64,000 nt of DNA from Acorus gramineus (lineage: Eukaryota > Streptophyta > Magnoliopsida > Acorales > Acoraceae), in assembly GCA_030737835.1 (NCBI GenBank), contig CM060857.1:12907496-12971495 (forward strand), read 5' to 3'. Made by a program: the position numbers and the translations under genes. Every line of letters starts with the position of its first letter. Position 1 is the stretch's first letter. A model generated the notes under the pieces. It saw only the letters and a program-made list of their open reading frames with translations. It had not been told where the DNA came from and did no database searches. Positions 1-64,000 of the stretch are shown here, in pieces.

Positions 1-425
1 TAGGTGAGACTTATAACCCCTCAGGGGCCTTCTATACCAAAAAATAATAATAATAATAATAATTTGTGTTTTTTTTTTTATATTTTAAGTAAAATTGCCT
101 TGTTTGTGGCATTTTTAAAAACCGGACTCGGGTCAGATCTGAAAACCGGTTGTGAAAACAATTTGGGTGCCTCTATTTGCACCTCTTTGATTCCCCTACA
201 CACCCAATTCTATTTACACCCAACCTATGTACATGGTTTCTTTAGACACCCCCAAATAAATGGATCTTGTATAAGATCCATTTAAGTTCAGTTATGTAGA
301 AGGAGGAGGGGGAAGAAGAGGGGGGTGGGGCTGGGACAGAGCGATGTTGGGGTGTCGGGGCGATTTCCGCCCCCCTCGCCCTCATCTGCGCGCCGCGCCG
401 CCACCCTCTCCACCTTATATACAAT

Positions 426-1312
426 TAGGCCTGTCAACGGGTCGGGTCTGGGTCGGGTCGAGGTGGACCCGGACCCAACCCGTGACAGGATCCGGCGGGT
501 CCGGGGAAATGTGGACCCGGACCCGTCGGATTCGGGTAGGGTCCGGGTCCGACCCGACCCGGATGGTTAGTAAAAAAAAAAAACAAAACAAGAAGAGCTC
601 ATGTATTTGTTTGCCTTATCATTCTATTTGAAATTTTTTATAATAAAACATTATTATTAATGAGACTATGTTTGAATATAATTTTATACAATTCAAAAGA
701 AGTAAATGAATTATTAAACAACATCCAAAACAATAATCACTAACATAAAAAACATATTAACATAAATAATAAACATAACTAATTATACAAACATTCAAAA
801 CAATATTAACCTAAACAACATTCAAAACAATAAACACTAACATATTAACTTAAATAAGAGACATAAATCATGCAACAAACTAATTAATCATACAAATTCA
901 AAAGCTAATAAGTTAACTGTCCAAAACAAACCGACGACAATATATTACTAAGTTTATTACATATTAAACAATCAAGTTCTTGCAAGTTGCAACATCAACA
1001 CAACAAAAAAAGTGTTATGATTATGATTATTACTTATGATTTATAGGCTTGTTATGATTATGATTTATGAACTTGTGGATACAAAAATAAGTTAAGTAAG
1101 AAATAAAATTATGTATCAACTAATAATAATAGTCTTATAATATATGAGCATATTTTAATAAAGTAATCGGGTCTCGGGTCCCAACCCGTTTGTTTGTTCG
1201 GGTCCGTTGGGTCAGGTCCAACTCAGGTCAAGCCCAATCGGGTCAGGTATATTACACGTGTAATCGGGTCCAGATTGGATCGGGTCCAGGACCCGACCCG
1301 TTAATAGGCCTG
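426..1312. mobile_element. hAT-superfamily non-autonomous element, 887 bp
   Basis: A perfect 8-bp target duplication TATACAAT occurs at 418-425 and 1313-1320. The terminal inverted repeats start TAGGCCTGTCAACGGGTCGG on the left and CAGGCCTATTAACGGGTCGG on the right (complement). Subterminal regions are crowded with GGGTCGGG/GGGTCC words on both sides, as expected of hAT transposase-binding sites. The middle (600-1160) is AT-rich and has no coding potential. It is nested in the larger inverted-repeat element. Confidence 0.9.
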
Positions 1313-1489
1313 TATACAATGCTCCTCCTCGTATGTCTCTCTCTCTTTCACTTTATAAATCCATCGAATCCGTTGTAAAGATCCCATTTTGGGAGACACC
1401 CATCTCTGAAAATCAAAATTTTCACCATTTGAATAACCTAATCAACCCATTTCAAAAAAAAATCTAACTTTTCCACTTCCACAGGTCTG

Positions 1490-1860
1490 ATGCAGAGATA
1501 GATTGAAAGAAGAATTGGCGGTGGAGATCAACAGGTACGGCGACTTGCGTGAAAACCCTTGGCGAGGCTGGGCAGTACGCGACGGATCTCCTCGTCCTCG
1601 CCTCTCAATCTAGGGGCGTCGTCGCCTACCTCGTCATCATTGGGTAGAACCTCCAGACCCTCCTCTCCACCACCAAGATCACCATCCCCTCCTTCATATT
1701 CACGGTCCTCCTTGAACCTCTTCGCCATGGCCATTGTTGTCAAGATCAACATCCAGCTCCTCCTCCGTGGAGGCAGCGATGGTATCTCCTCCTCCTCCTC
1801 CTCAGTCCCACTTCGCCCCGACTTCGTCCCTCCTCTTTTCTCCTCCTGCACACCCAACCT
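1490..1860. other. GC-rich block inside the outer transposon, possible captured gene fragment
   Basis: This stretch is much more GC-rich and codon-like than its surroundings. One forward frame reads plausibly from about 1550 and is broken by an in-frame stop near 1652, after which a shifted frame continues. I do not recognise a family. Its position inside the outer inverted-repeat element suggests a decayed captured host exon, but low-complexity TCC/CCT runs could also explain the open frames on both strands. Confidence 0.25.
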
Positions 1861-1983
1861 ATACCCAACAGATATGGATCTTTTAAAAGATCCGTTTATG
1901 GTGGGTGTTCATGGAAAATATAGAGGTGCAAATAGAGGCACCCAACAATCTGGCCAAGAAGGCAACAAGAGGAGAGCGTTAGA

Positions 1984-2368
1984 GCATCTTCAATGGACAT
2001 GCTAACTCACTAGTTAGTGTCAAATTTTTTAGAAAACATATAAAAATAGTGCTCTAATGAAAGTGTTACGGGCAAACTAAATGTGGGCCCCTCATGTCAT
2101 ATGTTAAGGGAAGTGTTAACTGTGACTAGTGCTTTAGCCAATCAAATGTGAATCCCATCATTTAAAAGATTCAAATAAAATATTATTTTAGGTGGATGGA
2201 AAGGTTTGAGTGGGTGGAGAGGTGAACCCACTATTATTTTAACTAGTCCATTAGAGTAACAATAATCAACTAAATAATAATGTAATAAATGAGTGTTTAG
2301 TTGAGTGATAAAGTGCTGACATGACACTTTAACATCTTGATTAACTAACATGTCGATCGAAAATGCTC
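1984..2368. mobile_element. Tourist-like MITE (PIF/Harbinger), copy 1
   Basis: The element is bounded by TTA on both sides (3-bp target duplication typical of PIF/Harbinger). Its ends are inverted repeats, GAGCATCTTCAATGGACATG on the left and GAGCATTTTCGATCGACATG complementary on the right. Related copies in the opposite orientation lie at 45452-45850 and, partially, 53742-54090. It has no coding capacity and sits about 130 bp upstream of the HAD hydrolase start, so it may form part of that promoter. Confidence 0.8.
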
Positions 2369-2455
2369 TTAAGCACGTGAACACGCGGCGTCATTTCATT
2401 GGCAAGCATTAGCGGAAGACCTCGATAACGAAGACCGACGGACTCCGGGAGAAGC

Positions 2456-2460
<5 letters not shown>

Positions 2461-2486
<26 letters not shown>

Positions 2487-2487
2487 G
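2461..2487. repeat. (GA)n microsatellite in the 5' leader of the HAD gene
   Basis: A run of AGAG dinucleotides ends 17 bp before the ATG at 2505. Such GA tracts are common in plant 5' leaders. Confidence 0.9.
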
Positions 2488-2504
2488 GAAGAGATCATCA
2501 TCAG

Positions 2505-5358
2505 ATGGGGCATCTGTACGCGCTGGACTTCGATGGAGTCCTCTGCGACAGCTGCGGAGAGAGCTCCCTCTCAGCCGTCAAGGTCTTCTCTTCATTCGCT
2601 CCTCTTAATTCCATCTGTGTTTCTTCACAGACTGATTTTCTTAATGTGATTCTTCAAAAAGGCTGCGAAAATAAGGTGGCCTCAACTGTTCGACCAAGCG
2701 GACTCCGTCATGGATGGATGGATCGTCGATCAGATGCACATCGTACGTCCTCTCTTTTCCCGCCCAAATTTTGGAACCCTAACCATCTCTGCAACTCAAA
2801 TGAATGTGGATCGTGTTTGAAATGTGTAGAAACTTGGATTTGTGTATTGATGTCTCCCTGTGGATCTATTTGAACAATGGCTTTGTTATTGTGCTTTTTT
2901 TTTTTTTTTTTAGTTGAAGCACCAGATTTGGATAGTTTCTTACAGCAGCCAAGCAAATCATGGTGAACTGAATTATTTTTATTTATTTTTTAATAAAAAA
3001 ACTGTGGCCTAATTTAGTCTTTTTAAACAATGAAATTGATCTAGTAACCAAAAAAACTGACCAACTGATTTGGACCAATCACAAAAGTGATGGGATGACG
3101 AGTCCTCTTGTGATTTGTCTGGGTCAATAAATTTGTTAAATTATTGGTTACATGATTTTAGGACTCTCAGAGAAATTAATTTGTTTGATACCGTGGTTTA
3201 GTTAGAGTATACTTTGACACTTTTTTTAATGTTCAGACTGGTTCAGAAAAACTCTTGTTCGTCAAACCGTGTGTTTGGCATCTTTAGAATCGAGGTCTCC
3301 ATTTATTTTGGATGATTTTATCATATTTTATCATAATTTAAGAAGTAGCTTGAATTGTCCCTACTGCCTTCACATCTAACATATGAGTTTCTGGGTGTTT
3401 TTTTCATACCAATAATCATGATACATCTAGAAAATGATTCAAATATCTCCGTGCTTTTACCATACTTTTCTCGAATCATTCATGGATATACACTTTAGGA
3501 ATTGTGTCATTCTTGATAGATAACTAAGCCAGTATAGATAGCAATTCTACATGAATAAGAGATTTTTCATTTGTTTGTATTTTCAACTATTACCTCCATC
3601 CAAACGGGGGGTTACAGTATCAAACGGAACCCTTAATGTGACCCTACATGTATATTATATAGATAATGTTTAGTCATCTTCTTGAGAAACTGCATGTAAC
3701 AAACAGTGGTGCTTGAATTGCTTGTATGTTACTTTGATTTCTTTGCACTTTGTATTTCAAGTGACTTTAGCTATCATGGTGACAGCTCCGGCCTGTGGTG
3801 GAGACGGGATATGAGAATTTGCTGCTTGTGAGATTACTGGTGGAGATGCGAATCCCATCCGTCCAGAAGTCTTCTGTGCGTATTCGCACAATTTTCAATT
3901 CCATAGTCTTCTCTCAAACTTCTTTGCTCTCTTGCTTCACAAAACAGTTATTCAGGAGAGAATATGAAGAGCATGTTTTTCTTGTTGAAATGTTGATATC
4001 TTATATTGTACGATGATATTCCATTGACGAAGCTTGGTCCGAATTTGTAAGGTTGCAGCTGGGCTGACCGTGGAAAGGATATTGGAGAACTGGTCTTCTA
4101 TTAAACCTGTTATTATGGAAGAGTGGGGTGAAGAGAGGGGTGCTTTGGTAGACCTTTTTGGAAAAGTTAGGGATGAATGGATGGAGAAGGACTTGTCTGG
4201 CTGGATTGGGGCAAATAGGTACAAATATCGGGTTGTAGTCATTTATGGGATGTGATTTTTTGGTTCCAAAACACTTAAAAATGAGATTTTATCTAGAGTG
4301 TATTATGTGTTTTCATAGCTCAAAATTGTTTTACCAAAGGGAGATGGAAATCATGTGACCAAATGCCACTTTGAATTATCTAATCAGTTGGATTGGTCAT
4401 GCATCGACATCTCCAAAGCTTATCTGTGTACATTATGAAAAACTCTGTAGGTTTTACCCTGGCATAGCAGATGCACTGAGATTTTCAAGCTCGACACTGT
4501 ATATTGTCACTACAAAACAGGTATGTACTTCTGTCTGAGAATTTTTCATCTCATGTCCTAGTATGGTTTAACTTCTTACAATAAGCTATAGTGTTAATTT
4601 TGAGTCGCATGGATATATTCGATTCTCTTATGCAAAGCTGAATATCTGTATTTACCAATGATTGGATTGTCTGTAGGGCAGATTTGCTGATGCACTCCTA
4701 CGAGAGCTGGCTGGAATAACAATACCTCCCGACAGGATATATGGATTAGGAACTGGGTTAGCATATTTTGCATTACCTTTATCTCCATTTATTTATAATA
4801 GTAGCATAATTAGGCAGCTTTGACATCCTAGTTTTCTTATTTCCATTGTTCTCTGATTTTGTAGCCCTAAAGTAGAAGTGCTTAAACAGCTCCAAGCGAA
4901 GCCTGAACATGCAGGACTGACCCTCCAGTAAGATTTTTTTAGAAAAGGAAGTTTTAATTATGTAACCTAGACTTTGATCAAATGACTTGAAACTCAATAT
5001 GTAGCAAAAAATTTCACCATTGCACATATGGTCACTCTTCCAAAAGATCTAAACTGAAAAAAATGGCTTCCAAAACAGCTTTGTTGAAGATCGTCTCGCA
5101 ACTCTAAAGAATGTCATCAAAGAACCGGCCCTGGACGAGTGGAATTTGTATCTGGGTAACAACATGGTCTCTCTGGTTTCCTCCTCTTTCATTCCCTTTC
5201 ATGTTAGGGTTTTCTTCAGTGTGCACTGTGATAATATGTGTTTCATTGACTTCACAGGGAGATGGGGCTACAACACAGAGGGGGAAAGAGCTGAAGCACA
5301 AACAATTCCAAGAATTCAGCTGTTGGAGCTCTCTGATTTCAGTAAGAAACTGAAATAA
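2505..5358 (+). CDS. HAD-superfamily (haloacid dehalogenase-like) hydrolase, 9 exons
   Basis: Exons: 2505-2582, 2662-2742, 3786-3875, 4052-4218, 4451-4520, 4677-4756, 4865-4927, 5079-5155, 5258-5358. All junctions are GT-AG and phases match, giving 268 aa. HAD motifs are in order: DFDGV at 8-12 (nucleophile Asp8, acid/base Asp10), Thr159 in YIVTTKQ (motif II), Lys191 in GPKVEVL (motif III) and FVED at 211-214 (motif IV, metal). No transit peptide is obvious, since motif I starts at residue 8. The family hydrolyses phosphate esters, often phosphoglycolate-like substrates; the real substrate is unknown. The start is the first ATG after the GA tract. Intron 2 is over 1 kb. The intron 3 acceptor (TTTGTAAG) and exon 8 donor are the least certain junctions. 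Confidence 0.9.
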
Positions 5359-7001
5359 TATGAACAGCATTCATTATGAGATTGTGTAGTTGAACATTGG
5401 ATATGGATATGATACTGGGACCACATTGTTACATTGCATCAGATATATAGTTCATTAAAATGGCCACTATCCTATAATTTATTCACAGAAACTCCCCATA
5501 TGTTATCATCTCATTCTGGTCCACCCATTTTTATGGAAAATGTCTCATTTGCGTATCCAGTCCAAAACACAGTGCGCTTGTGATTTCATTTTTTATATAA
5601 AAATTTTATGTTTCATCTAATGAAATATGTACTTTAATGAAAGGTAAAGTAAAATATCTACTACAATGAATGGAAATATGGAATGCTATCGTTTATAGAA
5701 AATATATTTCATTTAGCACGCACGGTTCATTTCAAAAAGTGATACATCTCTCACAAAAGTCACAATCCATATGAACTCAATTAAACATGAATTCCTCTCT
5801 GAATTATTCAATAGTTTCCAAGAGTAATTACTCAATTTTATTCGACATAATGAACCATAAGATTTATTGATACCAACGTTTAAAAACAACTAAAAAAAAA
5901 AAAAGGTGAATTGCTCGAATGCCCCTTGTCCAACAACCTTTTTTTTTTACCCCTTAACTTTTTTTTATTTTTTATATACCCCTAAGAGTCTGGTCCCATT
6001 TTTTTACCCCAGTGTCACATCATATTTGATGCCTAAATTAACCCCACTCTATTTTTCCAGTTTATAGTCATATATGTGCAGTTACATAATATGTCAACTA
6101 GTTACAGAAACTTTGTCTATATTTACAAATATATCATTTTATATGTGTAAACTTATTTTTTTAGCTCATATCCATGTAAGCTAAAGAGGATGATCAACCG
6201 ATTTTCATGACACGCGTAAGTGCAAAGATGAAATTATTAGTGAAGTGGATAAGTTTTTTTTTGTCCTCAACAATTATTTGTATTGGCACTAGGTGATTTT
6301 AGACTTTGTAGAAGAGTGTTTCGTGTTATACAAGTATACAACTCGTTACCTCGTGTTCGTTATAAGAAATATATGCTTGACTATGTGACACGGATCAATA
6401 ACAGTTGATGAATCTATTTTAACGACACTTCGAGAATATATCTATAACCATTTTGTATACACTGAATGCATTTACATATGATAATGATAGGCCTTACAAT
6501 TCATAAATGTATTGTATCTATAACCATTTTATGCTTAATCATCTTTGTATACGTTGAATGCTCGTTGTAGATAACTATTAAATATCTTCAACTATATGTA
6601 TAATTTATGTATGTATCACATTATATTTATGTATTTTATAACTCTGTCTATAAAAGATATTTCAGGTATTATAAAAAATTAGAGATAAAAATAAAAATAA
6701 AACAACACTATAAAGATAAAAAAAAAAAAAAACAATTTCAGGATCAGAAAAATAAAAAAAAATTGGACTGTTGGTCAAGGGACATTCGATTAATCCACCA
6801 AAGAAAAATTATTGATAAGATATATACTATTACAATAAAAATATTGATACGTTTAATAACTTAGATGACAGAATAGAATATGGTCTCCACTGATAATTGC
6901 CTTACATCGACGAAGGGCAAAACGAAACTTAACAAAGCCGCGAAAGAGTCCACGGGACCACCGAAAGAGGAGAGGAAAAAATGAAAAAAATTGTTGTGGC
7001 G
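5359..7001. other. AT-rich intergenic region with no gene
   Basis: No coding or RNA gene is visible. The DNA is AT-rich with poly-A/poly-T runs (around 5890, 5940 and 6720). The T-run at 6982-6988 read on the minus strand (A-run on plus) probably serves as the Pol III terminator for the adjacent tRNA gene. Confidence 0.5.
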
Positions 7002-7075
7002 TGCTTTCGTTGAGAGTCGAACTCAAGACCTCCCGCTTACTAAACGGGTGCTCTAACCAACTGAGCTACGAAAGC
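7002..7075 (-). tRNA. tRNA-Thr (anticodon AGU)
   Basis: On the minus strand the 74-nt sequence folds as a standard cloverleaf. It has a 7-bp acceptor stem GCTTTCG/CGAAAGC, D arm with GTTGGTTA loop, anticodon stem CCCGT/GCGGG closing the loop TTAGTAA (anticodon AGT, inosine-modified, reading ACU/ACC/ACA), T arm TTGAG-TTCGACT-CTCAA and discriminator A at 7002. There is no intron and the 3' CCA is not encoded, as expected of a nuclear gene. A run of T on the minus strand follows within 20 bp. Confidence 0.95.
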
Positions 7076-8329
7076 TTTCTTGTTATCAAATGCCTCCGCT
7101 TTTTTTCAAGAATGCTTAATAAGGGAGAATATCCACTCTACAAGCTGTAATGCATCAGGGGTAAGAAAAAAACACAATGAAATAACACTTATTCTGCCTG
7201 AATAATAATTCTGCACCATTCCATTCTATTACCCGATTCTTGTTTGAATGTTCGCATAGACAAGAATATGGTGGGCATTTAGCACTTACTTGGATAGTGG
7301 TATAGTTGCGTAAGCTAAAAAATCATGTTTGCAAAAGAACAAGTGTACATAAGTCACCTAATTGTCAAATAGGTGCAAAAAAACTGATGGTGATATTCTA
7401 AGGTCTTCACTAAAATTGTGTTAAATTACTCGATCTTGTATAAGAGAGACTTATACATCAAATCATTTTTTTATATTTAATAAATCTTTATTCATATTAT
7501 ATTCATGATCAACCAAACAACAAAACTCCATTATCATGTTTTATGACAACTATAATTAAAAACATAACCAAAGCACAAAATGATTTATTTTTATCTATAC
7601 TAGAATAATTATTTATTTTATAACAATTTATGTCACTTCCTAACCAAGACTTAAAACTATATGCCACTTTTGATACATGATTTAGGTTGCGTTTAGTTAC
7701 ACGATTGTAAGACTTATTTTATAGAAAACTGTCTCTTTACAGCTTATGAAAAACTCAAGCTTTGAACACTTTGTAACAAAAATCTGTGTTTGTAACTTTT
7801 AACCCTAATTTTTATATTTAGAATCGAGTTTAAAAAAAAACAGCTTTCCTCAAACCCAAAAAACTACTCAAATCCATTGTCAAATGAGCCCTTATTTCTT
7901 ATTGAGAGCGCAAGATATGTACTTACATAAAAAACAGGAGCAACTACTGTATCTATTTTTTTTATATTTTATGTAACAGCATTTACTTTCTCTACCAATG
8001 ACTGAACAAATGATAATAAAAATAGTATTATATCCTCAACTGCTCAAAAGCGTTGTTGTCAAACGGAATTAGAAAATAAATTCAGTTTGGTATAATAATT
8101 ATATCAGTCAATAAATTGGAGTATCAATGGATTGGTAAAATTAAATATCAACTGCATTCCCCATTATTATTACTGCACTGCTGTAAAGTTTTCACTCCCC
8201 TAATAAAGGGATACAAGCCCACTTTTCTCAGTGAATGTCCAATTTTCCATGGGAGACAGATAATCAAGCCAGATTATAAATAAAAAGAAGACGAAGAAAC
8301 ATTGCCTATATAAATCTAGCATTCACTTG
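7076..8329. other. AT-rich intergenic region, includes aminopeptidase 3' UTR
   Basis: No gene is seen. The right part, next to 8330, should hold the 3' UTR and polyadenylation signals of the aminopeptidase gene. A weak MITE-like segment may lie at about 7685-7890. Confidence 0.4.
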
Positions 8330-11300
8330 CTAAGCAGCCAAGCTTTTGGAGGCTATCTCATACACATTCTCAGATAGCCCGTTTGCGGACATTATCTTCT
8401 GCAGTTCCACCTGACACAACACAAAAAAAAAATCTTTCGTCAAAGGCGTGAACAAGAAAGAGCAAACACTTCAGCTGTTCAGACAAACTGATTCAATCAC
8501 ATGCATGGCATGAAGAAAGGAACCATTGTTTGAGAGCACTAAAGCAATCGAAATTACCTTATGAAGAGCTTGTCGAGTCTCATCGTATCGCCCCCATCTC
8601 GAGAGGGCAGACACCAAGCGGGAGGCCACCTGCATTTCGAATGCACAAAAAGAAAGGAAGAGAAAATGCTCTCAATTAATGAAAACAAGGATTGAATAAC
8701 AGTTTTTGAAGCATGTGACTTGTAAACATGCCTGAGGATTTATTTTGTCTAATTGTAGCACCATGTCACCGAGGAATTTGTAGCCCGATCCATCCTTTGC
8801 GTGGAAGTTCACACGAGATCCACAAAATCCCCCAATGAGTGAGTAGACCTAACACTCAAAGAAAATTTGTTCACTTAACCTTCCATGCGAAACAAGGAAC
8901 ACATAGTAGAGAGCCAAAGACTGGATTTATGTATGAAATTGCGAGCACAACAGAGTTTTGTCCATGCTACGCGTTTAAAATGTGAGTTAAGAACAATTCT
9001 ATTCACAATGATTCATTTTGGGGGTAGGGGGGGGGGGTGTAACCACAAACATATCCTGTACTGGGTTTAAAAGCACAGGAAAAGGAGGAAAAATAAACTA
9101 ACCTTGTTTGGATTGCGCAGATCAAAGGAAGGATGGTTTAGCAGATTCTGGACATTCACAATATTTCCAGGAATATTAGACATTGCTTGAAGAGAGAACC
9201 ATTTGTTTACAACCTATCAAAAGAAAAGGAGACTATATTAGGGTCATCCAAGAGAAATGATTAAAAGGAAGTACTGATTCTTTAAGTTTCAGAAAGGGAA
9301 TTCACCAAATAGTTATGCTCCCACTTCTTATAGAAGTCAGCCAAGACATCATCATGGGCTTGGCCTGGATTTTGAGCTATGGCAGCAAGAGCCGCAAATT
9401 GTTCGGTCATGTTTGTGGCAGAGTGGTATTCGTGTAATGCAAGTTGGTTAAGTTCCGGTTCATCCAAATAAGCAATATAGGCTGCACAACAAAATAGAGT
9501 TCAGTTTGTTCTTCTAGTCGGTTAAATCTTCAAATCTACAAATAAAAAAATATACCAAGTGCAGTATTCTTTAAAGCTCGCCTGGCCATGTTATGATGGT
9601 TGAACACATAAGGCTCAGATCTTGTGTTATTCTTCACCTACAAGAACCAACAGACAAAATAGATTCCTATATCCATGAATACTCATATCCCATATCTCAC
9701 ATTGAGGGCACCGAAACACAGGTACAGAAGTTGCTGGACTTACTGTGCTGACAAACTCCATTTTCAGCTGGAGAGCGAGCTGTTTTCTTATGAAACTCCG
9801 AACTGCATGAACGGCATCTGGATCAGCAACTTCCATCAAGTCCATGATTTCACCTTCACCGGGCAAAGTAACAGCCAGAGCGACGAAATCCTGGTAAATG
9901 TGAAACAATACAAAGCAATCAGTTGATATTTACAGGCCAAATGAAACAAAATGATAAAGAACAATATTTACTTTGTCCAAAGTGGAATCACAGAGAATGC
10001 TTCTGATACCCTCCACAAACTTTGGGTTCAGAACTAGTGGCTTGTTTTGCTGGAAATCAGCAACTAGAGTTAGCATCAACTTCCTTGCCAAGATTTGTCC
10101 TGCCTCCCAACTGACACATGAAACTGCCCACATAAGCTCATAGATGTGAATCTCAAATTATTCCCAGGTAGAATCTATTCAAGATACAGACCGATTAAAC
10201 TCATCAGAATCATGAGCCAGAAGGAAATATAAGTCACTGTCTGTGAGATCAGAATCGAGACGAACAGGTGAGCTGTAACCCCGGAGAAGGGAAGGTACTG
10301 GACGTTCAGTGATGTCAGAAAACACAAACTCTTCTTCCTTCTGCTTGGTATGCAAAAACATTGGCATCAATCACAAGAAACCCCCTTAAATTTTTAAAAT
10401 TTCTCCATTAGATATAAGAATCAATTATCAATGACCAATTAAACAAGATTTACTTGGTACCCAATGAACTGAAAGTTCTCCAAAGATCTTGAGAACTGAC
10501 CTTTGTCACACGCAAGACTACTGTTGAGACAGGTTGTCCATTGCTCACCACTGACTGCAGCAATCCTTCTTGATACATGGAGGTAAGAGGCATGTCCTTA
10601 CCTTTTGAATCAAGGAGGCCAACAGCCACTGCTATAAACATGGGTTCTTTCACAGGTTGCCCAGGCGTTGGCGGAACTTCTTGACTGAAGTATCCATAGA
10701 AGCAAAAAATGTTGTAGTGGATATTTATGTGAATTTGTGCATGTGAAATAGAATGGAAGATACTTCATCAGAGAACATCATATTAAGAGAAAACATGAAT
10801 TAATACAAAAATAGAACAAAATACAGGGATTTTTTTGCTAAAAGGGTCGTGGTTCTTTCACACACAAGAGTTACAATTCCACATTCATAATGTCTCAACC
10901 AAGTCAAATTCTTCATTCTTGGGCTACATATACATGAACAGAGATAAAACATATACCTGAATTTCAAAGAATATGTGCGGGAATCGGGATTGTACGAGGA
11001 AGTAACTTTCACGCGAGGTGTTCCTGCTTGAGAGTACCTGTAATTATAATTTCAAAACAATGAATCCCTATCCACAAGGAAAAAACATGACATGTTTAGA
11101 GCATACCAAAGCAAGAAATTGGAAAAATCGGCATCATTAGCATCACGCATTGCAGCAAAGAAATCTTCACATGTAACAGCCTGTCCATCATGTCTTTTAA
11201 AGTAGAGATCCATTCCCTGAAATACAACAAGGGATTCTGCTAGTTAAGAAATGTCACTACGCGGTAGTTTGATGTCTAACATACAATGTTTCCCAAATAT

Positions 11301-14300
11301 CATAGATATCTTGATCCATAATAAAAGTGTGACATAAAATGCATGAGGATCCTAGGGTTCATCCATTATTATAATACATTTAAGATACAGACATATAACA
11401 TGGAGTAAGCGGACCATTGATGTCAAGTAGTAGAGTTACTGAACAATGCAGACAAAGTTGGCTGAAAACAGATATATAAACGAACACCTGATAGATTTTA
11501 AAATATGAGACTCAAATTCAAGCTAGTATAAGTTCATCCCACTGTAGAAAACGAAGAAATGGGGGCAGCTCGAGATCTTACTTTACGGAACCCAGAACTC
11601 CCAAGCAAGGTTTTATACATTCTCACGACCTCAGCACCCTGACATAACCATATATTGTAGGCACTCTTCATCAATAAATTTCCAGAGAAGAGAGAAAAAG
11701 GCAATGGACTTAGTTACAAATACAAACCTTCTCATAAACCTGCAACAACAGCCAAAGAGTATTGATGTTAAACGCTTTGTACCAGAATTTCAGACTGCTT
11801 AAATTCAATTGCAAAAAATATAGAGACATACCGTCACTGTTGAATTGGAACAGAAGTGGACAGTTGAAGACAATACACCCAGTCATAGGATCATGAGTCA
11901 GTGGACATTTTATAGATGATGTTATAGAAAACAAAGAAAAAATATATATAAAGGAAGAACTCTAATGATAAAAAAAGAGATACAGAAGACCAACCAGTAT
12001 AAAAATTGTCCATCTGTTCAAAAAGCAAACAGTATCAATACTATATCAAGCAAATTTGACAAACATAAATGCATAGAAAATAGTACGAAGAAATTTCAAT
12101 AAATCATACCTTTATGTATGAATGTGGACGGACAGGATGAGCCATAGGACTGGCATCCTGAAAAATTACACAACAGCCAAAAAATGGAAGACATGGATTA
12201 ATCCCTAACTATTCTATCTGACTTTTCATCAAAGAAAACCAGATAAATTATAGTTAAAATTTTCTAGATATTTCAAAAAAAAACTATTCACTGATGGGAA
12301 ATTATTGAGAAGAGGACAGAACAAATATCAGATGTTCAAAAAAAGTGAATCAATAGCGATGTGAACAATAATATCTATATATATATATATATATATGATG
12401 CATTTTGGTTAAAGCAGTTTATATATTGATTTTCTAGGCTATCTGTTGAATATTTTCAAGCAAAAGAAATCAAGGCAAACAAAAAACTGTTCCTCAAAAA
12501 CTCATCCTATTGCTCCTCTAAATTCTCATATATATATTATTATTATATGGTTATTGAGGTACACATACTTTATGAAGGATTTCATAAGGAATACTTCTAT
12601 CAGGGACCCATGGATATTTGATTTTTTTTTTTTTTTTCACATTGTCCCTTTAAAACAGGTATAACTGAAAATTATAGGAACTGAGTATCAAATTGGCCCA
12701 AGTTTAAAGAATGAGGGGCAGTGGGAGCTATAACATAAATGAGTGATCCATCAATCATAAGCTTCTTTCCAGCATAAAAATGGCACTTCAAAAACATATG
12801 AACTGTAATCTAGGTATTTGTATACATATAGCATAGCAAAACTAAAGACAAAGGCATGCCGTGAAATGACACATTCATTAGGCAACCTCATCCCTGAACT
12901 TTATAAGCACAGTTTTATACATTTCCAAGTAAAACCCCAGCTTCAACAAATGAAGTACAGAAAATGATTAACATTAGCAACCTGAGGAAATTGATAGGCC
13001 CGAAGTTTTGAAACATCTGCAATTCGCTTAACAGGGCGACTGCCCATATCAGATGAGAATTCCTGCCCATTGCAAAAACATGCTTTCATGTTAAACAAGC
13101 CCTAACACATGGCACGAGAATGGAAATGTTTAAAAATTATATCCATCACCTGATCTCTGAATACAGTGAGACCTTCCTTCAAGCTAAGCTGGAACCAATC
13201 ACGACATGTCACCCTGCAGCAATTCCATTATAATCTTCATTTGTTTGCCCGTCCGGAAGGTTTAACTCTTAAAATTACACTAGGGGTAGCATGTCATAAG
13301 ATATGAAACTCCAACTCTCTAACAGAATCTTTTTAGTACAGTACACTGGACCTTTGCAGAGCCAGCAGAAAAAGAGATGCGATGAGCACTTATGCGTGAA
13401 TATGCATGCAAGCATGGATGCGACACATGTAAGCTTGTCATGCATAGCAAGCAAACTTGAAAGCATTCAGATGCAGGCAATCATACATGGCAAGAATCAG
13501 AATAAGTTGATGGTTAAAAAGAAAAGAAAGTGTAAGATCTTAGAAAAGTACACAAATTAGTTTAACAACAAAACCTGAAATTTTATGAGAACTAAGAAAG
13601 AATTTGACAAGAAATTCTAACCTGTTTCCTGTCCAGTTGTGGAAATACTGGAAGTTGATTGGCAAAAAGAGTCCAGTCAGAATGGCATCAACCCAGGGAC
13701 TCAAACAAGAAAATTACAGTAGTACAAAACAAACATTATCTCAACAAAATAATACCTCATGGCCAATCACTCCCAATATTGCAGCATAATCTGCATCTGA
13801 AGCAGTTTCAGGGGATGCCAACACAAGCTTTGAGTTGAATATCTGCCAAAAACACAACCTTCAGAAAACACGATTTGAGGTAACAGAACAGGAAAACTAA
13901 CTAATAGCAAAACATATAAAAGAAGGATTAGTCGTACATTGAGGCTCTTGTTCTCCATGGCACCCCTGGTCAACAAACACAGGGAAAAAAAAACTAGTAT
14001 TAAAACAATATGTAACAGAAAGCATTAAACCATGGTATAGCTGAAGTTGAATCCAAAGTCTTGGCTCAGATCCAAAAGCATATTAATATTATTTTTTTAT
14101 TTTTTATTTTTTGACGAAATGGTAGGCATGCGCCTCAATTTTATTTCAAATTAAGCGAAACATGTGCAAAGAAGAACTAGCAGAAGAAGGGTCTACCATA
14201 TTACAAACGCACACACCCCTACCACAATTTTACCCCGATAAACAAAATCCTGCTTGCCCTGGCACAAGCATGCCCCCAATTCTTCGTCTATATTATCTAG

Positions 14301-17300
14301 ATTGAATATGTAAAATTCTTCGTCTATAGTTCTATACAGTGAATGGCAACACACGACCTGTCCAATATTACATCTGATAGGGCATAGCAGTTGTGCTACT
14401 TACATATTAAAATCCGGGACAGCAACAATGTTGAATAGATCAAGGTCATATTCAAGACCAAAAACCTGTTCAACAAGAGAGTAATAGCATTGTGAATGCA
14501 TGCCCCAAAACTCAATCAACATTTTATTCAAAATCCCAAATAAAAACTATCAAACTCTTGCACTCACTTCCTCATCCCACTTCATAGCTGCCTTCAAAGA
14601 ATACATTGCATGTGCTGTCTTGGGCAGATCCTGTGCTGGCGTCCAGATCCTCAGCAACACCTCCCGTCCCGAACGGGTCACAAATGTATCATCTCTGCTT
14701 TCCAGCTGCCCAGCAACCAATGCAAACAAGTAACATGGCTTTTTAAAAGGATCCTCCCAGAGAGCATAATGCTTGCCACCCTGCAATGTGGGGGGAAAAA
14801 CAGATTTAATGAAAAAAAGAAAGAGATGATGCTCCTCAGAATGACCAAAAATAAAAAATGACATACAACTTCAAACAGTTCACATCCAAAAACAGGTGTG
14901 AAATTTCACCTCAAGGTCCCCTTTCTCCATAAGATTTCCGTTAGATAGCAATACTGGGTAGAGGGTTTTGTCAGCTTCGATCCGACAAGTGTATTTCGCC
15001 ATGATATCCGGGCGATCCTGAGATAGGGCAAAATTACATCAACAAACTTTGAGATTTCCAATTATGAATAACAAGTTGATTGTCAATAAACTGAAAGATA
15101 GCATAGAGTAATGAAAAATCAAAGAACCACATACAGTGTTTAAAATATTGAAATTATCGATATATCGAAATGGGCCCAAACGATATATCGATGGATATAT
15201 CGAAATATCAAACGATATATCGATTTAGTGATTTTAGATAGATATATGACATGTCAGTACTGACATGTAACAATTTAGTGGTTTTAAAAAAAGAAAATAT
15301 GACATATCATTACTGGTTGGTAAGGAGCTTTCAAAATAAGGCACTGATATGTCACTTATCAGTGCTGATTTTTCAAAATAAAGGAGTGAGCGTCACGTGC
15401 CAAGCACATGCCACTCACAACCCTTTCAAACCCTAAAAAATGTTGGGAGTGAGAGAGAATGTGTGCGGCAGCAAGAGAAAAAAATCCAGAGAAAGGGGGG
15501 GAGAGAGGCGAAGAAGGTGGAGAATCGTTGGAGACGGTGAAGTTTTCTCTTCTCTTCATCATCTTCTTGTTTTTCACTTTTTGTTGGTATCTTGTATGAT
15601 CGATATTTTTGTCGATAATCATCCGATTTTAGCTATTGTCCACCCAAAATCGATATATCGAGCCGATATCTCGATCGTGATTTGAAACAATGACCACATA
15701 TGCTAATGAGTCCCTCATGACTAATTGCCACAAATAACATATAATATTAAAATGTTGAAAACATTTCTCAAGATTTCCATCAGACTGATTTTGATGAGAA
15801 AACCAAACTTAAAGCTTCAGCAAAACACGAACAATTTTTTTGGAAAGTGTGATTGGAGCATTCATATTATGAAATGATGCCCCTTGAACAAAACAAAGCC
15901 GGGCTAAAAGAAAATTACAGTTGGAAAAACTAATTCAGTTCGAGATATCTTACAATAACAAATGAAAGAGGTTTGATATTAAAGGACTTGATAGATATCA
16001 GAGTTATCCAGAATATTGTAACTTTTGACTGGGCTAGCATACTTTCTAATTGTGGGCAATCTTAACCATAGTGATAATATTGACATTGCCAATTAATTAT
16101 CTTAGCCACTTTTGTACATCATATTTACTTCAGATACAGTCCTTAAAAGGCTAAACCAGCCATAGTTAAAAGAGTAAACCTGATAGAAGGTTATTCTTCG
16201 AAAGCCTTCTGCTTCACATTGTGTGCAGAAATTCCCAGATGATTTATAAAGGCCCTGTTCCCATAAATAAATAAATATAGATAAATAAAAGAGACCAGCT
16301 AAGTAGAAAAAAGAACACAGACATATTATACAAGAGATCTAACTTAAATACACTCACCTCCAAAGAAGTGTTGTCCTGAGGATATATCTCTGTAACGATT
16401 TCCAGTGTGAATGCCGTTGTAGGTGGTGAAGGCAGTGTCAAATGCCGAGAATCCAAGAGATAATCTTCCTTCTGAAAAATTCACACATCAGGAGAGCAGA
16501 GGGTGGTACAAACAATGACTAAACAATGAAAGAACCTAAAAGACAACAGCTTCTGAATAGCTTTCTGACAGACCTTTTCTACCATAAAATATCCACATGC
16601 TTCTCACACAAGCCCCATGCTTTGATACATTTATGTACCAAGGCAAAAAAAACCAGAACCCATCCGATACAATTACACTATTATACAATTACATGTTACA
16701 GAAAAAAATCCTTTCTGCAAGCTAAAATTAAGGAGCTTCTATGCTACAATCTCCAGGATATAAGAAGTTATTTCATATTTCACCCAGTAGACAGTAATCG
16801 AACCAAAAATTTTAGGAAGCCTTTTAACAGTAGTTAGGTTTGCCTCAACACAGTCGAATCAGGAAATCAGTTGTTGCTTCAACACTTACATTCTGGCATA
16901 TTTATTTTGTTTTATTTTTGTTCTCATTCTCTTCTCATGTTTCTTTTGGTCTTTCTTTAGAGAAGAAATATATAAAACAAGAAAGAACACATCAAAATAT
17001 GCACATAATTGTGAGTGCAATGTTGTTTATCCAGTAAAATAGCCCCATGGCCTTATTCATCCAAATTATGTGTAATTTTATGGCTAATTATGCAATAACA
17101 TGTACACCTTAGGTCTATGAAATAAGAAAAAGCACTTTAATTTTTTCATAAAATTTCATATTTCTTTTGAGGATGGCATGTATTTATAGCTAATTATGCA
17201 ATACCATATACATCTTAAACATCTGAAATAAGAAAAGAAAGTTTAATTTACAAAAAGGTGAATTCCATATTTCTTTTGAAGATGGCATGTAAATATTATC

Positions 17301-19468
17301 TTCACTAATGTACTCCACTGGGCATGTTGTAATGATATTTCGGATATACCGGTTTATAAGTGGCAACATAAGGAGCGGACAGCAAATAACATATCAAGAA
17401 GTGATATAGCAATGAATTTAGAATCTACCTTCAATAAATTTCCATCAACTTTAATTGAAATTAGCTTGAGACCAGGCCCATCCAAGGTCAATGGACAGGA
17501 AAATCCTATACTCAATCAAGAAATCTATGTTAATAGCAAAGGAAGAAAAAAAAATACAAAACTCCTTGTAGTAAGTTTTAAAAAGAATTCAAGATCAGCG
17601 GTAAATGGAGATTAAACTCATATTTGCATAACCTTTAAGGTGTAGATACCTTCAATTCTAGGAAGAACAGTGATTTTTGATGAGACGATTGTTTTCTCCT
17701 CACCCAACAAAAAGTCCAAATCCACCTGAAACAAATGTAAGGAAGTCATAAGCAAGGAAGTACAACATATTTAACCATGTTTTAATGATAAGAGGAAAAG
17801 ATCCTAATGGGCGGCACATAACAATTTATAGCATCAGAAAGTGCAGAAGAGCTATGATACTGTGGCATATGCAATATACTAACAAAGAACTATCGCCCAA
17901 AAAAAATTTCAAAGAGGAACAAAGCACTTTAATGATAGCCATGATTACTTTGTATATAATCGAAAAAACTAAGAAATTTACATTTTAAAGAGCTGTAAAA
18001 ATTACAAATTTTAGTATGTACCGAATCAAAGTAATAATCTGGCATTTTGTAATCCTTCAGAAATATCTCCTTAGGGGTATCCATCTTTGACTCTTCAATA
18101 TTTGGAGCAGGTTGTGTCGCAACCAAACAAGTCAACCTAGCTTTACGTTGTCTGACACCCTGAAATATGCATCGTAAAAATGATGAAAATTATTCAGAAA
18201 CAGAAATGAAAGTGCATTGTTCCACTTACTAGTTACTAAACATAGGACAAAAGGACATGGGACTTTTTCAATCAATAATAAGAATATACAAAAGAGTTGT
18301 TGCAGGCAATTAGGCACAGCGAAATATGAGATCTGAAATATGCGATTAAAGATTTGTAAAAAACATTATCAACATGATTCTTCTGAAAAAACCAGTAGAT
18401 CAAGCATCTGTTTGCATTTCGCATAACTAGCATTACTTATAGATGATATAATGCAGTTAAATCACTGAAAGTTTAAAAGCAAAGAGAGAAAGTTAGCCAA
18501 GGCAAGAACAAGGATGATCATAATACCAAGTTACCAACACATTCCTAGCATTTTGAATTTCTCCTGGATAATAAATTATGGTTAGGAAATTATGACTTTT
18601 TCAAGAATCATGAAACTTTACTCATATGAATGATTAAGAAAAATCCAATGGGCAATGCACCATGATGAAATCCACTTACATGTAGAAGATGTTAGAGTAA
18701 TCACCTAACCATAAACAAACAAACTTACACTTAGAAGATGTTGAAGTCCACTTTTCCTCCTATCTGTAAACTGCACAAAGATTTACAATGAGAAAAAACA
18801 TGTAAAGACTGAAACATGAACCAACTATCCAAGATGTTTTACACAAAGTATTCGAAAAGGATAAAGGTCGATAATAATAGAAATAATAATGTGCTAAGAC
18901 GAACTAACCTCAGTGAAATGAGACCGATTGGAATTGAAATTTCTCACAAAACGCTGTGAAGAATGATAGCAGGATATCGGTTGGGTCTGCAAAAAGACAA
19001 AGTCACTCACAAAAACGGTATTACATGAAATGGTCAAAAGTACTATGAAACCTAAAACCATAGTAATCAACATACATATTTCAATGTCAAAATAGGCACA
19101 AGTATAAATACATACTCATACAAGTAATCTAAAAGAAAAACCCAAAAACTAATTTCATCATTAGTCGTGCAATTAAATTGAAAATCACTATCAGAGCACT
19201 TTATTCACATTGCGATGGGTCAAACAATACAAAATCTGAGAACCCAATTGAAAATAACGAATCATGAGAACCTATAATTGTTGATTATCTCGAATTCAAG
19301 TTCATCAATAATGCCAATACTAAAACAACAGTTAACGTATAGACCTAAGTGAGATCATTATAAAAACAGGGATTGGGTTCGGATAATCACTTGAAAGGAC
19401 GAGATTAAGCCCAAAAATCCCATCTTTTGAATACCAGAGCCTCTGATCGGCACAACTAGACGAGCCAT
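8330..19468 (-). CDS. M1-family aminopeptidase of bacterial PepN type, 33 exons, complete
   Basis: I could join 33 coding exons with matching phases into 978 aa, running from ATG at 19468 (exon 1 19391-19468) to TAG at 8330-8332 (last exon 8330-8410). It removes N-terminal residues from peptides. The GAMEN substrate motif is at 355-359. Zinc ligands are His391 and His395 in GHEYFHNW, with Glu414 in KEGLTVF; Glu392 is catalytic and Tyr475 in VYEK stabilises the transition state. Spacing equals that of E. coli PepN (H297-E320-Y381), and the four-domain length agrees. About 70 N-terminal residues are Arg/Ser-rich and precede the conserved [11 protein letters not shown] start, suggesting an organellar transit peptide. 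Intron 31 has a GC donor (AATCCTCAG/gcatg). A 5' UTR intron probably runs 19521-19814. Exon-intron structure around the active site is unusually fragmented. Confidence 0.95.
11728..12013 (-). other. Cluster of three microexons (19, 5 and 12 nt) in the aminopeptidase gene
   Basis: Read on the minus strand: exon 18 is 11995-12013 (19 nt, MDNFYT plus one base), exon 19 is 11832-11836 (TGACG, 5 nt) and exon 20 is 11728-11739 (12 nt, encoding VYEK). Each is flanked by AG and GT, for example caacag/TGACG/gtatgt. Only this joining restores the family sequence NFYTVTVYEKGAE in frame. Exon 20 carries the catalytic tyrosine. Confidence 0.85.
14094..14290. repeat. Possible retroposon 3' end (LINE/SINE-like) in an aminopeptidase intron
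   Basis: A T-rich run (about 14089-14113) is followed by GACGAAATGGTAGGCATGCG and CCTCAATTTTATT. A similar T-run plus GATAGGCATTTGGCCTCAAT occurs at 36017-36070 in a beta-cyanoalanine synthase intron. Both look like 3' ends of a poly-A-tailed retroposon inserted in minus orientation. No reverse transcriptase is seen. Confidence 0.35.
15134..15692. mobile_element. hAT non-autonomous element in an aminopeptidase intron, 559 bp
   Basis: A perfect 8-bp target duplication ACCACATA lies at 15126-15133 and 15693-15700. The ends are inverted repeats starting CAGTGTTTAAAATATTG on the left and CATTGTTTCAAATCACG on the right (complement). Subterminal regions carry several copies of the palindrome CGATATATCG (four on the left, one plus a variant on the right), probable transposase-binding sites. 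The element lies in the intron between exons 8 (16180) and 9 (15017) and no coding sequence is disrupted. Confidence 0.88.
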
Positions 19469-19900
19469 TAGAACGGCCCCACGGACCTATTATTGGGAGC
19501 AAAAAAAACACAATCCAACCTGAAAACAAAAACAAAAACAAAAACACAAAATCCGGCCAAAACAAAGAATGCCCAAATCACACAAACCGATGAAAATCGC
19601 AAAGAAGATCCCCAAAATAGGAGAAGACCTAACAAGTAAAACACAAGAGGATGCTCGGTCCTTATAAGGATGTGTGGATAATTCGATTCATGGACCAGGA
19701 GATATTTAAAAAAGCAAAAAATAATAATATCAATTAAAGAATATATAAATCGATAATGTGTTTAAAATCTGTCTACGAAAACTCAAAAATCAAAAAGAAA
19801 TCTTGTCGTCCTCACCTCTTCAGAGCTTTGGAGGAGATGAAGATCTTATGATGAAAAAAAGATGAGAGGGTTTAAGAAGGTGAGAAATCGTGACATTTTC
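19469..19900 (-). promoter_or_regulatory. Aminopeptidase 5' leader with probable UTR intron
   Basis: On the minus strand, CTGAAGAG/gtgagg at about 19815 is a good donor and tttcag/GTTGGATTG at about 19520 is a good acceptor, 52 bp before the ATG. This implies a leader exon near 19815-19890. No clear TATA box was recognised beyond it. Confidence 0.5.
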
Positions 19901-20046
19901 ATTTCTTTATATTACTATTTTTGGGTACATTAAAAATTGGAGTCCCGTGATTTTCTAATGACTGAAATGACGATTTTGTCCCTGATAGAGCGTGACTTGG
20001 AAGATAAGTATTTGACTATTTTGGGGATAATCATGCCTTTTACAGG

Positions 20047-20520
20047 GATCCTTTGTTTTATGAGATTTTAGTTTTAAGTCCACGTAAACATGTTTATTTA
20101 AGAATTAGTCTCTCACTTCTTTATATTTTTTTTTAAGTCTCCATATTCAACCGTCTCTTTGGTTTTTAGTCCCTCCGTCAAAGTCCATACACAGTTAATT
20201 TGTAAAATGTGATTTTATTTTTAAGTCCCTGTAAACTATATTATTTAGTGTTAAATATTTGTAAATCATGTTATTTAGTGATCAATTCCTGTAAAATATG
20301 AAGAAAAGAGGGACTAATCACTAAATAACATAGTTTACAGAGACTTAAAAATAAATCACATTTCACAAATTAACGGTATGTGGACGGACGTTTGACGGAG
20401 AGATTAAAAATTAAATAAACGATTGAATATGGGGACTTGAAAAGAAATATGAAGAATAGATGGATTGATCCTTAAATAAACATATTTACAGGGATTTAAA
20501 AATAAAAATTTCTTATTTTA
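20047..20520. repeat. Long imperfect hairpin (foldback MITE), about 470 bp
   Basis: The left half (20060-20300) and the complement of the right half match over more than 200 bp with scattered mismatches. Shared words include AAACATGTTTATTTAAG/AATATGTTTATTTAAG, AATTTGT(A/G)AAATGTGATT and TAAACTA(T/TG)TTATTTAGTG. The apex lies near 20285-20300. Flanking target duplications could not be fixed. Transcription would give an extended double-stranded RNA. Confidence 0.7.
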
Positions 20521-20529
20521 TTTATGGTT

Positions 20530-21807
20530 GTTCTAATGGCACACCCGTCGTTTCATCGTGCACACCCGTCAATGTCAATTTATGTTCATGTATTATACAC
20601 GTCTCTTATTGACCGGACATGTAGACATCAAGATTGTCGATGAATATGAAAAACCTAGACAGATAGACTGTCAATGAAAATAGACTATAGGCTCTAGAAA
20701 GAGTTAGATACATATGATGTTTACCATATTCAAATTCTTCAACAAAAATGATATTGATAAAACATAATATAAAATCAATATTTTCTAGAATGGTAGACTC
20801 ACCCGGTGTCGAGCATATGTGAATTTGTAGACATTTAATGTGTCGATTTTATGCAGTATTGTATGTATATACATGTGTGTGTGTGTGTGTTCCATTGAAT
20901 CCATTTAGCGGAAGCTCACATTCTGAAATAAATTAAATAATTATTGATATATTTTGTATGTCACGCTTTGTAGCATGTGCTCGTCGGCATGGTATTTTTA
21001 TTTTTTTTTGCAAGAAAATCGTTTTCCATGTATCTATGTTGTTTAAATAAATGTGAAACTCATAAGTCCTGTAATAGGTTATACACATGGGGTGTCTACG
21101 TATATGTATTATATAAATATCGGCTTAGTTGATAGGAACAAATCCAAAACCCGTAGGTTCTGAAAAGGATTAGACACATAGGATGTTTACCTATTATATG
21201 TATGAGTGATGTTTCACCCATATCCATTTTCAGCTCTATATGTGTCGATAGAAAATTAATAGAGCATATACTCATGTTAACAAGAAATGTGTTTTGAAAT
21301 AATTTTTTTAGATTTTCTATAACTACATTTATGCAATTCATTGTAGTATATGCTTAATTTTTTATAAAAGCATGTACCTCAATGGATAAGATATACTATT
21401 TTTAAAAAATTTAAAACATGTGTAGACTGAAATTGGGGTTAAAAATGGGGTTGTATGTAACATTATCCAGACACCGACCCAGTCGATGGTTTGAATGAAA
21501 AAGGTGTGCAATGGAAAACCAAATGCTAAATAAATATTGGAGTGTGTACAGAACTCAAGTTATTTGGGTGGGATGTAAAAAAACACGGGGTGTGCGGAGT
21601 AATCTAAGGGGTGCATTTAGCCCGCCCCTTAAATTAATGGATTTTTTTTGTTTGTCTTGAATATAGAGGAATTTATGATTTTATTTATTTAATGTGTGAG
21701 TTTTACGAATTTCATTGGAACCCGTAATTCCAAAACATCAAATATAAACAATCATCAAACCACAAAACTAAACAATCACCTTATCACCGCCTTTTGATAA
21801 ATTGGTT
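20530..21807. other. AT-rich intergenic region, no gene seen
   Basis: No gene is supported. There is a short (GT)n run at about 20875-20890. Two sections (20630-20720 and 21140-21260) share loosely similar words around AGACACAT-GATGTTTAC-type sequence, hinting at decayed repeats. Confidence 0.4.
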
Positions 21808-21815
21808 GATGTACG

Positions 21816-22371
21816 TGAGCCGGTCAATTATTCAAAAAAATATTTGTATTTAATTCAAATCTGTATTGAAAAATGTAAAAAATATTCAATATCTATATTC
21901 GAATCCGAATCAAATTATTCGTATCCAAAAAATTTCAAATCGAATCGGATATAGCCTATATCTGATCCGAACAATATCCATAGCCGAACTGTTATTTTAT
22001 TTATATATTTTAGAATTAGTTTTAACCCTTATATGAAAATCCAATTGTTCATGATCTAGGACAAAACACAAAATCTATTTAACAATGTTAGATACTTATT
22101 TATATATATTAGGATTTGTGTTTTGATGTCTTTGGTAAATACCTATTTAACCATGTTATGATTTAAGATTTTATAAATTCTTTATATTTTAATTTGGTTC
22201 AGATATTTCGGATATTATCCGAATCTATATCTAAATTTTTGTGTCGGATACGGATATGTGTTTTGGAATATCCGTCGGATACCAGATACAAATATTTTTT
22301 CAGATATCCAATTCGGATACAGATACAGATATGAGCCTATCCGATCTGTATCCGTCCGTTTGATAAACCTA
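21816..22371. mobile_element. hAT-like non-autonomous element, 556 bp
   Basis: Flanking 8-mers GATGTACG (21808-21815) and GATGTACT (22372-22379) match at 7 of 8 positions. The right end, read inward on the complement, starts TAGGTTTATCAAACGGACGG and the left end TGAGCCGGTCAATTATTC, sharing the TCAA core. The right subterminal region is packed with CGGATA/TATCCG words. It is degenerate and older than the other hAT copies. Confidence 0.6.
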
Positions 22372-22542
22372 GATGTACTCGTTTCATCTAAAGTTTTAGA
22401 TTCAAGTCTTGTCTCTTCTGATAATTTGAGATTTGATCAGTAAACGAAACTAAAAAAAATATAAACAATCCATTGATAATGAAAAAATTAGTCCAGGATC
22501 TTGATTTGTATCTATCGGTTTAATCTGAAAAATGGTTTTTGC

Positions 22543-22690
22543 TACTTTTTGTCCATAAAATAATGTCTCAATCGAATAACGCTGGACGTTTTGTCAATGA
22601 AATAATATCTCAATCGAATAACACTGAACTTTTTGTCTATGAAATAATGTCTCAATCGAATAAAGCTGGACTTTTTATCTACGAATCAAA
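22543..22690. repeat. Three tandem copies of an approximately 42-bp unit
   Basis: The word AAATAATGTCTCAATCGAAT (second copy AAATAATATCTC...) recurs at about 22558, 22600 and 22642, followed each time by A-rich sequence and CTGGAC/CTGAAC plus TTTTGTC. A fourth, degraded unit may follow at about 22680. Confidence 0.8.
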
Positions 22691-22817
22691 ATCTTGATTA
22701 AAAAACATAAGATTTATAAATCTACGAGTATGGATATTTTATCCATGAAAATCTTAATCGACTACATAACAAAATCCTTCAAAAAAAAAAGAAAAAAGAA
22801 AAGACAAGAGAGAAACG

Positions 22818-23241
22818 TTTGTATTGACCTTTTTCTGTTGGTGGGTCCTATATTTCTATATTATTATATGTATGTACAAGAGTAAGTTTTTGTGTACTTG
22901 TCCAAACCCATTTTTATCGTGTAATGTTTGTGTTTTTACCTCCCGAATTGTTGAAAATAAATAAATATTAGTATTTTAATTTATTTAAAAATTATATTAT
23001 TTCACTCAAATTATTTTATTGATATAAAAATAACACAAATGTTTATCATCTCTCAAGACTAAGAAGATTTAATGATAAATTATTTTTTTCACATTTCATT
23101 CGAATCTTATTTTATATAATAAATAAACAATAATAAATTATTAAAATAACTAACAACACAATTAATTAAATATATATAAAAAATGATATATGTTTAAGCC
23201 ATTTATACTGAAATAATAATTAAAATACCACCCAATGCCTC
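22818..23241 (+). repeat. Left copy of the long direct repeat flanking the Mutator-like element
   Basis: This segment begins TTTGTATTGACCTTTTTC and ends ACCACCCAATGCCTC. It is nearly identical to 29967-30399, differing by a handful of substitutions and a 9-bp indel. It directly abuts the left terminal inverted repeat. Confidence 0.95.
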
Positions 23242-23242
23242 G

Positions 23243-24314
23243 GGTTCGGAACCTCTGTTCCGAAATAACAGAGTTCCTCTGTTTCGACCAACCGGAAGGC
23301 GACGCGTGGCAAGCTTTTCACGTGCTCTCACGTGATGGCAACTTCACAGACTCCCGACGTCTCCTTCCGTCTGCGACCAATCCGTCTACAATCGCTCTCT
23401 CTATCCTCCCTCAAAACAAACCACAAACCCTAACCCCTCTTTCGAAACCACCGACTGCCTCCAACCACCAAGCAACAACCGCAGACCGCCCTTGTCCGAC
23501 GAGCACCGAGCAGCAACCGCCGACCGCCCCTGTCCCCCTTCCGAACCCTGTGATCAAAATCCGAAGGTATTCTTATGTTCCTTTGTTAATAATGCTGTCT
23601 TGGGGTTTGGGTGTTTGGGTTGAGGTGGGCATTCAAGAGGGGAAGGACTGTGGAGGTGGCCAGGGTTGACGAGGTAGTCGAGAATCCATGATTGTATTTT
23701 GGGTTGGAACAGATGAACAAGAAGAGAGAGAGAAAGAGAGGGGTAGGTTGGTTGAGATTGTTAGTGTCTGAAGTAGAGTAGGAGTTGATGGGTTTTGGGG
23801 TTTTAGAGAGAGTGAAAAACAGAGGGGAGAATGGTGTGTGCAGCAGAAGAGGAGAGATGTTGAGGAGAAGACATTCTTGGCTCTGAAGTTTTACTTAAAT
23901 TTTAATTTTTTTTTTTTAAGCTTGATGAATTACACTGTTTTGGTGGGTTGATGTAGTCTGATTCTGTGTTTATGGGTGATTTTCAATGTGTTTGCCTTTG
24001 GTTGATCCAAACAAAAATGTGTACTAATTCTGCGAAATGTTCATTGTATATAAAAAAAACTCACCTTTTAGGTTATAATAGAACAGCCAGTTTGGGTTGT
24101 TGAGTAATTACTCCTTCGAGTATTGGGTGAGTTAGACAAGATTGTGTAGTTGGTACAAGTGAAAAAAAAATTCAGATTGAGCTTGAGGAATTACACTGTT
24201 TTGGTGGGTGTGATTTGTGGGTGTCTTAATATATGGTTCTTTGTTTATGAGTGATTTTCAAAATGTGTGCCTTTTGTTGATCTAGATAAATGTGCATTCT
24301 TTGATCTTGTTTCT
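23243..24314 (+). repeat. Left terminal inverted repeat with promoter and 5' UTR exon
   Basis: It matches the complement of 28880-29965 across its whole length, with small indels. A splice donor ATCCGAAG/gtattc at 23577 probably pairs with the acceptor cttaaaag at 24523, giving a 5' UTR intron of about 950 bp upstream of the transposase ATG. The G-box-like CACGTG and TCACGTGA words at 23318-23337 are candidate promoter elements. Confidence 0.85.
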
Positions 24315-24541
24315 TTTTTCAAGTATCCATGTGTCTATGTGTGTGTGTATTTGGAGATTATTTTTTGTGGAGTTAATTTAATTTGTTGTAGATGATATAT
24401 ATTTTTTGTGATTTGATTTTTATATTTTTGTGGCTTTTAGATCTAATCTGAAATTTTTTTAAGAGTTATTTAATTTCATGCCAATATATAATTATGTTTT
24501 TAATTATGTCTTTTTCTTAAAAGGTGAGTATTGATATCAAT

Positions 24542-26913
24542 ATGGAAGGTGACAATGAGTGTATTGATGAATGTAATGATAATGGTGTGCCTGAAGTTGG
24601 TATGGCATTCGATTCTGAAGAGAGTGCATATCAATTTTACAACGCATATGCAAGATCAGTTGGATTTAGCATCCGAAGAAGTGGCGTATCAAAGTCCAAT
24701 GGTATAGTGACAAAGCGAAAATTTTGTTGTTCTAAAGAAGGGGTGAAAGGGGTTGATAAGCGAAAAGTCTTGCACCCGCAGCCGGATACAAGAACAGGAT
24801 GTGAGGCACATATAGTTATCATTTATCAGTCTTCTGGTGCGTATTGTGTCACTAAATTTGAACAAAACCACAATCATGATCTTGTAACAACTCCTTTGCG
24901 TCACAATTTGAGGTCTCACAGAAAAATTGAAAAGGCTCAAGCTGCTCAGGTTGATATTATAGATGGGTCAGGATTGGCACCAAAAACCGTTATGGATTTG
25001 ATGAGTGGACAAGTTGGAGGCAGAAGGAATCTTGGTTTTGTTCTAAATGATGTGAAGTCTTACTTGCGCACTAAAAGAGAAAGTAGAATGGAAAATGGTA
25101 TTGCGGGTGCTCTTTTTCAGTATTTCAACAACAAGCAACAGCAAGATCCATCATTCTTTTACTCAATGCAACTAGATGCCGATGAACAAATAACTAATGT
25201 GTTTTGGGCCGATTCTAGGTCTATTGTCGATTATGCATATTATGGTGATGTAATTTGTTTCGACACGACCTATCGCACAAATAATCATGGGAGGCCATTT
25301 GCACCATTCGTTGGAGTGAATAATCATAGACAAACAATTATTTTTGGTGGTGCATTGCTTTATGATGAGACAGCCGACTCATTTATTTGGTTATTTGAAA
25401 CTTTTCTTCAGGCAATGTCAGGGAGACGTCCGAAGACTATTCTAACAGATCAATCAGCGGCGATGGCCAAAGCTATTTTAGTTGTCCTACCAGAGACTCA
25501 TCATCGGCTATGTCTATGGCACTTGACCCAGAATGCAACAAAACATCTTGGACAACTTTATGCTATCGAAGGCTTCAGAAGTTCCTTCTATGCTTGTATT
25601 TATGGGTACGAGACGGAGGATGAATTTCTATATGCCTGGGATAACATGCTTGAGAAATACAATCTTCGAGATAATAAATGGCTTCAACAAACTTTTGTTG
25701 AGAAGGAGAAATGGGCTCTAGTGTATGGGAGAGACACATTCTGCGCGGATATGAAGAGTACACAACGTAGTGAAAGCTTCAATGCTCTTCTGAGACGCTA
25801 CCTGAACTCAAAGCATGATCCATTGCGTTTCTTTCAGCATTTTGATAGGGTTATGGATGATCGGCGTGAAAGTGAATTGAGTGCTGATTTCAAGATGATG
25901 AATACAGTCCCGGTAATTCCATTTAATGCTTTGATGATGACATGTGTCACAAAGGTTTACACGCCCGAGATATTTGAGTTATTTCAAGCAGAGTATGGAA
26001 AATTTTTGAATTGTTCTATCTACATTCATCGGGAGGTGGGACATATGATAGAGTACAAAGTTCGTAGAGATTGTGGCAGTGAAAGAACCATTTTTTATAA
26101 TTCATCTAATGAGATGGTCACTTGTAGCTGTAAAAAATTTGAATTTATGGGTATCCAGTGCTGTCATGTTCTAAAAGTTCTTGATCACAGAAATATTAAG
26201 GAGCTTCCACAACAATATATCTTGAAGAGGTGGACAAGATATGCAAAATCCGGTGTTGTGCATGATATGTGTTCTTCTTCAGTACAAGTTGATGCTATTT
26301 CTGATTTGGGAAGACGATTTCAACAATTAAGTCATGGTCTCATTCAAGTGGCATCCAAGGCATCTGAAACAGATCATTCAACAGAGCTACTTAAACGTCG
26401 CACAAAAGAGATAATGGAGGAGGTTGAGATAGATTTGCGGACATCATCTCAAAATTTGCAAGATGACAATGAGCAACATGAGGTAGAAAGCAATCTGAAC
26501 AATGAGATTGCTAAAGGCTTTAAAAGAAGAGGAAAGAAGACTGTGGGAGGGAAGCCTCAAAAAAGATGGATCGGCGCGTTGGAGAAGGGATCACGAGGTC
26601 AAAGCTCTCAAACTCAACGTGTGTCCCAACATGCGTCCCATATTGCGATTGAGAGCCCTCAAACATTTGCGCAAGGAATGAGAGCTCCCATAGTTGGGAA
26701 CTACGATAGCAGTCAAGGAATGACTTCAATGACTCAATTGCTTCAGGTACCCTTACTGTTTTTTTTTTGTCGTGGATGGAATTTATATTTCATATATACT
26801 TCAATGATGTTAAATGAATTCTATCGCAGGCACAGGAATCCCTTTTTTATCCTACTCAAATGAGTGAAACATCAAATTTTTCTGAAGAATGGAGGAGGAG
26901 CACAGATTTTTGA
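24542..26913 (+). CDS. FAR1-related MULE transposase (762 aa)
   Basis: Coding exons are 24542-26746 and 26830-26913 (GT-AG intron after CTTCAG; the last exon ends in TGA). The ATG at 24542 (MEGDNECIDE) is the first after the probable acceptor at 24523. Domains in order: FAR1-type WRKY-GCM1 zinc finger about 20-115 (Cys and HNHD residues), MULE/DDE transposase about 200-335 with Asp241 in FDTTY and Asp303 in LTDQS plus a Glu in the ETEDEF segment near 358-362, and SWIM zinc finger with Cys528, Cys530, Cys540 and His542. The tail is basic and low-complexity. It would bind the TIRs and cut the DNA. FHY3/FAR1 transcription factors derive from this family, but here the gene lies between TIRs, so it is a transposon gene, not a domesticated one. 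Confidence 0.93.
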
Positions 26914-28248
26914 TTGTCACGTGTAATGTTAATTTTTAAAATACACTAGTATACTTGATTTCATTTAATGAGTTCATCACAAAAATTAACATAGATAAAT
27001 TTATATTACAGGTACTAGATGGAATTTGGAGTCTTACACAATTCAAGGTTGTCTGGACTGCTTTTGTCTCTTGGAGTTGCATCAATTTCCATATTCAGTG
27101 GAGTGGAGTTGTCCTCAAACATTATAGTGTGTGTGTTCTGCATTTTGCGATTATATTATGTATTGTGGAATTCTGATTATATTATGTATTGTGGATTTCT
27201 GAATGTAGTGTGTTGAATTTCAAAATGTAATGTGTTGAATTTGAGGTGAAGAATTTGGGGGGGGGGGGGGGTTTGGCATAGATGGTTTTTCTCAGCTTTC
27301 TTATTTTCATCGTTGCACTGTGATATGTGCACTGGTTTGAGTTTGATCTTGTTTGAAATTGTAATTTAAACCACACATCCGAGCAGAAAAACTTCTAACA
27401 AGAATACACCATATCTTGGTTTTAAGTTAGACTGTTTGTGTCCATTTCTGAGACCAGGAAATGGAGACATGTCGCTACAACTTTATATAAGTGGTTCTGT
27501 GGTGCCATGTCTAAAGCAGGCAAGTATCCTTGTCAGCTCAACTCTTATAAGTGCATGCTAGTATAACTCTTTTATAAATTAGTAATTTGAGCAAATATTT
27601 TAAAAATGTAAAATTATGAAGTATCTAAGCTAATGTTGTTCAAAATCCATTTGGAAAAACTTCAGATAGAAATACGAAAGTTACATTTCATGAAGGAAGT
27701 TTTTTAGGTTCAGTGTTGCATGAGCACGAGGGAAAGACTGTGGCAGTTCAACACTCGATGCAAGTGCCATGTGTGGATTAGATATTTGAATGCCTCTTAC
27801 ATGATGACATTTGTAAAGTGTGAATGCATGTATAGTTAGATACATTTTTTGAATGTAGAACTGCAAAATAGGAAAAATCTATAAATGAAGTACGCTAAAG
27901 TTGAAATGACAAAGATATGAATGTTGTATGATGATTGATGTCTTTGAATTTTACAGCTTACTTAGATAACTAACACATGCTATGTGCAATTCCATTTGTC
28001 CCCCTGGTGTTATTGACATTTATATTCAAAGATCAACATCGTTAAGTTAAAAAGTTGGCAATGATACACACTCTGTTATGCTTCCTCTGTTATGCTTCCA
28101 GAAACATCAAAATGAAACATTCATACAAATACTAATTCAAATACAAACTTTCATAACCATACACGTTCCTTCAAACACAGATGTCCACAACCATAACCTA
28201 TTGTCCCAAATCAAAATTACAACTCCAAGGCATCAAAACCAACCAAAA
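26914..28248. other. Transposon interior between the two convergent genes
   Basis: AT-rich sequence holding the 3' UTR of the transposase and of the convergent gene. A G-run (15 G) lies near 27260. No further coding region is supported. A further downstream intron/exon of the transposase transcript (acceptor-like TATATTACAG near 27011) cannot be excluded but would be non-coding. Confidence 0.4.
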
Positions 28249-28665
28249 TTACATGTGATAAAATATGAGGATGAGAATTGTGAGAATCAGGACCAACAAG
28301 AAAATAGTACAACCGAACATAGCAAGTATGATATGAGTGATAGGCAAAACAACTGATGTAGGTGGGCATTCATGTGGATGTTGAGCTTGTACTACCTCTC
28401 TTTGCAGTGGATCAGTTTGGGAAATCATGCATGTAGGTGCTGAGCTTGAACTACCTCTCTTTGAAGAGGTCAGCAATGGAGTGGAATGGTCAGTAGTGGA
28501 GTGGACGGCATGCTTGGTAACAAATTCATTGGCCTCCTCAAGATTTTGGAAGCCCCTGAATATTGGCTCTCGAAACTCATGTATTTGTGCTTTGCATTCA
28601 GGCCAATTCGTATACACGCCCGGGGTCCTGCCTATTGCAACTGCGTAATACTTAAATTTTGCCAT
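28249..28665 (-). CDS. RNase H1 N-terminal (viroplasmin-like) domain protein with C-terminal membrane segment
   Basis: This is the second gene of the transposon, 138 aa, on the minus strand. Residues 4-49 fit the RNase H1 N-terminal/caulimovirus-VI-type fold: KYYAVAIGRTPGVY, a Trp in NWPECKAQI, then FRGFQNLEEANEF. That small domain binds RNA-DNA hybrids or double-stranded RNA and sits before RNase H in eukaryotic RNase H1. No RNase H catalytic domain follows. A Ser/Thr-rich linker (55-105) leads to a strongly hydrophobic stretch about 107-135 (IILAMF...LILIF), ending three residues before the stop, like a tail anchor. ATG at 28665 lies four bases after the acceptor ttgtag. The 5' UTR intron would run 28670-29650 to a donor in the right TIR. 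Function in transposition is unknown. Confidence 0.75.
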   Translation of the reverse strand: MAKFKYYAVAIGRTPGVYTNWPECKAQIHEFREPIFRGFQNLEEANEFVTKHAVHSTTDHSTPLLTSSKRGSSSSAPTCMISQTDPLQREVVQAQHPHECPPTSVVLPITHIILAMFGCTIFLLVLILTILILIFYHM

Positions 28666-28879
28666 GAACCTACAATAAAACATATCATTCATCTCATATC
28701 ATTCCAAAAATTAGTACATGACTCATACATGAACCAACTCAAATACTGAATCCACATGAGCATACATAAAAAACCCAATGAACCAAACTATCAAAAATTA
28801 AAGTTCTGGGAGATCTACATAGAAACCATTTAGTTATAACCTAAAATAAGTCTTATAAAAAAATACAATGAACATTTGC

Positions 28880-29965
28880 AGAAACAAGATCAAAGAATGC
28901 ACATTTATCTAGATCAACAAAAGGCACACATTTTGAAAATCACTCATAAACAAAGAACCATATATTAAGACACCCACAAATCACACCCACCAAAACAGTG
29001 TAATTCCTCAAGCTCAATCTGAATTTTTTTTTCACTTGTACCAACTACACAATCTTGTCTAACTCACCCAATACTCGAAGGAGTAATTACTCAACAACCC
29101 AAACTGGCTGTTCTATTATAACCTAAAAGGTGAGTTTTTTTTATATACAATGAACATTTCACAGAATTAGTACACATTTTTGTTTGGATCAACCAAAGGC
29201 AAACACATTGAAAATCACCCATAAACACAGAATCAGACTACATCAACCCACCAAAACAGTGTAATTCATCAAGCTTAAAAAAAAAAAAATTAAAATTTAA
29301 GTAAAACTTCAGAGCCAAGAATGTCTTCTCCTCAACATCTCTCCTCTTCTGCTGCACACACCATTCTCCCCTCTGTTTTTATTTTATCTCCCCTCTGTTT
29401 TTCACTCTCTCTAAAACCCCAAAACCCATCAACTCCTACTCTACTTCAGACACTAACAATCTCAACCAACCTACCCCTCTCTTTCTCTCTCTCTTCTTGT
29501 TCATCTGTTCCAACCCAAAATACAATCATGGATTCTCGACTACCTCGTCAACCCTGGCCACCTCCACAGTCCTTCCCCTCTTGAATGCCCACCTCAACCC
29601 AAACACCCAAACCCCAAGACAGCATTATTAACAAAGGAACATAAGAATACCTTCGGATTTTGATCACAGGGTTCGGAAGGGGGACAGGGGCGGTCGGCGG
29701 TTGCTGCTCGGTGCTCGTCGGACAAGGGCGGTCTGCGGTTGTTGCTTGGTGGTTGGAGGCAGTCGGTGGTTTCGAAAGAGGGGTTAGGGTTTGTGGTTTG
29801 TTTTGAGGGAGGATAGAGAGAGCGATTGTAGACGGTTGTGATCACAGACGGAAGGAGTCTGTGAAGTTGCCATCACGTGAGAGCACGTGATAAACTTGCC
29901 ACGTGTCGTCTTCCTATTAGTCGGAACAGAGAAACTCTGTTATTTCGGAACAGAGGTTCCGAACC
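28880..29965 (-). repeat. Right terminal inverted repeat with mirrored promoter and 5' UTR exon
   Basis: Inverted copy of the left TIR. On the minus strand it contains the same ATCCGAAG/gtattc donor (gt at 29649-29650), which would splice to the acceptor at 28670 in front of the second gene. It has an extra ~15-bp TTTTTATTTTATCTCC-type insertion near 29375 relative to the left copy. Confidence 0.85.
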
Positions 29966-29966
29966 A

Positions 29967-30399
29967 TTTGTATTTACCTTTTTCTGTTGGTGGGTCCTAT
30001 ATTTCTATATTATTATATGTATGTACAAGAGTAAGTTTTTGTGTTCTTGTCCAAACCCATTTTTATCGTGTAATGTTTGTGTTTTTACCTCCCGAATTGT
30101 TGAAAATAAATAAATATTAGTATTTTAACTTATTTAAAAATTATGTTATTTCATTCAAATTATTTTATTAATATAAAAATAACACAAATGTCAAATTATG
30201 TTATCATCTCTCAAGACTAAGAAGATTTAATGATAAATTATTTTTTTCACATTTCATTCGAATCTTATTTTATATAATAAATAAACAATAATAAATTATT
30301 AAAATAACTAACAACACAATTAATTAAATATATATAAAAAATGATATATGTTTAAGCCATTTATACTGAAATAATAATTAAAATACCACCCAATGCCTC
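29967..30399 (+). repeat. Right copy of the long direct repeat flanking the Mutator-like element
   Basis: It begins TTTGTATTTACCTTTTTC and ends ACCACCCAATGCCTC, then continues into the upstream region of the TMEM115-like gene. It matches 22818-23241 in the same orientation. Confidence 0.95.
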
Positions 30400-30609
30400 A
30401 GTGATGTTCCAAAACTACCCCTGCCTGACAACGATATTTACCGACGTCGTACAATAATTTTTCATCCATTCCCAAAGTACACTCTCGCTCTTCAGATCCA
30501 AAAATTTTCGTCCCAAATTTGGAAGAAAAAAAAGTCTCTTGAAAGTCATGTAAATGCACTTTTCGTGAAGAGAGAGAGAGAGAGTCCAAAAACCGATTCG
30601 GAACTATCG

Positions 30610-33600
30610 ATGGATCGTTCGCTCGCCCAGCAAGTAAGATCAAATCGTTTCCCCATTTTTTTTTTAATTATGATCTTCATTTTTGTGGCTCAAACAATCG
30701 ACTTTGATCGGATCTTGTTCGCGATCTGGATAACAGAGACAGCCTTGACAGTGCTATCACCCTCGCAGGGCAACAGCTTCTTCACCGGGATCACCCGCCT
30801 CTGCAAAGGCCTCGCAGTGGTGCTTGTCGCAGGATATGCTCTTCTCCAGATCTTCCCTTCCGCGTCTGCCTATCTCGCGCTCATCCCTGCAAGGTTTAGA
30901 TTTTTTTTTCCAAAACGATTCTGGTTTTTCCTTTCTTGAATTGGTGTTTGAAAGTGGATCATCTGTTGTGAGGGCTTAGGGTTTTTGAGATTTGGAATTG
31001 GAAGTGCTAATCGATGTGTTTTGTTTTGATTTCTTGCTCTAATTCATTTGTTTGTTTAAGGTACATTGGCATTCGTCGTTAAGTGTTTCAGGATGTCTTG
31101 CTTTGTGTGGGATTACAAGATGCGATTTGAAATCTACTTGCATGGTTTGATTGTCTGGGATTGTTAGTTTTTTTTTTTTTTTTTGGTTGATGTTGGGCCT
31201 GATAAACCATTCACATAACATGGTTTCTTCTGCCGTGTGTGAATATGTGATTTGCTTACATTGCAGTTTCATGTGTGATTCAAAAAATTTGGTTTGTTAA
31301 TATAACACATAGCAGGAATTATTGTCTTACCTGAAGAGAGAAAATGTAACAAACTAGATGGCACATACTAAATCAGATGTTTTAGTGTCTGATATTATAT
31401 TGTTCAGAGTTTGGGAATGTTATTGTTATGGGGGTGGGTTTTTTATGATTATACGGGTGATGGACAGTCACATCATATTCAAGGAACGTAACTGCTTAAG
31501 CAACATACGATGTTGTTGATATTTAATTGTGCAGCTGTTGAAAACTATTGAAAATGTTGCCAGATTTGAGAATCTTTATGAATGACTTCATTGAAGGCCT
31601 GATGTACTTGTGCTATATGTTGGAATAGCAGTATTGGCTTTTGGAAGAACAACAAGAAATAGTCATAAAGAAAAATACTACTATCCACACGAACAATTTC
31701 AGCTCAGTTCTTCTCTCTTTTTTGAGCTGTCGTATTTAGCTATTAGAAAAAATGAAAAACCACAAAAAAGAGTGTGATCAGTAAGATGGGACTATGATGT
31801 TAGGCTATCAGCTGTGCAAATTCACAACAGCATGCCATTCTTGCTGAACTTGGATTTTAACAGATCTTTTAACAAAGGGAGATGAATAGTGTTTTATTTC
31901 TTTATGTTTGTGTAAATAAGTTTTCCAATCTACATGTCTGCAGAAATATGTTTCTTATATTATGTGTGTTATCAACTATAATATTGTGCAGCTATGCATT
32001 TCATAATTGTTACCATGATGTAATATTGAATGGGTATCATGCATGTATTCTGCATGCAGAGTGAAATCGTCATGTGAGTTTACCTTGATCATTAATCAGC
32101 TAATTTTCTCTTCATGGGATTGATTTTGCAGGACAATCCCATTTGGTTGGAATCTCATAACAGCTGGTTATATTGAGCAGTCGCTTGCTGGGGTGGGCAC
32201 CATTCTCATTACTTTCTTTATTTTGTTTCTCCTTTATTTTGGTTGTGTAGATGTGAGTTGTGAATGATCTGCTTCTAGAATATATCTTTTCTGTATTGTT
32301 TGTTGTGAAGGTGTGACAGTGTGCTGCAATGCTGTAATGTATTATTTTTTGTGTTGATAGTTTTCTTGCTCTATCCTTCATCTTTATGTTGGAAAGGCTT
32401 CTGATTTTTGTTAAGTTTAGACAAAATCTGGCATATAACAGAAACAAGAGAATGAAGAACTATTTGCATGGTTTTTGCTGAGATGTTATTTTCCTTCCAA
32501 AGCAAATCTTCAGTTTTCATAGTCATTTTGTAAACATGGTTTTAACTTCTACTTTGATGCATCAATTTAATTTATGAGTACGCCAGTCATTACCTCATTG
32601 TTTGTCCACAATAAAGGGATCTATTTTTCTTTTGGTACTTGAGCTTTTTGTTGCGTCTGTTATAAATTTTTTTTTGAGTCTCATTTTACTGATAATGTCT
32701 TGCATAATAGATATCTAATATTGTAGACAGAAATATTTGATCTTCTGTGTGACTTGCTGCAGGTGGTCATCAGTACAATTGGTCTTCTTTTTATTGGGAA
32801 GTTGCTAGAACCAATTTGGGGATCCCGGGAGTTCTTGAAGTTCATTTTTGTGGTCAACTTTCTGACTTCCATCTGTGTTTTCATCACTGCTATTTCTCTT
32901 TACTATATAACAAGACAGGAAAGCTTCCTGTAAGTATTTTCCATGCTTCAGAAACTATTTCTAATGCATATGTTGTAACATGAACCTATAAAATAAATTC
33001 ACTGACTGTTAGTTGCTCCATTTCAGAGATAATTGGCAGATGCATACCATAATTTCATTGTTATTATATCTTGTTGCACTGGATATTCATGGATGCCCAT
33101 GTTCTACTAGGCTTCAACATCAGTTTAGTTAGCAGAGCAGATAATTTTGCGAGTGCACCTACATGGACCGCATATATTCATCTGTTGTACCTTTTTTTCC
33201 CACCTGGTTATCCAAAACAAATAATTGTACAATAGCTGCATAGCTACATATACTGACAACCACAGATTACAGAAAAACGGAGAAATATTAATGTTTCACT
33301 TCATTGTATTCAGTTTAAAAACATACTCTTTTTTTTTTCCTTCTTTTTGGCAGGTATACACCTCTGTCTGGCTTCCATGGGGTCCTTGCAGGGTTCCTGG
33401 TGGGCATCAAACAAATAATACCAGATCAAGAACTGAGTCTTTTCTTTGTGTTAAAGATCAAAGCAAAGGTACTTTGCAAAATTACACACCTCTCACCCAT
33501 TGGAAAAGTAGCATTATTTGTCTATCAAGAGGTTTATATAGTGCTTAATGAGAACACTCTTTTGCAGTGAATATGTAACAAATACTTTTTTTTTCCATTG

Positions 33601-34455
33601 CCCAGTGGATGCCATCGCTTGCTATATTGGTTGCAATTATAGCATGCTTCGTTACGTCTGAGTCAGCATCCTATCTTCCAACATTTATATTTGGCACCTA
33701 CATAAGCTGGATATACCTACGATACCTCCAGAGGAGGCCAGAGACAAGCCTCAAAGGGGACCCAAGCGATGAGTTCGCCTTCTCCACATTCTTCCCGGAA
33801 TTTTTGCGGTAGAGCAGATCTTATTCACTTGCACTTTCTTCCTCATTGAAAGGTTTATATCATGTGATTATATGACTTAAGATGCTTCTCAAACTGGGAT
33901 TTCAGGCCAGTTTTGGATCCCATTGCATCAGTATTCGATCGGTTATTTTGTGGAAGATCTGAAACGACAACTGAAAGCAAAGGTCAAACACTGGGTGGTG
34001 CACCATTGCCTGGTTCTGATCCTATTGAAGCATCCAGGAGAAGGTAATTTGTACTTTCGACCTGTCAGGTTTGGCCTGAAAATGCGTCATATGAAATCCA
34101 ACAACATAATTTCTCTAATCCACATTTCCGAAAACTAATTACTTGGTTTTCTCTTTAATTTTCGAATAAAATGAAAACTGATATTGAGTTCAGTCTCCAA
34201 TAAGAGAACTGAAAAAAAAAAACTTTCACGATCTTCAAATGTTTTGCATGTGAAATTGCCACGAGACAGACGATCCTGATGGGATCCAGCAATGATGAGA
34301 TTCTGTTTTTCATGCATAAATTGAAAAAAATTTCTCACTTCTACTTCAGAGAACGGGGGGCACGGGCCTTGGAACAAAGATTAGCACCTGAAAAGCTTTC
34401 TGCAGTGGAGATCCTGAAGAGCACGCCACATGAAGACGCTGCGGAGAATGTCTGA
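30610..34455 (+). CDS. TMEM115/rhomboid-like multi-pass membrane protein, 8 exons
   Basis: Exons: 30610-30633, then about 30769-30893 (alternative acceptor 30739), 32132-32192, 32763-32929, 33354-33468, 33606-33808, 33906-34043, 34350-34455; about 312 aa. The product resembles plant homologues of TMEM115, a rhomboid-like pseudoprotease of the Golgi involved in retrograde traffic. Features seen: hydrophobic segment LAVVLVAGYALLQ, IPFGWNLITAGYIEQS, VVISTIGLLFIGKLLEPIWG, FVVNFLTSICVFITAI, GFHGVLAGFLVG, SLAILVAIIACFV and a C-terminal cytosolic tail with FLRPVLDPIA and SRRRERGARALEQRL. Rhomboid Ser/His dyad is not evident. The first intron is uncertain because reading straight through from the ATG also stays open. 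The ATG lies only 210 bp downstream of the flanking direct repeat of the transposon, so the insertion may affect its promoter. Confidence 0.88.
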
Positions 34456-35710
34456 AGAAACCTTTAAGGGTCTTCCCAAGTTCCAGTTTTTCACCCACTA
34501 TAATATGTGGTTCTGTGGGAGGATAGTTTGTATTTCACCATGCTGTTGTCCATATATGAAGAGAATATACCAACCATTTCGTGATCAAAGTGTAGTTGTT
34601 TGGAATATACTGAAAGTCTCTTATTTGTCATTCCATTGCACATCATGAGCACATGTTTATGAATGAATTAGTAACTATGTTTAGTTTTCCATAAGCAAGC
34701 ATCTTCATAATCTATATCTAAATTTATATCTATATCTATATATCTACAGCAGAAGTATGAGTTGAAGGTGATGCATTTTTGGATAATTTTACTCTAAAAT
34801 TAATAAAAGTATATTTTTGTTCATCAACAGTCTAATCCATGTATCTTAGATTTTCTCTAACAAAATATTTTTTGTTATTTTTCATATAATAAACAATATT
34901 TATAATATATCTAATAATATTTAAGCTACTTTTTTTTACAAAAACATCTTTTTGTTATGAACGAATATGATTTTGAACATATTTAATAATATGTATACTG
35001 ACTGTCGAATACCATTCTATGTATTATGTATTAGTGTAATATTCTTAATATAATGAAATGATATCAGTAATAGTGTAATTTACTGACATATAATATTAAA
35101 TAATACTAACATTAATTCCCATAATAATGTTAATCCCATAACAATATTAAAATAATCATTAGTAAATATAAAGTAAATTACTGTTTTTAAAAAGTTACAT
35201 TGGTTATATAATATACTTGTCATATACTAGATTTCATTTCACAAAATATGATATTGAAAAAGAAACAAATAGTGTAAGATTTATTATTTGTAAAATTCAT
35301 CAACAAACATTATGTAATAATACTATATTTTCTCTAAAAATTATCATATGAAAAAAAATTGGTATAACAATGGTGTAAAATCAGATTAAATACCTATTTA
35401 TCCTAATATTCATTTGAATCTAATATCATTTAATATTTGTTTAATATTCATTTAATAAATTCAGTTTAAATTTAATAATATTCATTTGGATAAGCAAGAA
35501 TATTCATCAACAAATCACGTTCAAAGCAATTCACGTGCGACGCACATATATAATAACTAAACCTTAAAAATGATGCAAGGGTGTAATAACTAGAAATTAG
35601 GAATACCGTGGTTTAAAAACCACTTATTTGGGTTTTCTTATATTTTTCAATGCATTCACAAAGGAAAATAGAAGGGCTCTGCACAGGGTGGCACATCCAA
35701 GCACTTAAAT
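34456..35710. other. AT-rich intergenic region between convergent genes
   Basis: Holds the 3' UTRs of the TMEM115-like gene and of beta-cyanoalanine synthase. The rest is very AT-rich, with many ATATT and TAATA words, and shows no gene. Confidence 0.5.
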
Positions 35711-38700
35711 TCAGTCCACAGGTTCAGGTTGCATCTTTTCAGCTTCCTGCCTCAGCTCTTCAAATAGCACTGATGACAAGTACCTCTCTCCAAAGCTTGG
35801 TAGCACAGTCTGAAATTCACATCAAGAGTGTTGTTACCAATATTTGCATATTGACAGGATAAAAATAATTTGCATGATTGTATCAGCAATCAACTCACAG
35901 GGAGTTGGGTTTTCAAGAATGTCATACATACAACACATTTACCTACATTTTTTCCTCAAATCATCTCTTCGAAGCACACCTTCTTATTGTTTGTTTCGCT
36001 TGATAATTTATGTGTTTTTTTTTTTTTTTTTTGAAAAGATGATAGGCATTTGGCCTCAATTGATATTAAGAAAGGGAATGCTCAAGCTTGATAATTTATG
36101 TTAATAGTGATTGTGGAAGTCTGTAATGCTTACCACAATGAGTTTGCCTTTGTTCTCTGGCTTCCTCGCAAGCCTAAGTGCTGCAACAGTGTTAGCTCCA
36201 GAGGATATTCCAGCCTGCAAAACAAAGTCGAATAGTTTAAACTCGGCGAACTGGCTTATTATCGCAAAACAGAGATATTGTTTGATGTCAGATGTACAAG
36301 TTTCATATAGTATTCTTTGTATTTAGTACTCCAATAGTAGGAATTCTTATAATTCGCATCCAAGAGGAATAAGCCAATTCTAGAGATGTTATATGCTTAT
36401 ATAAATTTAAGCAATGCTCCTATGGCACTAACATTCAGAGACCAATATTCAAGAAAAATAAGTTGAACAACAGCATGACAGTCCTGAGACTTGAGATGAC
36501 TATTTTTTTTTTCTGATGCAAGAAATGATTGAACTGTTCAACTGGGCATAAATAGTTAAATACTTACCAGAAGACCCTCCTTCAATGCCAGCTCCCTAGC
36601 CATCTTTACTGCATCATCACTGGTCACCTGCCAAACATTATTTTTTGTTAACATTATGATCTGAATCTCGCAAAAAACCAATTCATAACCTCAGTTTTTA
36701 TGAACTCTAGTTTATACTTACCTCAAGGACCTCTTCCATTACATCCATATCCAATATTCCTGGCTGGAAGCCAACCCCAGTGCCGGTAATATGATGAGGA
36801 CCTAGCTCACATGAACCGCTTCGATATTAAACAAATAATGGATTCTAAAGAAAATAAATAAATAAAATAAATGATCATACTGAGGGAGCATTTCGAAACC
36901 CGTTTGAAAAGGAGCTTTTCATTTAAAGCTGCTTTTTAAATTAGATTCCTGATTCCTAAAAAATTCTACAAGTTGTGTTTAACTTTGAGCATATGAAAGC
37001 ACGTTTGGCCTGAGTCGATTACTTTTTTTTGGTAAGTAGGGAAGTTTATTATTGCAAAAGCAAAATCAACTAAAACGTGTTTCCTGAGATGTTTAGAAAA
37101 GCTCCTGAGTTTTGCAGTCCAACGAGTGTTACCTGGTTTACCGCCATTTAATACATTGCTTTCTGCAGGTTCGAGTCCGTATATCTGTTATTAAAACAAC
37201 AATAACTGATCAAACTTTGAGATCCTACCTAAAGAAGAGAACGATTGATCACAATGATAACATAGCAATACAAAATGGTTGATCCACACATATGTACCTT
37301 CACATTTGGATTCTTAGATTTCAGGTATCTCCCAACACCAGACACAGTGCCTCCACTCCCAATTCCCATCACAAATATGTCAACTTGTCCCATTGTGTCA
37401 TCCCATATTTCAGGTCCTGTAGTCTCAAAATGTATCTGCACTTAAAAACACATTGAAGTTAGCAACATGAATGACTTGGTGTGTGTTTGTTCAAACTCAT
37501 AAGTTGTATATTCTGGCTTTTAGCTTAAAATGAGTTGTTGTGACATGTTTGTTTAAATTAATTAGAAATTATTTAGAACAACTTTAAAAATCACAATCTG
37601 AAAGCTTTGTCAATTGTGCCTTTCAGATTATAGCTTATACAGAACTTTATAAAATACTCGTCTTAGACCAAACACACTCAACTTACATCAAGAATAACAT
37701 TGATACCGTACCCTTTTAACTTCCACAGCTTAAAAGTGTATTTCTATAATTACACAACAAAAAATTGTTTTACAGCTTATTCTCATAAACATCAATTATT
37801 GCTTCTTCATAGTTACAACAAACATGTCCACTGCTATCAGAAAAGTCAAATTATAAGTTATAATCTACAACCTATAATATGAAGCTGCAACAAACATGGC
37901 ATGTAATGTGATAACAAGGTCTCGTCAAACGATACCTGAGTGTTAGCAGGATTTTCGAATTGTTGTAGCATGAAAGCATCTGGAGTGGAGTCCAGGAGCT
38001 GATAAGCCTTCTTCACAGTCCCTCCCATCCCCTTAGTGGGATCTGTGAGGACTAATTCAGCTCCATAGGCTCTCATGGTGACCCTCCTCTCTAGGCTTGT
38101 GTAGGAGGGCATTGTAAGCTTGAGCTTGTAACCCTTGAGAGCTGCCATGAATGCTAGCCCAATCCCCATGTTTCCTGATGTAGGCTCGATCAACACTGTC
38201 TACGAATCCATGAATTTTTGTTTCGCGTATCAAAAGAAGTTACAAATCTCACCAAATTCAATAGAAATAGAGAACATGTTTTGGCATTGCTATCAGTTAC
38301 CATGGCATGGAAAAGACTCACCTTGCCTGGTGTTATCAGCCCTTTCTTTTCTGCATCAATTATCATCGCATAGGCAGGTCTGGTGCAATGAAGTCAAAAG
38401 AAAAACAAAGTTAAAAATAAAAAAAAGCAGGAACTTTGATTGAAATTGGACATGAATGCTTCAAATAAGATACATAAACTCCATAATCATGTCAGACTGA
38501 CTGTTTATGAGTGTGTTTTATATAAACATTTATGGAATGATAAGAATTGAATTGGTTGTCCAAGGATTGTTCAGTAGATTGGGGTCGTAGTATTGCGGGG
38601 GGCAAGGGGTGTCGCGGTGCTCTGCTACCATGTAGAGGTTCTAGAGTAGTGTGGTCTCCCCTGAGGGAAGGGTGAGGCGGAACCCTATTGTCAGAACCAT

Positions 38701-40811
38701 GGCACCCTTTCACTGAAGCGCATTTTTGGTTTTCTCTCCTTCTCTCACCTCCCATTCAGACTTGTAACATCACTCTCATTTCATAAAAAGTGTTGGTGGC
38801 AAGATCTACATTCTTCTAAAAAAATAAAATAAAGGATTGTTCAAGAGCATCAAAGATCCACATTTTGTGTGTTTCATTTAAATTTGTATTGCGATTAATG
38901 ATAAATTCATTCAGTGAATTATTAGCATTGCCTTACTGCAATTCACAAAGCAAAGTGTCATAAACATCTCATAAGATTATCTACATTGGGCACACTATTG
39001 AGTGGTTTGATCATAAAAATCCAATCTAAGATATCAATAGGATTCTTAATAGATATATGAAACTGTGTACACGCCACAAATCCTACCCCTTCTGTTGCCC
39101 TTGAAGTGGCACATTACATAGGTCATTCCAAGAGAAAACATGAATCATTTATAAGATCCTATGTGATTTGGGGTTGCGTATGAAATTTCATTAAAGCATC
39201 TAAGTTCCAAGCCATTCATCATGTGTACGAATTGGATGGGCATGAAGGGCTAGTTCGATGTTCATTTTCATTCTACTTTTATTAGAACAACAAGGGATAT
39301 TCCGTTTGTAATCCTCAACTTTCTTGTTAATTCATTCTAGAATATCATCAACAAAATTTATCATTATCGGATGCGGTTCTTGTACTAAACAATGCAGTAA
39401 TCCAATAGATGTGCGTGGAGTAGAACAACTGAGTATTTTTTACATTATGGACCCTCAAAAGAATTGATTTACAAAAAAGACTCCTGTAACATTATACAAA
39501 AGAAAATGAAAAATATATGGTCTATAAGGAAGTCCCTAACAACCGCTTCATTTTGTTTGGCTTTGGTCCACCGTGAAATTGATAAAAGGTGATTCTTATA
39601 ATACTGTTCCAAACAGAGTTTTGAAAAATGTAATTTTCATCACTTTTCAAATTCCATTTTTTACACTGAAATAAAAAATGTGTGTGAGTTGATATGTATT
39701 TCAATCCACGTTTAGTTATTTTAGGATTTTGAATCACAGAATCAGCCAAATATGGTTCCAATCACTACCAAGTGCTTGATAAATCCAAGAACAGTGATTT
39801 GTATAAGATGGGTAAAAACAAACACAGTATTCTAAGATACACTGTTACACGTGGTCATTATTTGTGATGGGTCAATTTTTAAATCTAAACTATTATTCTC
39901 ACCATAACAACTCAGACAGTCTGTCAGTGACCCTAACAACTCAGATAGTCTGTCAGTGACCCTATCACCCCCACCAGCCTACCACTCTTCATTCTTAGAT
40001 ACACTCCATCTGTTTTACAGCCCTATATATTATGATAATGTAATATATATTACGTTATTTAATATATAAGTGGTTCTAAATACATTAATTTATCTCAGTA
40101 TATATTTTATTTTATATAATTGCATACATGTATTTTAATGAGAGAGGTTATGATTTATATATAAAAAAAAAAACCGATATGAACTGTAATTAGAACTACA
40201 ATGGAGACTGGACATATCATTTTCTTTATTTTTTTATTAATATAAATTGTTTTTATATTTTCAAAAGAAAAATTTATGCTTTTGATAAATATACAGTAAG
40301 AGCATATTTTTAAAAAACATTTATGAAATTTATTTTTACAAATGACTCAACCCAGTGGTACATGTTTAATAATTTTTCAATTTTTTCTGTAAAGGGACAT
40401 ATAATTCATTTTTATAAAATCAGGTATTTTATTATATTAAATATAAACATTTTTACAAAAACTATCATGTGTGGATTAGACGTTAAACTGCGTACACAAG
40501 AGACAAACACACATTTTGTTTAAGATTATCGATGAAAACGAGGGCTGACACTCGGCGCGCGCGTGCGCGCGTGTGAACCGACAGCAAGTTGTGTTAGGTG
40601 GGCCGTGGGGGGACGAACGAACCTGTCTTTGACGCTACAAGAGGGCTGCATCATTTCCAACTTGACGGCTATACGGGCCCCACATCCCTCACTCACCTTG
40701 TTCAGGTACACCAATGGCGTCCTCCCAATTATCTGAACCAGACATTCACAGGTTTTTAATTTGTTTTTTCAATTGAAATCATCATAAAATCAAGATCCAC
40801 AAAATGGGATT

Positions 40812-40858
<47 letters not shown>

Positions 40859-41023
40859 TGCCTGAGAGGAGTCCCCTTTGACATTGATTCCTGAGAGGTC
40901 CCTGATCTTGGGTTGAAAGTCCAAGCCTGGTTGAGTGCAGTAGCAGTTGATCTTCTGTAGGAGGTTGTTGTAGGAACCACTGATTCCTCCTCTCCTCCTC
41001 ACCAAGCTCATCAGCCTTGCCAT
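35711..41023 (-). CDS. CAS: Beta-cyanoalanine synthase, mitochondrial (BSAS family), 10 exons
   Basis: Exons from the start: 40883-41023, 40623-40732, 38322-38379, 37936-38199, 37298-37435, 37133-37184, 36722-36801, 36568-36627, 36134-36214, 35711-35809; 360 aa. PLP enzyme converting cysteine plus cyanide to beta-cyanoalanine plus sulfide. PLP Lys82 lies in SVKDRPA, the substrate loop is TSGNMGI (110-116) and the phosphate-binding loop GSGGT 217-221; the SSGAN loop is near 305. The Pro after KDR and the Met after TSGN point to cyanoalanine synthase over O-acetylserine thiol-lyase (usually KDRI and TSGNTG). Residues 1-40 ([13 protein letters not shown]...) form an Arg/Ser-rich mitochondrial presequence. 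The exon 1 donor (AAT/gtcaaa) is a weak match and adjoins a GT/GA microsatellite, so that junction is the least certain. Intron 2 is 2.2 kb. Confidence 0.92.
36017..36075. repeat. Possible retroposon tail in a CAS intron
   Basis: An 18-T run followed by GATAGGCATTTGGCCTCAAT resembles the sequence at 14094-14150. It is probably the 3' end of a poly-A retroposon in minus orientation. Confidence 0.35.
37472..37690. mobile_element. Possible small MITE in a CAS intron
   Basis: TTGGTGTGTGTTTGTTCAAA on the left resembles the complement of the right end, TTGAGTGTGTTTGGTCTAAG. The interior is AT-rich and no clean target duplication is seen. Probably a Tourist-like MITE with degraded ends. Confidence 0.45.
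39904..39962. repeat. Two tandem copies of a 29-bp unit in CAS intron 2
   Basis: AACAACTCAGACAGTCTGTC followed by AGTGACCCT is repeated immediately, with one difference (GATAG for GACAG). Confidence 0.9.
40811..40858. repeat. (GT)n(GA)n compound microsatellite beside CAS exon 1
   Basis: About 11 GT repeats run straight into about 12 GA repeats, starting 24 bp inside intron 1 from the proposed exon 1 donor. A second GA/GT pair lies in the 5' leader at 41036-41094. Confidence 0.95.
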
Positions 41024-42590
41024 TCTTTCTATGATAGAGAGAGAGAGAGAGAGAGAGAGGGAGATGTGTGTGTGTGTGATCTGTGTGTGTGCAGTGTGTT
41101 TTTATATTGATTGCAGAGTGAATTATTTGTGGTTCAGAATGTGACAATATGTTATTCTGGATTATATAAAGCAAAAAAAAAAAAATGAAAAGCGTTACAT
41201 ATTTACTTAAAAAACATAGACTACTCAATGCCTGCTAAATGTGACTTTTTGGGGTTTTTTTAAAGTAGTAAAATTGAAAAGCATTTGATATTTTTACATG
41301 CAAGAGACGTAACAATCAGTAGTGCTAAATGTGATTATTTCCTACCATGGATTATATAGACTTAAAGGTATATAAAAAATTGAAATCATTTCATTATTGT
41401 TTGTTTAGACATGGAAAAAGTTAGATGACCCCGCCTCAACAGAATCTATTGGACAGATTCCCAGGATACAACCTACAGCTATTATTTTGATAACTAGCCA
41501 AAAATCATATAAAATATTGTATTTATAATTTTATAATTGTTAAGAGCCTTTGTGGTTCAAACATTTATTAGTATTTTAGATTAGATATGGTTATATATTT
41601 ATAAAATAAATTCATAACTTATGAAAAGAAAAAAAAAATTCGTCGGGATCTCGCTCTAAATAACTCATGCTCAAAGCCTCGAAGACGGTTATGCTCAAAT
41701 ATTTGTGAATTGGTCACTTTTATCAGGCCGGCTAGATGAGTTATTAGGCCTAAAATAATTAAATAATATTTATTTTAATTTTAAACTACTGTTTTTTACT
41801 TAAATATTATTTTTTTAGTTTTTTGGGATATAAAATTACTAATTAAGTTTTTATATTTAAATTTTTATTTGATTCAAATAAAGGAATGCATGGTTCCTTG
41901 TTGTCCACACCATAGAATCTTTTTCTGTGTGCAAAAAAAAAAAAGATCAGAGAGGGTTTTTTTATATAAAGAAAAAATAGAGTGAGAATAAAAGTTTTTT
42001 TTTAAATAAAAAAGAAAGATTGAAAAAAAGAAAAGAAGATAGTGTAAAAAAGGTAGGCTTTGCCGTTTTATATGATTATATCCCTTTTTTATTTAAAGAA
42101 ATCTTTAAATCCTATTTGTCTTGTAAATTTTTTTGCTATTTTTTAAATATTGTAAAATATTGTCAATTTTTTATAGGCTATTTTTTAACCATATCAAAAT
42201 GACTATTACTTAAAAACAAAAAAAATATTTTGCAATGTGTTAAGTTATCATTCATTGGTCAATATGTGGACTTACTTATAAATATAAAACATTTAAGGGT
42301 TTTGTGTATCTGGGGGTTTTAAACAATTACTTAAGTTGTCTAATAAAAGAGTCGACCCTGACTTTTATAATCCACACATATTATAATTAAAATTTCTAAA
42401 AGTGTATATTCATGTAATGAAAAGCCTAAACCAGAATGTACTAGTTCAGAAAAGTCTATATATATTATTAATCAAAATTATTTAACTGTTTCAATCAATT
42501 TCGTTACACTTTTGTTTGAGCGTTGTTAAATGCAGTTCGCACAAACAATTTATATATCTCTATAGTTGTCCATGAGGTATATACCTCGTT
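41024..42590. other. Upstream region of CAS and AT-rich intergenic DNA
   Basis: The first 80 bp are the CAS 5' leader, with (GA)n and (GT)n tracts at 41036-41094. The complement of TATATAAAGC-type sequence near 41160-41170 could provide a TATA box (ATTATATAA region). Beyond it the DNA is AT-rich without any recognisable gene. Confidence 0.4.
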
Positions 42591-42594
42591 AATT

Positions 42595-43345
42595 ATTATG
42601 GGGGGTGAAACCAGGTCCTCCCCTCCTGGGCTGGATCTTCGCAGATTTGGGCTTTGGTAGTAGGTCTGAGGCGATGTTGATGCTAACTCCTCTTCACGAC
42701 GATTTACGGCTAGCCACTTATGCTCATTGTCGCCCTCCTACTTCAGCCTTCGAGCACCTGAAACTCACACCAGTGTGGTGTCGGCTAACACCCCTCCGAC
42801 GCTTAAGTCAGTAACCTCTCCATGAGAAGAAGAAGAACTTAGAATTCTTGAGTGCTCGTATGGAAGAGAGAAAGTGCTCCCATACCTTCAAAGGGAGATG
42901 ATGTCCCCCTTTTATATTAGAAAAGGGGCATGTCAAACTTAACCCAGTGGAGTGACCGTATCATGAGATGGAATTTCCACGTGGCTCTTGGATCTGCGGA
43001 CATGTGTCACTTAGGAATTATCATTCTGTAACCGACTTTCTGACACCTAGCCATTTTTCCGTGTCACGGAATATTCCCTTGGTTAACCATTGTTTTGTAG
43101 GGGCAGACGTATGGCTGACCTGTATTTCAATTCGGGTATTATGGTTCGGTCAATTCCTACTCTAGGTCAGACCTTTTGTATTCGACCATCTTGACTTGGT
43201 CAGGCAACGCTATGGGTCTCTCCTTGGTTGGTCAAGAGTTAATCATCCAACCTGTTGTGTATATCCATCTTGACCAGATTGGGCAATATCTTTTGCCCGA
43301 TCTGACAGGAAAGATGGGCCCATTTAACCCGTAGGGGAATTTGGG
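42595..43345 (-). mobile_element. LTR-like fragment of a retrotransposon (minus orientation)
   Basis: A GC-moderate block stands out from its AT-rich surroundings. The words GTGTCGGCTAACACCCCTCC and GACGCTTAAGTCAGTAACC, plus TTTTATATTAGAAAAGGGGC (a minus-strand TATA-like region), are of the kind seen in plant gypsy-type LTRs. Ends and target duplications were not resolved and no gag or pol is visible. Confidence 0.4.
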
Positions 43346-43548
43346 CCCAGGACTTTCTCACCCTGGATTTCTTTTTAATTATCATGGGCTAATCCACACT
43401 TAATTCACGTATTTATGCAATGTTATTCTTTATTCCATTTGTGATAAATTCGATATCCTACAATTATTGTTTTTTTCACATTTGTTAAAATTGAGTTCAT
43501 TCAATTTATGGGTGAATGCAAAGGTAGGCTATAGCCGGCCCAGTTTTT

Positions 43549-43551
<3 letters not shown>

Positions 43552-43586
<35 letters not shown>
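43552..43586. repeat. (TA)n microsatellite at the left edge of the foldback element
   Basis: About 17 TA dinucleotides. A matching shorter (TA)n lies at 44171-44186 on the other side of the element. Confidence 0.95.
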
Positions 43587-43589
<3 letters not shown>

Positions 43590-43775
43590 GGGCGATGGGG
43601 TGCGCCCGTGCGCCCCCCATCGTCGACCGTGCGATCGACGTACTCGTCGATCGCACGGTCGACGTTTTTTTTTAAAAAAAAACAAAAAAAACGAAAAAAA
43701 AAAACTGTCGCGTCGCTGTCTCTCTCTCACGCCGTCTCTCTCTCCCTGTCTCTCTCTCTCTCGCTCTCTCTCTCT

Positions 43776-43819
<44 letters not shown>

Positions 43820-43828
43820 CTCTCGCTG

Positions 43829-43885
<57 letters not shown>

Positions 43886-44171
43886 AAACCACTTCCGACC
43901 CCCGTCGACGACGACCGTGACCCCCTGCCGACGACGCCCTTCCGACCCCCTCGTCCCCCTTTCGACCCCCTTCCGATCCCCCTGCCGATGACGCCAACCC
44001 TCTTCCGACCCCCTGCCGACGACGCCGACCCCGATCAACGTTTTCGTTTTTATTTTTATTTTTTTTTTTAAAACGTGGACCGTCTGATCGCGAGAGCAGC
44101 GATCGGACGGTCCACGATCTGGGCGCACGATGGGGTGCACGGTCGCACGACCGCACCCCATCGCTCGTGTG
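43587..44171. mobile_element. TA-flanked foldback element with paired hairpins at each end
   Basis: Both ends carry two nested palindromes in mirror order. The outer palindromes are CGATGGGG...CCCCATCG at 43593-43622 and CGATGGGGTGC...GCACCCCATCG at 44128-44163. The inner ones are CGTCGACCGTGCGATCGAC with its perfect complement at 43621-43664, and CGTGGACCGTCTGATCGC with its near-perfect complement at 44074-44115. Inside these come poly-A/poly-T tracts, and the centre is a long (TC)n tract plus CGACCCCC-rich repeats. (TA)n lies on both outer sides. No transposase is present. Confidence 0.7.
43722..43884. repeat. (TC)n microsatellite tract
   Basis: About 160 bp of mostly TC dinucleotides with a few CTGTCTCG and CAATCTC interruptions. 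A related tract lies at 44465-44634. Confidence 0.95.
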
Positions 44172-44304
44172 TATATATATATATATTTTACAATGTATAA
44201 TTTTTTATATAAAAAAATCTTCGTCTCAAATGATTTGAAATGTAGAAATTTTAAATTTAATATGTTATCCCTCATGTCAATACACAGTTGTACAAATGTT
44301 GCAT

Positions 44305-44499
44305 ACAATTTATTTTCCTATCTCAATTCTAATTCGTACATATTCTAATTTCTTTAAAAATAGATAAGGTAAATGTTTTTAGTAAAATTGAAATATATAC
44401 TTCAAAATTGCATTTATTAATTTATAAAAAAAAAAAAATGAAAAAAAAAAACTGTCACTGTCGCTGTCTCTCTCTCACGCCGTCTCTCTCTCTCTCTCT

Positions 44500-44544
<45 letters not shown>

Positions 44545-44592
44545 TCTCTCTCTCTCTCGATCTCTCGCTGTCTCTCTCTCTCAATCTCTCGT

Positions 44593-44635
<43 letters not shown>

Positions 44636-44880
44636 AAACCACTTTCGACCCCCGTCGACGACGACTGTGACCCCCTGTCGACGACGCCCTTCTGACCCCT
44701 CGACCCCCTTTCGACCCCCCTGCCGACCCCCTGCCGACCCCCATACAATTTATTTTTCTATCTCAATTCTAATTCGTACATATTCTAATTTCTTTAAAAA
44801 TAGATAAGGTAAATGTTTTTAGTAAAACTGAAGTATATACTTCAGAATTGCATATATTAATTTATAAAAAATGAAAAATA
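44305..44880. repeat. Tandem duplication of a ~438-bp unit containing a second (TC)n tract
   Basis: The sequence starting CATACAATTTATTTTCCTAT at 44305 recurs at 44743 as CATACAATTTATTTTTCTAT and stays similar for about 135 bp. Between the copies lies a rearranged second version of the foldback-element core: (TC)n at 44465-44634 followed by the CGACCCCCGTCGACGACGAC block. Confidence 0.85.
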
Positions 44881-45451
44881 AATTGTAGAATATATCTTAT
44901 TAATGTGAGTATATGATACTAGAGAGGTATGAGATTAGAATTAAAATTAAAAAAAAAAAAACTTATCATTTAAATAATTTTTTATTTTTTTTAAAAAAAA
45001 AACTCATAGTCTTGTCAAATATAAAAGTAGACATTTTACTAAAAATATAATTTAGCCCACCCCCAAATTTTATTTTGGCCCCACCCTTGGTTGAATTCGG
45101 AAATATGCATACATTTTCTTTAAAGCATACACGACCAGGTTTACCATCTTTGAAAAATCAAAATACATGCACACAAAACGGTTTCTTGTAATTTTTTTTT
45201 TTACTTGGACTATTATTATTCTGAACAGTGGAGAATAATTTTATCTCATTTTGTTATATGTGTAATTAAAATGATGAATGGACAGGGGAGTGGTTGGATA
45301 CATTGCTGTATTTCTGTGACAAGGGTCGGCGGTCAACGGTATTAATAGGTGTCAGTTTACTTTTATTTTAACTATTATTGTATAGATAATAAATGCACGG
45401 ATGAAAGTGGTACATGATCGGTTCCGTTTGAAAAGAGAGAATTCTGTTAAA
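44881..45451. other. AT-rich intergenic region, no gene seen
   Basis: No coding or RNA gene is supported; poly-A and poly-T runs only. Confidence 0.5.
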
Positions 45452-45850
45452 AGCATTTTTAATAGATATGTTAGTTAATCAATATGTTAAAGTATTATGT
45501 TAATATTTTATTACTTAATTAGATATTCATTTATTATATTATTATTTAGTTGGTTATTGTTACTTTAATGGACTAGCTAAATAATAAGCAAAAATAATAG
45601 TGGGCCCACTTCTCCACCCACTCAAACCTCTATACCCATCTAAAATAATATTTTTTAGAATCTTTCAAATGGTGGGACCTACATTTGATTGACTAAAGTA
45701 GTAGCCACAGTTAACACCTCCATTAACATATGACAGGTGGAGCTCACATTTAACATACCCTTAACACTTTCATTGAAACACCACTTTTATATGTTTTCTA
45801 AAAATATGACACTAACTAGGGAGTTAACATATCCATTGAAGATGCTCTTA
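45452..45850. mobile_element. Tourist-like MITE (PIF/Harbinger), copy 2
   Basis: Inverted-orientation relative of the MITE at 1984-2368. It is flanked by TTA on both sides and ends in CATTGAAGATGCTC. It marks the left edge of the fibrillarin duplication. Confidence 0.75.
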
Positions 45851-46190
45851 GAGGTTTGACATAGAGTGAAGTATCATAAAAAATATGTTCCTGATTTGCC
45901 TGTCTTTATTCAAATATAAAAATTTGTTTTTTTTTCTTCGGTTAGTTTTTTTTTTTTTCTTGACCGAATCTTTCCTATACGTAGACAGTAAAACTCAAAC
46001 TCAAATGAACGGTAAAATTTGAACCCAACTATCTAAATCTTTACACTAAAAATAGGATATCTCTCTCATCCTACTAAAAATAGGTTTAATTTCAAATATA
46101 AAAGTTCTTTTTTAAGGAAGAAAAATCTCTTAGAAAATCTGTCAAAATCACAAATGATCTTTGGAAAATTATCAAAGCTCCGAACATCAT

Positions 46191-46372
46191 TGTTGATAGA
46201 ATAAATGAAATGAAATTCTTCTTATTGTATTAAAAGAGCCGAATGTTCTATTTATAAATAAACAAGAAAAACCTAAAATATCTAAAAGAAAATTAAAAAA
46301 ATTAGAAAACTAATAATATCATAATAATGATAATAAAGAGTCAATGTTCTCATGTTAATGACTCTTTAACGA
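46191..46372 (-). mobile_element. Diverged LTR (minus orientation), left unit
   Basis: On the minus strand it reads GTTAAAGAGTCATTAACATG at one end and TTTATTCTATCAACA at the other. It includes the interior words GATATTATTAGTTTTC and TATTTATAAATAGAAC-like sequence in common with the LTR at 54288-54477. It is therefore a relative of the copia-type LTR, repeated at 59147-59318. Confidence 0.55.
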
Positions 46373-46415
46373 CCATATTGTAAAAAAAGTTAATAAATCA
46401 ACATTGTCACTGTAA

Positions 46416-47117
46416 GGGTGTGTTTATGCTACATGGAAAGTGAGAAAAAAATGTGGGAAAGTAAAAACTTTTACTTTGACCACATAAAAACCAGTTGTTT
46501 GTGTCAAACAAAAAGTAAGAAAAAACTTTTTCTTACTTTTCCTCTGTTATTTTGTCTTATTAGAAGAGAAGGAAAAAAAAAAAATTCTCACCAAGGAGAA
46601 AGAAAAGTGAGGGAAAGTGAGTTTACTTTTTTGGGTTTAAATATTAAATGTTTAGTGATATTTAATATTTTTATTTGTTTTTATTTTTTATTTTATAATA
46701 AAATAATAAAAGTATTTATTTAATTTTTTTTTATTCATTATGTGACATGTCCTTGTTGATTGTCTTTTAATTTTTATTTATTTAAGAATATTTGATTGAA
46801 AAGAGATTTCTTTGATATTATATTATGTGACATGTCCAAACAATATAATTTTTTATCACTTTCTCTGGTAACATAAACAATACATTTCATTTTCGATCAT
46901 TTCATCATAAAGTATAAAAAACAATTTTTATTTTCCGTCATTTTCCATCACATACGCAAATAACAGTTTTTATTTTTCATCAATTTCCTTAACATACACA
47001 AATAATATATAAATTGATCAAAGGGAAAATAATTTATTTTCCATCACTTTCCCAGCTTTGACTCAAATTCTTTTACTTTCTTTCATTTTCCCTTTGAGAT
47101 TATGCACAAACACACCC
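46416..47117. mobile_element. PIF/Harbinger-type element in left duplication unit
   Basis: It starts GGGTGTGTTTATGCTACATG and the complement of its right end starts GGGTGTGTTTGTGCATAATC. TAA flanks both ends as a 3-bp target duplication. Interior is AT-rich with repeated (T)TTCAT(C/T) words and no transposase. The same insertion is present in the right unit at 59362-60035, so it predates the duplication. Confidence 0.8.
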
Positions 47118-48000
47118 TAAATAACTAGATACGTGGTTAAGCTTAACAATAAATACACAATATATTATGAAATACTTTGTAGTCATTTTAACTGGTATCC
47201 CTCACTCCCTCGCCAGCAAAAATTGCCTATGGCATTACCTCTCGTTCTCTGTCTCTCTGTCTCTCGTCTACCCGTATTTGAACATCATTCGGGTCTTCGA
47301 ACATACACAATGTCATTCATAACTATAAAATATCCCCACAATGATAATACCAAGAAGAAGATTGGTCACCAACTCCTCCCAATCCCAGTATCATACATTG
47401 ATTTCTTAAATGTCAAAAATTAATAACAGTGTACGGATCGTAGTTGAATGTTAATTTCGTATTATGTAGTCTGGTATACAATAGCTTAACCTAGTATGAT
47501 AGTATTTACTATATTAGAAAGAAAATATATACAAGCATGCATGAATCAATATATTCATGCGATCGTTTTTAACAAAGATAATGTTAGTAATAATGTAGTG
47601 TTTTAATTTTTATATTATTTTAATTTTTATATTATAAAATAAAATATTTACAAAAAATGAATACACTAATTTATATTATCAATCATAATATTTTAGATAT
47701 TTTTGTAAAGTTGCAAACCAACCTCCAAAAAAAATCTAACCAACCCAAATCGGTAGAAATTAAAAAAAAGTATATATATGTTTATTTTTAACAAATCGAT
47801 TCGATTCGACGTAGTTCAAGTTAATCAAACAATATCAATTCTGTTTGATTTTTGAGATTTTTGTTCAGTTTGCGGTTTGATTTAGTTTTTAAATTAAATG
47901 TGATATAATTTGGTTTAGTTTAAATTTATAAAAATCAGAACTAAACTGATCGAATTGCACCCTTAACATACAGAGATGGAGATGGGGCTACAAAAAGAAC
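47118..48000. other. Upstream spacer of the left fibrillarin copy
   Basis: AT-rich sequence with no supported gene. The short open frame at 47133-47423 is conserved in the right unit only because the whole region is duplicated. Confidence 0.4.
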
Positions 48001-48019
48001 ATCACTGAACACCAAATAG

Positions 48020-48260
48020 TGGGCTGTCTTCAATGGGCCTGTATTAGGGACTGCAACGATCATACGTCAGATGGGTTACACGGATCCGAAGCCCAAAATA
48101 GGAAACAGAGTAAACTAGCAGACCCGATTCTCTTGGACGGCTCTGATTTGTCGACGACGGACGCCCCGACAGTGAAAAAGAAAAAGAAGAGGTAAACCCT
48201 AAAATCGTTTAAAACCCTAAACCCGCACAAGCTCTTCTATATAACAATCTCTACAACGGC
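48020..48260 (+). promoter_or_regulatory. Fibrillarin promoter (left copy): telo-boxes, site II motifs, TATA
   Basis: Two telo-boxes AAACCCTAA lie at 48194-48202 and 48212-48220, followed by TATATAA at 48238-48244, about 62 bp before the ATG. Upstream are TGGGCT and TGGGCC motifs (about 48021-48040), the site II elements known to act with telo-boxes in plant ribosome-biogenesis genes. The right copy has the same motifs. Confidence 0.8.
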
Positions 48261-48305
48261 GTCGTCAAAAATCTCTCTCTCTCTCTCTAAGCCCAGATCG
48301 CACGG

Positions 48306-50278
48306 ATGAGGCCCCCGAGAGGTAAAGTTTCGTCTCTTCGATCTCCTCTTTCACTTTGGAATCTGGTTTTGTAAATCTTCTGATTCAATCGAAGCTTGTG
48401 TTTTTAGAGTTTTCCACCACTCAAAGCGCACGAAAATGATCTTGATAGTTGTTTTTGGGTGGGTGAAATGTAGGGTTTTGAGATTATCTCATCAATATCT
48501 GTTGATGATTCTATTTTTATATTTTTTGATCGAAAAACTTTCAACGGAGCATAAAATACTACAGAAATAACACACGAGAAGCTTCTTTTTGATATGTTTC
48601 TTCTACAGGTGCTGGAGGTCGTGGTGGTGGCGGATTCAGAGGTCGGAGTGATGGAGGTAGGGGAAGGGGAAGAGGAGGAGGTGGTAGAGGTGGATTCGAA
48701 GGTCGAGGTGGTGGCGGGAGAGGCCGAGGCGGGCCAGGAGGCGGTGGAAGGGGTCGTGGTGGCGGAGGGAGAGGCCGTGGCGGTGGAGGGATGAAGGGAG
48801 GGAGCAAGGTTGTCGTGGTGCCCCACCGTCTCGAGGGGATCTTCTTGGCTAAGGGCAAGGAAGACGCCCTCTGCACGAAGAACATGGCCGTTGGGGAATC
48901 TGTTTATGGAGAGAAGAGGGTTTCTGTGCAGGTGACGATCTCGCATGATTTGGTTTCTCTGTTTTTGCATTTTAATTTTGTGTGGAGGATCTTATTTGTA
49001 TATATGTATATCATCTGATGTTAGTGTGCGCTTAGTCAAGTAAAAATCATGGTTTTTAAAAGTTGAAATTTAAATTATGGTTTTGTTATATAAAAAAAAA
49101 AGAAAATGGCTTTTGATTTTTTTTATACTTGATGTCTTTTTCCAGTGTGTTGTTGGATAGAAATTTAAATTTGTTGAATCACTTTGTATCAGTAAGTGAT
49201 TACGAGCTTACCATTGCTGCCCAAGCACAACACGTACTGGATTGGACTGATTTTTGTACTTGGTGATTGATGATATGATGTGGAACAAAAACCGAACCAT
49301 CCTTTTGGTAGGATGGTAAAGATACCCTGTCCTCTGTGAGGGGACTTGTGTTCAAATCTTACCATCTGCTGATAGGTGAAGATTTCACTAAGAAAAGATA
49401 CTTACCAATAAAAAAAAGTGGAACAAAAGAATATGTTTTGTAAAGATGATATGTAAGTTATCATTTTGTGCTTATATATGTGCTCTTGCAGTTTTCTTTT
49501 TATATGTTAAGATATTCATGTTTGATGTGCATTTTTAAATAAGTTGTTATCATTTGATGATGGATGCATAAATTAAATGTATTTATTGTTCAAATTCTTT
49601 CAGAATGAAGAAGGTACAAAGGTTGAGTACAGGGTTTGGAATCCATTTCGATCAAAGCTGGCCGCAGCAATAGTAAATGGTGTTGACAATTGTTGGATTG
49701 TAAGCTCACTGTCACTTCTTCTGTTCTTTTTATGTTATTCATGTCATTTTGTTCTCAGATCAGACTTATACAATTTCAATGATGGTTGCCATGCTAGTTA
49801 TGTTGTCACTTTTTTCCACTTAGTTTTCTGTTCTCAACATTTTTTTATTTTATCGAATGTCTGATAAGAATATAATTTTGATTTCTTCAGTTATTTTATA
49901 TATTATTCATTCTTTTTATCATGATAGAAACCTGGTGCAAAGGTTCTCTATCTCGGTGCTGCATCTGGGACCACTGTTTCTCATGTTTCGGACATTGTTG
50001 GACCTGTAAGTTGATTGGATCTGTAATGGCCACTACTTGTTCTTGCATCATACAAAACAATTTTAATATGAATTTATCCATCCTCTCAATTTTTTTGGCA
50101 GACGGGAATGGTCTATGCGGTGGAATTTTCACATAGAAGTGGTAGGGACTTGGTCAATATGGCAAAAAAGCGAACAAATGTCATACCCATCATTGAGGAT
50201 GCTAGGCATCCTGCTAAGTACCGAATGTTGGTCGGCATGGTTGATGTTGTTTTCTCTGATGTTGCTCAGCCAGACCAG
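48306..50278 (+). pseudogene. Fibrillarin, left copy: first five exons only
   Basis: Exons: 48306-48321, 48609-48931, 49604-49699, 49928-50005, 50102-50278, all GT-AG and in phase, giving 230 codons. Fibrillarin is the nucleolar 2'-O-methyltransferase of box C/D snoRNPs. Residues 5-68 form the RGG (GAR) domain. The methyltransferase part starts at [12 protein letters not shown] and includes SAM motif [15 protein letters not shown] and [14 protein letters not shown]. The normal protein has about 80 more residues (an ARILALNAS-type start), and no such exon is visible in the 3.4 kb between the exon 5 donor at 50279 and the next duplicated block. It is probably a truncated 5' duplicate, though all present exons are open. 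Confidence 0.75.
49297..49420 (+). mobile_element. Possible tRNA-derived SINE in fibrillarin intron 2
   Basis: TGGTAAAGATACCCTGTCCT followed about 35 bp later by TGTGTTCAAATCTTACC resembles Pol III A and B boxes of plant SINEs, and the unit ends near a short A-rich stretch. The same sequence is in the right copy at 62763-62886. Confidence 0.4.
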
Positions 50279-51553
50279 GTATGTGCTCTCCTATATTGGT
50301 TTGTTCGACTATTTTATGTTTGTTTCTTTTTTTATCTATCAATTGTTCTGCTTTTTTTATACAATTAAACAATTCATTTAGGTTTCCCTTACTTATAACT
50401 GATAATGTGTCAATATTTAATATGGACAGGGTTTCCGCATTTATTTGTGATATCCTGTGGCTTGGCCTTCCTTCATCTTACATGGAAGGAATTGATTTAT
50501 GTTTTCCAGGGAAAAGAGTGGTTTATTTTTTTGAAGAAAAGGCAAAAATTATGTTTATCTGCCATGACATGCATGAAGTGAATTATATAGAGATCAACAT
50601 TTAATGACAACTGAAGTCTTCTAGCTTCTTTTTCTTAGGAAGCCAAATTTCTGATTGTGTCTGTCTGACTTCCATGGGACATATGCCATGACACGACATG
50701 CATCTGACAGTGAGTTGCAGTTGTCGTGCATATCCGAAATTTGAAAATATGTTTTTGAATTTCGGACACAATAATGGATACATTGTGCACTTAGCCAGTG
50801 CATATGCAACATGGCTCTATAAAATGTTTCTTTTTGGTTATGCAGTACATTGTAAGGTTTTATGTTTATGATCTGCGTGGATCAAGGACTTAAATGATAC
50901 TTAAATCAAAGAGTTAACTGTTGATAAAAATACTGTATTTATATAGCATATCATCTATGGATTAGTCATTTTTCATATATATATATATTATACTATGATA
51001 TTTATTACTTATTTATTTAGCTTCATGTCTGGAGTTTTCATGTCCTAGATTTTTCAATATCACCATGTCGTGCCGGGTTTGTGTCCATAATCATAGATTT
51101 CTTATTGTTTCAATTTGGATAATTCATCTGATGGAAATATTAATCAACAATGAATGATATTCTCTCTGGAAAAATCCTTGTGTGAAATCCTGTTTAAGAT
51201 TTTCTTGGTAATTGCAAATGTGCCTATAGAGATGCACTTGCATGATATAAAAAAATCTGCATGTGCATAATTTTATATTCCATTTCCAATTGATCACAGT
51301 TATGCATTTCTTACACTGCATATGTTTTTAACTTGCAGAATAAATTGTTATTTATGATTCGCATATCACCTTTGCCTGATAATGGCCTATATTCATGCAT
51401 CTGTACACCAAACAGATCATATTCTATATATTGTTAAAACATTTGTTTTGTTTCCTAAAAAATGAATATGATTTGAACGAGCTGCATCATTTTTTTTCCC
51501 TTTAAACCAACTATTTCTTTTACCTTTTTGGGCTTGATTTCTGTGGACTGTAA

Positions 51554-51626
51554 GCATATGAGGAGTTAACTCGGATTTCCCTTCAGGACATCAAAATGGA
51601 TGATGCATATTTCGAGTTTCTGATGC
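51554..51626 (+). ncRNA. Candidate box C/D snoRNA, degenerate copy
   Basis: It has a C-box-like ATGAGGA, internal GATGATGC and D box CTGA at 51620-51623, with outer GCAT/ATGC that can pair as a terminal stem. It aligns along its length with 51903-51974. Arabidopsis fibrillarin genes are known to host a U60-type C/D snoRNA in intron 5, the same position. The guide target was not identified. Confidence 0.35.
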
Positions 51627-51902
51627 AAATATTCAGTCTTCTAAATGAATTTTTGCCTTGTCGTTTTATTTGAGTTTTCTCTCTCTTTCACACTATCTTT
51701 TCTATTCAACTACCAAACCTCGATGATGGATCTACTCAGGATATATGGAACCAATTTGGATGCGCCTAAGCATTTTGAATATCTTGAGTAGTGACTTGAG
51801 AGATCCTACAACAGTTCATTGTCTTTCGATTCTTATCTTATTTCTTGGATCATGATTACTTTGATAGTATTGACAACAATCATGTAATGATATATACTTG
51901 AA

Positions 51903-51974
51903 GCATGTGATGACATATACTTGGATTCCCCTTCAAGACAGCATAATGTATGATGCAAGTTTGAGTTTCTGAAG
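51903..51974 (+). ncRNA. Candidate box C/D snoRNA (second copy)
   Basis: A perfect C box GTGATGA lies at 51907-51913 and D box CTGA at 51969-51972, with an internal TATGATGC as possible C' box, about 66 nt from C to D. Most bases agree with the segment 349 bp upstream (words GGATT(T/C)CCCTTCA, GATGCA and GAGTTTCTGA). Terminal pairing is short. Confidence 0.4.
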
Positions 51975-53741
51975 CCAGTATTTTTATAATGATATTCTTG
52001 TAGCAACTCCTGCATTTGTTAGCAAGGTTTTCATATATAGTATTGTTGCTCAAAAAGCTCGCCTTTCAGCATTCAGTGGCTTAAATAATTTGGTACCAAG
52101 TCTTTTTTTTGTTTTCCAAGGCATTCACTCCACATAGCAGTTTGTAATTTCTGCCACTAAAAAAGGAGCAATAAGTGCCATGGTAGTATCTCATTCCTCT
52201 TTATAAGCATGTGTGCAGTATCTTATGGCTATAATGAGTAACATACAAAAATGTAGTCTATAGTATAGGTGAGAAGCACTGGATTCATATTGAGAAATAT
52301 GATGGTTTCGAAATCGTCGATTAGATGTTGATTTAAGCATGGAGGTGCATCGTGTTTGATGAAATTTAACATCTAGAACTTGGGCATGCATTGTAGCTCA
52401 TTGTATGAGAGGACAAAACAACTACACTTTTTTTTGGTCAGTTGCTCTTTATTTATTCCGGTAACCCAAAAAAATAATGTCTGAAAAAATGTGAAAAGAA
52501 ATTTAGATCTAGGAGCATTATAATTGCATAAGCAATTAATGCAATATTAACCCTTTCGCATGCTTTCTGCTTCGAAGATGCATTGATTGATTGAAGAGAG
52601 TATGCAATCCGTGTATATCTTTGCTCAGAGGAATAATTGTTTTAAGAAGGAAAGTTAAACTCTTCAGTGTTCTTGTGGGGTATATACATTCTAAACTATA
52701 CTTATTACCAAAACTTTATCAACCATGTATTGGAAAATTATATGATCGAAGTATAAAAACTTAAACAATTAATGATAATACTTCACAAAAAATCGATAAT
52801 CTGAATTAATATTTGTTCATTATAATATTTCAACAAAGTTGTTCATGTGCAACGCACATGTGCATCAACTAGTTTATGCATTCATGAACATCACAACTAG
52901 CAGATGTATAACCTTTGACGCTTTTTTTTTTTTTCTCTCTATTTCTTTTAATCCTTTATTGAAACTTGTACTGAGTCTTCTTCTATTATATATAAAAGTG
53001 CTGTAACAAGTTTTATTTTTTTTAAATAATAATAATAATAATAACTTTTTGATATCATAAATATTTTTAATGACGCATAGGCTGTAAGATTCCAAATTAG
53101 ACCCCATAATCTCACGTCTAGACAAATATAGCTACCATTAACATCGAGTTACCATAAAAAAACAAAAAAACATCGACTTACCATAATTGTCAAACCAGTC
53201 TATTCGTCACATGGTGAGTGATTTTGGCTGGTTCTTGTACAGTCTACACAAATAGCCACAGACGTCGTTTCAGGTGTTATCTATTTTTCAGATATTAATT
53301 ACTATACCCAAGTACCCAACAAAGCGCGCTTAATGCCAAACACCACACTGCACACTCAATTATTGGTCGTTTGGATTCGTGTTTATATTAATTCTTACCG
53401 TAGAATTATCAAACGTGGATATAAATGATTTTGTCAAAGCCGACCAACAGTTCTTACAGAACACCCAAATGGACTCTAAGTTATAAATTAAATAAATTAA
53501 CTTTGAAAAGGTCAAAAGTGACATATTTATTATATCAGTCATGATATCTGAGCCTCAATTTATAAGCCTTACTCACAAGCTCCAATATTGCGTCATTTTT
53601 TTATTGGATTATTGGTGACTTTTATAAAAATGTAAAATGTTAAAATACGGATCTGTCATTCATTAAAAATCCGTCTCATTAACCTAAATCCTCATTTTTC
53701 TCGATTCGGTTATTACTCTTCCACATGAAAGTGTTATATTA

Positions 53742-54090
53742 ATATTTTATTATTTAACTAAATATTTATTTATTATATTATTATTTAGTTGGTTATTATT
53801 ACTCTAATTAACTAGTTAAATAATAAGCAAAAATAATAGTGGGCCCACTTCTCCACCCACTCAAACCTCTATACCCATCTAAAATAATATTTTTTAGAAT
53901 CTTTCAAATGGTGGGACCTACATTTGATTGACTAAAGTAGTAGCCACAGTTAACACTTCCCTTAACATATGACAGGCGGAGCCCACATTTAGCTTGCCCT
54001 TAACACTTTCATTGGAGTACCATTTTTATATGTTTTCTAAAAATATGACACTAACTAGTGAGTTAACATGTCCATTGGAGATGCTTTTAG
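53742..54090. mobile_element. Tourist-like MITE (PIF/Harbinger), partial copy 3
   Basis: It closely resembles the MITE at 45452-45850 from GTTATATTAATATTTTATTA to the right end CATTGGAGATGC, but its left end is lost or degraded. It begins a second, interrupted copy of the duplicated segment. Confidence 0.65.
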
Positions 54091-54095
54091 AGGTT

Positions 54096-54287
54096 TGACA
54101 CAGAGTGAAGTATCGATCAAAAATATGTTCCTGATTTGCCTGTCTTTATTCGAATATAAAAATTTGTTTTTTTTTCTTCGGTTAGTTTTTTTTTTTTTCT
54201 TGACCGAATCTTTCCTATACGCAGATAGTAAAACTCAAACTCAAATGAACGGTAAAATTTGAACCCAACTATCTAAATCTTTACACT
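54096..54287 (+). repeat. Left direct repeat flanking the nested LTR insertion
   Basis: From TGACACAGAGTGAAGTATC to CTAAATCTTTACACT it matches 58810-58993 in the same orientation, and 45856-46047 in the left unit. Confidence 0.9.
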
Positions 54288-54477
54288 TGTTAAAGAATCA
54301 TTATTAGGATAATATTATATTTTTATTGTCATTATTGTGATATTATTAGTTTTCTAGTTTTCCTAGATTCCTTATCTGTATTTTAGGGTTTCCTCTATGT
54401 ATCTATAAATAGAGCCCTTTGGCTCCTCTAATATAATAACAATAATTTCCTTTTCTTTATTCTAACATGGTATCAGA
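54288..54477 (+). repeat. 5' LTR of a small copia-type element
   Basis: 190 bp, starting TGTTAAAGAATCATTATTAG and ending TTATTCTAACA. It holds a TATA-like TCTATAAATAGAGCCC near 54400. Its start is repeated at 56391 as the 3' LTR. Confidence 0.9.
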
Positions 54478-54581
54478 GCCACCACCTCAAAAATTCTAGA
54501 TCCACAAAAGCTTCTCTTTCTCTTCCCCGCTTCGATTGAAGAGTCTTCAATCGGAGCGGGGGAGGAATTTTGCTCGCGAGA

Positions 54582-55040
54582 TCTAAAAGCCGCTGACGTC
54601 GCCGTCGCCGTCGTGCCCTTGCCGTCGTGGTCGTGCCCTTGCCGTCGTCGTCGCCGTCGCCGTCGTGCCCTTGCCGTCGTGCCCTCGCCGTCGTGCCCTT
54701 GCCGTCGCCGTCGTGCCGATCTAAAAGCCGCTGACGTAGCCGTCGCCGTCGTGCCCTTGCCGTCGTGCCCTTGCCGTCGTGGTCGTGCCCTTGCCGTCGC
54801 CGTCGTGCCCTTGCCGTCGCCGTCGTGCCGATCTAAAAGCCGCTGACGTAGCCGTCGCCGTCGTGCCCTTGCCGTCGCCGTCGTGCCCTTGCCGTCGCCG
54901 TCGTGCCCTTGCCGTCGCCGTCGTGCCCTTGCCGTCGCCGTCGTGCCCTTGCCGTCGCCGTCGTGCCCTTGCCGTCGCCGTCGTGCCCTTGCCGTCGCCG
55001 TCGTGCCCTTGCCGTCGCCGTCGCGGTCGTGCCCTTGGCC
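54582..55040. repeat. 20-bp minisatellite GCCGTCGCCGTCGTGCCCTT
   Basis: Perfect 20-bp periodicity is clearest at 54860-55020 (about eight consecutive units). Upstream, a larger unit starting GATCTAAAAGCCGCTGACGT appears three times (about 54581, 54718, 54831), each followed by a variable number of shorter GTCGTGCCCTTGCC units. Confidence 0.95.
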
Positions 55041-55104
55041 GTCGCCGTCGTGCCCTGCCGAGGTGCCCTGCTCGCCCTGCCGTCGTGCCCTGCCAGCCCT
55101 GCCG

Positions 55105-55345
55105 TCGCGCCCTGCCAGCCCTGCCAGGACGTGCCAGCGCTCCCGGATATCCCGGGATCTGCCCTGCCAGCGCTCCCAGATATCCCAGGATCTGCCCTGC
55201 CAGCGCGTGCCAGCCCGGATATCCCAGGATCTGCCCTGCCAGCGCTCCCGGATCTCTCGGGATCTGCCCTGCCAGCGCGTACCAGCCCGGATATCCTGGG
55301 ATCTGCTCTACCAGCGCGTGCCAGCGCTCCCGGGTCTCCCGGGAT
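55105..55345. repeat. Variable tandem repeats around CCTGCCAGCGCTCCCGGATA
   Basis: Five or six imperfect units of about 35-50 bp alternate CCAGCGCTCCCGGAT with CCAGCGCGTGCCAGCCCGGA and share ATCCCAGGATCTGCC. All frames are open because the composition lacks A/T-rich stops. Confidence 0.85.
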
Positions 55346-55735
55346 CCTGTCCGGGACGCCTCCCCAGCCCGACCCGGGTCGCTCCCAGCATCTGACCCGG
55401 GTCCTCCGAGCATCGGACCCGGATCCGTGAACCCGGCCCGGGACGCTACCGGATCCGCCCTCCGGCCGCCCTCCGCCACCTCCGGCCGCCCTCCGCCTCC
55501 GGCTCCTCCGGTCACCTCCGGTCGCCGTCGTGCTCCTCCGGCCGCCCTCTGCCGCCTCCGACCACCCTGCCGCCGCCTCCGGCGCCGCCTTGAGACTTCA
55601 AAACCACTAAATCGGTCATAACTTCCTCTCCGGAAGTCCGATTAAGGTGATCCAGGAGTCCATTTTGCTCGATTTTTCGTTCTCTATGCATCTGTGTGAT
55701 TCTTTTCTTCATCCGAGATCTCTACGATCCTCCTC

Positions 55736-56240
55736 GCAGATTTGCACACCTCCGCGCATCTCCTTGCGGCATCGACCGCTCTCGCGCTCTTCGTGCAATC
55801 TCGCTACTTCTCTTGCTCCCTTTACGCATGTCTTCTTCTATGTGCGCTCTTTCTCTTTTTCGCAGATTTGCACACCTCCGCGCATCTCCTTGCGGCATCG
55901 ACCGCTCTCGCGCTCTTCGTGCAATCTCGCTACTTCTCTTGCTCCCTCTACGCATGTCTTCTTCTATGTGCGCTCTTTCTCTTTTTCGCATATTTGCACA
56001 CCTCCGCGCATCTCCTTGCGGCATCGACCGCTCTCGCGCTCTTCGTGCAATCTCGCTACTTCTCTTGCTCCCTCTACGCATGTCTTCTTCTATGTGCGCT
56101 CTTTCTCTTTTCGTAGATTTGCACACCTCCGCGCATCTCCTTGCGGCATCGACCGCTCTCGTGCTCTTCGTGCAATCTCGCTACTTCTCTTACTTCCACT
56201 ACGCATGCCTTCTTCTATGTGCGCTCTTTCTCTTTTCGCA
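55736..56240. repeat. Four tandem copies of a ~125-bp unit
   Basis: CGCAGATTTGCACACCTCCG (or a one- or two-base variant) starts at about 55736, 55860, 55985 and 56110. Each unit continues through CTTGCGGCATCGACCGCTCT and ends in TGTGCGCTCTTTCTCTTTT. Identity between units is very high. Confidence 0.95.
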
Positions 56241-56390
56241 GCATTGCGGCCGCCACACGCGTCTCTGCAGAGCCCTTACCGTGCCTTTGTTGCACCCCTG
56301 CCGCGCCTGCACGTGCTGTCGCCAGCCTTCGCCACCTTCTCATTTTTGTCCAAACTCTAAGGGTTCTACCTTTCAGAGTTTGGGAGGGGG

Positions 56391-56431
56391 TGTTAAAGAA
56401 TCATTATTAGGATAATATTATATCTTTATTG
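56391..56431 (+). repeat. Truncated 3' LTR of the copia-type element
   Basis: Only the first 41 bp (TGTTAAAGAATCATTATTAG and on) are present. It is cut by TGACGGCCCG at 56432. Confidence 0.88.
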
Positions 56432-56753
56432 TGACGGCCCGTGTCCCAAACCCTCGACACGTGCACGCCACGTGCCTCAAAACTCACCATTCTTTTATAT
56501 ATAAAAAAAAAAACATCGAAATAACCACCCTATATAAACTCATCTGGTAACAACCCTGGGATAACATATAATCATCAAGAAATATATAATCACCTATATA
56601 AGCTCACCCAGGAAAGTTTAAGCAGTCAACAGAGCATCTAACACACCTCATATACAGTCATCCATATATACAGAGCATTTTAACATAGGCATGGTTCACT
56701 AGACCAGCCTCTACCAAAAATAATCATATACAGATCCAAAACATCAACAATAT

Positions 56754-56811
<58 letters not shown>

Positions 56812-58809
56812 ATCACCAACTGGACGTGACCCCCAAAAGAAGACAAAGTCAACGCCCAGGAACCCCCGCCTCTACTCTGCAAAAATAGGAAAATAGAATA
56901 GAATGAGCGAAAGATGCTCAGTAAGTAACCCAGACATTCCACGAATAATTACTCAAAGGTGAAGCTCAAATAGAATGAAATACTAGCTCAAACATCTCAA
57001 TAAACATGAGGCCAAATAATAAATACCAAATGAAACAACTGTATGATTACCAGCAGAGAAAATAAATAGCATTGCTGATAAACTCACCCATCAAAGAGGA
57101 ATGAATAGCTCAGAATAACACATCACAATCGATAAGGCCAACAAATAACATCAAGGTGCATCACCAATGGACTAAGAACAGATACCCTGAAATCACAATT
57201 TAGCTGAATCACCCCAATCTGAATGATAAGGAATCGCAACTCTGGCCCCTGAATGTCCAGAGCGCAGGATTGACCATCTACATGACCCCATCTCGGCCCC
57301 CCGCCGTCCGAGATGTCCACAACATACAAACCTCGCGCGTGGCCCTCGAACATCCACCGCGAAAAACGCTACCTGGCCCCCCGCCGTCCAGGCACGGTAG
57401 GGTATTAACCTGCCCCCCTACAGGACCCGTACGTACTCATGCGCGCTCATGGGGAGCTAATCCTCAACCCAAATATAAGGTCTATGGTCATCCAACTCCA
57501 AGCAAGCAAAAAGGTAATATAAGAAGCAGCGATATCAAGTAAATCACAAAGCTCCATGGTCGGACAGCACAACCACGCTGATCATAGGATGCCAACAAAT
57601 CACTAGGATGTAAATAATAATATCAAGGAAGGCTCACAATATTAACAAGTCAATTATGAATTCACGAGAATCAATAAAGAACTATATAAAATGCGTCACA
57701 AAATAAGGAACACCCTGGAATCTCAAAATAAATTGATCAATGATATGAATATTCAGAATCTCGATCAATTACAGAATCTCAAATAACTCAAACAGCAAAT
57801 CAACAGAGACAACAACAACAGAGCGTGGAATGGAATGGAACAAACAAATAGCAATAGGGTCACTTACCTTACAATTTATATCCCAAACTGGACTCACCCT
57901 ATTCCAGCTCTTAAAACAGGCAGAGAGGAAATCCACTGATAAAAATATAATCTCAATCAGATGCAACATATAATCCCAATAATCAAGAAATTCTCAGTTT
58001 CCCCCAAATCAAATCCGATGTCCTAAATACAAACCCTAAGTTAACGCAATCAAAATAACTCTCCAATTCTTATTTACCCAGCCCCAAGAACAAATTCATA
58101 TTTCAGTCCCAAATCACAATTTTTAATTTAGAACTAAAATAGAACAACCCTAGATGAAGAATAACGATGAAAGGAACAAGAATCCTTACCCAGTATGGTA
58201 CGAAAAATATTCCACGAAGCTTTTCCTAATTTTTTCCTAATTTTTCCCCCTTTTGTTTTCCCTCAAAGAGCCTCGGACGACTCTCTCTCTCACCATATAT
58301 AACCACCACCACCACCGACTCACCTATCATTAAATGAAATTTATAAATCCACTAAAATTACCAAAGTACCCTTCCTTAATAACCTGCGCAGCCTTGACTC
58401 AAACCGCTATATCTTGTTGTAGGAGAGTCCACTTCAAATGATTCAACTTCTGTTGGAAAGGTAACGAAAATATCTATAACTTTCATGTCTAGGCCAAGAT
58501 CAAAAGAAGCCTCCAACTATATTAAAAATAACGACGAACAGAAGACCTCGCCATTTCTTCTTCTAAGGGTAGAAATGGTAAAACAACCATAACTTTTCTA
58601 ATACAGCTCCAAATGACACCAAACTAATTTTATATGAGAGATAACTCAAATATAAAGACTTCATATGTTTAGCGCAAAATCCAATTATGCCTCGAAGGTG
58701 CTTTCTGAAAATGTAACCAAATGCAAGGCTTCCAAAATAATCAGGACCAAAAGCTCAATAGCATAAAATTATCCTATCCTGCAATCCAAACATGTAAATA
58801 TTAGAAAAC
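56432..58809 (-). mobile_element. Lone LTR of a second (gypsy-type) family, ~2.4 kb, minus orientation
   Basis: Read on the minus strand it begins TGTCAGTTTTCTAATATTTA (near 58814) and ends GGACACGGGCCGTCA (56432), so it has TG...CA ends. It contains a promoter-like TATATATGGTGAGAGAG (about 58285-58300) and TACTTACTGAGCATC-type sequence common in plant gypsy LTRs. No internal domain adjoins it and no 5-bp target duplication is seen: left flank TATTG, right flank CAGAG. Its right end overlaps the repeat starting TGACA. Confidence 0.6.
56755..56808. repeat. (AT)n microsatellite in the gypsy-type LTR
   Basis: About 26 AT repeats without interruption. Confidence 0.95.
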
Positions 58810-58993
58810 TGACACAGAGTGAAGTATCATAAAAAATATGTTCCTGATTTGCCTGTCTTTATTCAAATATAAAATTTTTTTTTTTTGTTTTTTTTTTTTT
58901 TTCTTGACCGAGAATCTTTCCTATACGCTGACAGTAAAACTCAAACTCAAATGAACGGTAAAATTTGAACCCAACTATCTAAATCTTTACACT
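58810..58993 (+). repeat. Right direct repeat flanking the nested LTR insertion
   Basis: From TGACACAGAGTGAAGTATC to AAATCTTTACACT, matching 54096-54287. It is also the left edge of the right fibrillarin duplication unit. Confidence 0.9.
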
Positions 58994-59146
58994 AAAAATA
59001 GGATATCTCTCTCATCCTACTAAAAATAGGTTTAATTTCAAATATAAAAGTTCTTTTTTAAGGAAGAAAAATCTCTTAGAAAATTTGTCAAAATCACAAA
59101 TGATCTTCGTAAAATTGTCAAAGCTCCGAACATCACTGTTGATAGA

Positions 59147-59318
59147 ATAAAGGAAATGAAATTCTTTTTATTGTATTAAAATAGCCGAATGTTCTATTTA
59201 TAGATAAACAAGGAAAACCTAAAATATCTAAAAGAAAATTAAAAAAATTAGGAAACTAATAATATCATAATAATGATAATAAAAAGTCAATGTTCTCATA
59301 TTAATGACTCTTTAACGA
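59147..59318 (-). mobile_element. Diverged LTR (minus orientation), right unit
   Basis: Same element as 46191-46372, carried along by the duplication. Confidence 0.5.
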
Positions 59319-59361
59319 CCATATTGTAAAAAAAGTTAATAAATCAACATTGTCACTTTAA

Positions 59362-60035
59362 GGGTGTGTTTATGCTACATGAAAAGTGAGAAAAAATGTG
59401 GAAAAGTAAAAACTTTCATTTTGACCACATAAAAACCAGATGTTTGTGTCAAACAAAAAGTGAGAAATTTTTTTTCCTTACTTTCCCTTTGTTATTTTGT
59501 CTTATTAGAATTTTCTCACCAAAGAGAAAGGAAAGTGAGGGAAAGTGAGTTTACTTTTTTGGGTTTAAATATTAAATGTTTTGTGATATTGAATGTTTAT
59601 ATTGAATATTAAAAGTATTTATTTAATTTTTTTTTATTCATTATGTGACATGTCCTTGTTGATTGTCTTTTAATTTTTATTTATTTAAGAATATTTGATT
59701 GAAAAGATATTTATTTGATTTTTTTATTCATTATGTGACATGTCCGAATAATAGATTTTTTTATCATTTTTTATCACTTTCTCTTATAACATAAACAATA
59801 CATTTCATTTTTTATCATTTCATCATAAAAACACAAAAATAATTTTTGTTTTTCGTCATTTTCCATCATAGACACAAATAACAGTTTTTATTTTTCATCA
59901 CTTTCCTTAACATACACAAATAATATATAAACTGATCAAAGGGAAAATAATTTATTTTCAATCACTTTTCCCGCTTTGACTCAAATTCCTTCACTTTTTT
60001 TCATTTTCCCTTTGAGATTATGTACAAACACGCCC
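59362..60035. mobile_element. PIF/Harbinger-type element in right duplication unit
   Basis: Starts GGGTGTGTTTATGCTACATG and ends TGTACAAACACGCCC, with TAA on each side. It is the duplicate of 46416-47117 with internal deletions. Confidence 0.8.
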
Positions 60036-60540
60036 TAAATAACTAGATACGTGGTTAAGCTTAACAATACATACACAATATATTATGAAATACTTTGTAG
60101 TCATTTTAACTGGTATCCCTCACTCCCTCTCCAGCAAAAATTGGCTAAGGCATTGCCTCTCGTTCTCAGTCTCTCTGTCTCTCGTCTACCCGTATTCAAA
60201 CATCATTCGGGTCTTCGAACATACACAATGTCATTCATAACTATAAAATATCCCCACAATGATAATACCAAGAAGAAGATTGGTCACAAACTCCTCCCAA
60301 TCCCAATATCATACATTGATTTCTTAAATGTCAAAAATTAATAACAGTGTACGGATCATAGTTGAATGTTAATTTCGTATTATGTAATCTAGTATACAAT
60401 AGCTTAACCTAGTATGATAGTATTTACTATATCAGAAAGAAAATATATACAAGCATGCATGAATCAATATATTCATGCGGTCGTTTTTAACAAAGATAAT
60501 GTTAGTAATAATGTAGTGTTTTAATTTTTATATTATAAAA

Positions 60541-61070
60541 TAAGGTGTATATATGCATTTCAATGAGTTGTATATACTCATTGGGGATAGAAGTACATGA
60601 AACATGTACCTCATGGGGGAACCAAGGGTTGAGTGACAAAATACTGAAAGAAAATGATATGTGAAGTCTTGAATGCATCCCTATTCATTGTACACTCGAT
60701 TATAGAAGTACATAGTGTTATAAAAAATAGTACTCCGAATGAATTAGTGTAATTTTTCTTTAAAAAATAATAAAATTTAATTTGTATATACTATAATAAA
60801 GCAGTAAAAAGTTTACATTAGGGGTGCAACTTTGATTGGTTAAACTGAATCATCGGAATTTATTTGTTTGTTTGGGTCAATAGTTTTTTGGATTTGGTTT
60901 GTGAATTAAAAATTTAATAAATCGATTTATTTTGGTTTAGTTTTACTTGAAAAAAACAAATGAATCGAACCGAACCAATCAATCAAATTAAAGTTAAACA
61001 CATGGTTATTCATAATCAATATTTATTTAGATTATTCTTCTTATAATAAAACTATGTTATTATTATACAA
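60541..61070. other. Insertion present only in the right duplication unit
   Basis: The left unit lacks this ~530 bp between TTTTATATTATAAAATAA and TATTTACAAAAAATGAATAC. It is AT-rich with no gene. It could be an insertion in the right unit or a deletion in the left; a target duplication was not resolved. Confidence 0.6.
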
Positions 61071-61479
61071 TTAATATTTACAAAAAATGAATACACTAAT
61101 TTATATTATCAATCATAATATTTTAGATATTTTTGTAAAGTTGCAAACCAACCTCAAAAAAAAAATCTAACCAACCCAAATCGGTAGGAATTTTAAAAAA
61201 GTATATATATGTTTATCTTTAACAAATCGATTCAATTCGATTCGACGTAGTTCAAGTTAATCAAACAATATCAATTCTGTTTGATTTTTGAGATTTTTGT
61301 TCAGTTTGCGGTTTGATTTAATTTTTGAATTAAATGTGATATAATTTGGTTTAGTTTAAATTTATAAAAATCAGAATTAAACTGATCGAATTGCACCCTT
61401 GACATACAGTGACTAAAGGACTGCTTTTGAGATGGAGATGGGGCTACAAAAAGAACATCACTGAACACCAAATAGTGGG

Positions 61480-61720
61480 CTGTCTTCAATGGGCCTGTAT
61501 TAGGGACTGCAACGATCATACGTCAGATGGGTTACACGGATCCGAAGCCCAAAATAGGAAACAGAGTAAACTAGCAGACCCGATTCTCTTGGACGGCTCT
61601 GATTTGTCGACGACGGACGCCCCGACAGTGAAAAAGAAAAAGAAGAGGTAAACCCTAAAATCGTTTAAAACCCTAAACCCGCACAAGCTCTTCTATATAA
61701 CAATCTCTACAACGGCGTCG
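61480..61720 (+). promoter_or_regulatory. Fibrillarin promoter (right copy): telo-boxes, site II motifs, TATA
   Basis: AAACCCTAA at 61650-61658 and 61668-61676, TATATAA about 20 bp downstream, and TGGGCT/TGGGCC motifs near 61477-61497. Layout is identical to the left copy, with a longer (TC)n in the leader (61731-61754). Confidence 0.8.
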
Positions 61721-61771
61721 TCAAAAATCTCTCTCTTTCTCTCTCTCTCTCTCTAAGCCCAGATCGCACGG

Positions 61772-63755
61772 ATGAGGCCCCCGAGAGGTAAAGTTTCGTC
61801 TCTTCGATCTCCTCTTTCACTTTGGAATCTGGTTTTGTAAATCTTCTGATTCAATCGAAGCTTGTGTTTTTAGAGTTTTCCATCACTCAAAGCGCACGAA
61901 AATGATCTTTATAGTTGTTTTTGGGTGGGTGAAATGTAGGGTTTTGAGATTATCGCATCGATATCTGTTGATGATTCTATTTTTATATTTTTTGATCGAA
62001 AAACTTTCAACGGAGCATAAAATACTACAGAAATAACACACGAGAAGCTTCTTTTTGATATGTTTCTTCTACAGGTGCTGGAGGTCGTGGTGGTGGCGGA
62101 TTCAGAGGTCGGAGTGATGGAGGTAGGGGAAGGGGAAGAGGAGGAGGTGGTAGAGGTGGATTCGAAGGTCGAGGTGGTGGTGGGAGAGGCCGAGGCGGGC
62201 CAGGAGGCGGTGGAAGGGGTCGTGGTGGCGGAGGGAGAGGCCGTGGCGGTGGAGGGATGAAGGGAGGGAGCAAGGTTGTCGTGGTGCCCCACCGTCTCGA
62301 GGGGATCTTCTTGGCTAAGGGCAAGGAAGACGCCCTCTGCACGAAGAACATGGCCGTTGGGGAATCTGTTTATGGAGAGAAGAGGGTTTCTGTGCAGGTG
62401 ACGATCTCGCATGATTTGGTTTCTCTGTTTTTGCATTTTAATTTTGTGTGGAGGATCTTATTTGTATATATGTATATCATCTGATGTTAGTGTGCGCTTA
62501 GTCAAGTAAAAATCATGGTTTTTAAAAGTTGAAATTTAAATTATGGTTTTGTTATATAAAAAAAAAAGAAAATGGCTTTTGATTTTTTTTATACTTGATG
62601 TCTTTTTCCAGTGTGTTGTTGGATAGAAATTTAAATTTGTTGAATCACTTTGTATCAGTAAGTGATTACGAGCTTACCATTGCTGCCCAAGCACAACACG
62701 TACTGGATTGGACTGATTTTTGTACTTGGTGATTGATGATATGATGTGGAACAAAAACCGAACCATCCTTTTGGTAGGATGGTAAAGATACCCTGTCCTC
62801 TGTGAGGGGACTTGTGTTCAAATCTTACCATCTGCTGATAGGTGAAGATTTCACTAAGAAAAGATACTTACCAATAAAAAAAAGTGGAACAAAAGAATAT
62901 GTTTTGTAAAGATGATATGTAAGTTATCATTTTGTGCTTATATATGTGCTCTTGCAGTTTTCTTTTTATATGTTAAGATATTCATGTTTGATGTGCATTT
63001 TTAAATAAGTTGTTATCATTTGATGATGGATGCATAAATTAAATGTATTTATTGTTCAAATTCTTTCAGAATGAAGAAGGTACAAAGGTTGAGTACAGGG
63101 TTTGGAATCCATTTCGATCAAAGCTGGCCGCAGCAATAGTAAATGGTGTTGACAATTGTTGGATTGTAAGCTCACTGTCACTTCTTCTGTTCTTTTTATG
63201 TTATTCATGTCATTTTGTTCTCAGATCAGACTTATACAATTTCAATGATGGTTGCCATGCTAGTTATGTTGTCACTTTTTTCCACTTAGTTTTCTGTTCT
63301 CAACATTTTTTTATTTTATCGAATGTCTGATAAGAATATAATTTTGATTTCTTCAGTTATTTTATATATTATTCATTCTTTTTATCATGATAGAAACCTG
63401 GTGCAAAGGTTCTCTATCTCGGTGCTGCATCTGGGACCACTGTTTCTCATGTTTCGGACATTGTTGGACCTGTAAGTTGATTGGATCTGTAATGGCCACT
63501 ACTTGTTCTTGCATCATAAAATATTATCACAAAACAATTTTAATATGAATTTATCCATCCTCTCAATTTTTTTGGCAGACGGGAATGGTCTATGCGGTGG
63601 AATTTTCACATAGAAGTGGTAGGGACTTGGTCAATATGGCAAAAAAGCGAACAAATGTCATACCCATCATTGAGGATGCTAGGCATCCTGCTAAGTACCG
63701 AATGTTGGTCGGCATGGTTGATGTTGTTTTCTCTGATGTTGCTCAGCCAGACCAG
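61772..63755 (+). CDS. FIB: Fibrillarin (nucleolar rRNA 2'-O-methyltransferase), right copy, 3' end outside window
   Basis: Exons: 61772-61787, 62075-62397, 63070-63165, 63394-63471, 63579-63755; the encoded 230 residues match the left copy. The RGG-rich domain (about 5-68) is followed by the methyltransferase fold with SAM-binding [11 protein letters not shown] and the [11 protein letters not shown] segment at the end of exon 5. The remaining ~80 residues should lie beyond position 64000, after an intron that in the left unit extends well over 3 kb. As part of the box C/D snoRNP it would methylate rRNA in the nucleolus. Telo-box/site II promoter motifs fit co-regulation with ribosome genes. 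Whether this copy is complete cannot be seen here. Confidence 0.88.
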
Positions 63756-64000
63756 GTATGTGCTCTCCTATATTGGTTTGTTCGACTATTTTATGTTTGT
63801 TTCTTTTTTTATCTATCAATTGTTCTGCTTTTTTTATACAATTAAACAATTCATTTAGGTTTCCCTTACTTATAACTGATAATGTGTCAATATTTAATAT
63901 GGACAGGGTTTCCGCATTTATTTGTGATATCCTGTGGCTTGGCCTTCCTTCATCTTACATGGAAGGAATTGATTTATGTTTTCCAGGGAAAAGAGTGGTT

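Follow-up and report, generated by a model that had tools for sequence, protein, structure and literature searches.

Does the small gene that faces the transposase of a Mutator-like element (MULE) in Acorus gramineus belong to the transposon, and what might its protein do there? The element occupies positions 23243-29965 of the window (the whole 64,000-nucleotide stretch that was analysed) and is a MULE of FAR1 type, with terminal inverted repeats (TIRs) of ~1.08 kb and an open transposase frame. A first-pass annotation had described a two-gene MULE in which the transposase is convergent with an RNase H1-N-domain protein bearing a membrane tail, a description upheld by Pfam, AlphaFold2 and Foldseek, with the tail as a prediction. 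We named the second gene RHN-TA. The features are as follows.

22812..23241, + strand: flank duplication, left copy
23243..24314, + strand: left TIR, 1072 bp, starting GGTTCGGAACCTCTGTT
24542..26746, + strand: transposase exon 1, with FAR1 zinc finger, MULE DDE domain and SWIM finger (Pfam and frame)
26747..26829, + strand: probable transposase intron, GT...AG (tblastn frame change in sister copies)
26830..26913, + strand: probable transposase exon 2, encoding AQESLFYPTQMSETSNFSEEWRRSTDF and then a stop
28249..28665, - strand: second gene, RHN-TA, 138 aa at 28252-28665 plus stop, convergent to the transposase
28255..28341, - strand: C-terminal hydrophobic helix of RHN-TA, residues 109-137, predicted tail anchor (AlphaFold2; Kyte-Doolittle)
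28522..28653, - strand: RNase H1 N-terminal or hybrid-binding domain (HBD) of RHN-TA (PF01693; 3bsu by sequence and fold)
28880..29965, - strand: right TIR, 1086 bp
29966..30399, + strand: flank duplication, right copy

A MULE-type DDE transposase together with long TIRs places the window element among the MULEs. The inverted repeats, put at ~1.1 kb in the earlier annotation, have arms of 1072 and 1086 bp that align over 1097 columns with 95.7% identity. Inspection of both TIR edges found no 9-bp target site duplication (TSD) at the window copy, which is instead flanked on both sides by ~430 bp of duplicated flank, a sequence complete at just these two places genome-wide. For the 8-11-bp TSD of MULEs, the copies give a mixed picture: the window copy has none, and a perfect direct repeat of 9 bp or more, read by eye, abuts the TIR in 10 of the 15 family copies with ends inspected, window included (for example, AACGATCAC, GGTAAGAGG and CCCTTTACA). 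Among these 15, no TSD was found at the window, L010, L013 and L018, and that of L019 is ambiguous, sitting in a run of G. Sister copies mostly start GGGATCGG or GGGATGGG, followed by AACCTCTGTTT, compared with GGTTCGGAACCTCTGTT in the left TIR of the window.

The transposase frame (24524-26863, +; first in-frame ATG at 24542) matches PF10551 MULE (E=1.6e-29), PF03101 FAR1 (E=4.2e-23) and PF04434 SWIM (E=5.1e-7). The tblastn match to many sister copies shifts frame at residue 739-740, and the gene probably has a 3' intron at 26747-26829, after which the C-terminus would read ...LLQ-AQESLFYPTQMSETSNFSEEWRRSTDF. The open frame with its FAR1, MULE DDE and SWIM domains stands, and the intron is a probable correction to the earlier annotation.

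RHN-TA consists of a head, a linker and a tail; an in-frame ATG farther upstream would extend it to 147 aa (28249-28692). The profile search proposed for the 138-aa protein returned PF01693 (E=3.6e-19, 69.2 bits, cut-off 21). In an AlphaFold2 model, residues 1-50 have a mean pLDDT of 89-97 per ten residues and are followed by a low-confidence linker and then a helix at 109-137. Foldseek matched the model to five chains of 3bsu, a structure of the human HBD with RNA/DNA (target TM 0.86-0.94, rmsd 0.4-0.5 A), with 42%-43% identity over 44-46 columns. By profile and predicted fold, the head belongs to the HBD family (PF01693). It resembles the human and yeast RNase H1 HBDs (3bsu, 1qhk) in fold and in PF01693; unlike RNase H1, RHN-TA has a linker and a C-terminal hydrophobic helix in place of the catalytic domain, and Pfam found no RNase H catalytic domain in it. 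We take W43, F58 and K60 to be the residues to compare in the human HBD (3bsu), K60 presumably being a hybrid contact. In the window protein, W43 and F58 correspond to W21 and F36; the K60 position is G38 there and glycine in 8/8 aligned proteins, so hybrid binding by RHN-TA may be weakened.

At the other end of the protein, the Kyte-Doolittle 19-residue maximum is 3.08 in the window RHN-TA, with 3 residues beyond it, and the C-terminal helix peaks at 2.8-3.6 (19-residue mean) across eight aligned RHN-TA proteins. Nine proteins have 3-9 residues beyond the best 19-residue segment (1 residue in the L040 fragment), and no further segment above 1.6 was found outside their C-terminal part. This profile fits one hydrophobic helix at the C-terminus with little sequence after it, of the predicted tail-anchored type. 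Head and tail are retained jointly in proteins 32%-71% identical to the window RHN-TA.

All genome counts refer to one genome, that of A. gramineus, with PF01693 matches as the unit; the tail was read in fetched copies only. The MULE transposase scan scored 61 of 1665 candidates and gave 64 rows, of which 61 were used after three continuation fragments were dropped. Places were split into close and distant at 88% transposase identity, a threshold set by eye from the identities. Among the places scored, PF01693 lay within 8 kb at 24/27 close places (>=88% identity), convergent in 24/24, versus 0/34 more distant ones (Fisher p=5e-14). Because 24/27 close places repeat the arrangement, the pairing of transposase and convergent RHN-TA is not chance, and the possibility raised beforehand that the second gene is unique to this MULE copy is refuted among the places scored. 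Inverted arms, read by eye, enclose both genes in 17 of the 20 copies read, none being found at L016, L017 and L025, and RHN-TA lies inside the TSDs in copies that have them. RHN-TA belongs to this MULE family. In 19 copies it is 97.3%-99.3% identical to that of the window, and the transposase is 95.7%-99.3% identical; no match to the window's inner TIR was found in any of the 19.

For selection, the 19 MULE copies were collapsed to 14 distinct sequences, with the frame-shifted L032 excluded. We counted 14 nonsynonymous and 15 synonymous changes where 77% would be expected to be nonsynonymous (p=6e-4); the single stop codon of L025 was counted as nonsynonymous in this tally and skipped in the pairwise ratios. 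The pN/pS was 0.21 overall, its domain part being biased because the copies were retrieved by that domain, and 0.34 outside PF01693. The substitution pattern indicates that RHN-TA in the MULE copies is under purifying selection and departs from the neutral Ka/Ks that the earlier annotation associated with a host gene remnant.

We had at first expected RHN-TA to be restricted to a single MULE family, an expectation contradicted by its PIF/Harbinger carriers L027 and L028. The L028 element (2521-9325) has TIRs GGCTACGTTTGG / GGCTCCGTTTGG, TAA on both sides and RHN-TA inside, and similarity to its relative L027 ends within ~5 bp of both its edges. It encodes a DDE_Tnp_4 transposase (PF13359, E=5.4e-20), and Myb/SANT PF12776 is matched in L028 (E=4.5e-14) and L027 (E=1.3e-19). 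The DDE_Tnp_4 transposase, Myb/SANT companion, short TIRs and 3-bp TAA TSD identify the L028 carrier as a PIF/Harbinger element. L027 is a deletion derivative of L028, and its flanks do not match each other as a TSD. Aligned in part with the L028 transposase, those of L029 and L034 show 70% and 69% identity, and Myb/SANT-like ORFs, judged by eye, occur in L029+L033, L034, L030 and L035. For L034, the candidate ends are GGCTCCGTTTGG / GGGTCCGTTTGG, each bordered by TTA, the right end lacking second-copy support; the far ends of the L029 and L030/L035 elements were not found in the flanking DNA examined.

The Harbinger scan kept 95 of 155 transposase matches (those dropped were for the most part second fragments of copies already included), and the genome proximity count kept 147 of 150 rows (one pair merged, two continuation rows dropped). 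Genome-wide, 58 of the 136 PF01693 matches lay within 8 kb of a listed PIF/Harbinger transposase and 24 within 8 kb of a listed MULE one. The 54 without a listed transposase at that distance are an upper bound, since L016 and L023 carry MULE transposase sequence and L027 derives from L028; some may be free-standing. At close places of the L035 type, PF01693 was present in 38/40, on the same strand and downstream in 38/38, at a median distance of 1134 bp. The L028-type set (45 places, requiring 57% identity and >450 bp) had it within 8 kb at 13/45, of which 11 were convergent, and the gene is mostly convergent to the transposase in two other Harbinger families. PF01693 was missing at 32/45 L028-type places and at 15/20 L035-type places of 44%-71% identity; because most places in these two sets are without it, the gene is not essential to the Harbinger superfamily. 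Across three Harbinger pairs we counted 12 nonsynonymous against 9 synonymous differences (pN/pS 0.40), which does not establish selection. RHN-TA genes are not confined to MULEs, and, judged by sequence, a head-linker-tail protein of the window type also occurs in PIF/Harbinger elements.

Another relative, L031, was expected in a MULE. Its RHN-TA gene is 71% identical to that of the window, with similarity ending at the coding sequence, and no convincing transposase match was found within its 10 kb (the best was to 32 residues of the L028 transposase, E=0.05). In the full-length tree, the MULE proteins group with L031 (82/94) and are then joined by L027/L028 (92/98); all branches stay below the starred level of the tool. 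The domain tree puts P0024, a Stylosanthes protein, in that same open group (81/71). Protein database searches returned two proteins for one query, both from A. calamus, and one A. calamus protein for a further query. The second query returned 27, of which P0001-P0005 are from A. calamus and the other named proteins are RNase H1-type or generic PF01693 proteins, including Stylosanthes P0024, Candida P0025 and Desulfamplus P0027. Close relatives outside Acorus were not found in the protein database, a weak absence given an insensitive word-based search.

Sister MULEs hold a different nucleic-acid head, GRF, in the convergent slot, the slot being judged by position beside the transposase. Our GRF scan scored 150 of 304 candidates and gave at least 57 matches; among the matches listed, a GRF zinc finger gene stood at no fewer than 9 of the 34 distant MULE places (at least 9/34), all convergent, and at 0/27 close ones. 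PF06839 (GRF) is matched in L038 with E=1.3e-8, and a TM-type C-terminus is present in the L038 GRF protein (full copy read) and in the C-terminal piece of L040. The tails were also compared with the GRF tail, and the number of shuffles out of 2000 that reached the score was 151 for the window, 600 for L031, 270 for L030, 25 for L029 and 2 for L028. At 151/2000 for the window tail, conservation of a TM tail while heads were swapped is not established.

MULE accessory genes are already known (mudrB, vanB/vanC and Ulp1). Maize MuDR (mudrA + mudrB) is like the window element in having long TIRs and a convergent pair of genes, of which the second codes for a small protein. Unlike MuDR, the window transposase is of FAR1 type and a similar second gene also occurs in Harbinger elements; we know of no HBD or C-terminal TM segment in mudrB. 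The Arabidopsis VANDAL/Hiun (vanA, vanB, vanC) and KIU/Ulp1 MULEs share with the window MULE the possession of accessory genes. To our knowledge, VANC has no HBD, GRF head or tail anchor, and RHN-TA is set apart from it by description. Standard PIF/Harbinger elements have two ORFs; those of the Ping/Pong type resemble L028 in their DDE_Tnp_4 transposase, Myb/SANT ORF, short TIRs and TAA TSD, whereas RHN-TA carriers have RHN-TA as a third ORF. Caulimovirus P6 (viroplasmin/TAV) has PF01693 and suppresses RNA silencing; we likened it to RHN-TA by description, and know it as a larger multidomain viral protein with no C-terminal TM segment known to us. An excerpt of one source gives MuDR two ORFs and suggests an integration role for mudrB (PMC6446971), and an excerpt of another presents VANC as an anti-silencing factor and sequence-specific DNA-binding protein (PMC10398659). 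In the Helitron HELPO1.3 of Pleurotus ostreatus, capE is a PF01693 protein on a DNA transposon, presented in the excerpt as a captured viral-like gene (PMC4289320). HELPO1.3 differs from the window element in being rolling-circle and fungal, and the same excerpt mentions no TM tail for capE (PMC4289320).

We are nearly certain that RHN-TA is a true accessory gene of the transposon, maintained by selection. It looks like an accessory module common to two transposon superfamilies, encoding a predicted tail-anchored nucleic-acid-binding protein. The tail would anchor RHN-TA in the nuclear envelope or the ER, leaving the head exposed to nucleoplasm or cytosol; by binding RNA:DNA hybrids or dsRNA of the element there, the head would work in the element's favour. 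Most likely, it would keep those nucleic acids from the host small-RNA silencing machinery; alternatively, it would tether transcribed copies at the nuclear periphery. The earlier annotation had proposed silencing evasion, R-loop binding or transport as possible roles. Because such a protein would act on nucleic acid generally and need no transposase contact, unrelated transposons could use it. Taken whole, an accessory gene for a tail-anchored nucleic-acid-binding protein with a silencing or tether role is the best explanation, with about an even chance of being right; the silencing-suppressor or tether mechanism itself we propose tentatively. GRF fingers elsewhere bind ssDNA and the HBD family binds RNA:DNA hybrid (3bsu), so both heads would be compatible with an R-loop. 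It is more doubtful that at least two plant DNA transposon superfamilies share an interchangeable slot, in which tail-anchored HBD or GRF proteins would hold R-loops or dsRNA at a membrane and shield them from small-RNA silencing, the suppressor moving between unrelated transposons.

RHN-TA could instead be a structural transposition factor that works directly with the transposase or handles the excised DNA during repair, strand exchange or reintegration, its tail being a protein-interaction helix and not an anchor. MuDR likewise has two genes, with mudrB apparently required for integration (excerpt of PMC6446971), and GRF and HBD heads would suit transposition intermediates. We nevertheless consider this role unlikely, as the gene is common to two transposase superfamilies and the C-terminal helix has a 19-residue hydropathy (2.8-3.6 in eight proteins) typical of a membrane anchor. 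Improbable, too, is a transport factor that carries transposase-DNA complexes or the element's transcripts across the nuclear envelope or along the ER: a predicted tail anchor plus a nucleic-acid head would suit it, and cut-and-paste transposition presumably calls for mRNA export and transposase import, but other MULEs and Harbingers have no known need of such a helper, and in Harbingers import is usually attributed to the Myb/SANT protein.

Host gene fragments are common in MULEs (excerpts of PMC6446971; PMC13317346), and RHN-TA might be a functionless piece of a host RNase H1 gene, taken up in the manner of a Pack-MULE. This is very improbable in view of the purifying selection, the slot fixed at 24/27 close MULE places, the similar genes adjoining Harbinger transposases and the joint retention of head and tail at 32%-71% identity; a Pack-MULE passenger is a captured fragment without selection or transposase, and here the transposase frame is open. 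The notion of a host gene family beside which transposons land through target preference would fit the 54/136 PF01693 matches for which no transposase is listed within 8 kb, but it has practically no chance of being right, contradicted as it is by element boundaries (gene and transposase between inverted arms in 17/20 MULE copies read, and the gene inside TSDs where present and inside the L028 element) and by an orientation mostly uniform per transposon family.

In full-text searches of the open-licence literature, we found no MULE or Harbinger accessory gene that combines an RNase H1-type or GRF head with a membrane anchor. The presence of RHN-TA relatives beside transposases of a second, unrelated group suggests a helper gene common to unrelated transposons. 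If RHN-TA acts as proposed, some of the plant genes labelled "ribonuclease H1 N-terminal" or "GRF-type" may serve transposons as helpers, and membranes would enter into how plant DNA transposons coexist with host silencing.

Within the window, 23243–29965 is one transposon, whose inverted arms enclose two convergent genes, the second of which, with its protein, we call RHN-TA:

23243–24314, left inverted arm
28880–29965, right inverted arm (arms 95.7% identical over 1097 columns)
24542 (ATG) to 26913 (probable end of last exon), plus strand, FAR1-type Mutator-like transposase gene (Pfam)
28252–28665, minus strand, RHN-TA gene, 138 residues

Arms and Pfam matches on both genes bear out the first-pass annotation, which had proposed a FAR1 transposase and a convergent RNase H1-N-domain gene between long inverted repeats. 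It had also called the transposase intact: the FAR1 (E = 4.2e-23), MULE (PF10551, 1.6e-29) and SWIM (5.1e-7) domains are there, and the frame is open from ATG 24542, but it is probably interrupted by an intron (26747–26829, +), with the last exon then ending at 26913. Exact target duplications of at least 9 bp lie directly outside the terminal inverted repeats (TIRs) in 10 of 15 copies with ends inspected (by eye); inspection of the window copy found no exact repeat of 9 bp or more there. A sequence of ∼430 bp is present on both sides of the window transposon (22812–23241 and 29966–30399). The two copies agree at 422/439 columns, with one 9-bp gap, and do not differ in their last 199 bp; elsewhere in the genome there are only short pieces and no further full copies. 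The pair resembles a target duplication of 430 bp instead of 9 bp. To the left of this duplication lies a tandem repeat of 42-bp period (22544–22707). The window also has a segmental repeat ∼13 kb apart (45857–50523 vs. 58810–64000; 98% over 2945 columns, 92% over 1780) with near-identical ORFs (48404–48970 and 61909–62436).

The suggested HMM check of the 138-aa protein gave a clear match: residues 5–48 are PF01693, the RNase H1 N-terminal domain (Pfam, E = 3.6e-19). In the AlphaFold2 model this head fits 3bsu, the human hybrid-binding domain (HBD) with RNA/DNA, at a target TM of 0.86–0.94 and an rmsd of 0.4–0.5 Å, and the linker has low confidence. The membrane tail anticipated from the sequence appears, by model and hydropathy, as a strongly hydrophobic C-terminal helix (109–137) with three residues beyond the best 19-residue window. 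RHN-TA is thereby predicted to join a hybrid-binding-type head to a tail-anchor-type C-terminus; head, a linker Pro-Leu-Leu and C-terminal hydrophobic helix are common to eight aligned RHN-TA proteins. The best database relative of the window protein is from Acorus calamus (89% identical across 68% of the query length). P0002, a predicted Acorus calamus protein, has another N-terminus, a nearly exact RHN-TA hydrophobic helix and then a different end, either a gene-model artefact or tail capture.

A profile search of one genome (398.6 Mb in 137 contigs) returned 136 PF01693 matches. We took 10 kb around the best 20, the window's own excluded; in 18 of them a whole or partial transposase of the window MULE family is convergent to the PF01693 gene, and the remaining two led to Harbinger carriers. 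Among 61 MULE transposase places counted genome-wide, 27 reach ≥88% identity, and 24 of these have a PF01693 match within 8 kb, convergent in 24/24; the 34 below 88% have none (Fisher p = 5e-14; chance expectation ∼0.005 matches per place), the assignment of RHN-TA to transposons being by proximity genome-wide and TIR and target-duplication checks covering a subset. The two genes recur together, a co-occurrence that the first-pass annotation had asked to be tested; the three close places lacking a match are C4:12577343, C1:22218666 and C54:3343260. Inverted arms surround both genes in 17/20 MULE copies inspected by eye (window, L009–L026, L032); L016, L017 and L025 showed no such arms.

RHN-TA from 19 MULE copies (14 distinct sequences) showed 15 synonymous and 14 nonsynonymous changes, against an expected 77% nonsynonymous (binomial p = 6e-4). 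Pooled pN/pS was 0.21, away from the neutral Ka/Ks that had been named as counting against the second gene; it was 0.34 outside the domain and 0.07 within it, the latter a figure skewed by the use of that domain to find the copies. All 138 residues read through without stop or gap in 18/20 MULE copies (L025 has one stop, L032 a gapped, shortened match); the transposase is frequently cut or frame-broken. Relative to the window, the 19 other copies are 97.3%–99.3% identical in RHN-TA and 95.7%–99.3% in the matched stretch of transposase; the window inner TIR (28880–29297) matches none of them, and the outer TIR matches 16/19, at 79%–91% over 62–220 bp. Given genes 96%–99% identical, it is as if TIR interiors of this family had been repeatedly replaced. 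Arms within one copy (L009–L026, L032) are often nearly identical.

RHN-TA also occurs in PIF/Harbinger elements. One such carrier, L028 (2521–9325), has TIRs GGCTACGTTTGG / GGCTCCGTTTGG with TAA on both sides, a Myb/SANT ORF (E = 4.5e-14) and, convergent with each other, an RHN-TA 53% identical to the window's and a DDE_Tnp_4 transposase (E = 5.4e-20). Its relative L027 lacks the transposase part, and the match between them ends at both edges; its own flanks show no matching duplication. L027 is a deletion derivative, the DDE gene lost and RHN-TA and the Myb/SANT ORF kept; nearby is an ArfGAP-like coding stretch (PF01412, slightly under its cut-off). A second family is represented by two copies, L029 and L034 (L029 RHN-TA 36% identical to the window's; candidate ends in L034 with TTA on both sides, the right end seen in one copy only). 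L030 and L035 represent a third (32%), with RHN-TA after the transposase on the same strand and one element end seen.

For L035-type transposases of at least 84% identity, a PF01693 match lies within 8 kb at 38/40 places, 38/38 on the transposase strand and downstream of it, a median of 1134 bp away; such matches accompany 5/20 places at 44%–71%, all downstream, and 7/87 below 44%, all convergent and several being L029-type places. L028-type transposases have one at 13/45 (11 convergent, one divergent, one upstream). Overall, 58/136 matches have a listed Harbinger transposase within 8 kb, 24/136 a listed MULE transposase and 54/136 neither, the last an upper bound because the transposase lists are incomplete; these counts refer to the PF01693 domain, the C-terminal tail having been read in fetched copies. 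Judged from protein trees, transfer between superfamilies could have run in either direction. In L031, an intact RHN-TA (4740–5144, −) is 71% identical to the window's; its likeness to the MULE RHN-TA covers the coding sequence and stops where that stops, and no MULE or Harbinger transposase was found in the 10 kb. It is either another carrier or a domesticated copy.

At C5:15191345 (transposase only 83% identical), a different gene occupies the convergent slot, and a comparable reading was made at a second sister MULE:

L038 976–1497, minus strand, GRF gene (PF06839, E = 1.3e-8; EEPLL linker; TM-type C-terminal helix)
L040 1–363, plus strand, GRF-like reading (C7:14407387, transposase 87%; by eye)

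In L040 the reading is split by an apparent intron and followed first by charged residues and then by a hydrophobic helix at the C-terminus (by eye); the gene is convergent, ∼2.6 kb from the transposase. The best database relative of the sister-MULE GRF protein is again from Acorus calamus (88% over 69% of the query). GRF matches lie within 8 kb at 9/34 distant MULE transposase places, all convergent, vs. 0/27 close ones (Fisher p = 0.003); neither PF01693 nor GRF was found near 25/34 distant places. Comparison of GRF tails with HBD-protein tails was suggestive of homology for L028 only. From these readings, the slot in this MULE clade seems to hold a predicted nucleic-acid head on a membrane-type tail, the head varying by subfamily.

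Judged from sequence in one genome, the scope of the whole analysis, RHN-TA is kept under selection in the MULE and is present in transposons with unrelated transposases. Because the carriers' transposases differ, RHN-TA most likely acts on something common to both element types; its target would be the transcripts of the elements, the DNA being transcribed, or the reaction of the host to these. HBD-type domains bind RNA:DNA hybrids and dsRNA, and dsRNA can arise from convergent genes. Membrane-bound RHN-TA could sequester dsRNA from small-RNA pathways; alternatively, it could tether copies that bear R-loops to the nuclear envelope. Against this reading, all eight aligned RHN-TA proteins have a glycine at the position of the second of two contact lysines in human HBD.

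Caulimovirus P6, a silencing suppressor, shares the PF01693 domain with RHN-TA. Published work describes VANC of VANDAL elements, which are MULEs, as an anti-silencing accessory protein (PMC10398659), a precedent for the proposed role, and a PF01693 protein encoded by a gene that a fungal Helitron captured (PMC4289320), transposon-borne as RHN-TA is. MULEs with extra ORFs are also on record: mudrB, mutB and vanB/vanC (PMC6446971) and Ulp1/KIU (PMC13317346). In a full-text search of open-licence papers, no description turned up of a MULE or Harbinger element with PF01693 or GRF among its accessory genes. Plant genes of the GRF-TM kind may, more generally, serve transposons as helpers. RHN-TA is an accessory gene that occurs in two superfamilies and encodes a kind of protein new to both.
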